Source: Actinomycetota bacterium (lineage in GTDB: Bacteria > Actinomycetota > Thermoleophilia > Solirubrobacterales > Solirubrobacteraceae). Taken from it: a DNA stretch of 64,000 bases. The translations under genes were made by a program, and so were the position numbers. Of the stretch, positions 1-64,000 are shown one piece after another (position 1 is the stretch's first letter; each line of letters opens with the position of its first letter). Location of the stretch: assembly GCA_018268595.1 (NCBI GenBank), contig JAFDWH010000001.1, positions 1 through 64,000 on the forward strand, written 5' to 3'. The notes below the pieces were generated by a model. That model did not search any database, was not told where the DNA came from, and saw nothing but the letters and a program-made list of their open reading frames with translations.

Positions 1-223
1 CCTCAAGAAGGAACTCGTCCACCGCCACACCTGGCCGACCCGCCGCGAGCTCACCAGCGCCGTCTTCGACTACGTCGAAGCGTTCTACAACCCGCGCCGG
101 CGACACTCCACGCTGCGGCATGCTCCCCCAAACCCAATTCGAGAAGGAAACCCTCTCTAACAACAACCAGAACTGACCTGGGGACACAAGCCCCCGGCTG
201 TCCACGAAAACGGGGGAAGTCCA
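1..223 (+). mobile_element. IS3-family insertion sequence, right-end fragment
   Basis: The window opens inside an IS3-type element reading rightwards. The 3' end of its transposase gene (2-176) is followed about 20 bp later by a terminal sequence at 199-223 that starts TGTCCACGAAAACGGGGG, which looks like an IS3-family right inverted repeat. The left part lies outside the window, so neither completeness nor a target duplication can be judged. A short tandem GGTACTCCC...GGTACTCCC lies just outside the end at 227-248. Assignment rests on the transposase C-terminus and the end sequence. Confidence 0.75.
2..176 (+). pseudogene. IS3-family transposase OrfB, C-terminal piece with frameshift
   Basis: This is the C-terminal end of the rve/DDE integrase-type OrfB. 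The segment FDYVEAFYNPRRRHSTLR is the classic IS3 OrfB tail before the stop. In the opening frame translation ends at 158-160 with an unusual tail. The +1 frame, starting at the ATG at 120, gives a tail containing QFEKETLSNNNQN and stops at 174-176, which fits the usual IS3 ending (MLSPxxFE...). One extra base around 117-122 therefore seems to have broken the frame. The 5' part, including the DDE residues, is outside the window. The gene is probably inactive, unless the indel is a sequencing error. Confidence 0.7.
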
Positions 224-286
224 CTTGGTACTCCCGGCTGGTACTCCCTCCCAGGATCCGAACAGCCGCACCTCCCCAACAACGAC

Positions 287-311
287 AAAAGCCCTGCTCT
301 CACGGGGCCTT
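287..311 (-). terminator. Possible minus-strand hairpin terminator
   Basis: On the minus strand AAGGCCC and GGGCTTTT can pair with one bulged G around a GTGAGAGCA-type loop, and a short T-run follows. It sits directly 3' (minus strand) of the CCCCCGCTATAG motif of the repeat at 315-352. That is the order expected after a tRNA 3' end. The stem is imperfect. Confidence 0.4.
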
Positions 312-314
312 CAT

Positions 315-352
315 CTATAGCGGGGGCGGGTTGTGAACACCAACCCGCGACC
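315..352. repeat. tRNA-3'-end-like dispersed repeat, type A, copy 1
   Basis: The repeat reads CTATAGCGGGGGCGGGTT, then nine bases, then AACCCGCGACC. It contains a perfect 7-bp hairpin (GCGGGTT at 326-332 with AACCCGC at 342-348). On the minus strand it resembles the T-arm and 3' acceptor strand of a tRNA (GGTCGCGGGTT...AACCCGCCCCCGCTA), but the loop is too long for a working tRNA. A close copy is at 29229-29265, again directly upstream of the same toxin-antitoxin pair. The CCCCCGCTATAG core is shared with the type B repeats in the island. Confidence 0.65.
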
Positions 353-406
353 GGGTACCGGTTCGTGGCGGTGCGAGAGTTGGCGTGATGCCGAGCGCCA
401 GCCCCC

Positions 407-435
407 TGTACAGGACGTTACGAGCCGTGTAGGGT
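407..435 (+). promoter_or_regulatory. Promoter of TA pair copy 1
   Basis: A TGTACA -35 (407-412) and a TAGGGT -10 (430-435) are separated by exactly 17 bp. The antitoxin ATG at 443 lies about 7 bp after the -10, so the transcript may be leaderless or nearly so. The same arrangement (TTTACA, 17 bp, TAGGGT) is conserved at 29318-29346 before the second copy of the operon, which supports the call. Confidence 0.6.
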
Positions 436-442
436 GGGGTTC

Positions 443-694
443 ATGGCCAGCCGCATCAATCTCTCGCTCGACCCCGAGTACTCCGAGAAGCTCTCGCGGC
501 TCGCCGAGCGGATGCACCTCCAAGAGGGCACACTCGCCAAGTCCCTCCTCTCGACCGCCCTCGACGGCGCCGACCCCGACGCCGCACACATCGTGCAACT
601 CCTCGACGGCATCCCCGGCGCCTACGAGCGCACACAAGAAGGCATCGCGCAGGCCCGGCGCGGCGACGGCGTCTCGCTCGACGACCTCGCATAG
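443..694 (+). CDS. Ribbon-helix-helix antitoxin, TA pair copy 1
   Basis: This is an 83-residue antitoxin-type protein. Its N-terminal half (SRINLSLDPEYSEKLSRLAE and following) has the beta-strand-helix-helix pattern of CopG/RHH DNA-binding proteins. The acidic C-terminal half would bind the toxin. By family knowledge it neutralises the RelE/ParE-like toxin encoded four bases downstream and represses the operon. I chose the ATG at 443 over an in-frame GTG at 434, which lies inside the -10 region. The copy at 29355-29606 differs at only one residue (V/I near the C-terminus), so this is a recent duplication or an exchange. Confidence 0.85.
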   Translation: MASRINLSLDPEYSEKLSRLAERMHLQEGTLAKSLLSTALDGADPDAAHIVQLLDGIPGAYERTQEGIAQARRGDGVSLDDLA

Positions 695-697
695 CCG

Positions 698-988
698 TTG
701 CCTCGCGTCATCGTCACGCCGCGCGCAGTCGCCGACCTCGGTGAGCTGATCGAGACGCTCGGCCTGCCCGCCAACGCCCTCCGACGCGTCCAGACCTCCC
801 TGCGCGTCCTCGAACGCTTCCCGCTCGCCGGCCGCGCGCTGACCGGCGCCTGGGAAGGCACCCGCTTCCTCATCGGCCCCTGGCCCTGGCTGATCCTCGT
901 CTACCTCCACGACGAGCAAGACGACGCTGTCTACATCGTCGCCGCACACGACGGACGCGGCTCCTCCGCAGCCACCAGCGCCCGCTGA
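698..988 (+). CDS. RelE/ParE-superfamily toxin, TA pair copy 1
   Basis: A 96-residue toxin of the RelE/ParE fold: start PRVIVTPRAVADLGELIETL, then PLAGRAL, then the C-terminal strands FLIGPWPWLILVYLHDE and VYIVAAHDGRG. It begins with TTG four bases after the antitoxin stop, so the two genes are co-transcribed and probably coupled. RelE members cleave mRNA on the ribosome and ParE members poison gyrase; the sequence alone does not decide between them. A near-identical toxin is at 29611-29901. The minus-strand gene at 1003 converges on it with a 14-bp gap. Confidence 0.85.
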   Translation: MPRVIVTPRAVADLGELIETLGLPANALRRVQTSLRVLERFPLAGRALTGAWEGTRFLIGPWPWLILVYLHDEQDDAVYIVAAHDGRGSSAATSAR

Positions 989-1002
989 CGGTGCCGGCTG
1001 CC

Positions 1003-1689
1003 TCAGAACACGAGGTGAGCGACGCCGATCGCCAGGAGGGCCGCTCCCGCGAGCAGCGCGCACCAATACACGATCCGGCCCTCGTCCCGAACGAGCCGGC
1101 TCTTGAACTCCTGAACCGCCGCGGCCGTGCGGTCGGGGGCGAGGGCGTAGGCGACGATCGGGATCTCCAGCAGGAGCAGCATGATGGCGTTGAAGGCGAG
1201 CACGACGAGCACCGCGCTGAAGGTCGACAGGTGCTGGCGGGCCAGCAGGTCCATCGCTGCCAGGTAGGTGACGCCGGGGATGTTCACGACGGCACCGACG
1301 ACGAACGTCACGCGGGGCGTGCCGCTCTGGAGTCGCTGCATCGCCTTCGACGGGGGCTTCGCCGCCTTCGCCTCGCGCCGTCTCTCGATCGCCGCGTCGT
1401 AGCGCTGGTCGCGTCCGCTGAAGAGGACGAGCGCGAGCAGCAGCAGGATCGCGCCGAGGACGAGCTCGGCGACTGGGCTGACGGTGTGCTTCGTCGTGGT
1501 CGTCGCGCCGGACGAGCCGCCGAGCGCGAGCACGATCACCAGCCCGCAGGAGACGCTCACCGTGATGGCGCCGAGCAGGAAGCCGAGCAGCAGGGGCTCG
1601 GGTCGTGGCAGCAGCATCATCACCACGACGCAGGCGAGCAGCGTCGGGTAGATCGCAGCCCAGACGGCCAGCAGGAGGATCGTTCCCAC
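1003..1689 (-). CDS. SfLAP/GAP-like (Sap family) membrane protein
   Basis: A 228-residue integral membrane protein with about six hydrophobic segments: ILLLAVWAAIYPTLLACVVV, a following LLLGFLLGAITVSVSCGLVIV stretch, and others near the middle and C-terminus. A basic cytoplasmic loop (RRREAKAAKPPSK) splits it into two halves. This layout resembles the mycobacterial sulfolipid-addressing/GAP family within the LysE-like transporters, which export lipids or small molecules. The substrate is unknown. It is preceded (minus strand) by the LuxR regulator gene with a 20-bp gap, so the regulator and this gene may form an operon. Confidence 0.6.
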   Translation of the reverse strand: MGTILLLAVWAAIYPTLLACVVVMMLLPRPEPLLLGFLLGAITVSVSCGLVIVLALGGSSGATTTTKHTVSPVAELVLGAILLLLALVLFSGRDQRYDAAIERRREAKAAKPPSKAMQRLQSGTPRVTFVVGAVVNIPGVTYLAAMDLLARQHLSTFSAVLVVLAFNAIMLLLLEIPIVAYALAPDRTAAAVQEFKSRLVRDEGRIVYWCALLAGAALLAIGVAHLVF

Positions 1690-1709
1690 GAACGGCGCCC
1701 TCCCGGCGT

Positions 1710-3929
1710 TCAGCCGCCGCGCCGCGTCCGCGGGCCTGCTGTCGTGGATCGGAGGCCGAGCTGCTCGACGATCTCGACGGCTTCGGACCGTCCCGTCACG
1801 CCGAGCTTGTCGTAGATCGACGCGACGTGGGTCTTGACAGTGGGCCGCGCGAGGCAGAGCCGGTCGGCGACCTCCTGCAACGAGAGATGCGTCGGAAGGA
1901 AGCTGAGCACCCGCAGCTCGGCCGCCGTGAGCCCGAGATCGCGGCCCTGCGCAATCCGCCGTTCGAGACGACGCAGTCGGGCAGGCAGCGTGCCGGCGTC
2001 GGGATATCGCTGCAGCGTGTCGCCGGCGGCATGCGCGAGCTCGAGCGCGCCCGCAGGGTCGCCGAGGTCGAGGCTGATCTCAGCGGAGCGCAGCGCGAGG
2101 TCGGCGTCGGCCCAGGCCGCCGCGCGCAGGTGTCGACGCAGCCTCCGGACGTGATCGAGCTGGCGCGCCGCCTCTGGGTGGTCACCTCGCTGCTCGTGCG
2201 CGAGCGCTCCTGCCGTGTAGGCGACGGCGCTGCCGGCCGTCCCGTCGAGGTGAGCGTCGGCGATCAGCCAGGTGGCTTCGACCGCCCATCGCTGCACGTC
2301 TCGCCGATCGTCGGTCTCCGCCGCCGCGAAGACCAGATAGCCGAGGATGACGGCCCGCACATGATCGAGCTCGGGGTGGTCGCGCAGCAGCGCGAGTCCC
2401 TCCCGCAGCACGGCGATCGCCTCCTGCGGCCGGCCGAGCAGGACGTAGGCCACTCCCATTGCGCGACAGCCGCTGGCAAGCCAGCGGGTGCCCGCCCGCT
2501 TCTCGGCCGCGTAGGCGACCTGCGCGTCGCGCAGCATCTGGGTGATGCCGTCCGGCGCCAGGATGGTGCGGAGGCTCGCGAGCGACGAGCGCAGCGACGA
2601 CGCCCCGTCGGCGGACGGCACGTCGAGCGGCGCCCGCTCGGCCGCGGCGATGAAGCGCCGTGCACGGGCCGCGTCGCCGCCGTAGAAGGAGATCCACGCG
2701 GCCGCGAGCGACAGCTGCGGGTCTGAGGCGATCTCCTCGTCGGTGCAGCGTTCGATCCAGCGCCGCACGCGCTGGCTGTGCCCATGCATCGCGAACTCGT
2801 CGCGATGTGCGAGGGCGATGCGCCCGGCCTGAGCGAGATCGCCGCTCTCGTGCGCGTAGGCGAACGCCTCACCGGGGGCTCCGTGCTGCTCGCACCACCG
2901 TGCCGCCCGGCGCCGGTACACGGGCAGCAACTCCGGGTGACGGCGAGTGAGCTCCGCGCGCAGGAGGTCGCTGAACAGATGGTGGTAGCGGTACCACTCT
3001 CGGCGGCCGTCGATCGGGACGACGAAGGCGTTCGCACGAGCGAGCGCCTCCAGCGACGCGGCCGCGTCGGTCGTGCCGAGCATCGCATCGCACAGCGGCG
3101 CCGTCATCCGCTCGAGGATCGACGTTCCGAGCAGGAATCTCCTGAGCTGCTCGGGCTGGCGTTCCAGCACCTCCTCCAGCAGGTAGTCGGCGATCTGGGT
3201 CTGATCGCCCGACAGCGCGGCGGCCCTCGCGCCGGCATCGTCCTGCCCGCTCAGCGACAGCGTCGCGAGCACGACTGCGGCAGCCCACCCCTCCGTCCGC
3301 TCGCGCAGCGCCTCGGCTGCGTCTGCCGAGAGCTCGAGCGCTCCGCTCGCCGCGACGTCGCGCGTCTCCTTCGCGTCCAAGGCGAGCAACCCGGTCCCGA
3401 TCTCGATCAGATCTCCGCCTGCACGAAGGCGGCCCAGCGGCACCCCCGGATCGCCGCGCGTGACCAGCACCAGTTGGGAGCCGGACGGAACCTCGTCGAC
3501 GAGGAACGCCAGGATCGTCCGGCTTTGCCGCGCCGTGACGGCGTGCACGTCGTCCAGCACCAGGACGAACGGGGCGCGCTCCGCGAGGTCGGCGGCCAGG
3601 CGCGGCAGGACGACCTCGTCGATCCGCGGCGTCCGTCGCGCCAACTCCTCCCCCGCCGCGTCGGCGAGCGGGCCCGTGCGTTCGAGCGCCGCGGCGATGC
3701 GGCCGAGCAGCACGGCGGGGTCGTTGTCACCGCGGCCGAGCCGCACCCAGCAGGTGGGCCGCGGATCGAGGTCGCTCCACTGCGCGACGAGCGTCGACTT
3801 CCCGTAGCCGGCCGGCGCGGAGACCAGCACAAGTCGGCTGCGCTGCGCGTCGATCTGCACCGGAGCCAGGCGCGCTCGCGGTGTCACGCCGCGTCGGACG
3901 GCCGGAGCTTGCAGGTTTGACGTCAGCAC
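1710..3929 (-). CDS. MalT-like LuxR-family ATP-dependent transcriptional regulator
   Basis: A 739-residue STAND-type regulator. Residues 38-45 (APAGYGKS) are the P-loop, and FVLVLDDVHAV near residues 121-131 is the Walker B region. The middle is an alpha-helical TPR/MalT-like sensor region. The C-terminus (from LTAAELRVLSFLP, through RPTVKTHVASIYDKLGV) is a LuxR/GerE helix-turn-helix. Such proteins bind an inducer and ATP, multimerise and activate nearby promoters. Likely targets are the membrane protein downstream or the divergent genes, but no operator is certain. The length is slightly below the 850-900 residues common in the family. Confidence 0.85.
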   Translation of the reverse strand: MLTSNLQAPAVRRGVTPRARLAPVQIDAQRSRLVLVSAPAGYGKSTLVAQWSDLDPRPTCWVRLGRGDNDPAVLLGRIAAALERTGPLADAAGEELARRTPRIDEVVLPRLAADLAERAPFVLVLDDVHAVTARQSRTILAFLVDEVPSGSQLVLVTRGDPGVPLGRLRAGGDLIEIGTGLLALDAKETRDVAASGALELSADAAEALRERTEGWAAAVVLATLSLSGQDDAGARAAALSGDQTQIADYLLEEVLERQPEQLRRFLLGTSILERMTAPLCDAMLGTTDAAASLEALARANAFVVPIDGRREWYRYHHLFSDLLRAELTRRHPELLPVYRRRAARWCEQHGAPGEAFAYAHESGDLAQAGRIALAHRDEFAMHGHSQRVRRWIERCTDEEIASDPQLSLAAAWISFYGGDAARARRFIAAAERAPLDVPSADGASSLRSSLASLRTILAPDGITQMLRDAQVAYAAEKRAGTRWLASGCRAMGVAYVLLGRPQEAIAVLREGLALLRDHPELDHVRAVILGYLVFAAAETDDRRDVQRWAVEATWLIADAHLDGTAGSAVAYTAGALAHEQRGDHPEAARQLDHVRRLRRHLRAAAWADADLALRSAEISLDLGDPAGALELAHAAGDTLQRYPDAGTLPARLRRLERRIAQGRDLGLTAAELRVLSFLPTHLSLQEVADRLCLARPTVKTHVASIYDKLGVTGRSEAVEIVEQLGLRSTTAGPRTRRGG

Positions 3930-4071
3930 TTGCGTGACCAGCTCCAGTTCCCTGTCGCTTGGCCGTGGACGGACGAGATCGACACTAGGTCGGCGTCAGG
4001 GACGCGGCATCAGCCGAAACTACGCACAACTCATCCGAGCATCGTCCGGGGTTCTCGAGTCAGCCACATAG

Positions 4072-4362
4072 GCCGATGACGGCCGGCGGCCCGCGCCGTA
4101 CGGTCAAGCCACCATCCGCAAGCCGACGAACACCGACAGCAGGAGCGAGTCGGGCAGCGCCGTCTTCCTGACGCCCGCCGAGCGGCGCGTCCTGCACCTC
4201 CTGCCCACGTATCGAACGCTGGCCGCCATCGGCGACCAACTCGGCATCGGCCGTCCGACGGTGAAGACGCACGTCGAGAGCATCTACAAGAAGCTCGGGG
4301 CCACGAAGCGAGCCGAGGCCGTGCAGCGGGCTGAGAGCGCAGGCCTCCTGCCCCGTCCCTGA
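4072..4362 (+). pseudogene. Orphan LuxR helix-turn-helix remnant
   Basis: This open stretch between stop codons at 4069-4071 and 4360-4362 encodes a complete LuxR/GerE DNA-binding domain (LTPAERRVLHLLP ... GRPTVKTHVESIYKKLGA ... EAVQRAESAGLLP). The frame has no ATG, GTG or TTG before the HTH, and there is no receiver or sensor domain. It is best read as the 3' remnant of a larger LuxR regulator whose 5' part is lost. It is related to, but distinct from, the C-terminus of the divergent regulator ending at 1710. Initiation at CTG 4168 cannot be excluded. It fills most of the gap 3930-4376; otherwise I see only promoter-like sequence there. Confidence 0.6.
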
Positions 4363-4376
4363 GGAGAGGCCGGTTG

Positions 4377-5250
4377 ATGAGCACGGACCTGACGAGTTGG
4401 CGCGACGGCGAGGTGAAATCGCGCATCCTCGAGTTCGTCCGGTCGGTCACCAAGCCCGGTGAGACGTTCGTGGCGCCCGAGGCGCGCATCGCGACCTTCG
4501 ACAACGACGGCACGCTGTGGTGCGAGAAGCCGATGTACGTGCAGGCCGACTTTCTCGTGCGTCGCTGGAAGGAGATGGCCACGACCGATCCGGCCAAGGC
4601 GACGGAGCAGCCATACAAGGCGGTCGCGGAGAACGATCAGGTCTGGCTCACGAGCCTCCTCGACCATGTGCCGGAGGTGATCAAGGGGGTCACCGAGGCT
4701 TACCGGGGGGGTCACGGTCGAGGCGTTCGAGCAGGCCGTGCAGGAGTTCTTCGCGACGGTGACCCACCCGACGCTGGGCGTGCCGTACACCAAGGTCGGC
4801 TACCGACCGATGCGCGAGCTGCTCGACCTGCTCGACGCCAACGACTTCACTGTCTTCGTCTGCTCAGGCGGGGGCCGTGACTTCATGCGTGTCGTCTCGG
4901 AGCAGATGTACGGCATTCCCCGCGAGCGCGTGATCGGCACCGCGGCGGCGGTGCAGTACCGCGATGGAGAGCTCTGCCACGCCAACGCGATCGAGCAGCC
5001 GATCGACGACGGCACCGGCAAGCCGGAGCACATCTGGATGCGGACGGGGCGCAAGCCGCTCCTGGCAGCCGGCAACGCCGACGGCGACGTGCCGATGCTC
5101 GAGACCGCCCGCTTCAGCATCCTGCTCGATCACGACGACGCCCGCCGCGAGTTCGCATATGCCAAGGGCGCCGAGCAGGCACTGGCCGAAGCCCGGCAGC
5201 ACGACTGGACGGTGGTCAGCATGAGAGCCGACTTCGCGACCGTCTTCTAG
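4377..5250 (+). pseudogene. HAD-superfamily phosphatase, frameshifted
   Basis: This is a haloacid-dehalogenase-type hydrolase of about 290 residues. The first motif is TFDNDGTLW (aspartate nucleophile), the second FVCSGGGRDF, and the last two are RKPLLAAGNADGDVPML. These enzymes dephosphorylate small metabolites and some are secreted acid phosphatases; the substrate is unknown. The frame breaks in a run of seven G at 4705-4711. Removing one G joins TEAYRG to VTVEAFEQAVQEFF and restores one protein. The ATG at 4377 follows a good GAGGAGAGG ribosome site. Either the gene is inactive or the homopolymer was miscalled. Confidence 0.8.
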
Positions 5251-5268
5251 ATGCCTGGCACGACCGCA

Positions 5269-5287
5269 ATCGGCCACTTTGGCCGAT
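5269..5287. promoter_or_regulatory. Perfect inverted repeat downstream of the HAD gene
   Basis: ATCGGCC and GGCCGAT flank a five-base spacer. The site lies 18 bp after the HAD stop and 121 bp before the DUF1269-like start. It could be a weak terminator hairpin (no T-run) or a regulator site. A related GCCACATAGGCCGATG string occurs at 4063-4078, just before the LuxR remnant, which favours a shared operator. The gap 5251-5407 holds nothing else clear. Confidence 0.35.
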
Positions 5288-5407
5288 GTGCGGGCGCGAG
5301 TCCTCGCCTACCGTCGGAGTGAGAGTCGCAGGACGTCCCCGCCGGCCGTGCGCCGGCCCGTCCTGCACCACAACAGGGATCCCAGGCGGATCTGACAGGA
5401 GTTCACG

Positions 5408-5935
5408 ATGAGCGACCATCCAGTTTTCGTCTACGCGGCGACCTATCCCAGCACCGACGACGCCTGGGCCGACTACGAGGTCCTGCTCGAGCTGCATGCC
5501 GACAAGCTCGTGGGCACCTACGACGCCGCCGTGATCGACAAGGACCTGAACGGCAAGGTCCACGTCCACAAGCACGAGAAGGCCACCCAGCACGGCGCCT
5601 GGGGAGGGATCGCGGTCGGTGCGCTCGTCGGCGCGCTGTTCGCGCCGGCGGTCGTCGGCGCGGCCGCGGTCGGCGGTGTCGTCGGCGGTCTCGGCGGCCA
5701 CTTCCGCAAGGGCCTCTCGCGCAGCGACGCGAAGGAGTTCGGCGAGACGCTCGAGGCCGGCGAGGCGTCGCTGGTCGTGATCGGGGAGTCGAAGGTCGGC
5801 GAGCAGCTCGACAAGGCGTTGACACGCGCACAGAAGTCGGTCGAGAAAGAGGTCGACGCCGAAGCCAAGGACTTCAAGCACGACCTCGAGGCCGCGGAGA
5901 AGGAATTGGCCGAGCAGGAGGCCGCCCCGCGCTAG
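5408..5935 (+). CDS. DUF1269-like protein with glycine-rich membrane segment
   Basis: A 175-residue protein. Residues 1-60 are a compact alpha/beta region (ATYPSTDDAWADYEVLLEL). Residues 68-100 are a Gly/Ala/Val hydrophobic stretch (IAVGALVGALFAPAVVGAA) that probably inserts into the membrane. The C-terminal 50 residues are a charged helical coiled coil (EKEVDAEAKDFKHDLEAAEK). The arrangement matches the DUF1269 family, which is common in actinobacteria and has no settled function. The ATG at 5408 follows GACAGGAG. It sits alone between the HAD gene and the sulfatase. Confidence 0.7.
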   Translation: MSDHPVFVYAATYPSTDDAWADYEVLLELHADKLVGTYDAAVIDKDLNGKVHVHKHEKATQHGAWGGIAVGALVGALFAPAVVGAAAVGGVVGGLGGHFRKGLSRSDAKEFGETLEAGEASLVVIGESKVGEQLDKALTRAQKSVEKEVDAEAKDFKHDLEAAEKELAEQEAAPR

Positions 5936-6006
5936 CCGCCGCGGCTCACGCCGCGACCGTGTCCGCACGAGACCAAACGACTTCGACCACCGAACGGAGA
6001 TCTGTC

Positions 6007-8346
6007 GTGACCACCCCATTCAGAGGCGTCATCAACGTCGACATCAGAGATTCGACGCCCGACTGGACGCCATACGCGCAGCCGGTCCCGCCGGACGGGG
6101 CGCCCAGCGTGCTGTACGTCGTCCTCGACGACGTCGGCTTCTCGGCGCTCGAGCCGTTCGGCGGGACGATCGAGGTACCGAACATCAAGCGGCTCGCCGA
6201 CAACGGCCTCACGTACACGAACTTCCACACGACGGCGCTCTGCTCGCCGACGCGTTCGTGCCTGCTGACCGGCCGCAACCACACGACGAACGGGATGGCC
6301 TGCATCGCCGAGGCGTCGTCGGGCTTCCCGAACGCGAACGGGCACATCCCGATGGAGTGCGCGATGCTCCCGGAAGTCCTGGGCGAGCGCGGCTGGAGCA
6401 CGTTCATGGTCGGCAAGTGGCACCTGTGCGCCGAGGACGAGGAGAACCTCGCCTCGCGACGCCAGGGCTGGCCGTCCGGGCGTGGCTTCGACCGCTGGTA
6501 CGGGTTCCTGGGGGCCGAGACGAACCAGTGGTATCCGGACCTCGTCCACGACAACCACCCGGTCGACCCGCCGAAGACGCCCGAGCAGGGCTACCACCTC
6601 TCGGTCGACATCACCGACAAGGCGATGTCCTACATCCGCGACATGAAGGCGGTCGCGCCGGAGAAGCCGTTCTTCCTCTACTACTCGTTCGGCGCCGGCC
6701 ACGCGCCCCACCACGTCCCGAAGGAGTGGGCGGACAGGTACAAGGGCAAGTTCGACATGGGCTACGAGGCCTATCGCGAGCAGGTCTTCGCCAACCAGAA
6801 GAAGCTCGGGATCGTGCCCGCGAGCGCCGAGCTCTCGCCGATCAACCCTTACAGCGACCTGAAGGGCCCGCAGGGGCAGCCGTGGCCGGAGGGGGACAGC
6901 GTGCTGCCGTGGGCCTCCCTCTCCGACGACGAGCAGAAGCTGTTCTCGCGGATGGCGGAGGTCTACGCGGGCTTCGTCAGCCACGCCGACGATCAGCTCG
7001 GGCGCATGCTCGACTACCTGGAGGAGTCCGGGCAGCTCGAGAACACGCTGGTCGTGCTCGTCTCCGACAACGGCGCCTCGGGCGAGGGCGGCCCGACCGG
7101 CTCGGTCAACGAGAACAAGTACTTCAACTCGATTCCCGACTCGCTCGCGGACAACCTCAGATACCTCGACGTGCTCGGCAGCACGAAGACGTACAACCAC
7201 TATCCGACCGGGTGGGCGTGGGCGTTCAACACGCCGTTCAAGCTGTGGAAGCGCTACGCCAACTACCAGGGCGGCACGGCCGACCCGATGATCGTCTCCT
7301 GGCCCGCGCAGATCAAGCAGACGGGCATCCGCACGCAGTACCAGCACGCGATCGACATCGTGCCGACGATCTACGACTGCCTCGGGGTCGAGCTGCCGGA
7401 GGTCTACCGGGGCGCCGTGCAGATCCCGCTGGAGGGCGAGAGCTTCAAGGCGACCTTTCACGACGAGCAGGCGAAGGGCCGCCAGACGCAGTTCTACTCG
7501 ATGCTCGGCACGCGCGGGATCTACCACGACGGCTGGAAGGCGGCGTCGGTGACGCCCGCGATGCCGGATGCGTGGGCGCAGTTCGCCACGCAGCGGTGGG
7601 AGCTGTTCGACACCACGGCCGACCCGAGCGAGTGCCACGACCTGGCCGAGCAGGAGCCGGAGCGGCTGCAGGAGCTGGTGGCGCTGTGGTGGTCGGAGGC
7701 GGGCAAGTACAACGCGCTGCCGCTGGAGTCCCGCAAGGCGGTCGACATCCTCACGACCGCGCGGCCGCAGCTCGCGAAGCCGCGCGAGCAGTACGAGTAC
7801 TACCCGGGCTGCGAGGAGGTGCCCGAGTCGGTCGCGGTGAACGTCCGCAACCGCTCCTACGGCATCTCGGTCGACGTCACGATCGAGACGAGAGAGGCCG
7901 GCGGCGTGCTGTTCGCGCACGGATGCCGCTTCGGCGGCCACGCCCTCTACGTCAAGGACGGCAAGCTCAAGTACGACTACAACTACGTCGGCGAGCAGGA
8001 CCAGTACGTCGAGTCCGACAAGCCGATCCCGACCGGCGACGTTCGGCTCTCGGCCTCCTTCGAGAAGGACGGCGACGCGATGCCGACCACCGGCACGCTC
8101 AGCCTCTACTTCAACAGAGAGAAGGTCGGCGAGGGGAAGATCAAGACCCAGCCCGGCAAGTTCTCGCTCGCCGGAGAGGGCCTCAACGTCGGCATGGACC
8201 GCGGCGAGCCGGTCACCGACGACTATCCCGGCGACGCGCCGTGGGCGTTCGTCGGCGGGGCGATCCACAAGGTGATCGTCAACGTCTCCGGCGAGTCGTT
8301 CGTCGACCGCGAGAAGGAGGTCGCGGCGGCGTTCGCGCGCGACTGA
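6007..8346 (+). CDS. Arylsulfatase (Cys-type, type I sulfatase)
   Basis: A 779-residue sulfatase from GTG 6007 (GGAG eight bases upstream; an in-frame GTG at 5959 would add 16 residues). Metal-binding DD (residues 41-42) and the signature C79-S-P-T-R are present, with later DNGASGEGG and GGTADPMIVSW motifs. The cysteine must be converted to formylglycine for activity. About 150 C-terminal residues form an extra beta-rich domain. There is no signal peptide, so the enzyme appears cytoplasmic or is exported in another way. The maturase gene follows after 40 bp. The substrate (aryl or alkyl sulfate ester) cannot be read from the sequence. The SulP carrier downstream may handle the released sulfate. 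Confidence 0.9.
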   Translation: MTTPFRGVINVDIRDSTPDWTPYAQPVPPDGAPSVLYVVLDDVGFSALEPFGGTIEVPNIKRLADNGLTYTNFHTTALCSPTRSCLLTGRNHTTNGMACIAEASSGFPNANGHIPMECAMLPEVLGERGWSTFMVGKWHLCAEDEENLASRRQGWPSGRGFDRWYGFLGAETNQWYPDLVHDNHPVDPPKTPEQGYHLSVDITDKAMSYIRDMKAVAPEKPFFLYYSFGAGHAPHHVPKEWADRYKGKFDMGYEAYREQVFANQKKLGIVPASAELSPINPYSDLKGPQGQPWPEGDSVLPWASLSDDEQKLFSRMAEVYAGFVSHADDQLGRMLDYLEESGQLENTLVVLVSDNGASGEGGPTGSVNENKYFNSIPDSLADNLRYLDVLGSTKTYNHYPTGWAWAFNTPFKLWKRYANYQGGTADPMIVSWPAQIKQTGIRTQYQHAIDIVPTIYDCLGVELPEVYRGAVQIPLEGESFKATFHDEQAKGRQTQFYSMLGTRGIYHDGWKAASVTPAMPDAWAQFATQRWELFDTTADPSECHDLAEQEPERLQELVALWWSEAGKYNALPLESRKAVDILTTARPQLAKPREQYEYYPGCEEVPESVAVNVRNRSYGISVDVTIETREAGGVLFAHGCRFGGHALYVKDGKLKYDYNYVGEQDQYVESDKPIPTGDVRLSASFEKDGDAMPTTGTLSLYFNREKVGEGKIKTQPGKFSLAGEGLNVGMDRGEPVTDDYPGDAPWAFVGGAIHKVIVNVSGESFVDREKEVAAAFARD

Positions 8347-8386
8347 GCGACGCGAACGGATCGAGAGCGAGAACGAGGGTTCGAAC

Positions 8387-9640
8387 GTGTTGTCGGAGGC
8401 ACCCGCCGCGTTTCATCTGCTGTCCAAGCCGACGGGTGCGCAGTGCAACCTGGACTGCGACTACTGCTTCTTCCTGTCGAAGGAGCTGCTCTATCCGGAC
8501 AGCCGCTTCCGGATGACCGACGACACGCTCGAGCTCTACCTGCGCCAGCTGATCGAAGCGCACTGGCGCGTGCCGGAGGTGACGATCGCCTGGCAGGGCG
8601 GCGAGCCGACGCTGATGGGCCTGGACTTCTTCCGGCGCTCGGTGGAGATCGCACAGAGGCACCTGCGACCCGGCCAGCGCGCGCTGCACACGATCCAGAC
8701 CAACGGGACGAAGCTCGATGCGGAGTGGGCGGCGTTCTTCAAGGAGCACGGGTTCCTCGTCGGGATCTCGATCGACGGGCCGCGCGAGATCCATGACGCC
8801 TACCGCACCACGCGCGGCGGCCGCGGCAGCTTCGACCAGGTCATGCGCGGACTCGATGCGCTGCGCGCGGCCGAGGTCGACTGGAACGCGTTGACGACCG
8901 TTCACGCCGCGAACGCCGGGCGCGGACGCGAGGTCTACCGCTTCGTGCGCGACGACTGCGGCGCACGCTTCGTGCAGTTCATCCCGATCATCGAGCGCGT
9001 CCCCGACGCCGAGGCGAACGGGACCGTCCCGTGGTCCTCGTGGCGCGACCGCCCGCTCTACGTGCAGGAGGGCAACGCCGTCACCGCGCGCTCGATCGAC
9101 GGGGAGGGATACGGGCGGTTCCTGATCGACGTCTTCGAGGAGTGGGTGCGCCGGGACGTCGGCGAGGTCTACGTGCAGATGTTCGACGTGGCGCTCGCCA
9201 ACTGGTACGGCGAGCCGCCGGGCCTGTGCGTCCACTGCGAGACCTGCGGCGACGCGCTGGCGCTCGAGCACAACGGCGACCTCTACTCGTGCGATCACTT
9301 CGTCGAGCCCGACCACCTGCTCGGCAACATCGCCGAGCACGACCTGATCGACCTGGTCGCCTCCCCGCGCCAGCGCCGGTTCGGCCTCGACAAGCGCGAG
9401 ACGCTGCCGCAGTACTGCCTGGACTGCGACGTGCGCTTCGCCTGCCACGGCGGCTGCCCGAAGGACCGCTTCATCTCCACGCCCGACGGCGAGGACGGCC
9501 TCAACTACCTCTGCGCCGGCTACAAGCTGTTCTTCCATCACGTCGACGAGCCGATGCGGATCATGTGCGACCTGCTGCGGCAGGGCCGCGCGCCGTCGGA
9601 GATCGCCCGTCGCTATGCCGCACGCGACGCCGAGCCATGA
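8387..9640 (+). CDS. Anaerobic-type sulfatase maturase (radical SAM/SPASM)
   Basis: A 417-residue radical-SAM enzyme. Residues 20-27 are CNLDCDYC, the CxxxCxxC site of the SAM-binding 4Fe-4S cluster. The C-terminal SPASM domain carries CVHCETCG, SCDHF, CLDCDVRFACHGGC and a final Cys near LNYLCAGY for two auxiliary clusters. The family oxidises the active-site Cys or Ser of sulfatases to formylglycine without oxygen. Its place directly after a Cys-type sulfatase names its partner. The stop overlaps the next start (ATGA at 9637-9640), so CorA is translationally coupled. Confidence 0.9.
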   Translation: MLSEAPAAFHLLSKPTGAQCNLDCDYCFFLSKELLYPDSRFRMTDDTLELYLRQLIEAHWRVPEVTIAWQGGEPTLMGLDFFRRSVEIAQRHLRPGQRALHTIQTNGTKLDAEWAAFFKEHGFLVGISIDGPREIHDAYRTTRGGRGSFDQVMRGLDALRAAEVDWNALTTVHAANAGRGREVYRFVRDDCGARFVQFIPIIERVPDAEANGTVPWSSWRDRPLYVQEGNAVTARSIDGEGYGRFLIDVFEEWVRRDVGEVYVQMFDVALANWYGEPPGLCVHCETCGDALALEHNGDLYSCDHFVEPDHLLGNIAEHDLIDLVASPRQRRFGLDKRETLPQYCLDCDVRFACHGGCPKDRFISTPDGEDGLNYLCAGYKLFFHHVDEPMRIMCDLLRQGRAPSEIARRYAARDAEP

Positions 9641-10624
9641 TCGCCACCAGCGCGGTCTACCGCGACGGCAGCGCGCTCCACGTCGACCACCGCCCCGACG
9701 ACCTGGCCGCGATCCGCAGAGCGGTCCGGTCCGGGCAGCCCGGCGCCTTCGCGTCCGTCGCCCCTGCACGAGCCCGACGAGGCCGAGATGGCCCGGGTCG
9801 CGCAGGCGTTCGGCCTGCACCGGCTGGCGGTCGAGGACGCGCTGCACCCCGTCCAACGGCCGAAGCTCGAGCAGTACGGCGACATGGTGTTCCTCGTCCT
9901 CAAGGCCTTGTGGCCGGACAAGGAGTCGGGCGCGATCGACGGCGGGCAGGTCGCGCTGTTCATGGGCGCGGACTACGTCATCACCGTGCGACAAGCCGCG
10001 CGCTTCGAGCTCGCAAGCGCGCGTCACAACCTCGAAGAGCACGCCGACGTGCTCAAGCAGGGCCCCGCCGCCGTCGTCTACGCCGTCTGCGACCAGGTCG
10101 TCGACGTCTACGAGCTGATCGTCTCCCAGCTGCAGGACGAGGTGGACGCGCTCGAGGCCTCCGTGTTCTCACCGGCGCGGACCAACGCCTCCAAGCGGAT
10201 CTACGAGCTCAACCGCGAGCTCATCACGCTGCGCCGGGCGGTCGACCCGCTGCGAACCCCGCTGCAGCAGTTCGCCGACGCGAAGGTCAGCGGCGTCTCC
10301 ACCGACGCGGCTCCGTTCTTCCGCGACGTCGCCGACCACCTGGCCCGGGTCGGCGATGCGCTCGACGCGCTCGACAACCTGCTCTCCAGCGCGTTCGACG
10401 TGAACCTGTCCAAGGTCGGCGTCCAGCAGAACGACGACATGCGCCGCATGGCCGCGTGGGCCGGGATCGCGGCCGTCATCACCGTGCTGGCCGGGATCTA
10501 CGGCATGAACTTCACGAACATGCCGGAGCTCGACTGGTCGTTCGGATACCCGCTGGCGGTGCTCGTGATGATCGGCCTCTCGGTCGCGCTCTACCGCAAG
10601 TTCAAGAAGTCCGGCTGGCTGTAG
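9637..10624 (+). pseudogene. corA: CorA-family magnesium/divalent cation transporter, frameshifted
   Basis: This is a CorA-type channel of about 328 residues. The body from 9788 has the long helical funnel and two C-terminal membrane helices. The family's GMN pore motif is present (IYGMNFTNMPELDW). The natural start is the ATG at 9637 overlapping the maturase stop. That frame runs MIATSAVYRDGSALHVDH... and loses sense near 9760-9768, where a CCCC run seems to hold one extra base; the correct continuation is LHEPDEAEMARV. Either only an N-terminally truncated protein from 9788 is made, or the indel is a sequencing error. Confidence 0.8.
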
Positions 10625-10637
10625 CCGCCCCCGCGCG

Positions 10638-12431
10638 ATGCGTCCGAACGAGCGTGACTCCACGCAGGCCGGCGCCGCCTACGAGGAGGCGTCCCCGTTC
10701 CGGGCGGCCCGCACCGAGCCGTTGCTGACGCGGGCGATCCCCGTCGCCGCACGGCTGCCGCGCTACCGCCTCCCGAGCGCCCGCGCGGACGCGGTCGCCG
10801 GTCTGACCGTCGCGGCGCTCGCGCTCCCCTCGGGCATGGCATACGCCGAGGTCGCGGGCCTCTCGCCCGTGCACGGCCTCTACGCGCTGCTGCTGCCCGC
10901 CGTCCTCTACGCGCTGCTCGGCTCCTCGCGACAGCTCGTGATCGGGCCCGAGGGCTCGATCGCGACGCTCGTCGCGGCCGCGATCGTGCCGCTCGCCGTC
11001 GCCGGGTCAGCCGACGCCGCCGGGCTCGCGGCGATGCTCGCGCTCCTGGTCGCGCTCTGCTTCGCCGCGGCGTGGGCGCTGCGGCTGGGCTGGATCGCCG
11101 ACTACTTCTCGCGTCCCGTCCTCGTCGGCTACATCCACGGCGTCGCCGTCGTGCTCGTCGTCGGCCAGCTCGGGAAGCTGCTCGGCCTGTCGATCGACGC
11201 GACCGACCCGCTGCCGCAGCTCTGGGAGGTCGTCAAGCAGCTCGGCGACGTCAGCGGCGCGACCGTCGCCGTCAGCGCGGCGTCCCTCGCGGCGCTGCTC
11301 GGGCTGCGCAGGCTGGTGCCGAAGCTGCCCGCAGCGCTGCTCGTCGTCGTCGCGGCGATCGCGCTCTCGTGGGCGTTCGGCTTCGCCGACCACGGCGTCG
11401 CGGAGATCGGGCCGATCCCCGCGGGCCTGCCCGGCTTCGCGATCCCGAGCCCCTCGTTCGCGGACGTCGTCCAGCTGGTGCCCGCGGCGCTCGGCATCTT
11501 CCTCGTCTGCTTCGCCGACGAAATCCTCACCGCCCGCTCGTTCGCCGGCAAGCACAACCAGAGCGTGCGGGGATCGCAGGAGCTGCTCGCGCTGGGCGCC
11601 GCGAGCGCCGCCGCCGGCGTCACGCAGGGCTTTCCGATCGGGGCCAGCGGCTCGCGCACCGCGGTCAACGACGACATGGGCGCGCGCACGCAGATCGCCG
11701 GCCTGTTCGCGGCCGCGGCCGTGGCGGTCATCCTGCTGCTGCTCACCGAGCCCGTGCAGTACCTGCCGAAGGCCGTCCTCGGCGCCGTGATCGTCGTCGC
11801 CGCCATCGGGCTGATCGAGCCGCAGGCGTGGCGCGCGCTCGCCGCGATCGACCCCGTGGAGGTCGCGATCGCCGCCGTCACGACGGCCTGCGTCATCGTG
11901 TTCGGGGTGCTCGCGGCGCTTGTCGTCGCGGTCGGCCTGTCGATGATCGACACCGTCCGCCGCAGCGCCCGCCCCCACGACGCCGTCCTGGGCTGGGACG
12001 CGGGGCTCGGGCGCTATGCCGACGTCTCGCTGCACCCCTCCGCCCGCGTCACCCCGGGCGTCGTCGTCTACCGGCTCGACGACCGTCTGTTCTTCGCGAA
12101 CGCGCGCTACTTCAAGGCGCGTGTGCGCGAGGCGATCCGGGCGGCGCCCCCGACCGTCCACTGGCTCGTCCTCGACGCGGATGCGATCGCCCACGTCGAC
12201 GCCACCGGGCTGGACGCGCTCACGGACGTCGCGAAGGACCTGCAGCGCGACGAGATCACACTCGTCATAGCCCGTCTTCGAACCCGCATGGAGGAGCAGC
12301 TCGACCGCGCCGGCGTGCTGGACGTGATCGGCCCCGGGCACCTGTACTCCACCGTGCAGGGGGCTGTCGAGGCCTGCGAGCCCAGAAGCCGCCGGCGTCC
12401 CGTGAGCATGGCCAGAGGAGCCTCTCGGTGA
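10638..12431 (+). CDS. SulP-family anion transporter with STAS domain
   Basis: A 597-residue SLC26/SulP carrier. Residues 45-435 hold the 10-14 membrane segments, with the family landmarks LPSGMAYAEVAGLSPVHGLYA and FPIGASGSRTAVND. The C-terminal 130 residues are a cytoplasmic STAS domain (VYRLDDRLFFANARYFKARV ... HVDATGLDAL). Members move sulfate, bicarbonate or other anions. Closeness to a sulfatase suggests sulfate, by inference only. The ATG at 10638 lies 13 bp after the CorA stop, so it probably shares that transcript. Confidence 0.9.
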   Translation: MRPNERDSTQAGAAYEEASPFRAARTEPLLTRAIPVAARLPRYRLPSARADAVAGLTVAALALPSGMAYAEVAGLSPVHGLYALLLPAVLYALLGSSRQLVIGPEGSIATLVAAAIVPLAVAGSADAAGLAAMLALLVALCFAAAWALRLGWIADYFSRPVLVGYIHGVAVVLVVGQLGKLLGLSIDATDPLPQLWEVVKQLGDVSGATVAVSAASLAALLGLRRLVPKLPAALLVVVAAIALSWAFGFADHGVAEIGPIPAGLPGFAIPSPSFADVVQLVPAALGIFLVCFADEILTARSFAGKHNQSVRGSQELLALGAASAAAGVTQGFPIGASGSRTAVNDDMGARTQIAGLFAAAAVAVILLLLTEPVQYLPKAVLGAVIVVAAIGLIEPQAWRALAAIDPVEVAIAAVTTACVIVFGVLAALVVAVGLSMIDTVRRSARPHDAVLGWDAGLGRYADVSLHPSARVTPGVVVYRLDDRLFFANARYFKARVREAIRAAPPTVHWLVLDADAIAHVDATGLDALTDVAKDLQRDEITLVIARLRTRMEEQLDRAGVLDVIGPGHLYSTVQGAVEACEPRSRRRPVSMARGASR

Positions 12432-12462
12432 TCGACTGCCCGGTGCGGCTCGTGAGCAGCTG

Positions 12463-13194
12463 ATGTGGGCGTCCTTCGGCTGGGGAACGTTGGCGGCGTC
12501 CACGCTCGTCATCGGCGCGATCCTTGCGCTCCTGTTCCGCATCAGCACGCGCTGGATCGGACTGATCATGGCCTTCGGCGCAGGCGTGCTGATCAGCGCG
12601 GTCGCGTTCGATCTCGTCGAGGAGGCGTCGAAGACGGCACCGGCCGACTGGCCCATCTACCTGGGCATCTTCGTCGGCTGCGGGGTGTTCTTCGGCGGCG
12701 ACCGGCTCATCGATCGCTCCGGCGGAGGCCAACGCAAGGACCCCACCGGCGCTCAACAGGACGGCTCCGCGCTCGCCATCGTGCTCGGCTCCGTGCTCGA
12801 CGGGATCCCCGAGTCGATGGTGATCGGCCTGACGATCTTCGAGGGAGGCAAGGTCGGCGCCGCCTACCTGGCCGCCGTGTTCATCTCCAACCTGCCCGAG
12901 TCGATCTCCTCGACGAGCGGCCTCGTCACCGGGGGCTGGAAGACCTCCCGCATCCTCTGGATGTGGATCGCGATCACCCTGATCTCAGGGCTCGCCTCGC
13001 TGGCCGGCTACAGCTTCTTCCAGCACGCCTCGCCGAACGTCGTCGCGTTCGTCCTCACGTTCGCGGCAGGCGCGATCCTCACGATGCTCGCGGACTCGAT
13101 GATGCCCGAGGCCTACAAGCACGGCGGCAAGCTCGTCGGAGTAGTGACGACGCTCGGCTTCGCGACCGCGCTCCTGATCCACACGCTCGACTGA
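12463..13194 (+). CDS. ZIP-family metal transporter
   Basis: A 243-residue membrane protein with about eight hydrophobic segments. The paired ZIP metal motifs are clear: VLDGIPESMVIG in TM4 and FISNLPESISS in TM5. A hydrophilic loop (DRSGGGQRKDPTGAQQDG) lies between TM3 and TM4. Members import Zn, Fe or Mn. The start is 31 bp after the SulP stop. A strong terminator follows at 13237. Confidence 0.85.
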   Translation: MWASFGWGTLAASTLVIGAILALLFRISTRWIGLIMAFGAGVLISAVAFDLVEEASKTAPADWPIYLGIFVGCGVFFGGDRLIDRSGGGQRKDPTGAQQDGSALAIVLGSVLDGIPESMVIGLTIFEGGKVGAAYLAAVFISNLPESISSTSGLVTGGWKTSRILWMWIAITLISGLASLAGYSFFQHASPNVVAFVLTFAAGAILTMLADSMMPEAYKHGGKLVGVVTTLGFATALLIHTLD

Positions 13195-13236
13195 GCCCCG
13201 ACCGGTCGGCCACGCCCGCTATCGCCACCCAAACGC

Positions 13237-13263
13237 AAAAGCCTGCATTTGCAGGCTTTTTTT
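13237..13263. terminator. Strong rho-independent terminator
   Basis: AAAAGCCTGC and GCAGGCTTTT form a perfect 10-bp stem with an ATTT loop and a run of seven T. The A-run on the other side lets it work in both directions. It ends the transporter transcript on the plus strand. On the minus strand it lies just 3' of the CCCCCGCTATA motif of the adjoining repeat, the position of a tRNA terminator. Confidence 0.9.
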
Positions 13264-13338
13264 ATAGCGGGGGAACGATTCGCCGCCATTAGCGACCGGC
13301 GGATCCCCGTAGAAGTCGCAGTTCCGTGGCCGACGTAA
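13263..13338. repeat. tRNA-3'-end-like dispersed repeat, type B, copy 1
   Basis: The repeat starts TATAGCGGGGGAACGATTCG and runs through CCATTAGCGACC, then GGATCCCCGTAGAAGTCG and TTCCGTGGCCGACGTAA. The same sequence with a few changes is at 17210-17244 (left half only), 21138-21210 and 26669-26743. This copy marks the left edge of the accessory island. Confidence 0.75.
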
Positions 13339-13370
13339 GCGACGCACCACGGTCAGCAGTGGACCCGTGC

Positions 13371-14675
13371 TTACCGGTCCCGAAAGCGCTCAACGCCGCG
13401 GAGAAAGCCCGCCGCCTTCTGCTGATCGAGTTGGAAGCTCGAGGTTGCTGCCGGCATGCGACTGCGCGTCGTCGTGATCAACGGCTTGGCAAGAGGCGAG
13501 GAGAGCTTCGCCAGCATCTTCGGGCCGACGGTGTGGTCCGTGACGTTGCCGAGCAGGCCGATGCCGAGGCCGACACCAGCCCCGACCGGACCGCCGACCG
13601 CGAAACCGGCGGCCGACGAGCTCAGCGTGGTCATTACGCCAAAGCGAAACGCGCGGCGAGCACTTCCGAAGCGCGCCGCAAGCGCCCTCGAATACTTCCG
13701 GGCCGCCTGTTTGACCGGGTCGTCACCGAGGGTGGGATCGGCGTAGTAGCGCTCAAGCTCCGTGATGAACTCCGCCTTGACGTAGGTGATGTCATCGCCG
13801 GCTTGGATGATCTCCTTGAGCAGCGACCAATTCTTACCGACCCGCTTTCGGGCGACGGCGATGTCCGGTCCGAACACGGTCACGCCCTCTGCTTGGCGCT
13901 CGGGGTCCAACGGCCCGAGGGATACGTCGAGATCCAGGTAGGCGGGCGCGCGGCCGTGTACCGCCACCTTGGCGTCAAGCTCCGTGAGCGCGCAACCCCA
14001 CGCGTACTGATAGGCCTCGTTGCCGATCCGCATCAGGGCGATGTGCGCCTCGTCGGACAGGCCGTCCTGAGCATGCAAGCGGTCCGCTTCGCTCTCCCAG
14101 TCGGTACGGTTGGCGCTGGGGCCGCAGTCGGCGAACGCCTTCTGGAACTCGACAAGCTGCCTACGCGGTTCGCCCACGGGAGTCCTGTCGAGCGCATTGT
14201 CGAGCGCCGTCGCGGCGAGCTTCACGAAGATCTGCGACATGTGTCGCGAAGGCCACGGGCTGAAGGAGATCGTGGGATTGACCCCTGCCAGCTTCTCGGC
14301 CCACGAACTGAGCGCGGGCTGGAGCCGCTTCGCGTAGGCGTCCTCGTCAAGCAGACGCCGGGCCGATCTGATGCCCCGGTCCGCCATGTGGTCGGCGAGC
14401 GTCCCGAGCTCGCGCGTGTTGCGCGTGAGGATCTTGACGTATCCCGACTCGACGAACGCGCACAGCGGGCTCGTGTCTTGCTCGATCACGGCTTGCTGAA
14501 GGGCAAGGTTGTTCAGCAGGTATCCATCGTTGATGAGCAATGACCCTCCGAACAGGGCAGCGACCAGCAGGTGATCGTTGAGAGCGCGCAGCGACTTCAC
14601 GGCCACGGCAGCGTCGTGGCGTCCCGCAAAATCGTCGACGAGGCCGAAGTAGGTAGGCGCGAAGTCGGAGGACAC
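13371..14675 (-). CDS. Unrecognised 434-residue protein with hydrophobic Gly/Ala-rich segment
   Basis: I do not recognise this family. The protein has a mostly helical soluble N-terminal 340 residues and a strongly hydrophobic glycine-rich stretch at about 346-377 (SSSAAGFAVGGPVGAGVGLG), followed by a basic tail. A hairpin of this type can insert into membranes, as in colicin-like or glycine-zipper proteins. It is divergent from the AbiEi-like gene at 14808, with only 132 bp between them, and is boxed between two repeats, so it looks like cargo of the same cassette. The second AbiE module lacks it. A role in defence is only a guess. Confidence 0.55.
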   Translation of the reverse strand: MSSDFAPTYFGLVDDFAGRHDAAVAVKSLRALNDHLLVAALFGGSLLINDGYLLNNLALQQAVIEQDTSPLCAFVESGYVKILTRNTRELGTLADHMADRGIRSARRLLDEDAYAKRLQPALSSWAEKLAGVNPTISFSPWPSRHMSQIFVKLAATALDNALDRTPVGEPRRQLVEFQKAFADCGPSANRTDWESEADRLHAQDGLSDEAHIALMRIGNEAYQYAWGCALTELDAKVAVHGRAPAYLDLDVSLGPLDPERQAEGVTVFGPDIAVARKRVGKNWSLLKEIIQAGDDITYVKAEFITELERYYADPTLGDDPVKQAARKYSRALAARFGSARRAFRFGVMTTLSSSAAGFAVGGPVGAGVGLGIGLLGNVTDHTVGPKMLAKLSSPLAKPLITTTRSRMPAATSSFQLDQQKAAGFLRGVERFRDR

Positions 14676-14784
14676 CTCGAGAGTCTAATTCCCGCCACTC
14701 ACAGGCGGACCGCGATGAACCGCTCGCGACCACGACTCCCAAGATCGAGGATCAAGACCCGCCCCGTCCGTGTCGATATGCTAA

Positions 14785-14802
14785 GTGTTCCGTAGGAAAA
14801 AC
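14785..14802 (+). promoter_or_regulatory. Putative AbiEi operator overlapping the ribosome site, copy 1
   Basis: GTGTTCC-GTAG-GAAAAAC is an imperfect 7-bp inverted repeat six bases before the ATG at 14808. It covers the AGGA ribosome site. The second module carries a perfect version at 26802-26819, and the surrounding TATGCTA...CGTAGGAAAAACTTG is also conserved. AbiEi proteins are known to repress their own operon by binding inverted repeats. Confidence 0.5.
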
Positions 14803-14807
14803 TTGTC

Positions 14808-15521
14808 ATGAAGGTTCCGGGATCAGAGAGCACAGCAGAGCAGGTTCGTCGCCGAGTAGTGGCCGGCGGGGAGCGCTTCTGGCGTCACGAGGACTTCGAG
14901 GGCCTGTCGCCTTCGGGCGTCGCGACGACGCTGTCGCGTCTGGCCCGCGAGGGTGAGCTGCAGCGTGTGCGCAAGGGCGTCTACTTCCGCCCGCGCCAGA
15001 CTGTGATCGGCCCGAGCATCCCGGGCGCCACCGCGGCGATCGCCAGCTCTCTGCGTACCCCGATTCACCCTGCAGGCTTGTCGGCTGCCAACGTGCTCGG
15101 TCTCTCGACGCAGAATCCGGCGCGAGGAGAGTTCGCCACGCCAGCGAGTGATCCGCCAACCGCGCTCGCGGGAAGCCGGGTCCGCACCCGTCGGCCGCGT
15201 TCCCGGGCGACGCTGACCTCAGAGGAGGGCGCGCTGCTCGAGCTGCTGCGCGATCGCGCCACGACGTCGGATCTCGCACCCGCCGAGACGGCGCAGCGCT
15301 TGCAGGAGCTGCTGAGCGACGGCGAGCGCTTCGCGCGCCTCGCCCAAGCGGCGTCAGAGGAGCCTCCGCGCGTGCGAGCGATGCTCGGCGCGCTCGGCGA
15401 GCTCGCAGGCGCCGAGGAACAGCACGTGCGTGCGCTGCGCAAGAGCCTGAACCCACTCTCGCGCTTCGACTTCGGCATGCTCTCGACGCTGCCCAACGCA
15501 CGAGACTGGCAGGCGAAGTGA
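14808..15521 (+). CDS. AbiEi-like antitoxin, module copy 1
   Basis: A 237-residue protein with an N-terminal winged-helix domain (about 20-65: GGERFWRHEDFEGLSPSGVA ... RKGVYFRPR), as in AbiEi-type antitoxin/transcriptional repressors. The C-terminal half, expected to bind the toxin, is helical. In type IV systems AbiEi counters the AbiEii nucleotidyltransferase without direct inhibition and autoregulates. The stop overlaps the toxin start (GTGA at 15518-15521). It is close in sequence to the copy at 26825-27541. Confidence 0.75.
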   Translation: MKVPGSESTAEQVRRRVVAGGERFWRHEDFEGLSPSGVATTLSRLAREGELQRVRKGVYFRPRQTVIGPSIPGATAAIASSLRTPIHPAGLSAANVLGLSTQNPARGEFATPASDPPTALAGSRVRTRRPRSRATLTSEEGALLELLRDRATTSDLAPAETAQRLQELLSDGERFARLAQAASEEPPRVRAMLGALGELAGAEEQHVRALRKSLNPLSRFDFGMLSTLPNARDWQAK

Positions 15522-16474
15522 AGCTCTGCGAACACCCAGACTTCGCGGCACTCGTGGTCGCCACCGCACAGGCGAACGGTCTCAACGAGCAGTTCGTGGA
15601 GAAGGACTACTACGTCACCGAAGTGCTGCGAATCGTCGCTGAGGCCTACGGCGCGAAAGTGATCTTCAAGGGCGGGACGAGCCTTTCGAAGGGCTGGGCG
15701 CTGATCGACCGCTTCTCCGAAGACGTCGACCTGTTCGTCGACCCCGCCCGCTTCAACCCGCCACTGCAGGGAGCCCGCGCCATCGACCGCGAGCTGCGCA
15801 CGCTGCGCGATCTTGTCGCTGGGCACCCTGGGCTCGATCTCGTGCCGGAGCTCCGGCAGACGATCGGCGGTCGCGGCCGCGCCGATCACCTCGCCTACGT
15901 CACCCGCTTCGACGCGCTGCCCGGTGTTGCGAGCACCGTCCGCCTCGAGCCCGGCGTCCAGAGCGGCGACCACCCCGTAGAGCGGCGAACTATCGAATCG
16001 CTCATCGCCGTGTTCCTGCGCGAGCAAGATCAGACCGATGTCGCCGAGGATCTCGAACCGTTCGAGATGACCCTGCTGCACTTCCGGCGCACGTTCGTCG
16101 AGAAGCTCTTCACGATCCACTCGAAGGTCATGCGACTGCTCGAAGACGGCACGCCGGTCGCCCGCGACGCCCGCCACTATGCGGACCTGCACGCGCTCGC
16201 CAGCCGCCCAGAAGTCCTGGCCATGCTCCAATCCGACGAGTACCGGGAAATTCGCGACGACTACGACGAACTCAGCTCCCAGTGGTTCCCACGGGGCCAC
16301 CGACCGCCGGCGGGACTCAGCTTCCGGCAGAGCCCCGCACTCTTCCCGCCCGCCCAACTCCGCGAACAGCTCGCCGCCGACTATGCCTCGCAGTGCGAGC
16401 TGCTGTTCCCTGGCGACTTCCCATCGTTCGCAGCCGTGCTCGGGAGCTTCGAACGTCTGCGGGAATGGCTCTGA
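15518..16474 (+). CDS. AbiEii/AbiGii nucleotidyltransferase toxin, module copy 1
   Basis: A 318-residue protein of the nucleotidyltransferase fold. VIFKGGTSLSKGW (residues 48-60) and FSEDVDLF (66-73) are the GG(T/S)xxxK...(E/D)DxD active-site motifs of AbiEii-like toxins, which transfer nucleotides to tRNA or other targets and stop growth. It starts with GTG inside the antitoxin stop; copy 2 uses ATG at the same place. The 3' end overlaps the start of a third gene, which is unusual for a two-gene AbiE system. Confidence 0.85.
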   Translation: MKLCEHPDFAALVVATAQANGLNEQFVEKDYYVTEVLRIVAEAYGAKVIFKGGTSLSKGWALIDRFSEDVDLFVDPARFNPPLQGARAIDRELRTLRDLVAGHPGLDLVPELRQTIGGRGRADHLAYVTRFDALPGVASTVRLEPGVQSGDHPVERRTIESLIAVFLREQDQTDVAEDLEPFEMTLLHFRRTFVEKLFTIHSKVMRLLEDGTPVARDARHYADLHALASRPEVLAMLQSDEYREIRDDYDELSSQWFPRGHRPPAGLSFRQSPALFPPAQLREQLAADYASQCELLFPGDFPSFAAVLGSFERLREWL

Positions 16475-17157
16475 TGAAAGAGCGCTCCGACTTCGAGGAG
16501 GCGCTCTCCGCGGTTCAGGCCTTCGGCGCCGGTGCCGCGCTGACAGCGCGAATCGCAGACCTCGAGACACGCCTCCAAGGCAAGACGCGGCGCAAGGCCG
16601 CCACCCTCCTCGCCGATGACCACGTCGATGAGACCGCACTCAGCGGAGCACTGACGATCAAGCGTCTCAGCGCCCAGATCGACGTCGTCATCCACGCGCT
16701 TGGGATCCTGACCTCGCTCCCGTACGTGCTCGAGCCCGGCGAGGTCATCGAGTCCCTCTCACTCGGAGCCGGCAACACCGGCCGCCAACACGACCTCGAA
16801 ACCGACCGCCAGATCGCCGAGTTCAAGTTCATCCAATGGCGCGGCGGACCAGAGTCCATCCGCCAGAACAACGTCTTCATCGACATCTTCAACCTCGCCA
16901 ACGCAAGAACGAAGAAGCGACGCGTCCTCTACCTGCTCGACAAGCACCACGCACTCCGCTTCCTCGGCAATCGGCGCGCGATCCCAAGTGTGCTGAGCAA
17001 AAATGCCACGGTCCACGACCAGTTCCAGGCCGCGCATCAGGACAAGTTCGCGACCGTCCACGAGTACTGGGCCACCGTGCAGGACCTCATCGAGATCGTC
17101 GACCTCCGGGACATCGTGCCGGCCTTCAGCAGAACGATGTCCGACGACGTGACGTGA
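16465..17157 (+). CDS. PD-(D/E)XK nuclease-like third component of the AbiE module, copy 1
   Basis: A 230-residue protein without a name I can assign. Residues 1-65 are helical. Residues 70-140 show a helix (AQIDVVIHALGILTSLPYVL), an E-rich strand (GEVIESLSLG), D110/D114 and then AEFKFIQW with E119 and K121, followed by a helix with Gln. This is the order of the restriction-endonuclease-like D...ExK core. The start at ATG 16465 (ATG GCT) is conserved in copy 2 and overlaps the toxin gene by 10 bp; ATG 16474 is an alternative. Nuclease activity is inference. It is coupled to the toxin and was duplicated together with it. Confidence 0.6.
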   Translation: MALMKERSDFEEALSAVQAFGAGAALTARIADLETRLQGKTRRKAATLLADDHVDETALSGALTIKRLSAQIDVVIHALGILTSLPYVLEPGEVIESLSLGAGNTGRQHDLETDRQIAEFKFIQWRGGPESIRQNNVFIDIFNLANARTKKRRVLYLLDKHHALRFLGNRRAIPSVLSKNATVHDQFQAAHQDKFATVHEYWATVQDLIEIVDLRDIVPAFSRTMSDDVT

Positions 17158-17159
17158 GC

Positions 17160-17244
17160 TGTACCCAGAGGCCCTGCGAAATGACCTCTCTACATGGGGG
17201 AGGTGCTTCTATAGCGGGGGAACGATTGGGTCCCATTAGCGACC
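17160..17244. repeat. Module-end repeat plus tRNA-like repeat type B, copy 2
   Basis: The left part (TGTACCCAGAGGCCCTGCGA, then ATGACCTCTC...GGGGGAGGTGCTTC) follows directly after the nuclease-like gene and contains a CCTC/GAGG hairpin. The right part (CTATAGCGGGGGAACGATTG ... CATTAGCGACC) is the type B core. After GCGACC the similarity to the other copies ends. The rest of 17245-17419 shows nothing recognisable apart from the start region of the next TA pair. Confidence 0.75.
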
Positions 17245-17419
17245 GTAGCGTGATGGTCGAGCGCCACGTCAGATGGGAGCAGAATCGCCGATGACCGCGG
17301 GAGAAGTGACGGCCGCAGCCGGCGCCGCGAGACGCTCGTCGCGCGGCGCACGTCTTCCTTGCCGTGCCACCGCAACCCAGCAGATGCATGCGCCCGCTGG
17401 TCGCGCTACCGTTGGTTGC

Positions 17420-17656
17420 ATGACTGCGAAGGAGCATCTGAGAACGGTCGTCGGCGAGCTCTCCGAGCACGAGGCGGCCGACACGCTCGCGTTCATCGCT
17501 CGCCGACGCGACGCGCTCGGCGAGCTGCTCGCGTCCGCCCCGGTCGACGACGAGCCGACGACGCCCGACGAGGACGCAGGCACAGCCGAGGCGCGCGCGC
17601 AGATCGCACGTGGCGAGGTGTTCTCCGCCGAGGACATCCGCCGCGAGTTCGCGTGA
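17420..17656 (+). CDS. Antitoxin-like protein of a second TA type
   Basis: A 78-residue acidic protein (MTAKEHLRTVVGELSEHEAA ... EVFSAEDIRREFA). The helical N-terminus and the C-terminal tail, typical of toxin-wrapping segments, suit an antitoxin, but no DNA-binding fold can be named with certainty. The stop overlaps the toxin start (GTGA, 17653-17656). The start is ATG 17420, with a TACCGT hexamer about 7 bp upstream, which may indicate a leaderless mRNA. It is unrelated to the TA pair at 443-988. Confidence 0.7.
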   Translation: MTAKEHLRTVVGELSEHEAADTLAFIARRRDALGELLASAPVDDEPTTPDEDAGTAEARAQIARGEVFSAEDIRREFA

Positions 17657-17928
17657 GCGATCCCGGCGGCTGGACCGGCGGCTGGAGCTTCACCGCACGC
17701 GCCCGCCGTGACATGCGCAAGCTCGACCGGCCCGTGCAACGCCGCGTGATCGAGGCGCTCGACCGACTCGTCGCGGAGCCGCCGCAGGGCGATGTCGTCA
17801 AGCTCGCCGGCGTCGACGAGGAATGGCGTCTGCGCGTCGGCGATTGGCGCGTACGCTTCACCCGCGACGACCACGGCATCGTGCAGGTACTGCGCGTCTT
17901 GCCACGCGGCCGCGCCTACGATCGCTGA
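17653..17928 (+). CDS. RelE-like toxin
   Basis: A 91-residue toxin of the RelE family. It shows FTARARRDMRKLDRPVQRRV, then VKLAGVDEEWRLRVGDWRVRF and the last strand IVQVLRVLPRGRAYDR. Basic residues and the terminal R..AY..R pattern match RelE-type mRNA interferases that act in the ribosomal A site. It starts at GTG 17653 overlapping the antitoxin stop. Confidence 0.9.
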   Translation: MSDPGGWTGGWSFTARARRDMRKLDRPVQRRVIEALDRLVAEPPQGDVVKLAGVDEEWRLRVGDWRVRFTRDDHGIVQVLRVLPRGRAYDR

Positions 17929-17985
17929 ACCGTGATCCGGCGTCCCGAAGGACGATACCGCCGCACTAGAAGCTAGGGTAACGCC

Positions 17986-20070
17986 GTGGGGACCAGCCCC
18001 ATGCGTCCATTTGCCGTGCCGGGGATCGCAGCGGTCGCTCTTGCGGTGCTGCTCGCGGTCGCACCGAGTAGCTCGCCGACGCCGGTGCCTGCGACGGCAG
18101 TTGAAGCAGCGCCGAATGCCGCACCGTCGCCTACGGCGAAGGCGGACGTCAGCCGGCGCACCGGCCCGCTCTCCTTTAGCTCGGCTTCGTACACGTGGGA
18201 CTGGAGCGATCTGAGCGGGGCCGATGGCGTCGAGGTTGTCGTGCTTAACGACGCAGCGACGCCCGCCGACGTCTGCATCCGGTTGGGCGACCTCGGGCTG
18301 AGACAGCAGATCGATCCGACGAGAGCCGCTCCGATCACGACCGCGGACGTCGTGCGGGTCCACGTCCGCAAGCGCGTCCCGCCCGCCGGAGACGCGTGGG
18401 TCGGCTTCAGAGCCACGGCGGACAGGAGACTTGCGCCGGGCAGCTACACCGGCTGGGTCACGGCGACCGACCGCGCGACGAAGACCGTCGCACGCGCTGC
18501 CGTGACGCTGACCGTGCCGAGCGGCAAGGTGGCACCGAGACCGCTGGTCAGAACGCTGCGCGTCACCGCCCTGCGCTGGGTGCCCTTCATGACGTCCACC
18601 GTGGACGTCCACGAGGCCGTCATCCCGCTCGACGGGAAGGCCGGCGATGTGACCGCCGACAGACTCGCGCTTGACAGAAATGCGGTGCTCGGCGGCCTCA
18701 GCGGCAGCGGCACGGGCACCGGTGTGGTCCGCTACGACGGCACGATTAAGACGCTGCGCGACGGCCTCGTGGGTGCACGCCTCGCGGTCGACCTCCAGGA
18801 CGGCGACCCAGGCGACTACAGCGGCACGATCGACCTCCCGCCCGACGACGACGCCGGCTCGGTGGACCTGACCGTCTCGCTGAAGGACGCGGTCATCGTG
18901 CCGAGCATCGTGCTGCTCATCGGCGTTCTCCTCGCGTTCTTGATCCGGCGCTATCTCGGCAGCCAGCGAGACGTGCTCGTGCTGCGTGCCCGCGTCGGCG
19001 AGCTGGCGGCGGCGGCGCAAGCTGCGGAGCAGGCGTTCCAGAGAGCCGCGCGAGGCGAGTCATGGAGCACCTATGCGATAAGCGACCTCGCCACGGGCGA
19101 GGTCGCCGCGCAAGAGGCAGTCGATCGCCTCGCCGCCGAGGGACAGGTGGACTCGCTGGACACGGACGCGGTCGCGGAGGTGGAGCGTCAGCTCCAGGAG
19201 CTCAAGGCCGACGCGGAGACGCTCGGACAGCTCGACGACGCGTTCCGGGCGCTCGACGCCGCCCTGAGAACGATCGTCGAGCTCGGGCCGATTGACGGGG
19301 TCCAGCCGGATGCCGATTCCAACGAACCCGCCTTCCTGACGCGCGCATCGGAATGGCTCGACGGCGAGCCGCTGCCAGCCGAGCAGCTGCGCGCGCGCCT
19401 TGCCGACATCGTCGCCGCGACCACGCTCGCCGAGGAATGGAGATCGCTGCGAGACCAGGGGGTCGAGGACTGGGAGCGCGTCGAGCAGTTGAAGGCGGCG
19501 GACGCCGATCTGGGCGCCGATCAGCGTAAGCAGCGGGACGAAGCTGCGACTGAGCTTGCAGACGCGTGGAACGCGATGTGGGCCGAGCCGAACCCCTCTG
19601 CCGTCGTGACTCCGGAGCGGCAAGACGTGCTGAAAAGAGCCAGCGCACGGATCGCGACGCTGACAGCCGCGCTCGAAGCCGACCGAGCCGCCGCAGGTGC
19701 GCTCCCGGACACGAGCGCCGTCGCGATGCTCGACACCGGGGAAGCCACGATCAGCCCGAATGCGTACGCGGCAGCGACCGATGTCGGCCTCCTGCCCACG
19801 CCACCGGACCCCGCCGAGCGTGCCCAAGCGGTGCGCGCGGTGATCCAGCGCAACGACCGGATCGTGAAGGGCGTCGCCGTCGTGGTGGCGGTGACTACCG
19901 GGCTCACCGCGCTGTACTTTGGCAAGCCGTTCGGAACGTGGACCGACTACTTCTCCGCGCTGCTCTGGGGCTTCACCGCGACGACGGCGATCGATGCGCT
20001 CGCGACCGCGTTCGGGCTGCGCTCGACTGCTGATCGCCTGACCGGCTCCGCAGCGGCGAGAGCTGCCTGA
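17986..20070 (+). CDS. Large membrane protein with extracytoplasmic domain and cytoplasmic coiled coil
   Basis: A 694-residue protein of no family I know. Residues 6-30 are a signal/anchor (FAVPGIAAVALAVLLAV). Residues 40-300 are beta-rich and probably outside the cell. A membrane helix follows at about 303-322 (IVPSIVLLIGVLLAFLI). Residues 330-620 are charged and helical, and the last 70 residues hold two more membrane helices (GVAVVVAVTTGLTALYFG and YFSALLWGFTATTAIDAL). It thus has a sensor-like outside and a long inner stalk. The stop overlaps the start of the caspase-like gene (TGATG at 20068-20072), so the two are made together. GTG 17986 sits 6 bp after a TAGGGT; ATG 18001 is an alternative start. 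Confidence 0.7.
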   Translation: MGTSPMRPFAVPGIAAVALAVLLAVAPSSSPTPVPATAVEAAPNAAPSPTAKADVSRRTGPLSFSSASYTWDWSDLSGADGVEVVVLNDAATPADVCIRLGDLGLRQQIDPTRAAPITTADVVRVHVRKRVPPAGDAWVGFRATADRRLAPGSYTGWVTATDRATKTVARAAVTLTVPSGKVAPRPLVRTLRVTALRWVPFMTSTVDVHEAVIPLDGKAGDVTADRLALDRNAVLGGLSGSGTGTGVVRYDGTIKTLRDGLVGARLAVDLQDGDPGDYSGTIDLPPDDDAGSVDLTVSLKDAVIVPSIVLLIGVLLAFLIRRYLGSQRDVLVLRARVGELAAAAQAAEQAFQRAARGESWSTYAISDLATGEVAAQEAVDRLAAEGQVDSLDTDAVAEVERQLQELKADAETLGQLDDAFRALDAALRTIVELGPIDGVQPDADSNEPAFLTRASEWLDGEPLPAEQLRARLADIVAATTLAEEWRSLRDQGVEDWERVEQLKAADADLGADQRKQRDEAATELADAWNAMWAEPNPSAVVTPERQDVLKRASARIATLTAALEADRAAAGALPDTSAVAMLDTGEATISPNAYAAATDVGLLPTPPDPAERAQAVRAVIQRNDRIVKGVAVVVAVTTGLTALYFGKPFGTWTDYFSALLWGFTATTAIDALATAFGLRSTADRLTGSAAARAA

Positions 20071-21041
20071 TGGCGGAGACGGTGCTCGACGCGATCCGGT
20101 CGGAGGCATATCTGGCATGGCAGCGCCGGACGAACCGCTGCGCGATCGATGCGACGCCGGACGCCTATCTCGACAATTGCGCAATCGCCTTCCCGGCGGC
20201 CGGCCGGCACCACGATCTCGCGGAGGCGGTGAGACTGCTGGAGCCGGTGCAGATGCGACCCGGCGCCCTGATCGTCGGCCACGGCGCGCCGGGGCGCCTC
20301 GCGGTCGGTGCGGGCAGATCTCTCGACTTCCCCACCCAGCGACTCCGCGACGACGAGGCGTGGCGATGGGAACCGGCGACCGCCCCCCTCTCGGGACGGT
20401 GCCGGCGGCTGACGCTGCTCGGCTGCAACGTCGGTGCCGGCGTGCGAGGCGTCGAACTGCTGCGCCAGCTCGCCTGTCACCTCGACGCGACCGTAATGGC
20501 GCCGACGGGCATAGTGTTTTCGATGGCAGACGGCAGCCTTCGGCTGCAGGAAGGCTCCGTCTGGCAGAAGGTCCGCTGCGACGACGTCCCCGATCCGATC
20601 GAGCAACCGATGCTCAGCCGACTCAAGAAGCGTCTCTACACCAACGCCGGTGCATCGGAGCCGACGACCGGCGAACCGATGGCGCCGTTCGCGACGGGGA
20701 ACGTTGTCCTGGTCGCATTCGAGCCGTCCGACGACGAGCACGTCGCGCGCGCCTTCGACGGGCCGCTCGCGGGCGCGCTGATTCGAGAGGTCGACCCCCA
20801 CCCGCTCATCGTGCGAGGCGGCGCTCCCGGCGGGCTGGTCTGGGGGCGCATCGTCGTACAGACTGCAGCCCCCGCCGCAGAGGACGGCAGTGAAGTCTTC
20901 ACATACACGCTGTGGTCCGGGTCGCTGCTGCAAGACGAGCAGCGACCAGATCACTTCTTCGCCGCCTCCGCACGCTTTGCCGCACAGATCGAGCCCGTCG
21001 GCGGCGACGCGACGGAGCCGGGGCCGACTGCGACGGCATGA
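20070..21041 (+). CDS. Caspase/DUF4347-like putative cysteine protease
   Basis: A 323-residue protein. IVGHGAPGRLAVG (H71) and LTLLGCNVGAG (C119), followed by GVELLRQLACHLDATVMAPT, reproduce the His-Gly and Gly-Cys blocks of DUF4347/caspase-fold (clan CD) proteins: SHG...GCN...G..L...L...V.A. The His/Cys dyad spacing of 48 residues suits this fold. Residues 160-323 are a second domain I cannot name. There is no signal peptide, so it should act in the cytoplasm on the inner stalk of its membrane partner or on another target. Proteolytic activity is inferred. Confidence 0.6.
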   Translation: MAETVLDAIRSEAYLAWQRRTNRCAIDATPDAYLDNCAIAFPAAGRHHDLAEAVRLLEPVQMRPGALIVGHGAPGRLAVGAGRSLDFPTQRLRDDEAWRWEPATAPLSGRCRRLTLLGCNVGAGVRGVELLRQLACHLDATVMAPTGIVFSMADGSLRLQEGSVWQKVRCDDVPDPIEQPMLSRLKKRLYTNAGASEPTTGEPMAPFATGNVVLVAFEPSDDEHVARAFDGPLAGALIREVDPHPLIVRGGAPGGLVWGRIVVQTAAPAAEDGSEVFTYTLWSGSLLQDEQRPDHFFAASARFAAQIEPVGGDATEPGPTATA

Positions 21042-21089
21042 TCTCGATCAGAGCGCAGGCAATCGCGCTGACGCCTCGGCATGACGCCC

Positions 21090-21210
21090 TGTACCCAGAG
21101 ACACGCGAGATGGACCTCTCTGTTGGGGACGTAGTCCCTTAGCCAGGGAACGATTCGGTCGCATTAGCGACCGACGGATTGCCGTAGAAGTCGGGGGTCC
21201 GTGGCCGACC
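21090..21210. repeat. Module-end repeat plus tRNA-like repeat type B, copy 3
   Basis: It reads TGTACCCAGAGACACGCGAG, then GGACCTCTCTGTTGGGGACG (diverged), then AGCCAGGGAACGATTCGGTC, GCATTAGCGACC and the right half GGATTGCCGTAGAAGTCGGG...TCCGTGGCCGACC. The TAGCGGGGG block has decayed to TAGCCAGGG. It separates the caspase-like pair from the secreted-protein/GH30 segment. In the surrounding gap 21042-21534 I see only this repeat and the small ORF at 21352. Confidence 0.7.
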
Positions 21211-21351
21211 GTGCGAGACGTGTCGCCCGACAGCCGAGGGTCTTACTGATCAAGTTCGACTCCTTTCCCTTCGGGGTTCACGGCCGACCGAGGCCAGCCA
21301 AGAGCGCGACGGCCCCGCCCGCTGCACGAGGCGAGGCCGACCACAGCTCCT

Positions 21352-21444
21352 CTACGACCGGTAACCCATGAGCCAGCCGGGCCCCCACCACGGCACGGTC
21401 ACCCAGTGCCAACCGACCCAAACGTAGTGCAAGAACGTATGCAT
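21352..21444 (-). CDS. Possible tryptophan-rich 30-residue peptide
   Basis: A short ORF with an AAGGA ribosome site six bases before its ATG. The peptide starts MHTFLHYVWVGWHWVTVPWW and has six Trp and three His in 30 residues. It lies in the same direction as the two secreted proteins upstream of it, about 90 bp after the nearer one. Composition this skewed is rare by chance, but such a short ORF is weak evidence. Confidence 0.3.
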   Translation of the reverse strand: MHTFLHYVWVGWHWVTVPWWGPGWLMGYRS

Positions 21445-21534
21445 GCCGTTCCTTTCGTTGTGCGCGTCCCCCGGCCAGATGAACGCGCTGTGTTGATTTG
21501 TCGCTCTGACGGCAGGCCGGCCGCCGCCTTATGT

Positions 21535-21840
21535 CTAGAGCGGATAGATGAGGATGCGTGTCACATGCGACCAGCCCGGGCAGGTGGCGTAGGTCGTGGC
21601 GCCGGGGAAGCCGACGACCGAGTTAGCGCCCCAGAAGTAGCACTGAACCGTCAGGCGATAGCCGTTCCAGCCAGCCGCCACGACATCGCAGTTCCCCCAC
21701 GCCATCGTGGCATTCACCAAGCCGGCGCGACAGTTCCCGGCCTTGGCGGACGCCGGTGCCGCGACGACGCTACCGGTAGCGGCTACCAGCGCCGCTACTG
21801 CGGCCGCCGCCGCAAGCTTCCTACGGATTCTGTTGACCAT
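21535..21840 (-). CDS. Small secreted Cys-containing protein
   Basis: A 101-residue protein. A basic N-terminus (MVNRIRRKL), a long Ala/Val hydrophobic core and APASAKA form a Sec signal peptide cleaved near residue 32. The mature part is about 69 residues, with four Cys and several Trp (AWGNCDVVAAGWNGY, CYFWGAN, TCPGW). The ATG at 21840 lies six bases after AAGGAG; the ATG two codons earlier is too close to it. I do not recognise the family. It is followed by the possible Trp-rich peptide. Confidence 0.65.
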   Translation of the reverse strand: MVNRIRRKLAAAAAVAALVAATGSVVAAPASAKAGNCRAGLVNATMAWGNCDVVAAGWNGYRLTVQCYFWGANSVVGFPGATTYATCPGWSHVTRILIYPL

Positions 21841-21877
21841 GATCATCTCCTTAAGTCGCGATGTGCCCGCAACCGAG

Positions 21878-22309
21878 TTAGACCCGGATGCCGATGCAGG
21901 CGATGTTCCGAGTGGGAGCCAGCATGCGACTCCACACGTAGCTCGACCCGCACACGGAGTTGCCCGAAGGGACCCAGCGCGAGATGTACCAGGTGACGGC
22001 CGCCCAGGGCCCACAGAGCTGCGTGGAGCGATAGAAGCCATAGGTCCAGGCCTCGGTCTGGGTCGGGCAGTACGCACCGCCGGTCTCAACCGTGATGTAG
22101 CTAACCCACTGTGTGTGATGCACGTAGTCCTTCGCGCCGGTGCCGACCCAGATCATGGTGACGCCACCCTGGCTGAAGACGACGTCCGCCGACGCGGGCG
22201 CCGCGATGGCGAGCCCGCCGCCGAGCGCGGCCAGCGTCGCGATCAGCACCGATGCCCGGCGGGACCGCACTGCGATCCAGCGCGTGAGGGCGTTGTTCAT
22301 ACGCAACAT
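21878..22309 (-). CDS. Small secreted protein
   Basis: A 143-residue protein with a signal peptide (about 1-41, ending IAAPASA). The mature part of about 100 residues is rich in Trp/Tyr and has four Cys (GAYCPTQTEAWTYGFYRS, TQLCGPW, GNSVCGSS, IACIGIRV). A GAGGAGG ribosome site is four bases before the ATG at 22309. The gene starts 10 bp after the GH30 stop, so all three minus-strand genes may form one transcript. The family is unknown; secreted toxin, inhibitor or wall protein are all open. Confidence 0.65.
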   Translation of the reverse strand: MLRMNNALTRWIAVRSRRASVLIATLAALGGGLAIAAPASADVVFSQGGVTMIWVGTGAKDYVHHTQWVSYITVETGGAYCPTQTEAWTYGFYRSTQLCGPWAAVTWYISRWVPSGNSVCGSSYVWSRMLAPTRNIACIGIRV

Positions 22310-22319
22310 CGTTCCTCCT

Positions 22320-25079
22320 CTAGTGACAAGTCGCCCAGATCCCGTTGAGGTCCGGGAGCTGATTGAGCTCCCATGACGTGAGGACGTCCGGCCCCGGCAT
22401 CCCGTGGCTCTTCAGGCAGTTGTAGGTGGCAGCGTCGGCGATCCAGCGCCGATGCCCGTCCGAGCCCACCAGCCACGCGGTCTTCTGCGTATTGGGGTCG
22501 TTGTCCCACTGGACGATGTGGCCGACGTAGCGGCTCGGCGGCCCCTCGCTCGTCCAGACGTAGCCGCCGGCGGCGTTGTAGAGCGCGAGCTTGCCGTCGT
22601 CGCGCACGACGAGCCATGCGGCGCCGGACCCCACGGTCCCGCTCGCCCACACCGCCGTCCCGCTGGCGTACTCGACGAGGTTTCCATCCCCCTGCAGCAC
22701 CAGTTCGTCGCCGCCCCGGCCGGTCGACCACACGACGCGGCCCGACGTGTCGGTCAGCATCAGGTCCGAGCCGCTGAGCGTCAAACGGTACCGGCCGCCG
22801 CCGGACTGGGCGTAGAGCCCCGTCTGCAGCATGCTGTTCACGCCGATCCGGTCGACCCCGCAGACCGCCCAGACGCCGTTGAGATCCGGCATCCGGTCGA
22901 GCTCCCACGAGGTCAGCACGTCCGGCCCGGGCGCCCCGCGGCTCTTCAGGCAGTTGTACGTCGCGATGTCGGAGATCCAGCGCCGATGGCCGTCCGGGCC
23001 GACCAGCCATGCCGTCCTCTGGGCGTTGGGGTCGCTGTCCCACTGCACGATGTGGCCGACGTAGCTGCTCGGCGGCGCCTCGCTCGTCCAGGCAAGCTGG
23101 CCGGCGCCGTTGTAGAGCGCGAGCTTGCCGTCGTCGCGCACGACGAGCCACGCCGACCCCGACCCGACGGTCCCGCTCGCCCACACCGGCCGCCCGCCGG
23201 CGTACTCGACGAGGTTTCCATCGCGCTGCAGCACCAGCTCGTCGCCGCCGCGGCCCGTCGACCACACGACGTGCCCGCCAGCGTCCGTCAGCGCAAGGTC
23301 GGAGCCGCTGAGCGACAGCCGGTATCGGCCGTTGTGCGACTGGGCGTAGAAGCCGGTCTGCAAGATGCTGTCGACGCCGATCCGATCCGCGCCACACACC
23401 GCCCACACGCCGTTGAGGTCGGGCAGCGCGTCGAGCTCGCCAGCGGAGAGAACGTCGGGCCCCGGCGCTCCGTAGCGCTTCAGGCAGTTGTAGGTCGCGA
23501 TGTCGGAGATCCAGCGCCGGCGCCCGTCCGGCCCCACCAGCCACGCCGTTCTCTGCCGCTTCCTGTCGCCGGCCCACTGCACGATGTGGCCGCGGCGGTC
23601 GACATGGCGAACAGCGGTGTTGACCGCCACCACCACGATCGTCCCGTCGGGGTTGCGGAAGGCGACCGTCTCGATCGACCCGTCGCCCGGGTCGCTCGAC
23701 CCGATCCGCACCGCGCCGGGCGCGACGAACTTCGAGAAATGCGCCCAGTAGTAATAGTCCTCGCTGGGCTGATAGGCGCCCGTCGCACGGTCGATCGCGA
23801 TCATGCCGCGGCAGTCGCCGCAGCCGCCGACGTGGGGACCGCCGTCGGACCCGAGCGCGAGGCTCCAGTACAGCGAGGTGCGCGCCCAGTTGACGATCGG
23901 CCCGATGAGCGCGTTGCGCACCTCCCACACGAGGTTCTCGGAAGCGTTCGGCGCCGCGGTGAAGCCGCTGCACTCCGTCATGTAGATGGCGGTTCTCGGG
24001 TGGTCGCGGTGGAACTGCGACTGGACCGCAGGCCCGCTCTGATGGGGCCCCGTGCCGTCGTAGCAGTGGTAGCCGATCGCGTCGACGCGGCCGCCGTCGG
24101 CCAGCAGGGTGTCCGGGTAGCTCGCCGCCCGGCCGCCGTCATACCAGTTGTGGTCCCATCCAAGGATGCGGACCGAGCCCAGCCCGGCGGCGTCCAGCGC
24201 GGTGCGCAGGTCGCGCGAGAGCCTCGCCTCCTGGTCCGGCTCCAGGTTCATCGTCGCGTACGAGGCGTTGCAGTTGTGCGGCTCGTTCTGCAGCGAGACC
24301 ATGCGGACGGGGAGGCCGTAGCCGCTGCGGTACGCCGTGACGAACTTCGTGATGTATTGCGCGTAGACGCCATACAGCGAGGGGTCGAGCGTGTTGGACC
24401 CGCAGGTTCCGTGGAACGACCGACCGGTCTTCATCCACGCCGGCGCGCTCCACGGCGTGCCGAGCAGCGTCAGGTCGGGGCGCAGACGGTGCGCCTCCTG
24501 CAGCAGCGGGACGATGCTCACCGTGTCGTGCGCGACCGAGAAGGCGCTCAGGCTCGGGTCGGCGATCCCCGGCAGCAAGGTGTCGTAGTCGTAGTCCTCG
24601 GTCGCGAGGTCCGACGCGCCCATCGGCACCCGCACGAAGCGCAGACGCGCACCGGAGGAGCCGAACAGCGCGTTCATGATCGCGTCGCGGTACGGGGAGG
24701 CGGCGATCAGCGCGGCGGCGGAGTCGGTCATCGCGCCGCCGAACCCCGCCATGTGCTGATACGTCGCGCCCGCGTCGACGCCGACGACGCGGCCGACGCC
24801 GCCGGGCGTCGTCGTAGGCAGGTCGGGCTGGCGCTCGAGACGCTTCTCGAGCACGGACCCGACGGCGGTCGTCAGCCACTCGTGAACCACGCCGTGGTCG
24901 GGCGCCCACAGGTACGTGGCGACCGAGCTGGGGGGCAGCGCGGTGTCGAATACCGCGCCCGCCCCGCGAACCTGGAACGGAGTTCCAGCGTCCGCTCTCG
25001 ACGCGGCGATCGGCAGCAGGAGCAGCCCGCACGCAAGCAGCGTCACCCGCCGTGAACGACTCACCAGCCTTCGCCGCAT
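22320..25079 (-). CDS. Secreted GH30-like glycosidase with alternating repeat and lectin domains
   Basis: A 919-residue secreted enzyme. Residues 1-31 are a signal peptide. Residues 95-490 are a glycoside hydrolase family 30-like TIM barrel plus side beta domain: GFGGAMTDS, acid/base E266 in LQNEP and nucleophile E369 in YMTECSG. Residues 497-918 alternate three 65-residue units (GHIVQW ... TAWLVGPDG ... ATYNCLK ... PDLNGVWAVC, at 497-562, 675-740 and 853-918) with two bulb-lectin (B-type mannose-binding) domains (about 570-670 and 750-850: GGDELVLQRDGNLVEY). The enzyme probably binds and cuts a glucan, xylan or glycolipid outside the cell. It is divergent from a ROK regulator. Confidence 0.8.
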   Translation of the reverse strand: MRRRLVSRSRRVTLLACGLLLLPIAASRADAGTPFQVRGAGAVFDTALPPSSVATYLWAPDHGVVHEWLTTAVGSVLEKRLERQPDLPTTTPGGVGRVVGVDAGATYQHMAGFGGAMTDSAAALIAASPYRDAIMNALFGSSGARLRFVRVPMGASDLATEDYDYDTLLPGIADPSLSAFSVAHDTVSIVPLLQEAHRLRPDLTLLGTPWSAPAWMKTGRSFHGTCGSNTLDPSLYGVYAQYITKFVTAYRSGYGLPVRMVSLQNEPHNCNASYATMNLEPDQEARLSRDLRTALDAAGLGSVRILGWDHNWYDGGRAASYPDTLLADGGRVDAIGYHCYDGTGPHQSGPAVQSQFHRDHPRTAIYMTECSGFTAAPNASENLVWEVRNALIGPIVNWARTSLYWSLALGSDGGPHVGGCGDCRGMIAIDRATGAYQPSEDYYYWAHFSKFVAPGAVRIGSSDPGDGSIETVAFRNPDGTIVVVAVNTAVRHVDRRGHIVQWAGDRKRQRTAWLVGPDGRRRWISDIATYNCLKRYGAPGPDVLSAGELDALPDLNGVWAVCGADRIGVDSILQTGFYAQSHNGRYRLSLSGSDLALTDAGGHVVWSTGRGGDELVLQRDGNLVEYAGGRPVWASGTVGSGSAWLVVRDDGKLALYNGAGQLAWTSEAPPSSYVGHIVQWDSDPNAQRTAWLVGPDGHRRWISDIATYNCLKSRGAPGPDVLTSWELDRMPDLNGVWAVCGVDRIGVNSMLQTGLYAQSGGGRYRLTLSGSDLMLTDTSGRVVWSTGRGGDELVLQGDGNLVEYASGTAVWASGTVGSGAAWLVVRDDGKLALYNAAGGYVWTSEGPPSRYVGHIVQWDNDPNTQKTAWLVGSDGHRRWIADAATYNCLKSHGMPGPDVLTSWELNQLPDLNGIWATCH

Positions 25080-25120
25080 GACGCGGGCCGCCTCCTCCTC
25101 GTTGGACTCGAATCGGGAGC

Positions 25121-25159
25121 TTTATACCCGCTTGTCAGATTCCTTGTCAACTATTGACA
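25121..25159 (-). promoter_or_regulatory. GH30 promoter with overlapping inverted-repeat operator
   Basis: On the minus strand TTGACA (25150-25145) and TATAAA (25126-25121) are 18 bp apart, a strong promoter for the GH30 gene. The -35 is one arm of a perfect inverted repeat TGTCAA-CTA-TTGACA (25145-25159). The divergent ROK regulator is the natural candidate to bind there and block transcription. A TAGGGT at 25237-25242 may be the -10 of the ROK gene. Confidence 0.6.
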
Positions 25160-25271
25160 TGAAAAGCGACATATAGCTTGCAACGGGGCTGAACATGAGC
25201 GGACGCACAGCCGAACAACGGAGTGACGGCAGCTAGTAGGGTTCCGCCGTGCTCGCCTGCCCGGTGCCAAC

Positions 25272-26474
25272 GTGACCGACGCCCACCCAGGAGACGAAGC
25301 TCCGCTTCGCGAGGACAGCGCGGTCCGGTTCCTGCGAGCGATCCACCGGCACGGACTGCGCGAGGCGCGTGGCTGGCGCGACGACAGCTTCCGCGGGCTG
25401 ACGCAGACCAACGTCGCGACCAGGATCCACGTCTCGCGACCCACCGCCTCGAGACTCGCCGGACGCGCGAGACGCCTCCTCGCCCCCTCGGTCAGCGGGC
25501 TCGCCCTCGACCCGGCGGTCGCGGGCGTGGCGGTCGGGATCGACTTCGGGCAGCGCCACCACCGCATCGCCCTCGCGGACGTCCACGGGCAGCTCTTCCA
25601 GCCCGCGAGACCAGCGGACTACGAAACCGGGGCACCGACCGGGATGGCGTACACGAGCCTCGAATGGGCGACGGAGCGCGTCGAGGCGTTGATCGCCGAG
25701 GCCGGCGTGCAGCCCGAGGAGATCGTCGCCGTGGGGGTGAGCGTGCCCGGCCCGGTCAACCAGCGCACCAAGAAGCTGCGCCAGATCCCCCCCGGCATGG
25801 ATCGCTCGTGGGAGGTCGTCGAGATCGACCAGCACCTGCAAGCGCGGCTGCGAGTGCCCTCGGTCACGATCGAGAGCGACTCCAACGCGAGCGCCCTAGC
25901 CGAGCACATCTGGGGCACGCTGCGAGAGACGAGCGACGCGATCTACGTCAAGGTCAGCCAGCGCTGCGCCTGCAGCCTCCTCATCGATCACCGCCTGTAT
26001 CGCGGCGCCGACGGCTGCGCCGGGCGCCTCGGCATGACCTGGATTCCGGACGGGAGACCGGGGCGCTGGACGCCGGTCGAGGACGTCTTCTCGTTCCAGG
26101 CCCTTGGGAAGTCGGGGTGGGAGCAGATGACGGGAGAGGAGCTCGTGAGCCTGGCGCAGAGTGACGGCGCGCTCGACCAGGCGCTGCGCCGCGGCGCGAG
26201 GGGACTCGGTGTCGCGCTGGCACCGCTCATCGATGCGCTGAACCCGGAGTCGGTCGTGATCGGCGGGGCACTCGGCGCTCCGTCCCTCACCTGGGTGGCC
26301 TCCGACCTGCTCGACGGCATCGCGACGTTCGGGGACAGTCCCCAACGCATGGCGATCAGCGGTCGCATCAGGTCCGCCTCATTCACGCGCGGCAGCGCGG
26401 TGCGGGGCGTCATCGCGAGCGCACTGCTCGAGCGGGCCGCGGTCCGCATCGCCGCGGAGATCCCTCCAGCCTGA
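25272..26474 (+). CDS. ROK-family transcriptional regulator
   Basis: A 400-residue protein. Residues 40-70 (GLTQTNVATRIHVSRPTASR) are the winged helix-turn-helix, and residues 88-395 are the ROK sugar-kinase-like domain (VGIDFGQRHHRIALADV; VGVSVPGPVNQ; NPESVVIGGALGAP). The kinase landmarks are lost: the usual GxAGExGH reads GCAGRLGM, and no CxCGxxGC zinc site is present, so it should only sense sugars. It starts at GTG 25272. Its divergent layout with the GH30 gene points to control of that gene by the sugar it releases. Confidence 0.85.
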   Translation: MTDAHPGDEAPLREDSAVRFLRAIHRHGLREARGWRDDSFRGLTQTNVATRIHVSRPTASRLAGRARRLLAPSVSGLALDPAVAGVAVGIDFGQRHHRIALADVHGQLFQPARPADYETGAPTGMAYTSLEWATERVEALIAEAGVQPEEIVAVGVSVPGPVNQRTKKLRQIPPGMDRSWEVVEIDQHLQARLRVPSVTIESDSNASALAEHIWGTLRETSDAIYVKVSQRCACSLLIDHRLYRGADGCAGRLGMTWIPDGRPGRWTPVEDVFSFQALGKSGWEQMTGEELVSLAQSDGALDQALRRGARGLGVALAPLIDALNPESVVIGGALGAPSLTWVASDLLDGIATFGDSPQRMAISGRIRSASFTRGSAVRGVIASALLERAAVRIAAEIPPA

Positions 26475-26495
26475 CCCTGCGCGGAGCGGCGCTCA

Positions 26496-26620
26496 ACATC
26501 AGGACGAGTTCGCAACCGTCCGCGAGTACTGAGCACCGTCGAGGACCACGTCGAGATCATCGACCTCCGCGACCTCGTGCCGGCGTTCAGGAGCACGATG
26601 TCCGCCGGCCAGTCGCGGGA
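26496..26620 (+). pseudogene. 3' remnant of a third copy of the nuclease-like gene
   Basis: About 125 bp match the last part of the nuclease-like genes ending at 17157 and 29176 (CATCAGGACGAGTTCGC ... GACCTCGTGCCGGCGTTC). A one-base deletion at GTACTGAGCACC and loss of the stop codon make it non-functional. It is followed, like the full copies, by the TGTACCCAGAG repeat. The rest of the module is missing, so the ROK/GH30 segment seems to have replaced it. Confidence 0.75.
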
Positions 26621-26743
26621 TGTACCCAGAGACCCCTGAAATGACCTCTCTATAGGGGGAGGTGCTTCCATAGCGGGGGAACGATTCGGTCCCATTAGCG
26701 ACCAGTGGATCGCCGTGGAAGTCGGGGTTCCGTGGCCGCCGTA
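26621..26743. repeat. Module-end repeat plus tRNA-like repeat type B, copy 4
   Basis: This is the most complete copy: TGTACCCAGAGACCCCTGAA, ATGACCTCTCTATAGGGGGA (hairpin CCTCTC/GGGGGAGG), CATAGCGGGGGAACGATTCG, GTCCCATTAGCGACC and GGATCGCCGTGGAAGTCGGG ... TTCCGTGGCCGCCGTAA. It lies between the remnant and the second AbiE module. The gap 26475-26824 is filled by the remnant, this repeat and the AbiE operator. Confidence 0.8.
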
Positions 26744-26801
26744 ACCCGCGATCAGGCCACGTTCCGACCGCCGGAAGAATGCCGCTTGAAGTATATGCTA
26801 T

Positions 26802-26819
26802 GTTTTTCGTAGGAAAAAC
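26802..26819 (+). promoter_or_regulatory. Putative AbiEi operator overlapping the ribosome site, copy 2
   Basis: GTTTTTC-GTAG-GAAAAAC is a perfect 7-bp inverted repeat with a four-base spacer, six bases before the ATG at 26825. A TATATGCTATG just upstream can serve as the -10. Compare the imperfect site at 14785-14802. Confidence 0.55.
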
Positions 26820-26824
26820 TTGCC

Positions 26825-27541
26825 ATGAAGACGGGATCGAGACCAGCGAGCGTGGCCGCGCAGGTTCGCCGACGGGTGCTCACCGGCGGCGAGCGCTTCT
26901 GGCGTCACGAGGACTTTGCGGGTCTGTCGCCTTCGGGCGTCGCAACCGCGCTGTCGCGCCTTGTCCGCGACGGTGAGCTGCAGCGCGTTCACAAAGGCGT
27001 CTACTTTCGCCCGCGGGCGACCGTGATCGGTCCCAGCGTTCCCGCGGCCAGCGGGGCCACCGCGGCCTCGCTGCGTTCCCCGCTGCATCCGGCGGGCCTC
27101 TCGGCCGCCAACCTGCTGGGCCTCTCCACGCAGAACCCAGCACGGAGCGAGTACGCGACGTCGGCGAGCGATCCACCAACCGCGCTCGCAGGGAGCCGGG
27201 TCCGTACTCGACGGCCACGGGCACGAGCTGGCCTGACCGCCGAGGAGGGAGCCCTGCTCGAGCTGCTGCGCGATCGTGCATCAACGTCGGACCTCCCGCC
27301 CGCCGAGACAGCACGCCGGCTCCAAGACCTGCTTCACGACCGCGAGCGCTTCGCGCGTCTCTCCCGCGCTGCGACGCAGGAGCCTCCCCGCGTGCGAGCG
27401 ATACTCGGAGCCCTCGGCGAGCTCACGGGCGCCGAGGAGCAACATGTGCGCGAGCTCCGCGCGAGCCTGAACCCGCTCTCGCGCTTCGACTTCGGCGTGC
27501 TCTCGACGCTGCCCAACGCGCGAACCTGGCAGGCGAAATGA
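26825..27541 (+). CDS. AbiEi-like antitoxin, module copy 2
   Basis: A 238-residue paralogue of the protein at 14808, nearly colinear. The winged-helix region GGERFWRHEDFAGLSPSGVA and the tail LNPLSRFDFGVLSTLPNAR are conserved. Changes are spread along the gene, so the copies are not a very recent duplication. The stop overlaps the toxin start (ATGA at 27538-27541). With two close AbiEi copies, cross-regulation of both operons is likely because the operators are similar. Confidence 0.75.
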   Translation: MKTGSRPASVAAQVRRRVLTGGERFWRHEDFAGLSPSGVATALSRLVRDGELQRVHKGVYFRPRATVIGPSVPAASGATAASLRSPLHPAGLSAANLLGLSTQNPARSEYATSASDPPTALAGSRVRTRRPRARAGLTAEEGALLELLRDRASTSDLPPAETARRLQDLLHDRERFARLSRAATQEPPRVRAILGALGELTGAEEQHVRELRASLNPLSRFDFGVLSTLPNARTWQAK

Positions 27542-28494
27542 GACTCTGCGAACACCCAGACTTCCCCGCGCTGCTGGTCGCGACCGCACAGGCGACCGGC
27601 TTGAACGAGCAGTTCGTGGAGAAGGACTGCTACGTCACCGAGGTGCTGCGGATCGTCGCCGACGCCTACGGCGAGAAGGTGATCTTCAAGGGAGGGACGA
27701 GCCTCTCGAAGGGCTGGGCGCTGATCGACCGCTTCTCCGAAGACGTCGACCTGTTCGTCGACCCCGCCCGCTTCGACCCGCCACTGGAAAGCGCCCGCGC
27801 CGTCGACCGCGAGCTGCGCATGCTGCGCGATCGGGTCGCCAGGCAGCCTGGGCTCGATGTCGTGCCTGAGCTCGGCCAGACGATCGGGGGTCGCGGCCGT
27901 GCCGATCATCTCGCCTACGTCACCCGCTTCGACGAGCTGCCCGGGGTCGCGAGCACCGTCCGGCTGGAGCCCGGCATCCAGAGCGGCGATCACCCGGTCG
28001 AGCAGCGGGCGATCGACTCGCTCGTCGCCGCGTTCCTGTGCAAGCGAGGCCAGAACGACATCGCCGAGGATCTCGAACCGTTCGAGATGACCCTGCTGCA
28101 CTTCCGGCGAACCTTCGTCGAGAAGCTCTTCACGATCCACTCGAAGGTCATGCGGCTGCTGGATGACGGCACCCCGGTCGCGCGCGACGCGCGCCACTAC
28201 GCCGACCTACACGCACTCGCAAGCCGCCCCGAAGTCCTCGCCATGGTCCAGTCCGACGAGTACCGGGAGATCTGCCGCGACTACGACGCGCTCAGCTCCC
28301 GGTGGTTCCCCCGCAGCCACCGGCCACCAGCGGGACTGAGCTTCCGTGAAAGTCCGGCGCTCTTTCCCGCAGCCGACCTCCGCGAGCAACTCGCGGCCGA
28401 CTACGACACGCAGTGCGCGCTGCTGTTCCCCGGCGACTTCGCATCCTTCGTCGACGTGCTCGGAAGCTTCGAGCGTCTGCGGCGATGGCTGTGA
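27538..28494 (+). CDS. AbiEii/AbiGii nucleotidyltransferase toxin, module copy 2
   Basis: A 318-residue protein, the same length as copy 1, with KGGTSLSKGW and RFSEDVDLFVDPARF intact. One change is EKDYYV to EKDCYV near residue 31. The toxin looks functional. It ends 10 bp inside the start of the third gene, as in copy 1, so the overlap is conserved. Confidence 0.85.
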   Translation: MRLCEHPDFPALLVATAQATGLNEQFVEKDCYVTEVLRIVADAYGEKVIFKGGTSLSKGWALIDRFSEDVDLFVDPARFDPPLESARAVDRELRMLRDRVARQPGLDVVPELGQTIGGRGRADHLAYVTRFDELPGVASTVRLEPGIQSGDHPVEQRAIDSLVAAFLCKRGQNDIAEDLEPFEMTLLHFRRTFVEKLFTIHSKVMRLLDDGTPVARDARHYADLHALASRPEVLAMVQSDEYREICRDYDALSSRWFPRSHRPPAGLSFRESPALFPAADLREQLAADYDTQCALLFPGDFASFVDVLGSFERLRRWL

Positions 28495-29176
28495 CCGGAC
28501 ATCGCTCCGACATCGAGGAGGCACTCACCGCAGTTCAAGCCTTCGGCGCGGAACCAGCACTGACGGCGCGGATCGCAGGTCTGGAGACGCGCCTTCAAGG
28601 CAAGACACGCGACAAGGCCACCGCGCTGCTCACCGCCGACAAGATCGACGAGACGGCACTCAGCGGAGCGTGACGATCAAGCGCCTCAGCGCCCAGATCG
28701 ACGTCGTCATTCACGCGCTCGGGATCCTGACCTCTCTTCCCTACCTCCTCGAGCCCGGAGAGGTCATCGAATCCCTCTCACTCGGCGCCGGCAACACCGG
28801 CCGCCATCACGACCTCGTGACCGATCGCCAGATCGCCGAGTTCAAGTTCATCCAATGGCGCGGCGGACCGGAGTCGATTCGTCAGAACAGCGTGTTCGTC
28901 GACATCTTCAACCTCGCGAACGCGAACACGAACAAGCGACGCGTCCTCTACCTCCTCGACAAGCAACACGCGCTCCGCTTCCTCGGTAACCGGCGCGCGA
29001 TCGCAAGCGTGCTCAGCAAGAACGCCAGCGTCCAGGCCAGGTTCCGCGTGGCACATCAGGACGAGTTTGCGACCGTCCGCGAGTACTGGGCCACCGTCGA
29101 GGACCGAGTCGAGATCATCGACCTCCGCGACCTCGTACCGGCGTTCAAGCGCACGAGGTCTGACAACCAGTCGTGA
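28485..29176 (+). pseudogene. Nuclease-like third component, copy 2, frameshifted
   Basis: This is the same protein as at 16465-17157, but one base is missing near 28666-28673 (GCGGAGCACTGACG in copy 1 becomes GCGGAGCGTGACG). Translation from ATG 28485 therefore stops at 28671-28673 after the helical N-terminus. The remaining frame keeps the whole D...AEFKF core (HDLVTDRQIAEFKFIQW) and the C-terminus to 29176. It is either a pseudogene or a miscalled base. The good conservation after the break suggests that the break is recent. Confidence 0.75.
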
Positions 29177-29178
29177 GC

Positions 29179-29265
29179 TGTACCCAGAGGCCCTGCGAAA
29201 TGACCTCTCTATAAGGGGGAGGTACTTCCATAGCGGGGGCGGGTTTTGAACACCAACCCGCGACC
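29179..29265. repeat. Module-end repeat plus tRNA-like repeat type A, copy 2
   Basis: The left part is TGTACCCAGAGGCCCTGCGA with ATGACCTCTCTATAAGGGGG. The right part is CATAGCGGGGGCGGGTTTTG ... AACACCAACCCGCGACC, with the GCGGGTT/AACCCGC hairpin. It joins the end of the AbiE module to the second copy of the RHH/RelE-ParE operon. Confidence 0.75.
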
Positions 29266-29317
29266 GGGTACCGGATGGTGGCGGTGCGGCAGTTGGTCTG
29301 AGCTAAGCACCAACTCC

Positions 29318-29346
29318 TTTACAGAACGTTACGATCCGTGTAGGGT
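29318..29346 (+). promoter_or_regulatory. Promoter of TA pair copy 2
   Basis: TTTACA (29318-29323), 17 bp, TAGGGT (29341-29346). The antitoxin ATG is at 29355. This is the same layout as at 407-435. Confidence 0.6.
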
Positions 29347-29354
29347 AGGGGTTC

Positions 29355-29606
29355 ATGGCCAGCCGAATCAATCTCTCGCTGGACCCCGAGTACTCCGAGA
29401 AGCTCTCGCGGCTCGCCGAGCGGATGCATCTCCAAGAGGGCACGCTCGCCAAGTCCCTCCTGTCGACGGCCCTCGACGGCGCAGACCCCGACGCCGCACA
29501 CATCGTGCAACTCCTCGACGGCATCCCCGGCGCCTACGAGCGCACGCAAGAAGGCATCGCGCAGGCCCGGCGCGGCGACGGCATCTCGCTCGACGACCTC
29601 GCATAG
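29355..29606 (+). CDS. Ribbon-helix-helix antitoxin, TA pair copy 2
   Basis: 83 residues, differing from the product of 443-694 only at one V/I position near the C-terminus (GDGISLDDLA). ATG start after GTAGGGTAGGGG. Its near identity means that either antitoxin should neutralise either toxin. See copy 1 for the domain description. Confidence 0.85.
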   Translation: MASRINLSLDPEYSEKLSRLAERMHLQEGTLAKSLLSTALDGADPDAAHIVQLLDGIPGAYERTQEGIAQARRGDGISLDDLA

Positions 29607-29610
29607 CCGG

Positions 29611-29901
29611 TTGCCCCGCGTCATCGTCACGCCGCGCGCAGTCGCCGACCTCGGTGAGCTGATCGAGACGCTCGGCCTGCCCGCAAACGCCCTCCGACGC
29701 GTCCAGACCTCACTGCGGATCCTGAAACGCTTCCCGCTCGCCGGCCGTGCGCTGACCGGCGCCTGGGAAGGCACCCGCTTCCTCATCGGCCCCTGGCCCT
29801 GGCTGATCCTCATCTACCTCCACGATGAGCAAGGCGACGCCGTCTACGTCGTCGCCGCACACGACGGACGCGGCTCCTCCGCAGCCACCAACGCCCGCTG
29901 A
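29611..29901 (+). CDS. RelE/ParE-superfamily toxin, TA pair copy 2
   Basis: 96 residues with a few conservative changes from the toxin at 698-988 (for example LRILKRF for LRVLERF, and YVVAAHDG for YIVAAHDG). TTG start, four bases after the antitoxin stop. This pair marks the right edge of the accessory island; the OsmC gene that follows is on the other strand. Confidence 0.85.
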   Translation: MPRVIVTPRAVADLGELIETLGLPANALRRVQTSLRILKRFPLAGRALTGAWEGTRFLIGPWPWLILIYLHDEQGDAVYVVAAHDGRGSSAATNAR

Positions 29902-29993
29902 CGCGTCGCAGGGTCCATCTATCAGGCTCGTCGGAATCCACCGTCTCGCCTGAGGTTGCGCTGACTGCCTGCTTGCGCCGGCGGGTGGGGCCC

Positions 29994-30012
29994 GGCTCGG
30001 GTTCGCCGAGCC
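29994..30012. terminator. GC-rich hairpin between convergent genes
   Basis: GGCTCGG and CCGAGCC form a perfect 7-bp stem with a GTTCG loop, flanked by further GGCC-rich pairs. There is no T-run. It lies between the toxin (ending 29901) and the OsmC stop (30028) and probably ends transcription from both sides. Confidence 0.4.
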
Positions 30013-30027
30013 AGGCCCGGGCCTCGC

Positions 30028-30582
30028 TCAGCCCGCCAGCGTCGTCACGACCTCCACGGGTCTCGCGAGCGTGTCGCGGATCGGCGAGCGCTGCTCGACG
30101 GTGCGCACAAGCTGCTCGAGCTGCTCTCGCGTCGCGTTCGGGCTCTCCGCGCGCACCGTGACGCGCAGCTGCTGCATGCCCGGACGCACGCCGTCCTTCA
30201 GCCCCAGGAACCCGTGCAGGTCGAAGTCCCCCTCGAGCTCGAACGCGAGCGAGCTCAGCTCGATGCCCTCGCCTGCCGCGTTTGCCGCGAACGTGACGCT
30301 GTAGCAGGCGGCGAGCGCCTTCAGCACGTACTCGCCCGCGCTTGCAGCCGTGTCGTCGCCCAGCAGCGCGGGCGGCTCGTCGCTCTCCAGCGCGAACGAC
30401 ACGTCGCGCGTCGCGTCGACCGCGCCGGCCTGTCTGACGGCGCCGGTCTTCGAGGCGGCGCGGAAGCCGCCGTTCCAGGTGGAGGCGACGTTGAACGACA
30501 CGTTGGCCAGCTCCGGCCGCGCGTCGATCGCCTCTACGAGCTGCGTGACCTTGTCGGTGTCCACTCCGTTGAGTGTCGGCAT
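30028..30582 (-). CDS. OsmC-family peroxide/redox protein
   Basis: A 184-residue OsmC/Ohr-type protein. The family core is seen in SAGEYVLKALAACYSVTFAANAA (central helix with the conserved Cys) and the strands VRPGMQQLRVTVRAES. The N-terminal Cys of Ohr peroxidases is not obvious, so this is the broader OsmC group, which reduces peroxides or has unknown thiol roles. Monocistronic or co-transcribed with the dehydrogenase upstream (start 31898, stop 30606; gap 23 bp). Confidence 0.8.
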   Translation of the reverse strand: MPTLNGVDTDKVTQLVEAIDARPELANVSFNVASTWNGGFRAASKTGAVRQAGAVDATRDVSFALESDEPPALLGDDTAASAGEYVLKALAACYSVTFAANAAGEGIELSSLAFELEGDFDLHGFLGLKDGVRPGMQQLRVTVRAESPNATREQLEQLVRTVEQRSPIRDTLARPVEVVTTLAG

Positions 30583-30605
30583 CCTGCTCCTTCCTTCGGT
30601 GGGTG

Positions 30606-31898
30606 CTACGGGTAGAGGCCGCGCGTGAGGTGGGCGTGCGCGACGCGCTCGATCGCGCGGGCGAGGGCGGCCAGCCGCAGCGTCACGCCCTGCGCCGCCG
30701 CCGACTCGGCCACCGCCGCGAACGCCTCCTGCATCCGGTCGTGCACGAGCAGCGCGAACTCACGGTCGGTCCAACGGCGGCCGTTGCCCTCCTGAATCGA
30801 TTCGAGGTGGCTCGCGATGACACCGCCGGCGTTCGCGAGGATGTCCGGCACGATCGAAATCCCGTCGCCGGCGAGCGCCGCCTCGGCGTCCGGGGTCACC
30901 GGCCCGTTGGCGCCCTCGACGATCGCCCGGGCACGGATCGCGCCGGCGTTCCCGGCTGTGACGACGCCGCTCGTCGCGGCCGGCACGAGCAGGTCGCAGT
31001 CGACGGTCAGCACCTCGTCGCGGTCGATCGGCCGGCCCGCGTCCATGTCGCGCACCGGCACCCCGGCCGCCGCCTGCCGCAGCAGCTCGGCGACGGGCAG
31101 GCCGCGCGGGTCCCGGCGGCCGCCGGTCACGTCGCTGACGGCCACGATCCGGAAGGCGGGGTCCCTCGCCAGCTCGGTCGCCGCGCCCTGGCCGACGTTG
31201 CCGAAGCCCGCCAGCGCGACGCGAACCGGCGCTGCGAGCCCGAGCCGCTCCGCGATCCAGCGGCAGCAGCAGGCGACGCCGTAGCCGGTGGCGACGCGAC
31301 GGCCGCGCGCGCCGCCGATCACGACCGGGCGCCCGGTCACGGGCGAGCCGAGGTTCGTGCCCGAGAACGTGTTGTACGTGTCGAGGATCCACGCCATCTC
31401 GCGCTCGCCCGTGTTGAGGTCGGGCGCGAGCACGTCCCTGCCGGGCCCGATGATCGGCATGATCTCGGCCGCGTAGCGGCGCGTCATCCGCTCACGCTCC
31501 TCGGTCGACAATGCGACCGGGTCGCAGCGGATCCCGCCCTTGCCGCCGCCGTAGGGCAGATCAACGAGCGCGCACTTCCACGTCATCCACATCGCGAGCG
31601 CCTTGACGAGCTCGAGGTCGACGGCGGGGTGGTACCGCACGCCTCCCTTCGCCGGGCCGCGGGTCGTGCTGTGCTGGACGCGGTAGCCGGTGACCGTCAC
31701 CACCTCGCCGGTGTCGAGCCGGAACGGCACCGCGACCTCAAGCGCCTTGCGCGGGCTCGCGAGCAGCGCGCGCAGGTCGTCGCCGAGCATGAGCAGGTCG
31801 GCCGCGGCGTCGAGCTGCTGCAGCGACTGCACCCACGGGCTGTCCGCCGCGTGCGGGGGCACGGCCTGCGAGGCGAAACCGACCGCCGCCTCAGCCAT
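30606..31898 (-). CDS. Glu/Leu/Phe/Val-type amino acid dehydrogenase
   Basis: A 430-residue NAD(P)-dependent dehydrogenase. The catalytic site is [14 protein letters not shown] (active Lys), preceded by [12 protein letters not shown], with the dinucleotide motif [14 protein letters not shown] and a C-terminal NAGGV. The length matches glutamate dehydrogenases. It deaminates glutamate or a related amino acid to the 2-oxo acid. The ATG at 31898 overlaps the dehydratase stop by eight bases, so the two are coupled. That is an unusual pairing which suggests that 2-oxo acids are handled in the same pathway. Confidence 0.85.
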
Positions 31899-33636
31899 GG
31901 CGGACTGCCGAATCCCGTTCCTCGCGCAGGCCGAGCGCCGCGCCGCGGTCCGCCTGCAGCGCGCTCTCGGCGTAGCGCGCGAGCACGCCGCGCCGATAGC
32001 GGGGCGTGTGCCCGGCGGCGTCGCCTGCGCGCGCGTCCAGCTCGTCCGCCGGCACGAGCAGGTCGAGCCGCCGGTCCGCGACGTCGACATCGATCTCGTC
32101 GCCGTCCCGGACACGGGCGAGCGGGCCGCCGACGGCCGCCTCCGGCGCGACGTGGCCGATCACCAGCCCGCGCGAGACGCCGCTGAAGCGCCCGTCTGTC
32201 ACGAGCACCACCTGGTCGTCGATCCCGAGCCCGACGAGCGCGCTCGTGACCGTCAGCATCTCCGGCATGCCAGGCCCGCCGACGGGGCCCTCGCCGCGGA
32301 TGACGAGCACGTCCCCGGGACGGACGCTGCCGTCGACGATCGCCTCGTAGCAGTCCCACTCGCCGTCGAACACGCGCGCGGGGCCGCGGAACGTCAGCGC
32401 TCTGCGACCGCCGAGCTTGAGGATCGCTCCGTCGGGCGCGAGCGTGCCGCGCAGGACCGCCATCGCGCCTCCCGGCTTCGCCGGCCGCTCGACGTCGCGG
32501 ATCACCTCCTGCCCCTCGCGCTCCACCGCCGCGGCGGCGATCTCCCCGATCGAAGCCCCGGTCACGGTGACCGCCTCGCCGTGCAGCAGGCCGGCGCCGT
32601 GCAGCCGCCGCAGCAGCAGCGGCGTGCCGCCCGCCCGCTCGAAGTCCCGCGCGACGAAGCGACCCGAGGGCTTGAGGTCGGCGATCACCGGCGTGCGCGC
32701 GGCGATGCGGTCGAAGTCCTCGAGCGCGAGCTCGACGCCCGCCTCGCGCGCGATCGCGAGCAGGTGCAGGACGCCGTTCGTCGATCCGCCGCTCGCCATC
32801 AGGACGGCGATCGCGTTCTCGAACGCGTGGCGGGAGAGGAACGTCGAAGGCCGCGCCTCGCGCGCGGCCGCGTCGAGCGCGAGGCAGCCGATCGCCTGCG
32901 CGATGTCCGGCTTGCGCGGGTCGAGCGCGAGCACGTCGTTGGCGCCCGCCGGGGACAGCCCGAGCACCTCCACCAGTTGGCCCATCGTGGTCGCGGTGTA
33001 CTGGCCGGCGCAGCTCCCCGCACCTGGACAGGCGGCTCGCTCCAGCTCGTGCAGGTCGCGCATCGGCATCGCCCCGGCCTCCGCCGGACCGATTGCCTCC
33101 CACACGTCCTGGACGGTGACGTCGCGCCCGCGCCAGCGGCCGGGCGCCATCGCGCCGCTGTGCAGGATCAGGCCGGGCAGGTCCACGCGCGCGAGCGCCA
33201 TCGCGGCGGCGGGCACGGTCTTGTCGCACGCCACGATGCAGACGAGCGCGTCGAACGGATGCGCGCGGGCGACGACCTCGATCGAGTCGGCGATCAGCTC
33301 GCGCGAGACGAGCGAGGTGCGCATACCCTCCGTGCGCATCGTGATGCCGTCGGAGACGGCGATCGTGTTGAACTCGAACGGCACGCCGCCGCACGAGCGG
33401 ATGCCGCCGCACACGCGCGCGGCGAGGTCGCGCTGCGTGAGGTTGCACGGCATCGTCCCGATCCACGTCGTCGCGACGCCGACCCACGGCTTCCCGAAGT
33501 CGTCCGGCGAGAGGCCCATCGCCAGCAGGTGCGAGCGCGCCGGGGCTCGCCAGACCGCGCTCGCGAACTCCTCGCGCACCTGTCGCGCCGAAGGGATCGC
33601 GGGCGCGCCGTCGCTCCGGCTGCCGTTGCGGTCCAT
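31891..33636 (-). CDS. IlvD/Edd-family dehydratase, probably sugar-acid type
   Basis: A 581-residue Fe-S dehydratase. [13 protein letters not shown] and [18 protein letters not shown] carry cluster ligands, and [18 protein letters not shown] and [12 protein letters not shown] are family blocks. The family includes dihydroxyacid dehydratase and aldonate dehydratases (arabinonate, xylonate, gluconate). The setting (lactonase, aldolases, epimerase) favours an aldonate, by inference. The ATG at 33636 has no clear ribosome site. The operator-like motif at 33641-33659 is only a few bases upstream. Confidence 0.8.
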
Positions 33637-33640
33637 AAGT

Positions 33641-33659
33641 CGAAAGTTTACAGTTTGCT
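33641..33659. promoter_or_regulatory. GntR-type operator candidate 1
   Basis: CGAAAGTTTACAGTTTGCT lies between the divergent dehydratase and aldose epimerase starts. Its minus strand, GCAAACTGTAAAC, is a version of the AACTGTTGAC motif found before other operons of the cluster. Confidence 0.4.
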
Positions 33660-33667
33660 CCCAAAGC

Positions 33668-34618
33668 ATGCAAGAGGAAGATCGCATCCGCATCGCGACA
33701 GCCGACGGGCGGCTGTCGGCGTCGTTCATCCCGCGGCTCAACATGGTCGGGTGGTCGCTGCGGCACGACGGCGAGGAGCTGCTCCTGCAGGCGAACGACC
33801 CGGACGCCTACCGCACCGAAGGCGCCGTCTACGGCATCCCCCTGCTCCATCCCTGGGCCAACCGGCTCGGAGCGACGACCTACGAGGCGGCGGGCCGGCG
33901 TGTCGCGCTCGACCCGGCCTCGCCGCACGTCGAGCTGGAGGAGCACGACCTCCCGATCCACGGCCTGATGAACGCCTGCCCGCACTGGCGGGTCGTCGAG
34001 CGGGCGCCGGACGGGCTGTGCGCCGAGCTCGACTTCGGCGCCCGCCCCGAGCTGCTCGCGGCCTTCCCCTTCCCCCATCGCGTGCGGCTCGCGGCGCGCG
34101 TCGCGCCGGGCGCGCTGACGATCGCCGTCACCGTGCTGCCGGCGCCCGGCACTGCGGTCCCGATCGCCTTCGGCTTCCACCCCTACCTGCGCCTGCCGGG
34201 CGCGCCGCGCGCCGACTGGCGGATCGAGCTGGCGGCCCGGCGCGCGGCCGTACTCGACGAACGGCTCGTGCCGACCGGCGTCTGGAGAGCCGTCGACCCG
34301 GCGGCGCCGCAGCCGCTCGGCGCGCGCGCCTTCGACGACCTCTACGGCGACTTCGCGTCGCTGCGCGCGTTCGCGATGTCGGCCGCCGGACGGACGATCG
34401 CCGTGCGGCTGCTGCGCGGCTACCGCTTCGGGCAACTGTGGGCCGACCCGCAGGAGGACGCCGTCTCGTTCGAGCCGATGACGGCGCCCGGCGACGCGCT
34501 GCGCAGCGGGCGCGGCCTGCGGCTCGCGCGCGGGCCGCACACGGCGGTGTTCCGGATCGAAGTCGCCCGGAACACCGCCGGCGCGCTCCCGCCTGCCGGC
34601 GGTTCGCCGCGGCGCTAG
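33668..34618 (+). CDS. Aldose 1-epimerase family protein
   Basis: A 316-residue galactose-mutarotase-like protein. It shows [27 protein letters not shown] (catalytic His), [13 protein letters not shown] and the C-terminal VSFEPMTAP. The family converts alpha and beta anomers of aldoses, here probably the sugar feeding the cluster. The ATG at 33668 is divergent from the dehydratase gene (31 bp between starts). The stop overlaps the convergent hydrolase stop by four bases (34615-34618). Confidence 0.8.
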
Positions 34619-35553
34619 ACGTCGCCGCGGCCGACCGGCGCGAGGCTGGGACGCCCGCCAGCGTCCACCTCGGCGAGAAATGCGGTGAGCACGGACAGAT
34701 ACGCCTCCGGCTCCTCGAAGTGCGGGAAGTGCGAGCTGCGCTCGAAGATCGAGACGCGCGCGCTGCGCAGGCGCACCGCCATGTCCGCGACGTGCGCCGG
34801 CGTGCAGATGTCGTGGCGCCCCGCGAGCAGCAGCACCGGGGCGTCGATCTCGCCCAGCCGGTCGGTCACGTCCCAGTCCGCCAGGACCCCCGTCGGCGTC
34901 CACTCGCTCGGACCCCACATGTGCTCGTAGACGACGCTCGAGGTGCCCGCGTTCGCGCGCTCGATCTCCTCCGGCCACGTCTCCAGCCGGCAGATGTGGC
35001 GGTGGTTGAAGACGGCGAGCGCCTCCTGGTAGTCGGCGCCGTCCGTCTCGCCGGCCTGCTCGCCGTGCTCGAGCCTGGCCAGCACGTCGGCCGGCAGCGC
35101 GCGCTTGAGCGCGAGGCAGTCGTCGCCGTAGCGCCGGCCGCTCGCCGGGCCGCTCGACAGCGTCACGCTGCGGACGCCCTCGGGATGCGCGAGCACCGAG
35201 GCGAGCGCCAGCGAGCCGCCCCACGACTGGCCGAGCAGGTGGACCCGGTCCAGGCCGAGCGCCGCGCGAACGGCGGCCAGCTCCTGAACGAAGCGCTCGA
35301 CCGTCCACAGGCTCGCGTCGTCCGGCCGGTCGGAGCGGCCGCAGCCGAGCTGGTCGTAGTAGACGACGCGGCGCGCGCCGGCCAGCGCGTCGTGCGGCGT
35401 CAGGTAGTCGTGCGGCACGCCGGGGCCGCCGTGCAGCAGCAGCAGCGGCGTGCCGCCGCCCCCGCCGACCGAGCGGTACCAGACCTCTCCGCCCGGAACC
35501 GCGATGCGGCCCTCCTCGACCGGCGGCCGGTCCGCGGCGCGCGGCTCGCTCAT
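34615..35553 (-). CDS. Proline iminopeptidase-like alpha/beta hydrolase
   Basis: A 312-residue hydrolase of the S33 family. Oxyanion block LLLHGGPGVPHDYL, YYDQLGCGRSD, nucleophile elbow GQSWGGSLAL (Ser), Asp in AGRHDICTP and His in SSHFPHFE complete the triad. Family members release N-terminal proline or hydrolyse amides and esters. A paralogue with the same motifs is at 55786-56682. The start overlaps the stop of the dehydrogenase upstream (ATGA at 35550-35553). Confidence 0.85.
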   Translation of the reverse strand: MSEPRAADRPPVEEGRIAVPGGEVWYRSVGGGGGTPLLLLHGGPGVPHDYLTPHDALAGARRVVYYDQLGCGRSDRPDDASLWTVERFVQELAAVRAALGLDRVHLLGQSWGGSLALASVLAHPEGVRSVTLSSGPASGRRYGDDCLALKRALPADVLARLEHGEQAGETDGADYQEALAVFNHRHICRLETWPEEIERANAGTSSVVYEHMWGPSEWTPTGVLADWDVTDRLGEIDAPVLLLAGRHDICTPAHVADMAVRLRSARVSIFERSSHFPHFEEPEAYLSVLTAFLAEVDAGGRPSLAPVGRGDV

Positions 35554-36551
35554 CGGCGCTCCGGCGTCGGCGCGATCGCCGCCCCGCGCACGAGGATCCC
35601 GTCGGGCTCGCGTCCGGCGGCGAGCGCGGCGACCGCCTCGATCGGCTGGCGGAACGCCTCGTCCTCCGCGTCCGGGCTGTACCACGCGGCATGCGGCGTG
35701 AGGATCAGGTTGTCGAGCCGGCGGACCGGGTCGTCGGCCGCCGGCGGCTCGCTCGGCAGCACGTCGAGCGCGGCGCCGAGCAGGCGACCGGAGCCGAGCG
35801 CCGCCGTCAGCGCATCGAGGTCCACGAGGCCGCCGCGCGAGGTGTTGACGAGCATCGCGCCCGCGGGCATCAGGCCCAGCTCGCGCTCGCCGATCAGCGG
35901 CGCGGCCGTGCGGTCCAGCGGCACGTGCAGGGAGACGACGTCGCAGGCGCCCAGCAGCTCGTCGAGCTCGGCCGGGCGGATCCCGTCCGCCAACCCGGCG
36001 AGCGCGGCGGGCGAGGCGTCCGTCGCCCACACCTGCAGCCCGAGCGAGCGCGCACGGTCGGCGACGGCGCGGCCGATGCGGCCGAGCCCCACCACGCCGA
36101 GCCTCGTGCTCGACAGGCGGCGCAGCGGCCCGGTGACGGTGCGGTCCCAGCCGCCCGCGCGCACGTCGCGGTCGAGGAACACGGTCCCGCGCAGCAGCGC
36201 GAGGATCAGCGCGATCGTGCTGTCGGCGACCTCGGTCGTGCAGAAGGCGGGCGTGTTGCCGACCCAGATGCCGCGCTCAGCGGCGGCGCCGAGCGCGATG
36301 TGGTCGAAGCCGACGCTGCCGCTGATCGCGACGCGCAGCGACGGGAGCCGCTCCAGCTCGGCGACGCCGAGCGGGTAGTCGTCGCTGCTGAGCAGCACGA
36401 CCGCGTCGTCGGAGGCCAGCTCGCCCTCGACCCGCTCGGCGGCGAGCCCGAGCGGGGCGAGCAGCTTCGTCACCTCGTCCATCCGGTAGCCCGGGTCCTG
36501 CACGAGCACGCGGCCCGTGAGCGGCGTGGCGAGGTCCTTGGTCTCGGTCAC
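35550..36551 (-). CDS. D-isomer 2-hydroxyacid dehydrogenase
   Basis: A 333-residue NAD-dependent enzyme. VVGLGRIGRAVADRA is the nucleotide motif. The catalytic Arg is in VNTSRGGLVD, the Glu in DVLPSEPP and the His in LILTPHAAWYS. The family reduces 2-oxo acids or oxidises D-2-hydroxyacids such as glycerate and glyoxylate. It starts at GTG 36551 with a weak GAAGG ribosome site. The promoter with operator motif at 36590-36623 lies just upstream. It begins a two-gene operon with the iminopeptidase-like gene. Confidence 0.85.
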   Translation of the reverse strand: MTETKDLATPLTGRVLVQDPGYRMDEVTKLLAPLGLAAERVEGELASDDAVVLLSSDDYPLGVAELERLPSLRVAISGSVGFDHIALGAAAERGIWVGNTPAFCTTEVADSTIALILALLRGTVFLDRDVRAGGWDRTVTGPLRRLSSTRLGVVGLGRIGRAVADRARSLGLQVWATDASPAALAGLADGIRPAELDELLGACDVVSLHVPLDRTAAPLIGERELGLMPAGAMLVNTSRGGLVDLDALTAALGSGRLLGAALDVLPSEPPAADDPVRRLDNLILTPHAAWYSPDAEDEAFRQPIEAVAALAAGREPDGILVRGAAIAPTPERR

Positions 36552-36589
36552 TCGTTCACCTTCGTCGAAGTACGCGTTGTCTCGCGAGG

Positions 36590-36624
36590 AGCGTATCCGG
36601 TTCCCGTAAGAAGTCAACAGTTCA
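36590..36624 (-). promoter_or_regulatory. Promoter with GntR-type operator candidate 2
   Basis: On the minus strand GTGAACTGTTGACT (36624-36612) contains the -35 TTGACT, with TACGCT (36595-36590) 16 bp later. GTGAACTGTTGAC is a 13-bp pseudo-palindrome, identical at 58686-58698. Confidence 0.5.
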
Positions 36625-37401
36625 CTCCTCTCCTGCGACCGCTCCCCACACCCGCGCGGGCACCAGCGTCGCCGGCGTGCCCGCGTCGACGCCGGCCGCA
36701 CGCAGGCCGCGCGTCGCGCGCGCCGGACCCACGACGCGGCGGGCGACCGAACCGGCGCTGCGGACGCGCCCGTCGTAGGCGGCGGCGAGCAGCGCCCGCA
36801 GGCGCGCCTCCGCCTCAGCGTCGAGCGCCCGGCGCGGGCGGATCCGCAGGTGCGCGGCGTCGACGGCCGGTGGCGGCCCGAAGCTCGCCCGAGGGATCGG
36901 GCCGGCCAGGCGGATCTCGTAGCGGGCGCTGCGCCACGCGGCCTCCGCCGAGCGCGGCACCGGCGCGCTCGCGCGCAGCGCGAAGCCGCGCTCGACGACG
37001 AGATCGGCCCCGGGGCGCAGCCGGCCCGCCGGGTTCAACAGCCGCGCCAGCAGCGCGCTGGAGGTCCCGAAGGGGATGTTCGCGACGACCTTCGCGGCGC
37101 GCGGGACCGGCACCTGCAGCAGGTCGCCGTGCACCACGCGCACGCGCGGCCGATCGGCGAAGCGCCGGCGCAGCGTGCGCACGAACGCCTCGTCGCGCTC
37201 GACCGCCGTCACGCGCGCGCCGGTCGCGGCGAGCGCCGCGGTCAGCGCGCCGGGCCCGGCGCCGAGGTCGACGATGTGATCGTCCTCGCCGAGCGCCGCC
37301 GAGCGCACGAGCGCACGGATGACGGCGGGCGAATGGAGGATGTGGACGCCTGAGTGGTTCGTGCGGCGCGGCGTCCGGCGCCGCTTGGCGGCTCGGGCCA
37401 T
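36622..37401 (-). CDS. Erm/KsgA-like rRNA adenine N6-methyltransferase
   Basis: A 259-residue SAM-dependent methyltransferase. HILHSPAVIRALVRSA, VDLGAGPGALTAAL (SAM site), HGDLLQVPVP and the catalytic VVANIPFGTSSALL (NIPF, as in Erm-type enzymes) are present. NIPF and the basic N-terminus (MARAAKRRRTPRRTNHSGVH) fit Erm-type 23S A2058 methyltransferases of actinobacteria better than KsgA. It would give intrinsic macrolide resistance, by inference. Its 3' end overlaps the operator region of the neighbouring operon. Confidence 0.75.
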   Translation of the reverse strand: MARAAKRRRTPRRTNHSGVHILHSPAVIRALVRSAALGEDDHIVDLGAGPGALTAALAATGARVTAVERDEAFVRTLRRRFADRPRVRVVHGDLLQVPVPRAAKVVANIPFGTSSALLARLLNPAGRLRPGADLVVERGFALRASAPVPRSAEAAWRSARYEIRLAGPIPRASFGPPPAVDAAHLRIRPRRALDAEAEARLRALLAAAYDGRVRSAGSVARRVVGPARATRGLRAAGVDAGTPATLVPARVWGAVAGEE

Positions 37402-37416
37402 CGGAGGCTCGCTCTC

Positions 37417-37437
37417 GTCGCGGGTCGCACCCGCGAC
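37417..37437 (-). promoter_or_regulatory. Leader hairpin before the Erm-like gene
   Basis: A perfect 9-bp inverted repeat GTCGCGGGT/ACCCGCGAC with a three-base loop lies 16 bp upstream of the Erm-like start. Hairpins near erm starts often control induction by attenuation. No leader peptide could be identified here. Confidence 0.35.
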
Positions 37438-37580
37438 GGCAGCGGCCGCGGGCGCACGGACTTGCCGCGAGCGCAGAGGCGCTCGCGGTCGCCGACCGAC
37501 CGTGACAAGACGCGCGACGCAGGCGTCAACCGCCCGCGACGCGCCTCAACGGCAGGAGAGCCTCCCGCCGGAGCCGCAGC

Positions 37581-37603
37581 GTCGGCGCGTCAGACGCGCC
37601 GAC
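37581..37603. terminator. 10-bp perfect hairpin
   Basis: GTCGGCGCGT and ACGCGCCGAC surround a CAG loop. It lies 31 bp after the lactonase stop (minus strand) and may end that transcript, although no T-run follows. Confidence 0.4.
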
Positions 37604-37633
37604 GTGTGACAGCGGCAGCAGCGGCGCCAGCCA

Positions 37634-38551
37634 TCAGCGTCCATCCTCCATGTAGGGCTCCATGCGCCCGGAAACGCGCATGCGGAGACGGTACAACGAC
37701 GTCGTCGCCGTCAGGTAGAGCGTCTTCCAGTCGGCGTCGCCGAAGGTCAGGTTGGCGACGATCTCGGGCACCTCGATCGTGCCGATGCGGGTGCCATCGG
37801 GTGCGATCGCCCACACGCCGCCTGGCCCGGTGCAGTAGACGTTGCCGTGCTCGTCGCACTTCATCCCGTCGGGGACGCCGTCGTCGGAGACGCCGGTCGG
37901 GCCGACGTTGCCGTTGCCGATCCCGTCGTGGAACACCTCGCCGCCGGCGAGCGACCCGTCGGCCCGCACCGCGAACGCGCGGATGTGGCAGCGCGGCGTG
38001 TCGTTGACATACAGGGTGCGGAAGTCGGGCGAGAAGCAGAGGCCGTTCGGCTGGCCGAAGTCGTCGGCGAGCAGCTCCAGCTCGCCCGCCGGCGTGACGC
38101 GGAAGAGCCCCTGGAAGTCGAGCTCCTGGTCGCGCTCGACGCCGTCCTCCGGCAGGCGGCCGTAGATCGGGTCGCTGAAGTAGATCGAGCCGTCGGCGCC
38201 GACGACGACATCGTTGGGCGCGTTCAGCTCGCGCTCGCCCCAATGGCTGGCGAGCACCTCGCGCTCGCCCGTGCTGCGCTCGCACACGAGCATGCTCGTC
38301 GCGTGCTCGCACACGATCAGGTCGCGCTCGCGCGTGAGCGTCATCCCGTTGCACTTGTTCGAGGGCCGCATCGCCTCGGAGATCCCGCCGGCCGGGTCCC
38401 AGCGGCGCCGCACGTCCTGCGGCATGTCGCTGAACAGCAGGTGGCCGTCGGGGTGCCAGATGGGCCCCTCGGTGAAGCCGAAGCCGGTGGCGAGGCGCTC
38501 GAGCGTCCCCGCCTCCACCAGCTCGTCGATCGATCGCGTCGGTGCGCTCAT
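37634..38551 (-). CDS. SMP-30/gluconolactonase-like lactonase
   Basis: A 305-residue six-bladed propeller. FGFTEGPIWHPDGHLLFSD carries the first metal Glu, then LNAPNDVVVGADGSIYFSDP, QPNGLCFSPDFRTLYVND and GVPDGMKCDEHGNVYCTGPG. These are the metal-binding blocks of the SMP-30 family, which opens aldonolactones. It is the last gene of an operon with an SDR (overlap ATGA 38548-38551) and aldolases. A sugar dehydrogenase/lactonase step is thus encoded side by side. Confidence 0.85.
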   Translation of the reverse strand: MSAPTRSIDELVEAGTLERLATGFGFTEGPIWHPDGHLLFSDMPQDVRRRWDPAGGISEAMRPSNKCNGMTLTRERDLIVCEHATSMLVCERSTGEREVLASHWGERELNAPNDVVVGADGSIYFSDPIYGRLPEDGVERDQELDFQGLFRVTPAGELELLADDFGQPNGLCFSPDFRTLYVNDTPRCHIRAFAVRADGSLAGGEVFHDGIGNGNVGPTGVSDDGVPDGMKCDEHGNVYCTGPGGVWAIAPDGTRIGTIEVPEIVANLTFGDADWKTLYLTATTSLYRLRMRVSGRMEPYMEDGR

Positions 38552-39327
38552 GCGTCCACCACCGGGTACGCCTGCGCCATCAGGCCGCCGTCCACCACGA
38601 TGTCGATGCCGGTCAGGTACGCGGCGTCGTCGCTCGCGAGGAACGCGACGACGTTCGCGACGTCGCGCGGGGTCGCGAAGCGGCCCAGCGGATAGTGCTG
38701 GACGATCTCGGCGCGCGCCGCGGCCGGGTCCGGCTGGCTGTCGAAGAACTCCGTCACCAACCGCGTCTCGACGTCGCCGGGGCAGATCGTGTTGACGCGG
38801 ATGTTCTCGGCGCCGTGGCGCGCCGCGAGCGCGCGCGCGAGCGCGCGGACGGCGCCCTTCGTCGAGCCGTAGACGGGCAGGTTGCGGTCGCCGACGAGGC
38901 CGAGCACCGACGCCGTGACGATCACCGCGCCGCCGCCGCGGATGCGCATCGCGGGGAGCGCCGCCGCGATCCCCTGCGCGGTGCCGCGCACGTTGACCGC
39001 CAACATCGCCGCCCAGTCGTCGTCGCTCGCAGTCTCCAGCGCCCCCATCCGCTGGACCGCCGCGTTCGCGTGATAGACGTCGACCGCGCCCAGCTCGTTG
39101 ATCGCGCGCTGCGTGATCTCCGCGTGCACGCGCGGGTCGCCGAGATCGGCGACGTGGCCGACCGCGCGCCCGCCGGCGTCGACGATCGCGCGCGCGACGT
39201 CCAGCACCTCCTCGTCGCGGTCGACGCACAGGACCGCCGCCCCGTCCTCGGCGAGCCGCTCCGCCGTCGCCTGTCCGATCCCGCGAGCCGCGCCCGTGAC
39301 GATCGCTCCCTTGTCGCGCAACCGCAT
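38548..39327 (-). CDS. Short-chain dehydrogenase/reductase 1
   Basis: A classical SDR of 259 residues. GAIVTGAARGIGQA is the NAD(P) site, then the NAA block HANAAVQRMG, Ser in VTASVLGLVG, YxxxK in VYGSTKGAVRAL, and ICPGDVETRL. It probably oxidises the sugar whose lactone the next gene opens. I chose ATG 39327, with GAGGA five bases upstream. ATG 39345, which overlaps the aldolase stop, would add six residues. Confidence 0.85.
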   Translation of the reverse strand: MRLRDKGAIVTGAARGIGQATAERLAEDGAAVLCVDRDEEVLDVARAIVDAGGRAVGHVADLGDPRVHAEITQRAINELGAVDVYHANAAVQRMGALETASDDDWAAMLAVNVRGTAQGIAAALPAMRIRGGGAVIVTASVLGLVGDRNLPVYGSTKGAVRALARALAARHGAENIRVNTICPGDVETRLVTEFFDSQPDPAAARAEIVQHYPLGRFATPRDVANVVAFLASDDAAYLTGIDIVVDGGLMAQAYPVVDA

Positions 39328-39341
39328 TCCGTCCTCGTTTC

Positions 39342-40136
39342 TCATGTTCGTGCCAACGCCTCCGACGCCGCCTCGTCCCAGCCTGCGCGCGCGGCGCGGC
39401 ACGCGCGCAGCAGCATCTGGCCGTCCGTCCCGTGCGTGAAGAACGACGCGCCCAGCTCGCGCCACGGGCTCGCGGCCGCGGCGTCAGACACGTACACGCC
39501 GAGCGCCGCGTGCGACAGCACCGCCTCGGCCACGCGCGCGCCGGCCTCCAGCACCTGCGGATGGTCGAGCTGCCCCGGCACGCCGAGCGCCTGCGACAGG
39601 TCGTAGGGGCCGACGAACACACCGTCGACCCCGTCGACCGACGCGATCGCGGCAGCCTGCTCGACCGCCGCGACGCCCTCGACCTGGACCACCAGCGCCA
39701 CCCGCGCGTCGAGCTCGCCGTAGGCCGTGCCGACCGCCGCCGCGTGCCGCACCATCGGCGCGAGCCCGCGCTCGCCGAGCGGCGCGAAGCGCGCCCGCCG
39801 CACGACCTCCTCGACCTCCTCGACCGACGCGACCCCCGGCACCATCACCCCGTCGGGATGCAGGTCCAGCACGCGCGTCAGCGACGACCAGCCGCCGGCC
39901 TCGATGCGCACGAGCGTGCCGACGCCGGCGGCGCGCGCGCTGGCGATCAGCAGCGACAACCGCTCCAGCGACGTGTCCGCGTGCTCGAGGTCCAGCACGA
40001 GGAAGTCGAACCCCGCCAGCGCGTACGCCTCCGGCACCGCGCGCACGGGCAGCTCAATGACGAACGCGCCGACGAGCCGCTCGCGCGCGGCGAGCCGCTC
40101 GCGCAGCGTCGGCGCCGGCGTCGCGGGAGCGCTCAT
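39342..40136 (-). CDS. HpcH/HpaI-family 2-oxo acid aldolase 1
   Basis: A 264-residue class II aldolase. FDFLVLDLEHADTSLERL, MVPGVASVEEVEEVVRRARF, VVQVEGVAAVEQ (metal Glu) and DGVFVGPYDLSQALGVPG are the family blocks. Such enzymes split 2-keto-3-deoxy sugar acids or 4-hydroxy-2-oxo acids to pyruvate and an aldehyde. It overlaps the DmpG-like gene by four bases and the SDR region downstream. Confidence 0.85.
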   Translation of the reverse strand: MSAPATPAPTLRERLAARERLVGAFVIELPVRAVPEAYALAGFDFLVLDLEHADTSLERLSLLIASARAAGVGTLVRIEAGGWSSLTRVLDLHPDGVMVPGVASVEEVEEVVRRARFAPLGERGLAPMVRHAAAVGTAYGELDARVALVVQVEGVAAVEQAAAIASVDGVDGVFVGPYDLSQALGVPGQLDHPQVLEAGARVAEAVLSHAALGVYVSDAAAASPWRELGASFFTHGTDGQMLLRACRAARAGWDEAASEALART

Positions 40137-41134
40137 CCGGTCCGCCCGGCCAGCTCCGCGGCCACGTCGATGATCATGTCCTCCTGGCCGCCGACCATCT
40201 TGCGGGCGCCGAGCTCGATCAGCACGTCGCGCGCGTCGACGCCGAAGCGCTCCGCCGCCCGCTCGGTGTGCAGCAGGAAGCTGGAGTAGACGCCGGCGTA
40301 GCCGAGCGCGAGCGCCGTGCGGTCGACGATCTGCGGCCGCCGCATCAGCGGGGCCATCACGTCCTCGGCGGCGTCGCTGAGCGCGAACACGTCGACGCCG
40401 GTCGCGTGGCCGGCGCGATCGAGCGCGGCGCACAGGACCTCGAGCTGCGCGTTGCCGGCGCCGGCGCCGAGCCCGCGCAGCGAGCCGTCGATCCAGGTGG
40501 CGCCCGCGTCGACCGCCGCCAGCGAGTTGCCGACCGCGCAGCCGAGGTTGTTGTGCGCGTGGAAGCCGATCTCGCAGTCGAGCTGCTGACGCAGCGCCTG
40601 CACGCGCTCGGCGGCGCCGTCGGGCAGCAGGGCGCCGGCCGAGTCGACGGCGTAGACGACCTCGGCCCCGTAGGACTCCATCAGAGCCGCCTGCACCGCC
40701 AGGTCGGCCGGCGCGAGCATGTGGCTCATCATCAGGAAGCCGATCGTGCGCATGCCGTGCTCGCGGCACCAGGAGATGTGCTGCTGGGCGATGTCGGCCT
40801 CGGTGCAGTGCGTCGCGATGCGCGCCGTTCTCGCGCCCGCCGCCTGCGCCTCCTTCACCTGCGCGAGCGTGCCGATGCCGGGCAGCAGCAGCACCGCCAG
40901 CGAGGCGCGCTCCAGCTCCGGCGCGACGGCCGCGAGGTAGTCGAGGTCCGAGCTCGCGGCGACGCCGTACTGGATCGAGGAGCCGCCGAGGCCGTCGCCG
41001 TGCGCGACCTCGATCGTGCCGACGCCGGCGCGGTCGAGCGCGCGCGCGACCTGCGCCATCTGCGCGGGGGTGAACTGGTGCGCGACGGAGTGCATCCCGT
41101 CCCGCAGGCTCGAGTCGACGATCTGCACGCTCAT
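40133..41134 (-). CDS. dmpG: 4-hydroxy-2-oxovalerate aldolase (DmpG/MhpE-like)
   Basis: A 333-residue HMGL-like TIM-barrel aldolase. It has the N-terminal [15 protein letters not shown] (catalytic metal Asp), the barrel end [18 protein letters not shown] (HxH metal site), [15 protein letters not shown], and the C-terminal domain that pairs with the dehydrogenase ([17 protein letters not shown]). It cleaves 4-hydroxy-2-oxo acids to pyruvate and an aldehyde, which is channelled into the partner encoded immediately upstream (ATGA overlap at 41131-41134). Confidence 0.9.
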
Positions 41135-42006
41135 GCAGCCGCCCCCGCCAGGATCCGCGCGGCGAGCCGCTCGCCGACCTGGGCCGCGGCCGCGGTCATG
41201 ATGTCGAGGTTGCCCGCGTACGTCGGCAGGAAGTCGCCGGCTCCCTCGATCTCGACCATCACCGTGACGATGTCGTCGACGACGTCGCACAGCAGCAGAC
41301 GGTAGCCCGGCACGTAGGCGGCGATGTCAGCCGCCATCGCGCGCACGGACTCGCGGATCGCGTCCGCGTCGCCGTCGGACACCCGCGCGAAGACGGTGTC
41401 GCGCATCAGCAGCGGCGGGCTCGCCGGGTTGAGGATGATGATCGCCTTCGCGTCCGGCACGCCGCCGACCCGCTCGATCGCGCGCGCGGTCGTCTGCGTG
41501 AACTCGTCGATGTTCTGCCGCGTGCCCGGGCCGGCGCTCGCGCTCGCGATCGTCGCGACGATCTCGGCGTACGAGACCGTCGCGACCCGCGCGACTGCAT
41601 GGACCATCGGGATCGTCGCCTGGCCGCCGCAGGTGATGAGGTTGACGTTCGGCTCGCCGAGGTGCTCGTCGAGGTTCACGGTCGGCACGACGTAGGGGCC
41701 GCGCGCGGCGGGGGTGAGGTCGACGACGACCTTGCCGGCCTCCTCGAGCACCGGCGCGTTGGCGTGGTGGGCTCTCGCGGAGGTCGCGTCGAAGACGATC
41801 CGCACGTCGTCGCGGGCGAGGATCGCCTCGACGCCGTCCGGGCTCGCCGCGACGCCGTGCGCCGCGGCGCGCGCGAGGCCGGGCGAGGCGGGGTCGATGC
41901 CCGCCATCAGCTCCAGCGACAGCCGCTCGCTGCGCAGCAGCTTCATCATCAGGTCCGTGCCGATGTTCCCCGGCCCGAGGATCGCGGCCGGTGCTCGTTC
42001 GCTCAT
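41131..42006 (-). CDS. dmpF: Acetaldehyde dehydrogenase, acylating (DmpF/MhpF-like)
   Basis: A 291-residue enzyme. [20 protein letters not shown] binds NAD, the catalytic Cys is in [18 protein letters not shown], and [15 protein letters not shown] is a family block. It makes acetyl-CoA (or propionyl-CoA) from the aldehyde released by DmpG, and the two normally form a channel complex. No 2-oxopent-4-enoate hydratase lies beside them, so the substrate may come from sugar acids and not from aromatics; that is inference. Confidence 0.9.
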
Positions 42007-42980
42007 GTGGTGTGGCTCCTGGTGGGTTGGTGCTCGGCCGGCGCGGTCCGCTCCCCCGTGCGCCAGCAGCGCGCGAGGTGGTTCGGGCCGACGGGGGCGA
42101 GCGCGGGCTCGCGGTCGCAGTCGGCGCCGGCCAGCTCGCAGCGGTGGTGGAAGACGCAGCCCTCGTTGCGCGGCTCGGCGGGCGCCATGCGCCCGCCGAG
42201 CGCCTTGCCGGCCTCGGGCACGGCGGCGCGCAGCCGACGCGTGTACGGGTGCTGCGGCCGGTCGAGCACCGCGTCGATCGGGCCCTGCTCGACGACCCGG
42301 CCGCGGTACATGACGACGACGGTGTCGACCATCTGCCGCACCACGGCGAGGTCGTGCGAGATCAGCAGGTAGGTGAGCGACAGCTCGCTGCGCAGGTCGT
42401 TGAGCAGGTTGACGATCTGCCCCTGCACGGAGACGTCGAGCGCGGAGACCGCCTCGTCGAGGATCAGCAGCTCGGGCTCGACCGCGAGCGCGCGTGCGAT
42501 CGCCGCCCGCTGACGCTGCCCCCCGGACAGCGCGCCCGGGAGCGCCTCGGCCTCCTGCCGGCCGAGGCCAACCGCCTCCAGCAGCTCCGCCGTCCGCCGC
42601 CCGCGCTCGGCGGCCGTGCGGTCGAAGCGCACGCGCTGGACCTCGTCAAGCGTCTCCACCGCGCTCTGGCGCGGGTCGAGCGACGTGTACGGGTCCTGGA
42701 AGACCATCTGCACCTCGCTGGCACGCACCCAGCCGCGGCCGACCGGCTCGCCGCGCAGCAGCACGCGCCCCGCGGTCGGCGTCTCCAGCCCGATCAGCAT
42801 GCGCGCGAGCGTCGTCTTGCCGGACCCCGACTCGCCGACGAGCCCGACGGCCGAGCCGCGCGCGATCGCGAGGTCGACGTCGCGGACGGCGTGGACCAGG
42901 CGGCGCTCGCGTCTGCGCCCCGGGATCGGGTACGTGCGCGACACGCAGTCGGCGGCGAGCAGCTCAGACGACGATGGCAC
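42003..42980 (-). CDS. Opp/Dpp-type ABC transporter ATPase (F subunit)
   Basis: A 325-residue ATPase. Walker [18 protein letters not shown]-loop [14 protein letters not shown], signature [15 protein letters not shown], Walker [14 protein letters not shown] and H-loop LISHDLAVV are all intact. The C-terminal oligopeptide domain has Cys residues ([14 protein letters not shown]) of the Opp type. It is the second ATPase of the importer and is co-transcribed with the other subunits, overlapping the D-subunit gene by 17 bp. Confidence 0.9.
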
Positions 42981-43971
42981 GGGTCTCCTTCAGCGTCGGC
43001 AGCTCGCCCGCCTGCAGGCGGACGCAGGTCGTGACCTCGCCGGGCCGCACCTCCTGCGGCGTCAGCGCGGCGGTCCGGCAGCGGTCGACGGCGTACGCGC
43101 AGCGGGGGTGGAACGGACAGCCCTCGGGCGCCCGCACCGCGCTGGCCGGCTGGCCCGGGACGGTCTGCATGCGCGGCAGGCGCGCGTCGACGCGCGGGCG
43201 CGCGTCGAGCAGCGCCCGTGCGTACGGATGGCTGGGGGCCTCCAGCAGCCGCGCGGTCGGCTGCTCGACCATCACCGCTCCGGCGTAGACGACGAGCACG
43301 CGGTCGCAGACCATCGCCGCGAGGTCGAGGTCGTGCGAGACGAAGATCGTCGCCATGCCGCGCGTGCGCGACAGCTCCTGGACGACGGCCATGATCTCCG
43401 CCTGGATCGTCACGTCGAGCGCGGTCGTCGGCTCGTCCGCGATCAGCAGATCGGGGTCGGTCGCCAGCGCACCGGCGATCGCGACGCGCTGGAGCATGCC
43501 GCCCGACAGCTCGTGCGGATAGGCGCGGAAGACGCGCTCCGGCTCGACGATCCCGACGTCGCCGAACAGCCGCAGCGCCTGCGCGCGGGCCTCCTCGCGC
43601 CCGAGACGATGGTTGACCCGCAGCGGCTCGGTCACGTAGGCGCCGGCGCGCCAGAGCGGGTCCACGAACGCCCGCGGGTCCTGGAAGACCATTCCGATCC
43701 GCTGCGCGCGCACCTCGCGCAGCGCCGCGCCGCCGAGGCTCAGGAGGTCGACGCCGTCGAGCAGCACCTCGCCGCCGCAACGCGCCCCGTCCGGAAGCGT
43801 GCGCAGGATCGCGCGGGCGAGCATTGACTTGCCGCTGCCCGACTCGCCCACCACGCCGAGCACCTCGCCGCGGGCGAGCGAGAAGCCGACGCCGCGCAGC
43901 ACCGGCCGCAGCTCGCCCTCGACCGGCAGCTCGGCCGTGACGTCGCGCAGCTCGAGCAGGGGCGCGCTCAT
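42964..43971 (-). CDS. Opp/Dpp-type ABC transporter ATPase (D subunit)
   Basis: A 335-residue ATPase. [18 protein letters not shown] is Walker A, LSGGMLQRVAIAGAL the signature, and LLIADEPTTALDV Walker B. The C-terminal CPFHPRCAYAVDRC is the Cys-rich tail of OppD/DppD proteins. With 42003, 43968, 44837 and 45795 it makes a complete five-gene importer. ATGA overlap with the permease gene (43968-43971). Confidence 0.9.
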   Translation of the reverse strand: MSAPLLELRDVTAELPVEGELRPVLRGVGFSLARGEVLGVVGESGSGKSMLARAILRTLPDGARCGGEVLLDGVDLLSLGGAALREVRAQRIGMVFQDPRAFVDPLWRAGAYVTEPLRVNHRLGREEARAQALRLFGDVGIVEPERVFRAYPHELSGGMLQRVAIAGALATDPDLLIADEPTTALDVTIQAEIMAVVQELSRTRGMATIFVSHDLDLAAMVCDRVLVVYAGAVMVEQPTARLLEAPSHPYARALLDARPRVDARLPRMQTVPGQPASAVRAPEGCPFHPRCAYAVDRCRTAALTPQEVRPGEVTTCVRLQAGELPTLKETRAIVV

Positions 43972-44837
43972 CGGCGCCGCCCCAGGCGCTCGCCGAGCGA
44001 GTCGCCCAGCAGGTTGAACGAGATCGCCACCAGCACAATCGCCGCCGCCGGGAAGATTACCTCGGTGTACGACAGCAGGATGTCCTCGCGCCCCTGCGCC
44101 AGCATCGTGCCCCAGTCCGCCGTCGGCGCCTGCACGCCGAGGCCGATGAACGACAGGCCCGCGAGGTCGAGCAGCGCGTAGCCGAAGTTGAGCGTCCCCT
44201 GGGCGACGATCGCCGGGCTCACGTTCGGGAGCACGTGGCGGAACGCGATGCGCGCCTCGCCGAGGCCGAGCGTGCGGCAGGCCGCGACGTAGGTGCGCTG
44301 GCGCTCGGCGAGCACGAGGCCGCGCACGACGCGCGCCACGAGCGGCGTGTAGACGACCGACAGCGCGAGCGTGGCGGTGAGGAACGACGGGCCGAACGCG
44401 GCCACCACGACGATCGCCAGCAGCAGCGAGGGGAACGACAGCAGCACGTCCCACACGCGCGACAGGACGGCGTCGACGCGCCCGCCGAGGTAGCCGGCGG
44501 CCAGCCCGAGGGGGAGGCCGACCGCGGTCGACAGCAGGACGACGATCAGCGGCCCCAGCAGCGACAGGCGAGCGCCGAACAGGAGCCGCGAGAGGATGTC
44601 GCGGCCGACCGAGTCGGTGCCCATCCAGTGCGCGCTCGAGGGCGGCGCGAGCGCGTTCCCGAGGTCGATCGCGTTCGGCGGGTACGGCGCGATCAGCGGC
44701 GCCAGCAGCGCCGCGACGACCACGACGACCGTCACCCCGAGTGCGGCGCCGGTGACGATCCCGGGCCCCTTCAGCCGCGGCATGAAGCGGCGTCGGTGCA
44801 GCGCCGGGGCGGGCAGGCTGGCGGAGGGGGTGCCCAT
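43968..44837 (-). CDS. Opp/Dpp-type ABC permease (C subunit)
   Basis: A 289-residue membrane protein. It has the N-terminal membrane helix VTVVVVVAALLAPLIAPYPP, then HWMGTDSVGRDILSRLLFGA and the cytoplasmic EAA-like loop RTLGLGEARIAFRHVLPN typical of DppC. It has about six membrane helices. The start overlaps the B-subunit stop by one base (TGATG). Confidence 0.9.
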   Translation of the reverse strand: MGTPSASLPAPALHRRRFMPRLKGPGIVTGAALGVTVVVVVAALLAPLIAPYPPNAIDLGNALAPPSSAHWMGTDSVGRDILSRLLFGARLSLLGPLIVVLLSTAVGLPLGLAAGYLGGRVDAVLSRVWDVLLSFPSLLLAIVVVAAFGPSFLTATLALSVVYTPLVARVVRGLVLAERQRTYVAACRTLGLGEARIAFRHVLPNVSPAIVAQGTLNFGYALLDLAGLSFIGLGVQAPTADWGTMLAQGREDILLSYTEVIFPAAAIVLVAISFNLLGDSLGERLGRRR

Positions 44838-45790
44838 CACGCCTCGCCCCGCACGCCGACGGCGGTCCGCGGGTCGACCGCGAAGTAGAGGACGTCGACC
44901 AGCAGCGTGATCAGCAGGAAGATCGAGGTGAACACGATCGCGACCGCCTGCACGACCGCGAAGTCCTTCCCGAGCACGCCCTGGATCAGCAGCGCGCCGA
45001 GGCCGTTGATGCCGAACACGACCTCGACGAGCACGGTCCCGGTGATCAGGTAGGCGGCCGCAAGGCCCGAGACGGTGATGATGGGGCCGAGCGCGTTGCG
45101 GATCGCGTGCCGGCCGATCACATGGCGCTCGCTCATCCCGCGCACGCGCGCGGCCTCGACGTACTCGCGGCCGAGCACGTCGACCATCGTCGCGCGCGTG
45201 ACGCGCGCCACGAGCGCGCACAGCGAGAAGCCGAGCGCGCAGGCGGGCAGCACGAGGTGGTGGAGCCGGTCGGCGACGCCCTCGCCGGCCCCGAACACCG
45301 GGAACCAGCCGAGCAACACCGAGAACACGAGGATCATCAGCAGCCCGGACAGGTACGCGGGGACGGCGGCGAGGCCGATCACGCCGCCGGAGATGAGCGT
45401 GTCCGGCAGCCGCCCCCGGCGCATCGCGGCGACCGTCCCGGCACCCACGCCGAACACGATCGCGATCACGCTCGCCAGCACGCCGAGCTGCAGAGTGACC
45501 GGCGCGCGCGAGGCGAGCAGGCTGCCGATCGACTGGCGCGCCGCGATCGACTCGCCGAAGTCGCCCTGCACGACGTTCGTCAACCACAGCCAGTACTGGG
45601 CGAGGAACGGCTTGTCGAGCGCGTAGCGGGCGCTCAGCGCCCGCAGCGTGGTGTCGGACAGGCGACGTCCTCCGGTGAGCACCTCGAGCGGCGACCCCGG
45701 CGCCACGTGCAGCATCGCGAAGACGATGAACGAGGTGACGACCAGCAGCAGCACGGTCACCGCGAGTCGCCGGAGGACGTAGCCCAGCAT
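44837..45790 (-). CDS. Opp/Dpp-type ABC permease (B subunit)
   Basis: A 317-residue membrane protein. It starts MLGYVLRRLAVTVLLLVVTS, with the family FAMLHVAPGSP and LDKPFLAQYWLWLTNVVQGD blocks and the loop EAARVRGMSERHVIGRHAIR (EAA motif), then VEVVFGINGLGALL. It is the partner of the C subunit. The gene lies four bases from the substrate-binding protein gene. Confidence 0.9.
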   Translation of the reverse strand: MLGYVLRRLAVTVLLLVVTSFIVFAMLHVAPGSPLEVLTGGRRLSDTTLRALSARYALDKPFLAQYWLWLTNVVQGDFGESIAARQSIGSLLASRAPVTLQLGVLASVIAIVFGVGAGTVAAMRRGRLPDTLISGGVIGLAAVPAYLSGLLMILVFSVLLGWFPVFGAGEGVADRLHHLVLPACALGFSLCALVARVTRATMVDVLGREYVEAARVRGMSERHVIGRHAIRNALGPIITVSGLAAAYLITGTVLVEVVFGINGLGALLIQGVLGKDFAVVQAVAIVFTSIFLLITLLVDVLYFAVDPRTAVGVRGEA

Positions 45791-45794
45791 CGCG

Positions 45795-47456
45795 TCAGGT
45801 CCCGCTCAGCTCGCCCAGCCAGGCGCTCCAGTAGTACAGCGGGGTCGCCGCCATGCCGCCGAGGCGGTCGTTGAGGACGAGGATCGTCGCCGGCGAGAAC
45901 AGTGGCCACGTCGGCAGCTCGTCGGCGACTTGCCGCTGCGCGACGACCGCGTCGCGAGCGCGCGCGTCGTCGTCGGTGACCTCGCCGATCGCCTTCGCCA
46001 CCTCGCGGTCGAGGACCGCGTTCGAGAAGCCGGTCGAGTTGGCCGGGCTGCTCGACGTGAACTGCGCGTAGGTCGTGAGCGGGTCCGCGAAGTCGGGCGC
46101 CCACAGCGCCAGCGCCAGGTCCCAGTCGCCGCCCTTGCGCCCGGTGGCGCCCTGGTTGAGCTGGTTGAAGAACTGCGTCTGCGAGAGGGCGCGGACGTCG
46201 AGTCTGACGCCGATGCTCGCCGCGGCGGCCTGCACGCCGAGCGCCGTCGGCTCGTCCTGCGGGTTGCCCGAGCTGTAGATGAGCTGCGCGGACTTGCCCG
46301 TCAGGCCCGCCTCCTCGGCAAGTCTTCTCGCGAGGTCGAGGTCGAGCGTCCCGGCCGGCAGGTCCGCGTAGGCCGCCTCGTAGATCGGTCTCGCGTAGCT
46401 CCATGCGGCGGGCGGCACGAGCGCGTCGACGATCTCGCCGTGGCCGCCCCAGGCCGCTCTCAGGACGCCTCTGCGGTCGGTCGCGTGCAGCAGCGCGCGG
46501 CGCGCCTTGACGTCGGCGAACGGGCCGCCCTGCTTGCGCATGTTGAACGCGACGCCCTCGTAGCCCAGGCCCGGTGCGGTGAGCACGTTGACGTTGCCGA
46601 ACTGCTCGACGCTGCCGGCGTCGCGGCCCGTCACGCGGAAGCTGCCATCGATCTCGCCGGTGCGCAGCGCGGCCAGCAGCGTCTGCGTGTCGCCGAGGAT
46701 GGTGAAGACGCCTCTGCGCACGGCGCGCGGAACCGATCTTTCCCAGTAGTGATCGAAGCGCTCGATGACGACCTCGCGGCCGCTCGCCCACGAGGCGAAG
46801 CGGTAGGGGCCGGTGCCGACGACGCCGACGGTCGGGTCGCCGAGCTTTCTGCCGGCGCGGTCGATCAGGCGCTTCGAGACGACGGCGCCGGCCATCGTGG
46901 CCATCATGTACTTGAGCGCGTAGTCGGGCTGTCTGAAGACGATCTCGACCTCGTAGCGCCCGTTCGCGCGGATCTCGGCGACGTTGGCGAAGTAGCCGCC
47001 GAAGTAGGAGCCGAGGGCGGGGTCGAGGTGGCGCTGGAGGCTCGCGACCACGTCGGCGGAGGTCAGCTCGCCGCCGTCGTGGAATCTGACGCCTCTGTGC
47101 AGCGTGAACACGAGCGCTCTGTCCCCGCGCTCCTCCACGCGCTCCGCGAGCGACGGCAGCAGGTCGCCTCTCGGGCTGAATCTCATCAGCGAGTCGAGCA
47201 CGTTGGTCAGGACCGCGCCCGTCTCGAAGTCGTACGCGAACGCGGGGTCCATCGAGACCGGCTCCGCGGGCAGCCCCCACGTCACCAGCGGCACCGGCTT
47301 GCCGCCGCCGGCCGCCGAGGTTGCGCTGGTGAGCGTGCTGCCGCTGTCGGAGTTGCCGCAGGCGGCGAGCAGCCCGCCTGCGGTGAGGATGCCCACGCCT
47401 GCGGTGCCGCGCGCGAGCAGCGCGCGCCGGCTCAGGCGAGCTTCGTTGATGTTCAT
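45795..47456 (-). CDS. Opp/Dpp-type ABC substrate-binding lipoprotein
   Basis: A 553-residue SBP_bac_5 protein. The N-terminus RRALLARGTAGVGILTAGGL with lipobox LLAAC is a (Tat-like) lipoprotein signal. VSMDPAFAYDFETGAVLTNV, FTLHRGVRFHDGGELTSADV and VGTGPYRFASW are family blocks. It binds a peptide or oligosaccharide outside the cell. The neighbouring GH4 glycosidase favours a sugar, but a peptide fits the iminopeptidases in the cluster. The ATG at 47456 follows GGAGG by seven bases. Confidence 0.9.
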   Translation of the reverse strand: MNINEARLSRRALLARGTAGVGILTAGGLLAACGNSDSGSTLTSATSAAGGGKPVPLVTWGLPAEPVSMDPAFAYDFETGAVLTNVLDSLMRFSPRGDLLPSLAERVEERGDRALVFTLHRGVRFHDGGELTSADVVASLQRHLDPALGSYFGGYFANVAEIRANGRYEVEIVFRQPDYALKYMMATMAGAVVSKRLIDRAGRKLGDPTVGVVGTGPYRFASWASGREVVIERFDHYWERSVPRAVRRGVFTILGDTQTLLAALRTGEIDGSFRVTGRDAGSVEQFGNVNVLTAPGLGYEGVAFNMRKQGGPFADVKARRALLHATDRRGVLRAAWGGHGEIVDALVPPAAWSYARPIYEAAYADLPAGTLDLDLARRLAEEAGLTGKSAQLIYSSGNPQDEPTALGVQAAAASIGVRLDVRALSQTQFFNQLNQGATGRKGGDWDLALALWAPDFADPLTTYAQFTSSSPANSTGFSNAVLDREVAKAIGEVTDDDARARDAVVAQRQVADELPTWPLFSPATILVLNDRLGGMAATPLYYWSAWLGELSGT

Positions 47457-47482
47457 CTCAAGCCTCCGGGGGAGTGGCGTCG

Positions 47483-48859
47483 TCATCTGCCGAGGCTGTG
47501 CGCCGCGGGCGTGCGGAACTGCGGGAGCCATTCGGCCTCGGCGTCGAGCATCTTGTCGACCATCTCGCGGATGGCCGGGAGGCTGAGCTTGGCTCCGGTC
47601 AGGGGGTCGAGCGCGACGGCGGTGTGGAGCGCCCGCCGGTCGCCGGTGAGCGCCGCTTCGACGGCGAGGCGCTGCACGTTGACCTGGACGTGGTTGAGCG
47701 CGGCGCAGGCGTCCGGGAGCGCGCCGTAGCGGATCGGCCGCACGCCCTGCTCGTCGACGACGCAGGCGACCTCGACGAGCGCGTCGGCGGGGAGGTTGGT
47801 GATCAGCCCGCCGTCGTTCGGGACGTTCCCGTACACGATCCGCCGCTCGCCGCTGACGACGCTGTCGATGATGTAGGCGCCGTACTCCTCGCTCGGTCTG
47901 AGGCCGTCCTCCTTGGCCTCTCTGAGGATCGCTCTGTTGCGGTCGTCGGTGTCGTGGTCCTCCCAGATGTCCGGGTTGAACCAGCGGTGGTGGCCGAGGT
48001 ACTGCTCGGCCAGCTCCGGCTCCGTGCGGAACCACGCCCAGTACTCGCTCGCGTGGTGGCTCGACTCGGTGTGGAAGTACCCGGTGAGCCGCATCAGCTC
48101 GGCGCGCACCTTCTCGTTGCTGCCGTGGTACACGTCGTCCATCAGGCCGCCGGGCGCGTCGGGCGCGAGGTGACGCGCGACCATCGTGTCGTAGATCACC
48201 GGCACGAGGTCCTTGTCACCGTGTCTGAACGATGTGAACCAGGCTGTGTGATTCACGCCGGCGCAGTCGTAGGTGACCTCGTCGTAGGGGACCTCGAGCT
48301 CGTGGGCGAGCATCTCGGAGGTGTGCTGGACGGAGTGGCAGAGGCCCACGGTCCGCAGGCCGAGCCGGTTCGTCGCCCAGCAGTTGATGCTCATCGGGTT
48401 CGCATACTGGAGCAGCAGCGCGTCTGGGCACAGCTCGTGCATCTCGCGCGCCATCTCTCTCAGCACGGCGACGGTTCGCAGGCCGAGGAAGACGCCGCCC
48501 GGGCCGAGCGTGTCGCCGATTATCTGGTCGACCCCGTACTCCTGCGGGACGAAGATGTCGTGGTGGTAGGCGTCCTGCCCGCCGACCGCGAACGTGCACA
48601 CGACGAAGTCCGCGTCGCGGAGCGCGTCGCGGCGCTCCGCGACGACGTCGAACGTGGCGCCGAAGTCATAGTGAGACGCGAGCTCGCGCGCGCTGCGCGC
48701 GGTTCGCTCAGACCCCGCGAGATCGATGTCGTACAGGGCGAACTCACTTTTCTGGAGCGCCGGGAAACTCAGAAGGTCGCGGATCAGGACGAACGGAAAC
48801 GTCCAGCCGCCCGCGCCGACGATCGTGATCCTCGGCCGGCGAGAGGCATTGTCAGCCAT
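47483..48859 (-). CDS. Glycoside hydrolase family 4 enzyme
   Basis: A 458-residue NAD- and metal-dependent glycosidase. ITIVGAGGWTFPFVLIRDLL is the NAD site. TLGPGGVFLGLRTV, QYANPMSINCWA, the active-site Cys block GLCHSVQHTSEML and CAGVNHTAWFTSF (metal His) follow. The CHSV form is typical of alpha-glucosidase/alpha-galactosidase-type GH4 enzymes rather than 6-phospho-glycosidases, so it likely cleaves an imported non-phosphorylated oligosaccharide. The ATG at 48859 follows GGGAG. It heads the importer operon (26-bp gap to the binding-protein gene). Confidence 0.85.
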   Translation of the reverse strand: MADNASRRPRITIVGAGGWTFPFVLIRDLLSFPALQKSEFALYDIDLAGSERTARSARELASHYDFGATFDVVAERRDALRDADFVVCTFAVGGQDAYHHDIFVPQEYGVDQIIGDTLGPGGVFLGLRTVAVLREMAREMHELCPDALLLQYANPMSINCWATNRLGLRTVGLCHSVQHTSEMLAHELEVPYDEVTYDCAGVNHTAWFTSFRHGDKDLVPVIYDTMVARHLAPDAPGGLMDDVYHGSNEKVRAELMRLTGYFHTESSHHASEYWAWFRTEPELAEQYLGHHRWFNPDIWEDHDTDDRNRAILREAKEDGLRPSEEYGAYIIDSVVSGERRIVYGNVPNDGGLITNLPADALVEVACVVDEQGVRPIRYGALPDACAALNHVQVNVQRLAVEAALTGDRRALHTAVALDPLTGAKLSLPAIREMVDKMLDAEAEWLPQFRTPAAHSLGR

Positions 48860-48901
48860 GCATCTCCCTACGGATTGGGAACTCTCCTCGCTACGGCGAT
48901 C

Positions 48902-48946
48902 AGAATAGGTTAGACTCGGGCAAGATGTCAACAGTTGGTTTTTGAC
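48902..48946 (-). promoter_or_regulatory. GH4 promoter with GntR-type operator candidate 3
   Basis: On the minus strand ACCAACTGTTGACA contains the -35 TTGACA (48931-48926), followed 18 bp later by TATTCT (48907-48902). The motif lies between the divergent GH4 and aminotransferase genes and may control both. Confidence 0.6.
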
Positions 48947-48983
48947 CTTACGTCGAGCCACAGCAATCAGCGGGGAGAACCAG

Positions 48984-50282
48984 ATGCCGAACAGGTACGA
49001 GGCGCTGACGCCGGGGTCCGGGCGCGCGCGGCAGGCGGCGCGGAGGCGGCTGCCGACCGGGATCTCGCGTCAGACCTTGTTCTACGAGCCGTATCCGTTC
49101 TTCGCGCGCTCCGGCAGCGGCCCGTACGTCGAGGACGTCGACGGCCGCCGCTACCTCGACTTCGTCAACAACTACACGAGCCTCATCCACGGCCACGCGC
49201 ATCCCGCGACCGTCGCGGCGACCGCCGAGGCCGCGGCAGCCGGCGGCGCGCCCGGCGCGCCGACCGAGCTCGAGCTGGCGCTGGCGGACGAGCTCGTCGC
49301 CCGCTTCCCGGTGCTCGAGTGGCTGCGCTTCACGATCAGCGGCTCGGAGGCGGTGGCCCTCGCCCTGCGCGCGGCGCGCGCGTTCACCGGCCGCGCGCGC
49401 GTGCTCAAGTTCCAGGGCGGCTTCCACGGCTGCGCCGACGAGGTGCAGGTCAGCATCGGCGGCGAGCCGATGGAGCCGGGCAGCTTCGGCCCGGGGACGC
49501 CGACGAGCGCGGGGCTCGCGCGCGTCGAGACGCTCGTCGCCGTCTACAACGACCCGGCGTCCGTCGACGCCGTGTTCGCCGCCCACGGCGACGAGATCGC
49601 CGCCGTGATCGTCGAGCCGTTCCTCGGCAACGGCGCGCTGATCCGCGCGGACGACGCGTTCCTCGCCGGCTTGACGGAGCGGGCACGCGCGCACGGCGTC
49701 CTGCTCGTGCTCGACGAGATCCAGAGCGGCCGCCTCGCCTACGGCGGCGCGCACGCGGCCTACGACGTGCGGCCGGACCTCGTCACGGTCGGCAAGACGA
49801 TCGGGGGCGGGCTGCCGCTCGCCGCATTCGGCGGGCGCCGCGACGTGATGGAGGCGTTCGACGGCGTGCAGCCGCGCATCATCCAGACCGGCACCTTCAC
49901 CGCCTTCCCGCTCGCGCTGGCGGCGGGCCTCGCGACCCTCGCGGAGTGGGACCGCCCCGCGATCGAGCGACTCAACGCGCTCGGCGGCCGGCTGCGCGAG
50001 GAGCTGGCCGCCCTGTTCGCGCGGCGCGGCGTCGCCGCCCGGGTCAACGGCCAGGGCTCGATGTTCAACATCGCCTTCGGCGAGCGGCCCGTCGAGTCCT
50101 ACGCCGCGCTCGCCGGCACCGACGCCGCAGCGCTCGCCGCGCTGCACGAGGCGCTGCTCGCCGACGGCATCTACCTCACCGCGCGCGGCACCGGGTGCCT
50201 GTCGACGCCGATGGACGAACGGCACCTCGACACGCTGCTTCAGGCGATCGACCGGGCGCTCGACGCGACCGCGGCGCGATGA
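48984..50282 (+). CDS. Class III aminotransferase (glutamate-1-semialdehyde aminomutase-like)
   Basis: A 432-residue PLP enzyme. YEPYPFFARSGSGPYVEDVDG, FTISGSEAVALALRAARAFT, FQGGFHGCADEV, LLVLDEIQSGRLAYGG and the PLP lysine in VTVGKTIGGGLPLAAFGG are clear. It resembles glutamate-1-semialdehyde 2,1-aminomutase-like transaminases found in catabolic clusters; the amine substrate is unknown. The ATG at 48984 with GGGGAGA upstream was chosen over 48942. ATGA overlap with the next gene. Confidence 0.8.
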   Translation: MPNRYEALTPGSGRARQAARRRLPTGISRQTLFYEPYPFFARSGSGPYVEDVDGRRYLDFVNNYTSLIHGHAHPATVAATAEAAAAGGAPGAPTELELALADELVARFPVLEWLRFTISGSEAVALALRAARAFTGRARVLKFQGGFHGCADEVQVSIGGEPMEPGSFGPGTPTSAGLARVETLVAVYNDPASVDAVFAAHGDEIAAVIVEPFLGNGALIRADDAFLAGLTERARAHGVLLVLDEIQSGRLAYGGAHAAYDVRPDLVTVGKTIGGGLPLAAFGGRRDVMEAFDGVQPRIIQTGTFTAFPLALAAGLATLAEWDRPAIERLNALGGRLREELAALFARRGVAARVNGQGSMFNIAFGERPVESYAALAGTDAAALAALHEALLADGIYLTARGTGCLSTPMDERHLDTLLQAIDRALDATAAR

Positions 50283-51190
50283 CGGCAGGCGGACACGCCC
50301 CGGGCGACACCGCCGCCGCCCGCGTGGCGGTGCTCGGCATCGGACGGATGGGCGGCGCGGTCGTCGAGCGGCTGCTGGAGACCGGGGCCGAGGTGACGGT
50401 CTGGAACCGCTCGGCCGAGAAGACGCGGCCGCTCGCCGCCGCCGGCGCGCGCGTGGCGGCCGACCCGGCGGCGGCCGCGGCACAGGCCGACGCCGCGCTC
50501 CTGCTGCTGTCCGACGGCCCGGCCGTCGAGCACGTGCTGCTGGAGCAGGGCGTCGCGGAGGCGGTGTCGCCCGGCGGGCTGGTCGTCGACATGAGCTCGA
50601 TCCCGCCGGCGAGCGCCCAGCGGCATGCGGCGCGCCTCGCCGCGCTCGGCTCAGCGCATCTCGACGCGCCCGTCTCCGGCGGCGTGCGCGGCGCCCGTGC
50701 GGGGACGATGACGATCCTCGCCGGCGGCGACGAGCCCGCCTTCGCGCGCGCCGCGCCGCTGCTGGAGCGGCTCGGCATCCCCCACCACGTCGGTGCCGCC
50801 GGCGCCGGCCAGTTCGCGAAGTGCGTCAACCAGATCATCGTCGGCATCACGATCGCCGCCGTCGCCGAGGGCCTGCTGCTCGCCGACGCGGGCGGGGTCG
50901 ACGCCGCGTCGGTCCGCACGGCGCTGCTCGGCGGCTTCGCCGACAGCCGCATCCTGCAGGAGCACGGCCGCCGCATGGTCGAGCGCGACTTCGTGGCCGG
51001 CGGCATGGTCGCCACGCAGTTGAAGGACCTGCGGACGGCGCTCGACGTCGCGCGCGCGCACGGCCTCACGCTCCCGATCACGGAGCGCGTGACCGGCCTG
51101 TTCGGCGACGCGGCGGATCACATCGGCACCGAGGTCGACCACGCCGGCGTGCTGCTGGAGCTGGAGCGGCTGAACGCGGCGCGCGCCTAG
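50279..51190 (+). CDS. 3-hydroxyisobutyrate dehydrogenase-family oxidoreductase
   Basis: A 303-residue beta-hydroxyacid dehydrogenase. RVAVLGIGRMGGAVVERLLE is the NAD site, VVDMSSIPPASAQRHA and LDAPVSGGVRGARAGTMTIL are substrate blocks, and the catalytic Lys is in GAGQFAKCVNQI. Family members oxidise hydroxyisobutyrate, tartronate semialdehyde or similar compounds. It is coupled to the aminotransferase by ATGA. An operon of aminotransferase and hydroxyacid dehydrogenase suggests breakdown of an amino acid or amino sugar acid. Confidence 0.85.
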   Translation: MTAGGHAPGDTAAARVAVLGIGRMGGAVVERLLETGAEVTVWNRSAEKTRPLAAAGARVAADPAAAAAQADAALLLLSDGPAVEHVLLEQGVAEAVSPGGLVVDMSSIPPASAQRHAARLAALGSAHLDAPVSGGVRGARAGTMTILAGGDEPAFARAAPLLERLGIPHHVGAAGAGQFAKCVNQIIVGITIAAVAEGLLLADAGGVDAASVRTALLGGFADSRILQEHGRRMVERDFVAGGMVATQLKDLRTALDVARAHGLTLPITERVTGLFGDAADHIGTEVDHAGVLLELERLNAARA

Positions 51191-51224
51191 CCGGCTTCGC
51201 GGATCCGCCGCCGGCCGTCCGCGC

Positions 51225-51944
51225 TCACGCCTCGTCGCGCTGCGCGGCCGCCCGCTGCAGCAGCGGGCCGACGTTCGTGAGGTGTCTGCGGAGCGCCTTC
51301 TCGAGCGCCGCCGCGTCGCGTCTGCGCAGCGCCCGCAGGATCGGCGCGTGCTCTTTCACGATGTCGCCGTTCTCCCCGACGAACACGGGGTCGGTGACGG
51401 CGAGCGCCATCTGGAGCTGTCCGGCGATCGAGCGCCAGATGCGCCGCGCGAGGCCCGAGCGGCCGACCCCGATCAGGCGGTCGTGGAAGGCGTAGTCCGC
51501 CTCGGTGAGCGCGGCGGCGTCGCCGTCCTCGGCGGCGACGCGCATCTGCTCGACGTACTGCTCCAGCTCCTCGAGCAGCTCGTCGGTCACGGCTGCCACG
51601 AGCGCGTCGCACTGCAGCGTCTCGAGGTACTCGCGGAGCGCCATCGCGTCGCGGATCTCGGCCGGGTCGAGCGTCACGACGGACGAGCCGAGGTGCGGGC
51701 TGGAGGTGACGATGCCCTCCTGCTCCAGCTTGTGGAGCGCCTCGCGCACCGGTCCGCGCGAGAGGCCGAGCTCGTTGGCGATGTCCGGGCCGTAGAGGCG
51801 CTCGCCCGGCGCGAAGCGCCCGCGCAGGATGGCGGTGCGGATCGCGAGGAACGCCTCCTCGTACAGGGGGCGCCGTCTGACGAGCTCCAGTCTCTCGATG
51901 CGGACTCTCGGCTGCCTTCCGCCGTTCCCTGTCTGCTGGACCAT
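51225..51944 (-). CDS. GntR-family (FCD) transcriptional regulator 1
   Basis: A 239-residue regulator. The winged helix (about 25-95: YEEAFLAIRTAILRGRFAPG ... LGLSRGPVREALHKLEQEG) is followed by an FCD ligand domain with metal-binding Asp/His-type residues (EADYAFHDRLIGVG, VKEHAPILRAL). It binds sugar acids or other carboxylates, as FadR-group members do. The paralogue at 53853 has about the same sequence in the HTH, so both may bind the motif shared by the cluster promoters. Confidence 0.9.
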   Translation of the reverse strand: MVQQTGNGGRQPRVRIERLELVRRRPLYEEAFLAIRTAILRGRFAPGERLYGPDIANELGLSRGPVREALHKLEQEGIVTSSPHLGSSVVTLDPAEIRDAMALREYLETLQCDALVAAVTDELLEELEQYVEQMRVAAEDGDAAALTEADYAFHDRLIGVGRSGLARRIWRSIAGQLQMALAVTDPVFVGENGDIVKEHAPILRALRRRDAAALEKALRRHLTNVGPLLQRAAAQRDEA

Positions 51945-51968
51945 GCGCCCTTCCCCTCTAGCCGTGAG

Positions 51969-51986
51969 AAAAGTGAACTTTCGAAA
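51969..51986 (-). promoter_or_regulatory. GntR-type operator candidate 4
   Basis: Minus strand TTTCGAAAGTTCACTTTT lies 25 bp before the GntR 1 start. It shares GAAAGTT(G/C)AC with candidate 5 and suggests autoregulation. It is weaker than candidates 2, 3, 6 and 7. Confidence 0.35.
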
Positions 51987-51998
51987 CGAAGCTCCAGT

Positions 51999-52997
51999 CT
52001 AGTCCCCGGCGCGGTCGCCGCGTGCCACCGGCGCCGGCTCCACGAGGCTCGGCGGCGGCGTCCCCGAAAGCACGGCGGCGACGTTCTCGGCCGCGAGCGC
52101 CGCCATCGCCGCGCGCGTCTCGTGCGTCGCCGAGCCGAGGTGGGGCGCGAGCACCACGTTCTCGAGCGCCGACAGGCCCGCCTCGACCTCGGGCTCCCGC
52201 TCGAAGACGTCGAGCGCCGCGCCGGCGATCTCGCCCGCCTCCAGCGCCCGCACGAGCGCCTGCTCGTCGACGACCGGGCCGCGCGCGGTGTTGACGAGGT
52301 ACGCGTCGGGGCGCATCCGCGCGAGCGCGGGCGCGTCGATCAGGTGCCGCGTCGCAGGCGTCAGCGGGCAGTGCAGCGAGACGACCTTCGCGTCCGCAAG
52401 CAGATGGTCGAGCTCCAGCAGGCGCGCGCCGAGCTCCTGCTCGACCGCCTCGGAAGCCGGCCGCCGGCTGCTGTAGGCGACCTCCATGCCGAACGCGCGC
52501 GCGCGGCGCGCGACGGCGCGCCCGATCTCGCCGAAGCCGACGATGCCGATCGTCTGCCCCTGGAGGCCGGAGCCCAGCATGAAGTCGAGCTCCCAGCGCC
52601 AGGCGTCGCCGCGACGGATCAGCCGCTCCCCCTCGCCGAGGCGGCGGGTCACCGACAGCAGCAGGCCGAACGCGAGGTCGGCCGTCGCGTCCGTCAGCAC
52701 GCCCGGCGTGTTGGCGACGGCGATGCCGCGGCTGCGGGCCGCCTCGACGTCGATGTTGTCGTAGCCGACCGCCACGTTCGCGATCACCCGCAGCCCGTCG
52801 CCGGCGGCGTCCATCAGCTCGCCGTCGACGGTGTCGTACAGCATCGTGACGAGCGCGTCTGCCCCCGCGACGTGCCGCAGCAGCTCGTCCCGCGCGAGGC
52901 GGCGCTCCGGGTGCGGCGAGGACGCGACGGCGCCGGCCTGCTCCAGCCGCGCGACCGCCTCGGACGGCAGCGCGCGGGTGATCGCGATGCGCGGCAT
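51999..52997 (-). CDS. Glyoxylate/hydroxypyruvate reductase-like 2-hydroxyacid dehydrogenase
   Basis: A 332-residue NAD(P)-dependent enzyme. LRVIANVAVGYDNIDVEAAR, IGIVGFGEIGRAVARRARAF, catalytic Arg in VNTARGPVVDEQAL, Glu in FEREPEVE and His in VLAPHLGSATHETR are typical of GRHPR-type reductases. It is a different branch from the enzyme at 35550. It probably reduces glyoxylate or tartronate semialdehyde from the aldolase encoded just upstream (two-base gap). Confidence 0.9.
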   Translation of the reverse strand: MPRIAITRALPSEAVARLEQAGAVASSPHPERRLARDELLRHVAGADALVTMLYDTVDGELMDAAGDGLRVIANVAVGYDNIDVEAARSRGIAVANTPGVLTDATADLAFGLLLSVTRRLGEGERLIRRGDAWRWELDFMLGSGLQGQTIGIVGFGEIGRAVARRARAFGMEVAYSSRRPASEAVEQELGARLLELDHLLADAKVVSLHCPLTPATRHLIDAPALARMRPDAYLVNTARGPVVDEQALVRALEAGEIAGAALDVFEREPEVEAGLSALENVVLAPHLGSATHETRAAMAALAAENVAAVLSGTPPPSLVEPAPVARGDRAGD

Positions 52998-52999
52998 CG

Positions 53000-53788
53000 T
53001 CAGGCGTCCGCGATCGCCGAGCGCAGGCGCTCGCCGCCGTCCTTCAGCGCGTCGTGCAGCGTGAACAGGTCGTAGCCGAGGCTGAAGTGGCGCACGCCGA
53101 GGTCCATGTAGTACTTCGCGTCCTCCACCGTCCCGATCTCGGCTCGGCACGGGATGCCGGCCTCGTGGCAGCGGGCGATCACGCGCTTCTCCGTTTCGAT
53201 CACGCTGGCGTGCTTCTCGTCGCCGGGCCGGCCGATGCACATCGAGTAGTCGGACGGCCCCCACTGCACCATGTCGATGCCCGGGATCTCGACGATCTCG
53301 TCGATCTGCTCGACCGCCCCCGCCTTCTCGATCATGATCGCGATCACGATCTGGTCGAGCGCCTCGACGTACGGCGGCGTGCCGCCGTACGCGGGCAGCG
53401 AGTGGCGCCGCGCGCCGACGCCGAACAGGCCTCTGTGCTCTGGCGTGTCGGGCTTCAGCGAGCGGACGAAGCTGCGCACGTCGTCCGGCGAGCGCGCGTC
53501 GGCGAACAGGACGCTCTCGAAGCCGGAGCCGACGCTGCGCTGCGCGATGAACGTGTGGCCCTCGAAGTCGACCTTGATCATCGACCCGAGCCCGTGCAGC
53601 TCGGTCGCGCGGCAGAAGTCGTCGAGGCTCCGCAGGCTGTACGCGGAGTACTCGGCGAGGAACTCGACGTAGTCGAACGTCCCGACGCGCCCGACGGTCT
53701 CCACGACAGCCGGGTCGTCCAGGAACAGATGGGTGCCGATCGTCGGCTGGCCGGCGTCGAGCAGTCTGCGGATGCTGTTGGCCCTCAC
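53000..53788 (-). CDS. HpcH/HpaI-family aldolase 2
   Basis: A 262-residue class II aldolase. TIGTHLFLDDPAVVETVGRV, FDYVEFLAEYSAYSL, IAIMIEKAGAVEQIDEI (metal Glu) and GIDMVQWGPSDYSMCIG are the family blocks. It differs from the enzyme at 39342 in a longer N-terminus and may prefer a different chain length. I chose GTG 53788 with AAGAAGG upstream. The longer frame to 53863 runs through the promoter/operator region. It forms an operon with the reductase downstream. Confidence 0.75.
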   Translation of the reverse strand: MRANSIRRLLDAGQPTIGTHLFLDDPAVVETVGRVGTFDYVEFLAEYSAYSLRSLDDFCRATELHGLGSMIKVDFEGHTFIAQRSVGSGFESVLFADARSPDDVRSFVRSLKPDTPEHRGLFGVGARRHSLPAYGGTPPYVEALDQIVIAIMIEKAGAVEQIDEIVEIPGIDMVQWGPSDYSMCIGRPGDEKHASVIETEKRVIARCHEAGIPCRAEIGTVEDAKYYMDLGVRHFSLGYDLFTLHDALKDGGERLRSAIADA

Positions 53789-53844
53789 GTGCGCCTTCTT
53801 CGTCTCGGGGTGGGAAGGGAAGCCTGCGACGCCGACCTTATAAC

Positions 53845-53869
53845 GGAAAGTGTCAACTTTCAACTTTCT
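53845..53869 (-). promoter_or_regulatory. Aldolase 2 promoter with GntR-type operator candidate 5
   Basis: Minus strand GAAAGTTGAAAGTTGACACT overlaps the 3' end of the GntR 2 gene. TATAAG follows at 53842-53837. Two GAAAGTTGA-type half-sites occur in tandem. Confidence 0.4.
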
Positions 53870-54566
53870 GCCGAGGCATCGCGTCGGGCGCGTCGTCCAG
53901 CAGCGGCCGCACGTTCCCGAGGTGCGCCCGCAGTGACTGCTCCAGCGCCAGCGCGTCGCGGCTGCGCAGCGCGGTCAGGACCAGGCGGTGGTTCTCGGCG
54001 ATGTCGCCGTCCTGGCGCACGAAGATCGGGTTCGTGACCGCGAGCGAGATGCGCAGCAGGCTTGCCAGGGAGCGCCACACGCGCTGCGCGAGGCCCGAGC
54101 CGCCGACGGCGATCAGCACGCTGTGGAACGCCAGATCCGCCTCCGCCAGCTCCGCCACGTCGCCGGCCGCGCTGGCGGCGGCGATCCGCTCGACGCAGCG
54201 GTCGAGCTCGGCGAGCTCCTCGTCCGTGGCCACGGCCGCCGCGCGCGCGCAGCCGAGCGTCTCGAGAAACTCGCGGATCGCCAGCGCGTCCCGGACCTCG
54301 CGGTCGTCGAGCCGCACCACCATCGCCCCCAGATGCGGACTCGAGGTGACGATCCCCTCCTGCTCCAGCTTGCGCAGCGCCTCGCGGACCGGACCGCGCG
54401 AGAGCCCGAGCTCGCGCGCGAGGTCGGGCTCGTAGAGCCGCTGCCCGGGCGCGAACAGGCCGCTGACGATCGCGCTGCGGATCGCGTCCGCGGCGATCTC
54501 GTAGAGCGGCCTGCGGGCAGCCGCGCCCACCCGCGGCGCATCCGGATCCGAGCCGGGGCGCGTCAC
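53853..54566 (-). CDS. GntR-family (FCD) transcriptional regulator 2
   Basis: A 237-residue regulator. It has the winged helix YEIAADAIRSAIVSGLFAPG ... LGLSRGPVREALRKLEQEG and an FCD domain (EADLAFHSVLIAVG, NHRLVLTALRSRD). It is a clear paralogue of the one at 51225 along the whole length. The GTG at 54566 overlaps the oxidoreductase stop (GTGA), so it is the last gene of the iminopeptidase/oxidoreductase operon. Confidence 0.9.
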   Translation of the reverse strand: MTRPGSDPDAPRVGAAARRPLYEIAADAIRSAIVSGLFAPGQRLYEPDLARELGLSRGPVREALRKLEQEGIVTSSPHLGAMVVRLDDREVRDALAIREFLETLGCARAAAVATDEELAELDRCVERIAAASAAGDVAELAEADLAFHSVLIAVGGSGLAQRVWRSLASLLRISLAVTNPIFVRQDGDIAENHRLVLTALRSRDALALEQSLRAHLGNVRPLLDDAPDAMPRQKVES

Positions 54567-55789
54567 CCGCTTACGGCGTGGTCCTCGGCGACCGAGCGCG
54601 CGCTAGCGATCGAGGCGCCGTCGGGATAGCGGTCGCCGAAGCGGCCCGGGTCGAACGGCGCCGCGTCGGCGACGCCGCCCCTGCCGGTCGTGACCAGCTC
54701 CGCGACGAGGCGCCCGAAGCCCGGCCCGTGCGTGACGCCGCACTCGTTGCATCCGCCGACCATGAACAGGCCCTCGACGCCGGGGATCGCGCCGACCATG
54801 CCGCGCGTGTCGGCCGTGTACGCGGGCCCGCCGTGCGCGACCGTGGCCGTCTCGTAGCGGCCGAGCGCGGGGATCGCCCGCGCCGCGGCCTTCCCGACGA
54901 CCTGGGTCTGCAGCACGCCGTTGATCGGCAGCTCCGAGAAGCGCGGCGGCGTCGGCTCGTCGACGAACGCGTAGCGCGGCGTGCACTCGTAGTTGGACCC
55001 GAACAGCAGCCCGCCGCCCTCCTCGCGCGCCCAGAGGTAGTCGAACTCGAACAGCATCAGCGCGGGCAGCGTCGGCGGCACGCCGAGCGGCTCCGTTAGG
55101 ACGCGCGTCGCGATCAGGACGACCATCGGCGCGCGGAAGCCGACGTGGGCGAGCAGCTCGTTCGTCCACGGCCCGGCCGCCAGCACCACCGACTCCGCGT
55201 GGACCCGGCCGCGCGGCGTCTCGACGCCGACGACGCTGTCGCCGTCGCGCAGCAGGCCTGTGACCGGGCGCCGCTCGTCCACCACGCCGCCCAGCTCCGT
55301 GAAGCGCCGCGCCAGCGCCAGCGCCGCCTCCTGGGCTCTCAGCCGCCCGCCGCTTGCGACGTAGATCCCGCCCGCCATCGCGTCGACGTCGAAGATCCCG
55401 GCGAGCTCCTGCGCCTCCGCGGCGTCGACGCGCCGCGCCTCCGGCACGCGCTCGGCGTCGAGCAGCGCCTGCGGCAGCACCTCCGGCGGGGCGTCCGCAG
55501 TGGCCGCCAGCAGCATGCCGGTCTGGCGCCAGCCGAACTCGTGGCCGCGGTCGGCGAGCTCGGCGTAGAACCCGAACCCGTAGCGCTCGATCGCGTCCTC
55601 CTCGGGACCCCAGCCGAGCAGCGGCGACGCCATGCCGACGAGCCCGCCGCCGGCGGCGGTCGTGCCCTGCGCGAGGCCGTCGCGCTCGAGCAGCACGACC
55701 CGCTCGACGCCCTGCAGCTTGAGGTGGAGCGCGGTCGAGGCGCCGAGGATGCCGCCCCCGACCACGATCGCGTCGGCGCGCTCGCTCAT
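54563..55789 (-). CDS. FAD-dependent amine/D-amino acid oxidase (DAO family)
   Basis: A 408-residue flavoprotein. AIVVGGGILGASTALHLKLQ is the FAD site, and ESVVLAAGPWTNELLAHVGF and the C-terminal EGLFMVGGCNECGVTHGPGF are DAO blocks. The family oxidises sarcosine, glycine, D-amino acids or proline derivatives. It sits between an iminopeptidase and a GntR gene and near proline dehydrogenase, so a proline- or hydroxyproline-related amine is possible. ATGA overlap with the upstream gene. Confidence 0.85.
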   Translation of the reverse strand: MSERADAIVVGGGILGASTALHLKLQGVERVVLLERDGLAQGTTAAGGGLVGMASPLLGWGPEEDAIERYGFGFYAELADRGHEFGWRQTGMLLAATADAPPEVLPQALLDAERVPEARRVDAAEAQELAGIFDVDAMAGGIYVASGGRLRAQEAALALARRFTELGGVVDERRPVTGLLRDGDSVVGVETPRGRVHAESVVLAAGPWTNELLAHVGFRAPMVVLIATRVLTEPLGVPPTLPALMLFEFDYLWAREEGGGLLFGSNYECTPRYAFVDEPTPPRFSELPINGVLQTQVVGKAAARAIPALGRYETATVAHGGPAYTADTRGMVGAIPGVEGLFMVGGCNECGVTHGPGFGRLVAELVTTGRGGVADAAPFDPGRFGDRYPDGASIASARSVAEDHAVSG

Positions 55790-56682
55790 CGCGACCCTCC
55801 CTCGACATCGGCGAGAAAGCCGGAGACTGCGGCCAGGTACGCGTCGGGCTGCTCGAAGAACGCGAGGTGCGAGCTGTCCTCGAGGATCGTCGTGCGCGCG
55901 TCGGGCAGGCGCTCGGCGACCTCGGCGAGGTGCTCGGGAGTGCACATGTCGTGGCGGCCGGCGAGCAGCAGCACCGGCGCCGCGATCTCGCCGAGCCGGT
56001 CCATCACGTCCCAGCCGCCGAGCGCTCCCTCGGGCCGCCAGCCGTGCGTGCCGCGCATCGCGCCGTAGACCGCCGCGCCCGTCTGCGCCATCGCCTCGTG
56101 GAACGCCTCCGGCCACGGCATGCGGCACAGGTGGCGCTGGTGGAAAGCCATCATCGCCGCCTGGTACTCGGGGCAGGCCTGCCAGCCGTGCCGCTCGTGG
56201 TGGTCCATCGTCTCGAGCACGTCGGCCGGCAGCTCGCCCTTCAGTTTCAGCATGTCGTCGCCGAAGCGCGGCCAGCTCGCCGGGCCGCTCGACACCGTGA
56301 CGCTGCGCACGCCCTCGGGGTGGGCGAGCACGTAGGCGAGCGCGAGCGAGCCGCCCCACGAATGCCCCAGCAGGTGGAGCTCGTCGAGCCCGAGCGCGTC
56401 GCGCACGGCCTGCAGCTCCTCGACGAAGCGCTCGATCGTCCACAGGCTCGCGTCGTCGGGCTGGTCGGAGCGACCGCAGCCGAGCTGGTCGTAGTAGACG
56501 AGCCGGCGGTCGGCGGCGAGCGCGTCGTGCGGCGCGAGGTAGCCGTGCGGCAGACCGGGACCGCCGTGCAGGAGGACGAGGGGGGTCCCGCCCGCGCCGA
56601 CCGACCGGTACCACACCTCTCCGCCCGGAACCGCGATGCGGCCGTCCTCGGCGACTGCTTCAGGGGACAACTGCGAGGCCAT
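55786..56682 (-). CDS. Proline iminopeptidase-like alpha/beta hydrolase, paralogue 2
   Basis: A 298-residue S33 hydrolase. LVLLHGGPGLPHGYLAPHDA, YYDQLGCGRSDQ, nucleophile Ser in LGHSWGGSLALAYVLAHPEG, Asp in AGRHDMCTPEH and His in SSHLAFFEQ complete the catalytic set. It is a close paralogue of 34615-35553. I chose ATG 56682, with GGAG seven bases upstream, over GTG 56688. A good promoter with an operator motif is at 56724-56761. Confidence 0.85.
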   Translation of the reverse strand: MASQLSPEAVAEDGRIAVPGGEVWYRSVGAGGTPLVLLHGGPGLPHGYLAPHDALAADRRLVYYDQLGCGRSDQPDDASLWTIERFVEELQAVRDALGLDELHLLGHSWGGSLALAYVLAHPEGVRSVTVSSGPASWPRFGDDMLKLKGELPADVLETMDHHERHGWQACPEYQAAMMAFHQRHLCRMPWPEAFHEAMAQTGAAVYGAMRGTHGWRPEGALGGWDVMDRLGEIAAPVLLLAGRHDMCTPEHLAEVAERLPDARTTILEDSSHLAFFEQPDAYLAAVSGFLADVEGGSR

Positions 56683-56723
56683 CGTCACGCTCCTGCATGG
56701 GACCTGGTCGGGGATGGACTAGC

Positions 56724-56761
56724 ACTCTAGGCCGGTACGAGTCATGTGTCAACAGTTTGCA
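56724..56761 (-). promoter_or_regulatory. Promoter with GntR-type operator candidate 6
   Basis: On the minus strand TGCAAACTGTTGACA contains the -35 TTGACA (56752-56747), with TAGAGT (56729-56724) 17 bp later. This is the best promoter of the cluster, and the AAACTG extension is shared with the other candidates. Confidence 0.65.
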
Positions 56762-56763
56762 TC

Positions 56764-57906
56764 TCAGCCGGCGAGCTGCCGTGCGATCACGACCCGCTGG
56801 ATCTCGTTCGTGCCCTCGTAGATCTGCGTGATCTTCGCGTCGCGCATCATGCGCTCCACCGGGTACTCGCTCACGTAGCCGCAGCCGCCGAGCACCTGCA
56901 CCGCCTCGACCGTGACGTCCATCGCCGTGTCGGATGCGAACAGCTTCGCCATCGACGAGTACAGCGGGAGCTGCGGGTCGTCGCGGTCGGCCAGCGCCGA
57001 CGCCTTGTAGAGCAGCTCGCGCGCGGCGGCGGTGCGCGTCTGCATGTCGGCGAGCTTGAACTGCAGCCCTTGCAGCTCCACGATCGGGCGGCCGAAGGCG
57101 ATCCGCTCCTTAGCGTAGGCGACCGCGTGGTCGAGCGCGCCCTGCGCGATGCCGACCGCCTGCGCGGCGGCGCCGAGGCGCGTGCGCTCGAGCGTCCCGA
57201 GCGCGACCGCGAGCCCGCGCCCGACCTCGCCGACGACGTTTTCGTGCGGCACGCGCACGTCCTGGAACACCGGCTGTCCGGTCGGCGAGCCCTTGATGCC
57301 GAGCTTTCTCTCCAGCTTGCCGACGCTGAAGCCGGGCCGGTCTCTCTCGACGACGAACGCGGTGCTGCGCCGCTGCGGGCGGTCGGTGAGGGCGAACACG
57401 ATGTAGAAGTCGGCCACGCCGGCGTTCGTGATCCAGCTCTTCGTGCCGTTGACGACCCACTCGTCGCCGTCGCGCACGGCGCTCGTGCGGATCGCCGCCG
57501 GGTCGGAGCCGGCGTCGGGCTCCGACAGGCAGAACGCCGGCGACCACTCGCCGCTCGCGCACTTCGGCAGGAAGCGGCGCTGCAGCTCCTGGGAGCCGAA
57601 GCGCTGGATCGGCAGCGTCCCCAGCTCGTGGACCATCAGCATCAGCGCGCAGGCGGCGGAGGCGCGCGCGATCTCCTCCACGGCCACCTGCAGCATCAGC
57701 GTGCCCGTGCCCGTGCCGCCGTGCTCCTCGCCGAACGGGAGCGCGAGCACGTCGTGCTCGGCCAGCAGCCGGCGGACGTCCCACGGGTACTCGTCGGCGG
57801 CGTCGATCGCCGCCGCGCGCGGCGCGATCCGCTCCTGCGCGAGCTGCCGGATCATGTCGCGCAGGTCGCGGTGCTCCTGCGGCAGCTCGTAGACGTCCGC
57901 GCTCAC
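56764..57906 (-). CDS. Acyl-CoA dehydrogenase
   Basis: A 380-residue flavoprotein. LPFGEEHGGTGTGTLM, FCLSEPDAGSDPAAIRT (FAD/substrate), NGTKSWITNAGVADFYIVFA, ERIAFGRPIVELQGLQFKLA and the C-terminal VQVLGGCGYVSEYPVERMMR, with the catalytic Glu in QIYEGTNEIQR, are all present. It makes the alpha,beta double bond in acyl-CoA. It starts at GTG 57906 overlapping the hydratase stop, so the two act in succession, for example on short or branched acyl-CoA from amino acids. Confidence 0.9.
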   Translation of the reverse strand: MSADVYELPQEHRDLRDMIRQLAQERIAPRAAAIDAADEYPWDVRRLLAEHDVLALPFGEEHGGTGTGTLMLQVAVEEIARASAACALMLMVHELGTLPIQRFGSQELQRRFLPKCASGEWSPAFCLSEPDAGSDPAAIRTSAVRDGDEWVVNGTKSWITNAGVADFYIVFALTDRPQRRSTAFVVERDRPGFSVGKLERKLGIKGSPTGQPVFQDVRVPHENVVGEVGRGLAVALGTLERTRLGAAAQAVGIAQGALDHAVAYAKERIAFGRPIVELQGLQFKLADMQTRTAAARELLYKASALADRDDPQLPLYSSMAKLFASDTAMDVTVEAVQVLGGCGYVSEYPVERMMRDAKITQIYEGTNEIQRVVIARQLAG

Positions 57907-58643
57907 GAGCCCGCCCCCAGCCGGCGCCGCATGCTCCAGATCTGCGTGCCGCGCTCCAGCTCGATGGCCGCGTCCCACCCGATCGCGGGCGGGCCCAGCT
58001 CCTGCCGCATCGACTTCACGCTGCGGCGCGCGAGCAGCGGGTCGCGCGCCGCGATCGCCGCGAGCTCCAGCGCGCGCGACTCGACCTCCCCGTCCGGGAC
58101 GGCCTCCCACGCGATGCCGCGGGTGACGGCGGCGGCGCCGTCCAGCGGCTGGTCGAACAGCCCGATCGCAGCCGTCGCCTCGCGGCCGGCGAGGCGCCCG
58201 AGCAGCGTGAAGAACCCGCCGCCGGGATGCAGGCCGACGCGGGCGAAGCCGGCGCGCAGCCGCGCGTCCTCGGCGACGACGCGCAGATCGCACGCCAGCA
58301 GCAGGTTGAGCCCCGCCCCGACGGCCGCGCCCCGGACGGCCGCGACCGTCGGCACCTGCAGCCGGCCGACGCGCGCGAAGCCGCCGTAGATCGTCGAGAT
58401 CAGCTCGAAGCCGTCGCCGGCCCAGTCGACGTCGGGCCTCCAGCGGCGCGTGTCGGCGCCGGAGCAGAAGGTGCCGTCGGCTCCGCGCACGACGGCGGCG
58501 CCGATCGCGTCGTCCGCGTCGATCTCATCGCAGGCCGCGACGAGCTGCTCGCACAGCTCGGGCGTGAGCCCGTTGCGGACCTCGCGGTTCTCGATCGTGA
58601 GGAGGGCGACCGCGTCGCGCCTCTCGAGCATCACCTCGGGCAT
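57903..58643 (-). CDS. Enoyl-CoA hydratase/isomerase family protein
   Basis: A 246-residue crotonase-fold protein. GTFCSGADTRRW is the oxyanion block, VAAVRGAAVGAGLNLLLACD the second, and FARVGLHPGGGFFTLL lacks one of the two usual catalytic Glu (GLHPGGG is typical of other crotonase reactions). It hydrates or isomerises enoyl-CoA. It lies in an operon with the acyl-CoA dehydrogenase and is divergent from proline dehydrogenase. Confidence 0.8.
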   Translation of the reverse strand: MPEVMLERRDAVALLTIENREVRNGLTPELCEQLVAACDEIDADDAIGAAVVRGADGTFCSGADTRRWRPDVDWAGDGFELISTIYGGFARVGRLQVPTVAAVRGAAVGAGLNLLLACDLRVVAEDARLRAGFARVGLHPGGGFFTLLGRLAGREATAAIGLFDQPLDGAAAVTRGIAWEAVPDGEVESRALELAAIAARDPLLARRSVKSMRQELGPPAIGWDAAIELERGTQIWSMRRRLGAGS

Positions 58644-58682
58644 GCCTCGCCTCCTGCCGGGTCGAGCTTGACGCGGCCTTGT

Positions 58683-58708
58683 AAAGTCAACAGTTCACAG
58701 TGTACATC
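58683..58708. promoter_or_regulatory. GntR-type operator candidate 7
   Basis: AAAGTCAACAGTTCACAGTG lies between the divergent hydratase and proline dehydrogenase genes. GTCAACAGTTCAC is identical to candidate 2. Confidence 0.5.
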
Positions 58709-58728
58709 TTGGCCCTGGGAACGACCAC

Positions 58729-59694
58729 ATGACGACGAACCGTCGCCGCAGCCCGCGCGAGGCCGCGGCCGGGCTGCTGCACCGCAGCGCCCGCGCCGCG
58801 ATCCTGAAGGCAGCCCGCAGCCCGCGGATCGAGCGCTGGGTGTCCGCCCACGGTATGCGGCTCGGCGCACGGCGCTGGGTGATCGGCGAGACGCTCGACG
58901 AGGTCGTGCCCGTCTTCCGCGAGCTGAACTCGCGCGGGCTCGGCGGGGCGACCGGCCTGTTCGACGACGACGCGCACGACGCCGACAAGATCGCGGCGCT
59001 GCAGGCGGCCTATGCGGCCATCATCGAGCGCCTCGGCGAGGAGCGGCTCGACGCCTACGTGAGCCTCAAGCTCTCGCAGCTCGGCGCGCACGTCGACCCC
59101 CACAGCATGCACGCGTCGATGCGGGACCTCGCAGCACGCGCCGCGCGCTTCGACATGCGCCTGCGCGTCGACATGGAGCAGTCCGCGCTCGTGCAGCCGA
59201 CGCTCGACCTCTACCGGCGCCTGCGCGGCGAGCAGGTCGACAACGTCGGGCTGGTGCTGCAGGCGAACCTGCGCCGCTCCGAGGAGGACCTCCAGCGGCT
59301 GCTCGACCCTGCCTTCAACGTGCGCCTCGTCAAGGGCGCATACCTCGAGCCGCCGGCCGTCGCCTTCCAACGCCGGGAGGAGATCGACGCCGCCTACCTG
59401 CGACTGCTGCGCAGATCGCTCGCCGGCCCCGGCTTCACCGCCATCGCGACGCACGACGGCGCGATCGTCGAGGAGGCGATGCGGATGATCCGCGAGCTGG
59501 CGGTGCCGCGCGAGCGCTATGAGTTCCAGACGCTCTACGGCGTCGCGACCGCCCTCCAACAGCGCATCGCCGACGCCGGTCACCCGCTGCGGCTCGGCGC
59601 GCCATACGGCCCGACGTGGTTCCCCTACCTGATGCGGCGCCTCGCCGAGCGGCCCGCCAACCTGTCCTTCTTCCTGCGCAACGCGCTCCGGTGA
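58729..59694 (+). CDS. Proline dehydrogenase
   Basis: A 321-residue monofunctional ProDH of the TIM-barrel type. The barrel strands YVSLKLSQLGAHVDP, RLRVDMEQSALVQPTLDLYR, VRLVKGAYLEP and AIATHDGAIVEEAMR and the end block FQTLYGVATALQQRIADAGH ... YLMRR are family landmarks. It oxidises proline to P5C with FAD. The P5C dehydrogenase is not in the window. It is followed without a gap by an aminotransferase gene (GTGACCATG at 59691-59699). Confidence 0.85.
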   Translation: MTTNRRRSPREAAAGLLHRSARAAILKAARSPRIERWVSAHGMRLGARRWVIGETLDEVVPVFRELNSRGLGGATGLFDDDAHDADKIAALQAAYAAIIERLGEERLDAYVSLKLSQLGAHVDPHSMHASMRDLAARAARFDMRLRVDMEQSALVQPTLDLYRRLRGEQVDNVGLVLQANLRRSEEDLQRLLDPAFNVRLVKGAYLEPPAVAFQRREEIDAAYLRLLRRSLAGPGFTAIATHDGAIVEEAMRMIRELAVPRERYEFQTLYGVATALQQRIADAGHPLRLGAPYGPTWFPYLMRRLAERPANLSFFLRNALR

Positions 59695-59696
59695 CC

Positions 59697-60878
59697 ATGA
59701 ACGCTCCGACCTCCGCCCCCTCCCCCTCGCCGATCGTCGAGCTGGTCCCGCGCCACGGCACGCGGACGATCGCGGCGATCGCCGCCGGCCGCGCCGACGT
59801 CGTGAACCTCACCTTCGGCGAGCCGGACTTCGACACGCCGCGCCACATCGCCGAGGCCGGCTGCAACGCGATCCGCGCGGGCCACACCCGCTACGCGCCC
59901 GGTGCCGGCATCCCGCAACTGCGCGAGGCGGCCGCGGCGGCCGTCGGCCGGCGCACCGCAACGCCGATCGGCCACGACCAGGTCGTGGTCACGGCCGGCG
60001 CCATCCTCGGCGTGTACGGCACGCTCGCCGCGCTCGTCGCGCGCGGCGGCGGCGTGCTCGTGCCCGACCCGGGCTGGCCGTCGTACGTCGGGCAGTGCCG
60101 CGTGCTCGGCCACGAGCCGATCGCCTACCGGCTCGATCCGGCGAACGACTTCGAGCCCGACCTCGACGCGCTGGAGCGGCTGGCCGTGCGGCCCGGCGTG
60201 CAGATGCTCGTGATCAACAACCCCGGCAACCCGACGGGCGCCGTGTGGCGGCGAGAGACCGTCGAGGCGTGCGTCGAGCTCGCGCGCCGGCACGGGCTGT
60301 GGCTGCTCGCCGACGAGGTCTACGACGAGTTCACGTTCGACCGCCCGCACGTCTCGACCGTCCCGCTGAACGAGGACGGGCGGATCGTCTCCGTCTTCAG
60401 CTGCTCGAAGACGTACGCGATGACCGGCTGGCGCGTCGGCTACCTCACGGCCTCGCGCGAGACCGCGGCGACGATCCTGCGCGTGCTGGAGCACTGCGCG
60501 TCGAGCGTCGGCACGCCGGCGCAGCACGCCGCGCTGACCGCGCTCACCGGCCCGCAGGACTGCGTCGCGGAGATGCGCGAGGCCTACCGCGCCCGCCGCG
60601 ACGCCGCGGTGCGGCTGCTGCGCGAGGAGGACCTGCTCGCGACGACGCCGCAGGGCGCGTTCTACGCGATGGCCGACGTCTCCCGCTCGGGCGCCGACTC
60701 GTGGGCGTTCGCGACGGCGCTCGCCGAGCAGCGCGACGGGGCGGCCGTCGTCCCGGGCGACTCGTTCGGGCCCACCGGGAGCGGGATGGTGCGGCTGTCG
60801 CTCGCGTCCTCGATGGAGGCGATCGAGCAGGGGATCCGCCGCGTCGGCGCGGCGGTGCGCGCCGACGGACGTCGGTAG
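59697..60878 (+). CDS. Class I/II aminotransferase (aspartate aminotransferase-like)
   Basis: A 393-residue PLP enzyme of fold type I. It shows VNLTFGEPDFDTPRHIAEAG, LVINNPGNPTGAVWRRE, LLADEVYDEFTFDRP, the PLP lysine in VFSCSKTYAMTGWRVGYL, and the C-terminal GSGMVRLSLASS with the carboxylate-binding Arg. It transfers the amino group of an unknown amino acid. ATG 59697 was chosen; GTG 59691 overlaps the ProDH stop and is equally possible. Confidence 0.85.
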   Translation: MNAPTSAPSPSPIVELVPRHGTRTIAAIAAGRADVVNLTFGEPDFDTPRHIAEAGCNAIRAGHTRYAPGAGIPQLREAAAAAVGRRTATPIGHDQVVVTAGAILGVYGTLAALVARGGGVLVPDPGWPSYVGQCRVLGHEPIAYRLDPANDFEPDLDALERLAVRPGVQMLVINNPGNPTGAVWRRETVEACVELARRHGLWLLADEVYDEFTFDRPHVSTVPLNEDGRIVSVFSCSKTYAMTGWRVGYLTASRETAATILRVLEHCASSVGTPAQHAALTALTGPQDCVAEMREAYRARRDAAVRLLREEDLLATTPQGAFYAMADVSRSGADSWAFATALAEQRDGAAVVPGDSFGPTGSGMVRLSLASSMEAIEQGIRRVGAAVRADGRR

Positions 60879-60891
60879 CGGCGGTCCGCAC

Positions 60892-62091
60892 GTGACGCGG
60901 CGGCGTCGCGCGGGCGCGCTCGTCGCGATCGCGACGAGCCAGCTACTGGCGCTTTCGCTGTGGTTCTCGGCGACCGCCGTCGCGCCGCAGCTGGAGGCGC
61001 TGTGGGAGCTGTCGACCACCGAGACGGCGGGCCTCACGGTGGCTGTGCAGATCGGGTTCGCGGCGGGCGCGCTGCTGCTGGCTGCGCTCGGCGTGCCGGA
61101 CGCGCTTCGCGCGCGCACGCTGTTCGTCGCGGCGGCCGCGGTGGGCGCAGCGGCGAACGCGGCGGTGGTGCTCGTCCGGCCGGGCGACGTCTGGCTCGTG
61201 CTGCTGCTGCGTGCGCTCACCGGCGCGGCGCTGGCCGGCGTCTACCCGAGCGGGCTCAAGGTGATGGCGGGCTGGTTCCGTAGTGGGCGCGGGATGGCGC
61301 TCGGCGCGCTGGTCGGCGCGCTGACCGTCGGCAGCGCCGCGCCCCACCTGCTGCGCGGGCTCGGAGCCGGCTGGGAGGCGGTCGTGCTCGGTGCCTCCGG
61401 ACTGGCCGTCTGCGGCGCCCTGCTGATGGCGTTCTCGGTGTCCGACGGCCCGTACGAGACGCCGCGCCAGCACTTCAGCTGGACCCTGCTCAGGCGTGTC
61501 GTGCGCAACCGCGGGGTCCGACTCGCGACACTGGGCTACCTCGGCCACATGTGGGAGCTGTACGCGATGTGGACCTGGACCGCCGCGTTCCTGGCCGCCT
61601 CCGCCCGCGCGAGCGGAGGCGGCGACGCGTGGGTCCCGATCGCCACCTTCTGCGTGATCGCGCTCGGCGGCGTCGGCGCGATGGTCGCCGGGCTGTGGGC
61701 CGACCGCCACGGCCGCGAGCGTCTCGTCCGCCACGCGCTCGCGGGCTCGGCGAGCTGTGCGCTCGCGACGCCGCTGCTGTTCGGCGCCACGCCCCTGCTC
61801 GTCGTTCCTGTCTTCGCGGTGTGGGGGATCGCCGTCATCGCCGACTCCGCCCAGCTCTCGGCGCTCGTGACGGAGGCCGCCGACGCACAGGTGCGCGGCA
61901 CTGCGCTGACGCTCCAGCTCGCGCTGGGCTTCGCGGTCACGCTCGTGACGATCCCCGGCGTCGGATGGATCGCCGAGGCGGCCGGCTGGCGCTGGGCGCT
62001 GGCCGGCCTGGCGCTCGGCCCCGCCGCGGGCTACGTTGCGATCTCGCTGCTGGAGCGGGCGGGCGGGACGACGTCCCTCACACGCCCGTGA
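60892..62091 (+). CDS. MFS transporter
   Basis: A 399-residue membrane protein with 12 predicted helices. It resembles nitrate/cyanate-type MFS proteins: LSLWFSATAVAPQLEALWEL, LRALTGAALAGVYPSGLKVM, GWFRSGRGMALGALVGALTV and ADRHGRERLVRHALAGSASC are in the expected places. The substrate is unknown, maybe a product or amino acid of the cluster. It starts at GTG 60892, 13 bp after the aminotransferase stop. Its 3' end overlaps the convergent SDR gene by 14 bp. Confidence 0.85.
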   Translation: MTRRRRAGALVAIATSQLLALSLWFSATAVAPQLEALWELSTTETAGLTVAVQIGFAAGALLLAALGVPDALRARTLFVAAAAVGAAANAAVVLVRPGDVWLVLLLRALTGAALAGVYPSGLKVMAGWFRSGRGMALGALVGALTVGSAAPHLLRGLGAGWEAVVLGASGLAVCGALLMAFSVSDGPYETPRQHFSWTLLRRVVRNRGVRLATLGYLGHMWELYAMWTWTAAFLAASARASGGGDAWVPIATFCVIALGGVGAMVAGLWADRHGRERLVRHALAGSASCALATPLLFGATPLLVVPVFAVWGIAVIADSAQLSALVTEAADAQVRGTALTLQLALGFAVTLVTIPGVGWIAEAAGWRWALAGLALGPAAGYVAISLLERAGGTTSLTRP

Positions 62092-62908
62092 CGGGCCCGA
62101 CGCGCGGAAAGTCCTCGACGCGGAAGATCTCCGCGATCGGCGGGCGCTGCTGGGCGAGCACTCCGCCGTCAGCCGGGACGAAGCAGCCGGTCACGTAGGC
62201 CGCGTCGTCGGAGGCCAGGAAGACGGCCGGGCCAGCGAGGTCCTCCGGCAGGCCGGGGCGCTGCAGCGGCACGGTCTGCGACGACAGCTCGATCGCCTCC
62301 TGCGGGACGCCGTCGAGGCTCGGGAAGACCGTGCCGGGGATCAGGCCCACGACGCGCACCCCGTAGGGCGCCAGCTCGATCGCCAGCGCGCGCGTCATCG
62401 CCTCGACGCCGCCCTTGCAGGCGTCGTAGGGGACGAGGCCGCGATGGGCGCGAGTCGCGCCGACGCTCGAGACGTTGATGATCACGCCCTCGCCGCGCGG
62501 CGCCATCTCCTGCGCGGCCCGCAGCGAGCAGAGGAAGCTGCCCGTCAGGTTCGTCTCGAGGATGCGGTCCCACCACGCCTGGTCGATCTCCAGCACGTGC
62601 TTGAAGATCCCGCGCGTGAGCGCCGCGTTGTTGACGACCACGTCGACCTTGCCAAACGCGCTCAGTGTCTCGGTGAAGATGCGGTCGACGTCCTCGCCGC
62701 GGCCGACGTGCGCTCTCAGCCCGAGCGCCTCGCCGCCGGCCGCGCGGATCGCCTCGGCCGTCTCCTCGGCGGTCCGCTCCTCGATGTCGACGGGGACGAC
62801 CTGCGCGCCCTCCTGGGCGTAGCGCAGGGCGATCGCACGCCCGATGCTCGCGCCCGCGCCCGTCACGATCGCGACCTTCCCCGCCAGCCGTCCGCTGCCG
62901 TTGCTCAT
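62078..62908 (-). CDS. Short-chain dehydrogenase/reductase 2
   Basis: A 276-residue classical SDR. VAIVTGAGASIGRAIALRYA, DVVVNNAALTRGI, Ser in INVSSVGATRAHRG, YDACKGGVEAMT (YxxxK) and VVGLIPGTVFPSLDGVP are the standard blocks. It overlaps the hydantoinase-type gene by ATGA (62905-62908), so it acts in the same pathway. Its function in detail is unknown. Confidence 0.85.
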   Translation of the reverse strand: MSNGSGRLAGKVAIVTGAGASIGRAIALRYAQEGAQVVPVDIEERTAEETAEAIRAAGGEALGLRAHVGRGEDVDRIFTETLSAFGKVDVVVNNAALTRGIFKHVLEIDQAWWDRILETNLTGSFLCSLRAAQEMAPRGEGVIINVSSVGATRAHRGLVPYDACKGGVEAMTRALAIELAPYGVRVVGLIPGTVFPSLDGVPQEAIELSSQTVPLQRPGLPEDLAGPAVFLASDDAAYVTGCFVPADGGVLAQQRPPIAEIFRVEDFPRVGPVTGV

Positions 62909-64000
62909 CCGAGACTCCCTTCATCGCCGCGCAGCCGCGCGGTCTCCGCTTGATCGACGACGTAGTCCTGCGGCAGCCGCACGCGGGCATCCGCCGCGCC
63001 GACGTAGTCGATCGCGACGCCGTAGACCTTCCGCGCCTGCAGCAGGCTGACGTAGCCGTCGACGACGTCGGCGAGCACGCGCGCCGGGTCGCGCAGGAGC
63101 GGATCCCCCCACCCGCCGCCGCCGGGCGTGCGCACCGTCACGCAGGCGTGCCGGTCGAGCGCGACGAGTCGCTTCGTCGGCAGCCAGTCGCCGTCCAGGG
63201 TCAGCTCGCCGGGCGCGCCCAAAAGGCCGCCGGCCGCCCCCTGCGCCGGGAAGCGCGTGCGGTCGACGAGCGCCGAGAGGTTCCAGCTGCGCTGCCCGCG
63301 GCACTCCATCTCGACCACCTGTCCGAGCCCGCCGCGCCACCAGCCGGGGCCGGCCGAGTCGGTCCGCAGCGTGCGGCTGCGGTTCAGCAGCGGCGTCAGC
63401 GCCTCCACGACCTCGGTGGCCACGGCGCCGACGCCGGTCGGGAAGCCGACGGTGCTCAAGCCGTCCTTCATCGCCCGCGCGCCGACGCCGCCGGCGTGGA
63501 ACAGCGTCTGCGCGAAGCTGTCGCCGCCGGCGTCGACGCCGCGCCAGAGCGTCGCCCACAGCGAGTCCGCGGAGCCCGCGAGCAGCCGCTCGGGGAGCAC
63601 GGGCGCGAGCGCGGCGAAGACGAGGCTGGGCAGCATGTGCCCGATGAGGTGCCGCGAGGCGACGGCCGCCGGCGGACGGCAGTTGAGGATCGAACCCTCC
63701 GGGGCGACGATCTCGACCGGACGGAACGAGCCGGCGTTGTGCGGCACGTCGGGGGCGACCGCGGCCTTCAGCGCGAACGACGCGTACGCGCGCGTGTAGT
63801 TGAGGACGTTGTTGATGCCGAACTGGCTCTGGCCGGAGGACCCGTCGAAGTCGAGGCGCACGTCGTCGCCGTCGATCGTGATCGTCACGCGCAGCGTGAC
63901 CGGCTCGTCGAAGCCGTCATTCGACACCTCCGCCGTGTGGACGCCGTCCGGCAGCGCGGCGATCGCCTCGCGCATGGCGCGCTCCGAGCGGTCGATGATC
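62905..64000 (-). CDS. Hydantoinase B/oxoprolinase-type subunit, partial
   Basis: The C-terminal part of a HyuB/OplB protein; the reading frame continues past the window end. LRVTITIDGDDVRLDFDGSS, INNVLNYTRAYASFALK and TVRTPGGGGWGDPLLRDPARVLAD are characteristic blocks. Such proteins work with a HyuA subunit in ATP-dependent hydantoin, oxoproline or N-methylhydantoin hydrolysis. HyuA should lie just beyond the window. An ATG at 63975 is internal and not the true start. Confidence 0.85.
   Translation of the reverse strand, partial: IIDRSERAMREAIAALPDGVHTAEVSNDGFDEPVTLRVTITIDGDDVRLDFDGSSGQSQFGINNVLNYTRAYASFALKAAVAPDVPHNAGSFRPVEIVAPEGSILNCRPPAAVASRHLIGHMLPSLVFAALAPVLPERLLAGSADSLWATLWRGVDAGGDSFAQTLFHAGGVGARAMKDGLSTVGFPTGVGAVATEVVEALTPLLNRSRTLRTDSAGPGWWRGGLGQVVEMECRGQRSWNLSALVDRTRFPAQGAAGGLLGAPGELTLDGDWLPTKRLVALDRHACVTVRTPGGGGWGDPLLRDPARVLADVVDGYVSLLQARKVYGVAIDYVGAADARVRLPQDYVVDQAETARLRGDEGSLG

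Follow-up and report, generated by a model that had tools for sequence, protein, structure and literature searches.

T, the third gene of an AbiE locus, is probably a portable PD-(D/E)XK-like defence-island gene that was captured by the AbiEi-AbiEii operon in this lineage and then doubled with it. Elsewhere T follows different genes or stands by itself, and so resembles a portable add-on rather than a fixed part of AbiE. The observations made by computation concern gene order, overlaps, varied partners, defence neighbourhoods, a predicted fold, a conserved D/E-x-K and the constraint on T. Throughout, the window denotes the whole 64,000-nucleotide stretch of DNA that was analysed.

In the first of two copies of the locus, AbiEi, AbiEii and T occupy positions 14808-17157, all on the + strand, with each gene overlapping the next:

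14776..14813, + strand: segment upstream of the module, copy 1, shared between the modules (direct repeat D11; 89% over 38 nt)
14808..15521, + strand: AbiEi antitoxin, copy 1, 237 aa (PADLOC AbiEi, 7.6e-40)
15518..16474, + strand: AbiEii nucleotidyltransferase toxin, copy 1, 318 aa (Pfam PF08843, PADLOC)
16465..17157, + strand: T, the third gene of copy 1; 230 aa with the start at 16465, 227 aa with the ATG at 16474 (PD-(D/E)XK-like by model)
17159..17244, + strand: repeat element immediately 3' of T, copy 1 (repeat comparison)

The order and the 4-nt AbiEi/AbiEii overlap (GTGA) are as described in the first-pass annotation, but the 10-nt AbiEii/T overlap that it reported, which follows from the start at 16465, is uncertain. 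Alternative starts, at ATG 16474 in copy 1 (1-nt overlap) and GTG 28491 in copy 2 (4-nt overlap), agree better with the starts of T relatives. The junction pattern ATGGCTNTGA, which was built from the same two junctions for which it was then searched, occurs in the window only at these junctions, with 0.11 chance matches expected.

Judged by family membership, AbiEi and AbiEii would be ordinary type IV toxin-antitoxin proteins. AbiEi of copy 1 scores above the Pfam cut-off for DUF6088, AbiEi_3_N and AbiEi_4. AbiEii of copy 1 (DUF1814/AbiEii) reaches 94.1 bits against a curated PF08843 cut-off of 22.5 (E 1.6e-26) and matches PADLOC AbiEii at 4e-59. Its motifs I and II (hG[G/S]x15DhD, with the arginine in motif II) are present in both copies as GGTSLSKGWALIDRFSEDVD at residue 52, and of motif IV (+DxxD) only R-H-Y-A-D was found, by eye in the translation at the likely place. 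Both these motifs and AbiEi autoregulation are described in PMC3985639; by analogy with that autoregulation, the shared 38-nt upstream segment is likely a promoter/AbiEi operator region. RNA folding of the repeat 3' of T gave a null result (z -0.55), and Rfam yielded no match over window positions 10000-40000.

The second module (26825-29176) is 84% identical to copy 1 at the DNA level over 2448 nt. The unit common to both copies comprises the upstream region, AbiEi, AbiEii, T and the 3' repeat, and ends just after T. The features in and around copy 2 are as follows:

26491..26610, + strand: decayed 3' end of another T gene, located ~17 nt past the ROK gene and upstream of copy 2
26621..26703, + strand: repeat element after the T remnant (repeat comparison)
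26793..26830, + strand: shared segment upstream of the module, copy 2 (direct repeat D11)
26825..27541, + strand: AbiEi, copy 2, 238 aa (82% identical to copy 1)
27538..28494, + strand: AbiEii, copy 2, 318 aa (85% identical to copy 1; PF08843 2.4e-27)
28485..28673, + strand: first part of T in copy 2, closed by TGA after 62 codons (frameshift)
28670..29176, + strand: second part of T in copy 2, 168 codons in a different frame, its GTG at 28670 overlapping the first part's TGA (83% identical to T of copy 1)
29178..29239, + strand: repeat element immediately 3' of T, copy 2 (repeat comparison)

The recurrence of order and overlaps noted in the first-pass annotation is real as a repeat, but the third gene is broken there, a point which that annotation overlooked. 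Relative to copy 1, one base is deleted near 28671, so that the first part of T ends at the TGA at 28671-28673 and the remainder is out of frame; an intact T in both copies is ruled out by this frameshift. The near-invariant position 112 of T is V in copy 2. AbiEi and AbiEii of copy 2 remain open frames although T there is broken. T is under constraint similar to that of the AbiE genes: dN/dS between the copies is 0.18 for AbiEi and 0.20 for AbiEii, and the two parts of T give 0.27 and 0.23.

Several of these features would also fit a dedicated three-component AbiE system, in which T depends on AbiEi/AbiEii and works as their effector or sensor. The starts overlap, the shared unit ends just past T, the constraint on T is similar to that on AbiE, and a whole unit common to both copies is also expected of a true three-part system. 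The survival of AbiEi and AbiEii next to a broken T argues against such a system, as do the relatives of both parts in other genomes. The first-pass annotation had proposed T as part of the AbiE system and suggested counting how often it follows AbiEi-AbiEii. With AbiEii positions matched to T loci by coordinates and reading frame, none of the 85 related T loci has AbiEi-AbiEii immediately upstream of T, and T follows AbiEii in 0 of the 10 AbiE relatives from the same order or phylum with visible downstream DNA (an eleventh, whose locus ends 35 nt past AbiEii, is not counted). As a rule T lies apart from AbiE and is no general AbiE component, and we consider a dedicated three-part system improbable here. 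No third AbiE component was found in the titles and abstract openings of open-licence papers, or in passages of PMC9519451.

Where AbiE genes do occur near T, their arrangement varies. In L024, L031, L043 and L044 they are downstream of T at a distance of ~2.2 kb, with only AbiEi matched in the last two, and AbiEii adjoins T in L028, convergent on the other strand. In L042, AbiEii lies ~3.2 kb upstream of T, with an opposite-strand gene and a partner of class A (see below) in between, and in L072 and L074 it is possibly ~4.5 kb upstream, the same contig being assumed. AbiEii matches elsewhere are common in T-bearing genomes (26/50 and 17/30).

T relatives were found at 71 genome loci, on 3 viral contigs, in 9 plasmid records and in 3 further genomes, and T is absent from the phage records searched. 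Loci entered the genome scan only with the motif [VI]AEFK[FLV][ISA][QR]W, which builds E119/K121 conservation into the scanned loci and may have let divergent T escape. Among 396 genomes of the phylum, 4 carry T. A housekeeping role, which the first-pass annotation had named as an outcome that would undo its proposal, is ruled out by the lack of a match in the other 392 and by neighbours rich in defence genes: around mainly actinobacterial T, 130 neighbouring proteins gave 72 PADLOC families at 1e-15, versus 5 for 119 proteins from arbitrary regions. In the T tree, the T of the window groups on the side that is mainly alphaproteobacterial. The upstream label has to change at least 12 times along this tree, a figure that may be inflated because 'none' is counted as a label.

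The genes upstream of T were surveyed in the 82 of 85 T loci with a settable T start (L006, L044 and L066 were left out because no start could be set), with a 1.5 kb flank visible in loci from the genome search. The upstream gene is of class A in 13 loci, B in 10, and C, D and E in 2 each, with 10 single cases and 43 loci scored 'none'. These 43 include the fragments L016 and L079, as well as L031 and L070, where the stored DNA ends 36 and 83 nt from the start of T; L014, whose T is frameshifted, was scored 'none' though a class B gene is present. Class A partners (~511 aa) are Mrr-like, the representative L035 having a weak match to Mrr_cat (0.0062, below cut-off). Class B partners (173 aa) are represented by L013, which matches PADLOC PD-Lambda-3_A at 1e-18, and class C partners (206 aa) by L025, which matches SRAP at 7.9e-25. 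The class D partner (2 loci) is a protein of no recognised family, and the class E partner, separated from T by a 9-nt gap in 2 loci, is represented by L072, an ADP-ribosylglycohydrolase (3.7e-38).

With no adjacent upstream gene in about half of the loci (43/82, some of them fragments), with many different partners elsewhere and with T lost in copy 2, T might be a passenger, that is, an independent defence gene on AbiE's promoter that is functionally unlinked to AbiEii. We find this doubtful, though worth serious consideration. Against it, T overlaps the partner's stop in 27/27 loci of the four unrelated classes A to D, which suggests that co-production is favoured. The overlap is 4 nt at the chosen start in 20 of these loci, 4 nt at a TTG in 5 and longer in 2; the 27 represent far fewer than 27 separate events, because loci are related by descent within the four classes.

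Partner relatives also exist without T. Class B relatives on plasmids were found in 36 records, and T records are 5 among the 30 listed. For class A relatives on plasmids, 0 of 10 records are T records. T is present in 0 of 7 class A/B partner loci picked from records without a T match. The PD-Lambda-3_A homologue occurs without T in enterobacterial and Xanthomonas plasmids.

T stays below every curated cut-off in Pfam and NCBIfam, has no match in PHROGs or PADLOC, and gave no result in a PDB sequence search. Single T relatives have weak, unrelated matches (best Pfam DUF2997 at 0.0029, PADLOC mREase_IV at 0.0094), and the T profile against PDB returned one row at 0.0063, for a chain named Syn-F4-Link. 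The AlphaFold model of T is confident (pLDDT 92.2). Its DSSP elements (H73-88, E95-98, E111-113, E116-121, H131-145 and E152-157) form an alpha-beta-beta-beta-alpha-beta core, with a D and an E-x-K (D110, E119, K121) at the second and third strands. These three residues are retained in 11 of the 12 loci that were found pattern-free, one of the 11 being frameshifted. Foldseek of the model found no significant match in PDB (best E 0.17, EcoO109I), and against viral protein structures the best E was 0.37. VIA-align gave a best Z of 5.9 (HindIII) and a range of 4.9-5.9 over the top 16 rows, where a Z under 8 can reflect merely a common arrangement and a family missing from the list is not thereby excluded. 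Ten of these rows are the restriction enzymes and nickases HindIII, BspD6I and BbvCI, and four more are Cdn1, Card1, Can1 and LmuA, which we take to be nucleases of the same fold as PD-(D/E)XK. The model supports a nuclease-like T of PD-(D/E)XK type, much as the first-pass annotation had supposed, with E119/K121, the residues it named, predicted in the expected place and the conserved positions appearing to be those of a catalytic site. We infer that T would cleave a nucleic acid target.

These positions bear on whether T, rather than being a nuclease, keeps the upstream gene in check as an immunity or antitoxin-like protein. Such proteins are commonly located behind toxin-like genes, and T does follow several toxin-like or nuclease-like genes. 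However, a putative catalytic site is at odds with this role, AbiE already has its own antitoxin, partner relatives exist without T, and the partner classes lack any sequence similarity by which a single immunity protein could recognise them. We regard this explanation as very improbable.

We therefore return to portable capture as the preferred reading. T recurs behind unrelated genes, several of them defence-type, and its start lies over the partner's stop, such that both would be produced together. An ordinary AbiEi-AbiEii operon of this lineage would have acquired T, after which the whole unit came to be present twice and T broke in one copy. In the most likely mode of action, AbiEi would repress the entire operon, T included, until infection or stress lifts this repression. 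AbiEii, as a nucleotidyltransferase, would then block growth, and T would act as a second effector by cutting nucleic acid. We infer the route of capture and doubling, and co-regulation by AbiEi; cooperation between T and AbiE is possible. A wider proposal, which we hold only tentatively, is that T is a general plug-in effector of an undescribed PD-(D/E)XK family, placed under infection-dependent control through translational coupling to an upstream sensor or toxin module (AbiE, PD-Lambda-3_A, Mrr-like or SRAP). Coupling to whichever module lies upstream would let one nuclease serve many unrelated triggers.

If T is an exchangeable effector, its presence behind AbiE, behind a PD-Lambda-3_A homologue and behind an SRAP protein offers a direct handle on effector swapping between defence modules, and lets one ask if the stop-start overlap is the joint at which swapping takes place. 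T would also represent a compact family that has no label in the searched libraries and that detection tools would miss because they list only the upstream partner.

PD-Lambda-3 is an abortive phage defence in E. coli. In 10 loci T is overlapped by a 173-aa gene whose representative, L013, matches the A protein of that system. In contrast, T matches no PD-Lambda-3 model, and the A homologue occurs without T. T was also considered as the second PD-Lambda-3 protein and ruled out: 44 T proteins matched four PADLOC families at E up to 1, none of them PD-Lambda-3, on the assumption that PADLOC contains a model of that second protein.

PD-(D/E)XK nucleases such as HindIII, N.BspD6I, Card1/Can1 and Lamassu LmuA share with T the predicted core topology and the placement of D110 and E119-x-K121. 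T differs in having no sequence match to a named family, a Z of only 5 to 6, and its own N-terminal helical part (residues 1-68). In Dy et al. (2014, PMC3985639), AbiE is described as a bicistronic type IV toxin-antitoxin system, AbiEi/AbiEii. Although the locus has a third overlapping gene that no other examined AbiE locus has, it resembles the system described there in its gene order, its 4-nt AbiEi/AbiEii overlap, its AbiEi-type antitoxin and an AbiEii with hGGx15DhD.

The three genes that the first-pass annotation joined into a module are present in the window at the positions it assigned to them. They encode AbiEi, AbiEii and a third protein, here termed T, which comprises 230 amino acids (227 if translation begins at the ATG at 16474). 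A second copy of the module occupies 26825-29176, and a remnant of a further T gene is found just before it.

AbiE and T genes in the window
14808-15521, + strand: AbiEi, copy 1 (PADLOC AbiEi, 7.6e-40; three Pfam families above their cut-offs)
15518-16474, + strand: AbiEii, copy 1 (Pfam PF08843 above its cut-off; PADLOC AbiEii, 4e-59)
16465-17157, + strand: T, copy 1, third open reading frame, overlapping AbiEii
Stop at TGA 28671-28673, + strand: T, copy 2, first part, 62 codons, cut by a frameshift
Start at GTG 28670, + strand: T, copy 2, second part, 168 codons in the other frame
About 26491-26610, + strand: degraded 3' remnant of another T gene, directly after a ROK-family gene

In copy 1, AbiEi and AbiEii overlap at GTGA, and the overlap between AbiEii and T is 10 nt for a start at the ATG at 16465 or 1 nt for the ATG at 16474, the better fit to the start positions of T relatives. 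The order claimed to recur in copy 2 is borne out by 84% identity across 2448 nt, a stretch that opens with the segment preceding AbiEi and closes with the repeat element behind T, but T itself does not recur intact: with one base fewer than in copy 1, it is divided into two frames that again overlap at GTGA (GTG 28670 / TGA 28671-28673). Comparison of the modules gives dN/dS values of 0.18 (AbiEi), 0.20 (AbiEii), and 0.27 and 0.23 (T, its two parts). Because of the latter values, we conclude that T was kept for its protein during most of the divergence of the copies. The frameshift is probably recent. A T gene on a Sinorhizobium medicae plasmid (locus L014), located behind a 173-aa gene of the class termed B below, is likewise frameshifted, which makes it a broken T in a second lineage.

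A repeat of about 40-105 nt, always on the + strand, directly follows the ends of each T copy and of other genes. At E ≤1 it has six places in the genome, all on the window's contig; it has no Rfam match, and the one copy folded shows no unusual folding.

Places of the repeat
Window 13260-13298, 17150-17255, 21089-21173, 26621-26703 and 29172-29239, and G000:C11:75594-75653 (G000 being the window's own genome), + strand

Behind each module (17273-17928 and 29355-29901) lies a ParE-like toxin gene preceded by a small gene; the toxins match Pfam PF05016 at 9.7e-11, above the cut-off, and at 4.9e-4, just below it. In the 3' part of a glycosyl hydrolase family 30 gene at 22320-25079 (- strand), a 300-nt stretch occurs three times at a spacing of 534 nt.

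In Pfam and NCBIfam, T stays below every curated cut-off, and neither PADLOC nor PHROGs gives a match at E ≤1; the sole match listed is to an unrelated NCBIfam model (0.12). The structure model, built with an alignment of 44 T proteins (mean pLDDT 92.2, pTM 0.89), contains helix 73-88, strands 95-98, 111-113 and 116-121, helix 131-145 and strand 152-157, which is the order of elements in the PD-(D/E)XK core, with D110 placed at strand two and E119-x-K121 at strand three. Foldseek returns no significant match for this model, its two top rows being the restriction enzyme EcoO109I (E 0.17 and 0.24). Re-examination of the Foldseek candidates with VIA-align gives Z values of 4.9-5.9 for the top 16, where Z <8 is no proof. 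Ten of these are the restriction enzymes or nickases HindIII, BspD6I and BbvCI, four are Cdn1, Card1, Can1 and LmuA, which we take to be nucleases sharing the PD-(D/E)XK fold, and two are others. The genome scan for T required a motif around E119 and K121 and so imposed conservation there on its loci; among the 12 loci found without the motif, by plasmid tblastn and whole-genome searches, D110, E119 and K121 are kept in 11 (one of them frameshifted), the twelfth being a degenerate fragment. Eight actinobacterial T proteins (L015, L056, L067, L076, L077, L080, L081 and L082) have in common an N-terminal extension, PEPIxEHWxxxxxxxYPPKQxYQLxxxxPRxxxTSHxALxxLR; none of the three that were scanned (L015, L056 and L076) matches a Pfam family above the cut-off.

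Relatives of T come from 71 genome loci, three viral contigs and nine plasmid records (eight examined in sequence); no phage record contains one. Counting the window's own genome, 4 of 396 phylum genomes carry T; within the order it is 2 of 232, the other one having the same T as locus L051 (Solirubrobacterales). A quick tree places the window's T on a mainly alphaproteobacterial side, apart from the actinobacterial T proteins, on a long branch that could produce false joins and makes its exact position unsure.

The proposal that T generally follows AbiEi-AbiEii, as the third component of an undescribed defence module, is not supported by comparison in either direction. With the window's AbiE genes, tblastn finds a match in 4 of 85 related T loci, each time on the downstream side and some 2.2 kb from T. 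When the genomes or records that gave 81 of the T loci were searched with the PF08843 profile, AbiEii turned up somewhere in 26 of 50 and 17 of 30; the other three T genomes yielded no AbiEii relative. A check of coordinates and reading frames puts AbiEii inside four examined T loci: downstream in L024 and L031, adjoining and convergent in L028, and in L042 about 3.2 kb upstream, separated from T by two genes; in none of the four is it directly upstream of T. Conversely, seven other genomes of the order and five others in the phylum sample, one shared, have a relative of the window's AbiEii. None of the resulting 11 loci shows T; in 10 of them more than 1.2 kb of sequence follows AbiEii, in the eleventh just 35 nt. 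AbiEi-AbiEii-T is therefore known only from the window's genome, as two copies and a T remnant, among collections that perhaps miss its close relatives and include 232 directly searched genomes of the order, at least six of its genus.

Elsewhere T has other partners. Of 82 loci with a settable T start, 39 have an open reading frame ending within about 80 nt upstream and 43 have none, the latter including fragments, contig ends and L014, where a class B gene is actually present. Class identities rest on a scan of one representative each. Class A (13 loci, 485-613 aa, one just a 121-aa fragment) matches Mrr_cat weakly, close to the C-terminus and under the cut-off, and class B (10 loci, 173 aa, or 178 and 200 aa in two) matches PADLOC PD-Lambda-3_A at 1e-18. 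PD-Lambda-3 is described as working through abortive infection (PMC13190303). An SRAP protein and an unknown protein each precede T in two loci. All 27 loci of these four classes overlap T, by exactly 4 nt in 20 (start chosen) and by 4 nt at a TTG in five more. An ADP-ribosylglycohydrolase precedes T in two loci with a 9-nt gap, and 10 partners each occur once; several of these are doubtful open reading frames, and the one in L060 is type III restriction-like. In a Bacteroidetes contig (L073:40-735), T comes 9 nt after another protein gene, whose product presumably resembles a restriction-modification methylase at its C-terminus. The partners also occur apart from T: class A relatives appear in 10 plasmid records, none a T record, and class B relatives in 36, with five T records among the 30 listed. 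Seven partner loci chosen from records without a T match contain no T.

The neighbours of T in 32 mainly actinobacterial loci match 72 PADLOC families at E 1e-15 (130 proteins scanned of 226 called), the 25 listed including DNA methylases, SduA, LmuA, REase_III and Old, against five families (119 proteins scanned of 147) in 20 arbitrary stretches of six phylum genomes, namely mad3, WYL twice, C3a206 and Cas3c. This comparison counts families rather than proteins, uses a crude gene caller and has controls unmatched by genus. On plasmids, annotated neighbours include AbiH, AbiV, TIR, a TrlF-like ATPase and a restriction endonuclease.

The best description of T is as a portable, nuclease-like add-on belonging to defence islands, which an AbiE operon captured here. 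It may benefit from AbiEi's control of the operon; the data do not support a dependence of AbiE on T. With lower probability, T may be a general plug-in effector common to unrelated triggers. Judged by sequence, AbiEi and AbiEii are ordinary AbiE members. AbiEii carries hGGx15DhD, including the motif II arginine, as the motif is defined in PMC3985639, which describes AbiE as bicistronic with a 4-nt overlap. By analogy with the MenT proteins, nucleotidyltransferase toxins of a related group that modify tRNA (PMC10435456), the AbiEii of the window might likewise modify tRNA.

What the first reader, a model, noticed from the sequence alone, without database searches (positions are those of the whole stretch)
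17986..21041. Membrane protein with inner coiled coil coupled to a caspase/DUF4347-like protein
Two overlapping genes (TGATG) encode a protein with an extracytoplasmic beta domain, at least three membrane helices and a 290-residue inner helical region, and a cytoplasmic protein with a GHG/GCN His-Cys pattern. The layout (sensor outside, protease inside, within a defence island) suits an abortive-infection or signal-triggered protease system that I cannot match to a known one.
Basis: partly seen in the sequence, partly recalled or inferred. Interest (0 to 1): 0.75.

Follow-up and report, generated by a model that had tools for sequence, protein, structure and literature searches.

The report
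Membrane protein paired with DUF4347 protease
An actinobacterium carries, in a patch of DNA crowded with toxin-antitoxin genes, a membrane protein whose gene overlaps that of a probable cysteine protease; the pairing was found nowhere else, so a joint alarm-and-protease function is possible but unproven.

Summary
Two real genes overlap by one base (TGATG, 20068-20072). The first (17986-20070) encodes a signal peptide, an extracytoplasmic beta region, one membrane helix, about 300 mostly helical cytoplasmic residues and two further membrane helices. The second (20070-21041) is a soluble DUF4347 protein: Pfam PF14252 above its curated cut-off. Its H71 and C119 are invariant in an alignment with DUF4347 domains from other phyla. 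A solved DUF4347 member is published as a putative cysteine protease resembling the TcdB protease domain, so "caspase-like cysteine protease" is a fair reading. My own model was too poor to confirm the fold.

Three homologues of the membrane protein in its family have the same architecture but no DUF4347 neighbour, and no close relative of the protease was found in any collection searched.

Context does fit a conflict locus: the pair and a ParE-like toxin pair occupy a 3.9-kb segment between repeats resembling the 3' end of the contig's tRNA-Met gene, next to two AbiE systems. No known defence family matches. Most likely a membrane-tethered protease module carried as island cargo; trigger and substrate are inferred.

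The parts
17986..20070 (+). Membrane protein gene, 694 aa: signal peptide, extracytoplasmic beta region, TM1, about 305-residue cytoplasmic helical region, TM2-TM3
   Evidence: homologues of the same architecture in G050, G049, G020
18007..18063 (+). Codons of the N-terminal hydrophobic (signal) segment, residues 8-26
   Evidence: hydropathy
18889..18945 (+). Codons of TM1, residues 302-320, followed by RRYL (positive-inside)
   Evidence: hydropathy
18946..19860 (+). Codons of the cytoplasmic helix-rich region, residues 321-625
   Evidence: low-confidence model, composition
19861..20013 (+). Codons of TM2 (626-644) and TM3 (658-676) with the conserved G650/D654/Y655 link between them
   Evidence: hydropathy; invariant columns
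20070..21041 (+). DUF4347 protein gene, 323 aa, soluble, probable clan CD cysteine protease; residues about 190-323 are an unassigned extension
20280..20282 (+). Codon of H71 (GHG motif), putative catalytic histidine
   Evidence: invariant column
20424..20426 (+). Codon of C119 (LLGCNVGAG motif), putative catalytic cysteine
   Evidence: invariant column
17420..17656 (+). Small ORF upstream of the ParE-like gene, probable antitoxin
   Evidence: position and overlap only; no Pfam match
17656..17928 (+). ParE-family toxin gene, 57 bases upstream of the membrane protein gene
   Evidence: PF05016 E 2.6e-11
17209..17244 (+). Left boundary repeat of the segment: degenerate tRNA-Met 3'-end-like sequence (reverse strand)
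21090..21212 (+). Right boundary repeat of the segment, 81% identical to 26621-26742

Best explanation
The pair is a membrane-associated protease module carried as cargo of a tRNA-Met-associated island. The first protein is a membrane anchor whose outer beta region could sense an envelope change (inferred) and whose inner helical region holds, regulates or is cut by the second protein (inferred). The second protein is a cytosolic DUF4347 cysteine protease of the caspase-like clan, with dyad H71/C119 (supported by family and alignment). When the membrane protein is disturbed, for example by a phage or by envelope damage, the protease would be released or switched on and would arrest or kill the cell (inferred). 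Shown: two overlapping genes, topology, family and dyad, toxin-antitoxin and AbiE neighbourhood. Not shown: interaction, catalysis, trigger, substrate, any defence effect.
For: One-base gene overlap suggests translational coupling. DUF4347 above the curated cut-off with H71 and C119 invariant. A profile of the alignment matches a solved chain, 9qpe_G, named a DUF4347 domain-containing protein (E 3.7e-4), published as the putative cysteine protease Tce1 whose model resembles the TcdB cysteine protease domain (PMC13323088). Topology puts the helical region and the soluble protease on the same side of the membrane (positive-inside rule). Neighbours are conflict genes: ParE, two AbiEi/AbiEii, an RHH/RelE-like pair. 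Lower GC3 than the neighbouring ZIP gene (0.82-0.84 against 0.93) and tRNA-like boundary repeats fit horizontal acquisition.
Against: The pairing was found in no other genome. Three homologues of the membrane protein (G050, G049, G020) have no DUF4347 gene in the 13-16 kb fetched around them. The protease is absent from 150 relatives. No known defence model matches either protein. AlphaFold models were too poor to confirm any fold, and the complex was not modelled.
Confidence: 0.33

Rival explanations
1. Two independent proteins. The membrane protein belongs to a sporadic family of Solirubrobacteraceae that works without a protease, and the DUF4347 gene happens to follow it in this island.
For: Homologues G050, G049 and G020 have the full architecture but no DUF4347 neighbour. 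Islands shuffle cargo.
Against: The two genes overlap by a base and share the same codon composition, which suggests one transcription and translation unit.
Confidence: 0.33
2. A toxin-immunity style pair: the protease is toxic and the membrane protein sequesters or inhibits it at the membrane.
For: Toxin-antitoxin neighbourhood; coupled genes with the partner first, as in many antitoxin-toxin operons. A second effector of the Tce1 paper, Tce2, needs its predicted active site for toxicity in yeast (PMC13323088).
Against: The same paper reports no marked growth effect of either effector in E. coli. An antitoxin of this size and topology would be unusual.
Confidence: 0.15
3. An envelope-maintenance or adhesion role: regulated processing of surface proteins, not defence. 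Many DUF4347 domains sit in very large Ig-like or cadherin-like surface proteins.
For: Several annotated DUF4347-type hits are large surface-type proteins; the membrane protein has an outer beta region with a weak Ig-like match.
Against: The DUF4347 protein here has no signal or membrane segment, so it would sit in the cytoplasm.
Confidence: 0.12
4. The DUF4347 protein is catalytically dead and acts as a structural or binding partner.
For: Only 21-27% identity to other DUF4347 domains; the Pfam match covers positions 52-139 of 164 and the GGDW segment is lost.
Against: His and Cys are both kept within conserved motifs.
Confidence: 0.07

Closest known systems
DUF4347 (Pfam PF14252)
   Same: Sequence family, GHG and GCNV motifs, His-Cys dyad
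   Different: Several annotated members found are parts of very large surface proteins (one CDS of about 25 kb), though short ones exist (Gloeothece); this one is a 323-aa soluble protein whose gene overlaps that of a membrane protein
Pseudomonas aeruginosa Tce1 (PA0256, 9qpe chain G), putative cysteine protease with a DUF4347 domain
   Same: DUF4347 domain with His and Cys aligned to a cysteine protease dyad (PMC13323088, PMC8262886)
   Different: Delivered by a type VI secretion system; no membrane partner described
Bacterial gasdermins with caspase-like proteases
   Same: General idea: a membrane-acting protein with a caspase-like protease as a cell-death module
   Different: No gasdermin match; the partner here is a multi-pass membrane protein with a signal peptide. 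Works-like analogy only
Stand-alone membrane proteins of G050, G049 and G020 (Solirubrobacteraceae)
   Same: Signal peptide, TM, helical region, two TM with a G-x(3)-DY link
   Different: No DUF4347 gene nearby; G050 has a shorter outer region

Membership tests
DUF4347 (PF14252) | Score above curated gathering cut-off | tested here: met
   29.9 bits against 24.6, E 5.7e-7; 30.7 in the genome search
DUF4347 (PF14252) | Conserved His and Cys motifs | tested here: met
   H71 and C119 invariant in a 7-sequence alignment
DUF4347 (PF14252) | Full-length domain | tested here: inconclusive
   Match covers profile positions 52-139 of 164; N-terminal part aligns weakly
Clan CD (caspase-like) cysteine proteases | Caspase-like fold | tested here: inconclusive
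   Own model unusable, pLDDT 36; inferred from solved member 9qpe_G
Clan CD (caspase-like) cysteine proteases | Proteolytic activity | not testable with these tools
   Needs biochemistry
CHAT or Peptidase_C14 families | Match to the Pfam model | tested here: not met
   Only DUF4347 matched at E up to 1
Bacterial gasdermin systems | Gasdermin protein in the operon | tested here: not met
   Membrane protein matches only Big_13 below cut-off, nothing in PADLOC
Catalogued anti-phage defence systems (PADLOC 2.0.0) | Match to a system protein model | tested here: not met
   0 families for both proteins
Conserved two-gene system | The gene pair recurs in other genomes | tested here: not met
   Three membrane-protein homologues without DUF4347 neighbours; protease absent from 150 relatives; genome-contig scan found no relative. 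Distant pairs outside the phylum could be missed

The most novel reading that the evidence does not exclude
A new two-gene immune module in which a membrane protein with an outer sensing region and an inner helical region directly controls a caspase-like DUF4347 protease, giving bacteria an envelope-triggered death switch without gasdermin, nucleotide signal or CRISPR.
Probability: 0.15. Interest if true: 0.72.

Novelty: new variant of a known kind. Interest (0 to 1): 0.4.

Why it matters
DUF4347 is little studied: only four papers in the library mention it, and the one functional lead concerns secreted effectors. A soluble DUF4347 protein coupled to a membrane protein inside a toxin-antitoxin island would offer a compact setting for testing what the domain does in the cell that makes it. 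If the two proteins act together, it would be a membrane-triggered protease switch unlike the catalogued defence systems.

Tried and rejected
AlphaFold of both proteins: mean pLDDT 35.9 and 41.6, so no fold search was run on them. Relatives of the protease in genome contigs, viral contigs, plasmids and phages: none. Hits G285 and G363 for the protease: weak and with a stop inside, taken as chance. DNA motif scan for the TM2-TM3 link: of 3 hits in genome contigs one was the known G050 gene; L014 and L015 were chance. Membrane-protein hit G042 covers only the signal segment and was taken as chance. Family searches in PHROGs, NCBIfam and PADLOC: nothing useful. Single-sequence search of solved structures: nothing. 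Rfam on the island: no family. Tyrosine integrase: none on contig C11. The idea that the repeats are integron attC sites was dropped because they align to the tRNA-Met 3' end.

Full report
Observation. The membrane protein gene runs 17986-20070 and the DUF4347 gene 20070-21041, sharing one base in TGATG. Both show the codon-position GC pattern of coding sequence. The start of the first gene could be GTG 17986 or ATG 18001; both leave the signal segment intact.

Membrane protein. Hydropathy shows an N-terminal signal segment (8-26), a strong membrane helix (302-320) followed by RRYL, and two helices near the C terminus (626-644, 658-676; the last is weak). The region before the first membrane helix is mostly predicted as strands, and the roughly 305 residues after it as helices, in a low-confidence model (mean pLDDT 41.6). 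I use that model only for secondary structure. The only Pfam signal is a sub-threshold Ig-like match. By the positive-inside rule the helical region is cytoplasmic (inference).

DUF4347 protein. It has no membrane segment. Pfam PF14252 matches above the curated cut-off (29.9 against 24.6 bits). Other DUF4347 domains were collected from plasmid records with a consensus query that I wrote from memory and used only as bait. Four of the six retrieved stretches lie in genes annotated DUF4347; the other two have no annotation in the plasmid table. In the alignment H71 and C119 are invariant, in motifs GHGAPG and GCNVGAG. A profile of this alignment matches one solved chain, 9qpe_G (E 3.7e-4), deposited as a DUF4347 domain-containing protein. 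The paper for that entry describes Tce1 as a putative cysteine protease with a His-Cys pair that overlays the TcdB cysteine protease domain, and reports that a second effector, Tce2, impairs yeast growth through its predicted active site (PMC13323088). An earlier paper names PA0256 (Tce1) as a DUF4347 protein (PMC8262886). So the clan CD, caspase-like reading is supported through the family. My own model of the protein failed (pLDDT 35.9), so the fold is not shown here. About 130 C-terminal residues remain unassigned.

Distribution. The protease has no match in 150 relatives. In samples of 396 genomes of the phylum and 279 of the class, no genome but its own has a DUF4347 match over the cut-off. 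Scans of genome contigs, viral contigs, plasmids and phages found no relative. The pattern-based scans reach only close relatives, so distant pairs could be missed. For the membrane protein, a profile found homologues with the same architecture in G050, G049 and G020 of the same family; a record title places G050 in Solirubrobacteraceae. Their identities to the window protein are 30, 23 and 26% in the alignment, low but spanning the molecule, with G650, D654 and Y655 invariant between the last two helices. None has a DUF4347 gene in the 13-16 kb fetched. Their neighbours, judged by reading the translations and not by a family search, look like MurT/GatD and an ABC transporter (G050), a metal-binding transport protein and an acyl-CoA dehydrogenase (G049), and a metallophosphatase (G020).

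Surroundings. Upstream, 57 bases away, lies a ParE-family toxin with a probable antitoxin. Two AbiEi/AbiEii systems, 84% identical over 2.4 kb, lie on either side. An RHH/RelE-like pair at 29.3-29.9 kb has a 94% identical copy at 0.3-1.0 kb; I assigned it by inspection. Repeats at 318, 13265, 17212, about 21140, 26671, 29231 and, beyond the window, 75645 separate these modules. All of those tested align to the 3' end of a tRNA-Met gene at 94946-95019 on the same contig (the 21140 copy was not in that test). Against 20,000 random 40-mers of the contig, 2 to 13 scored as high; some of these will be overlaps with the sites or the tRNA itself. No tyrosine integrase lies on this contig. I read the region as a stack of tRNA-associated island pieces, with the pair as cargo of the 3.9-kb piece 17212-21140. 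That is inference; no empty site was examined.

Mechanism. The best reading is a membrane-associated protease module. Shown: overlapping genes, topology, family, dyad, conflict-gene context. Inferred: that the inner helical region holds or is cut by the protease, that the outer region senses something, and that activation harms the cell. The main rival, two independent proteins, is equally likely on the present evidence because the membrane protein's homologues stand alone. I therefore give 0.33 to each.

Comparison. The protein meets the DUF4347 score and dyad tests. It does not match CHAT or Peptidase_C14, gasdermins or any PADLOC model. It may work like a caspase-gasdermin module, but that is analogy only.

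Verdict. The proposed system is plausible but not conserved as a pair in the genomes searched. Interest 0.4.

Noticed in passing
window 318-352, 13265-13297, 17212-17244, 21140-21172, 26671-26703, 29231-29265; contig C11 75645 and 94946: Repeats resembling the 3' end of a tRNA-Met gene (on the reverse strand) separate modules of toxin-antitoxin, AbiE, sugar-hydrolase and ROK genes. They look like att-site remnants of stacked tRNA-associated islands; similar sequences occur in relatives G020 and G114.
   Followed up: partly
window 14776-17220 and 26793-29239: Two AbiEi/AbiEii modules with a conserved third gene, 84% identical over 2.4 kb. The third gene has no Pfam match.
   Followed up: partly
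window 26496-26620: A remnant of the 3' end of the third AbiE-module gene sits just downstream of the ROK gene, before a boundary repeat, as if left by recombination between module ends.
   Followed up: no
window 314-990 and 29227-29903: Two copies, 94% identical, of a small two-gene module that reads as an RHH antitoxin and RelE-like toxin; similarity starts at the tRNA-like repeat and ends about at the second gene's stop codon.
   Followed up: partly
window 13371-14675 (-): A 434-aa protein with no Pfam match, inside the first AbiE segment, with a glycine-rich hydrophobic stretch near its C terminus.
   Followed up: no
window 22320-25079 (-): A 919-aa secreted protein, by inspection GH30-like with three repeats spaced 534 bases apart, lies between two boundary repeats with small secreted proteins and a ROK gene.
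   Followed up: no
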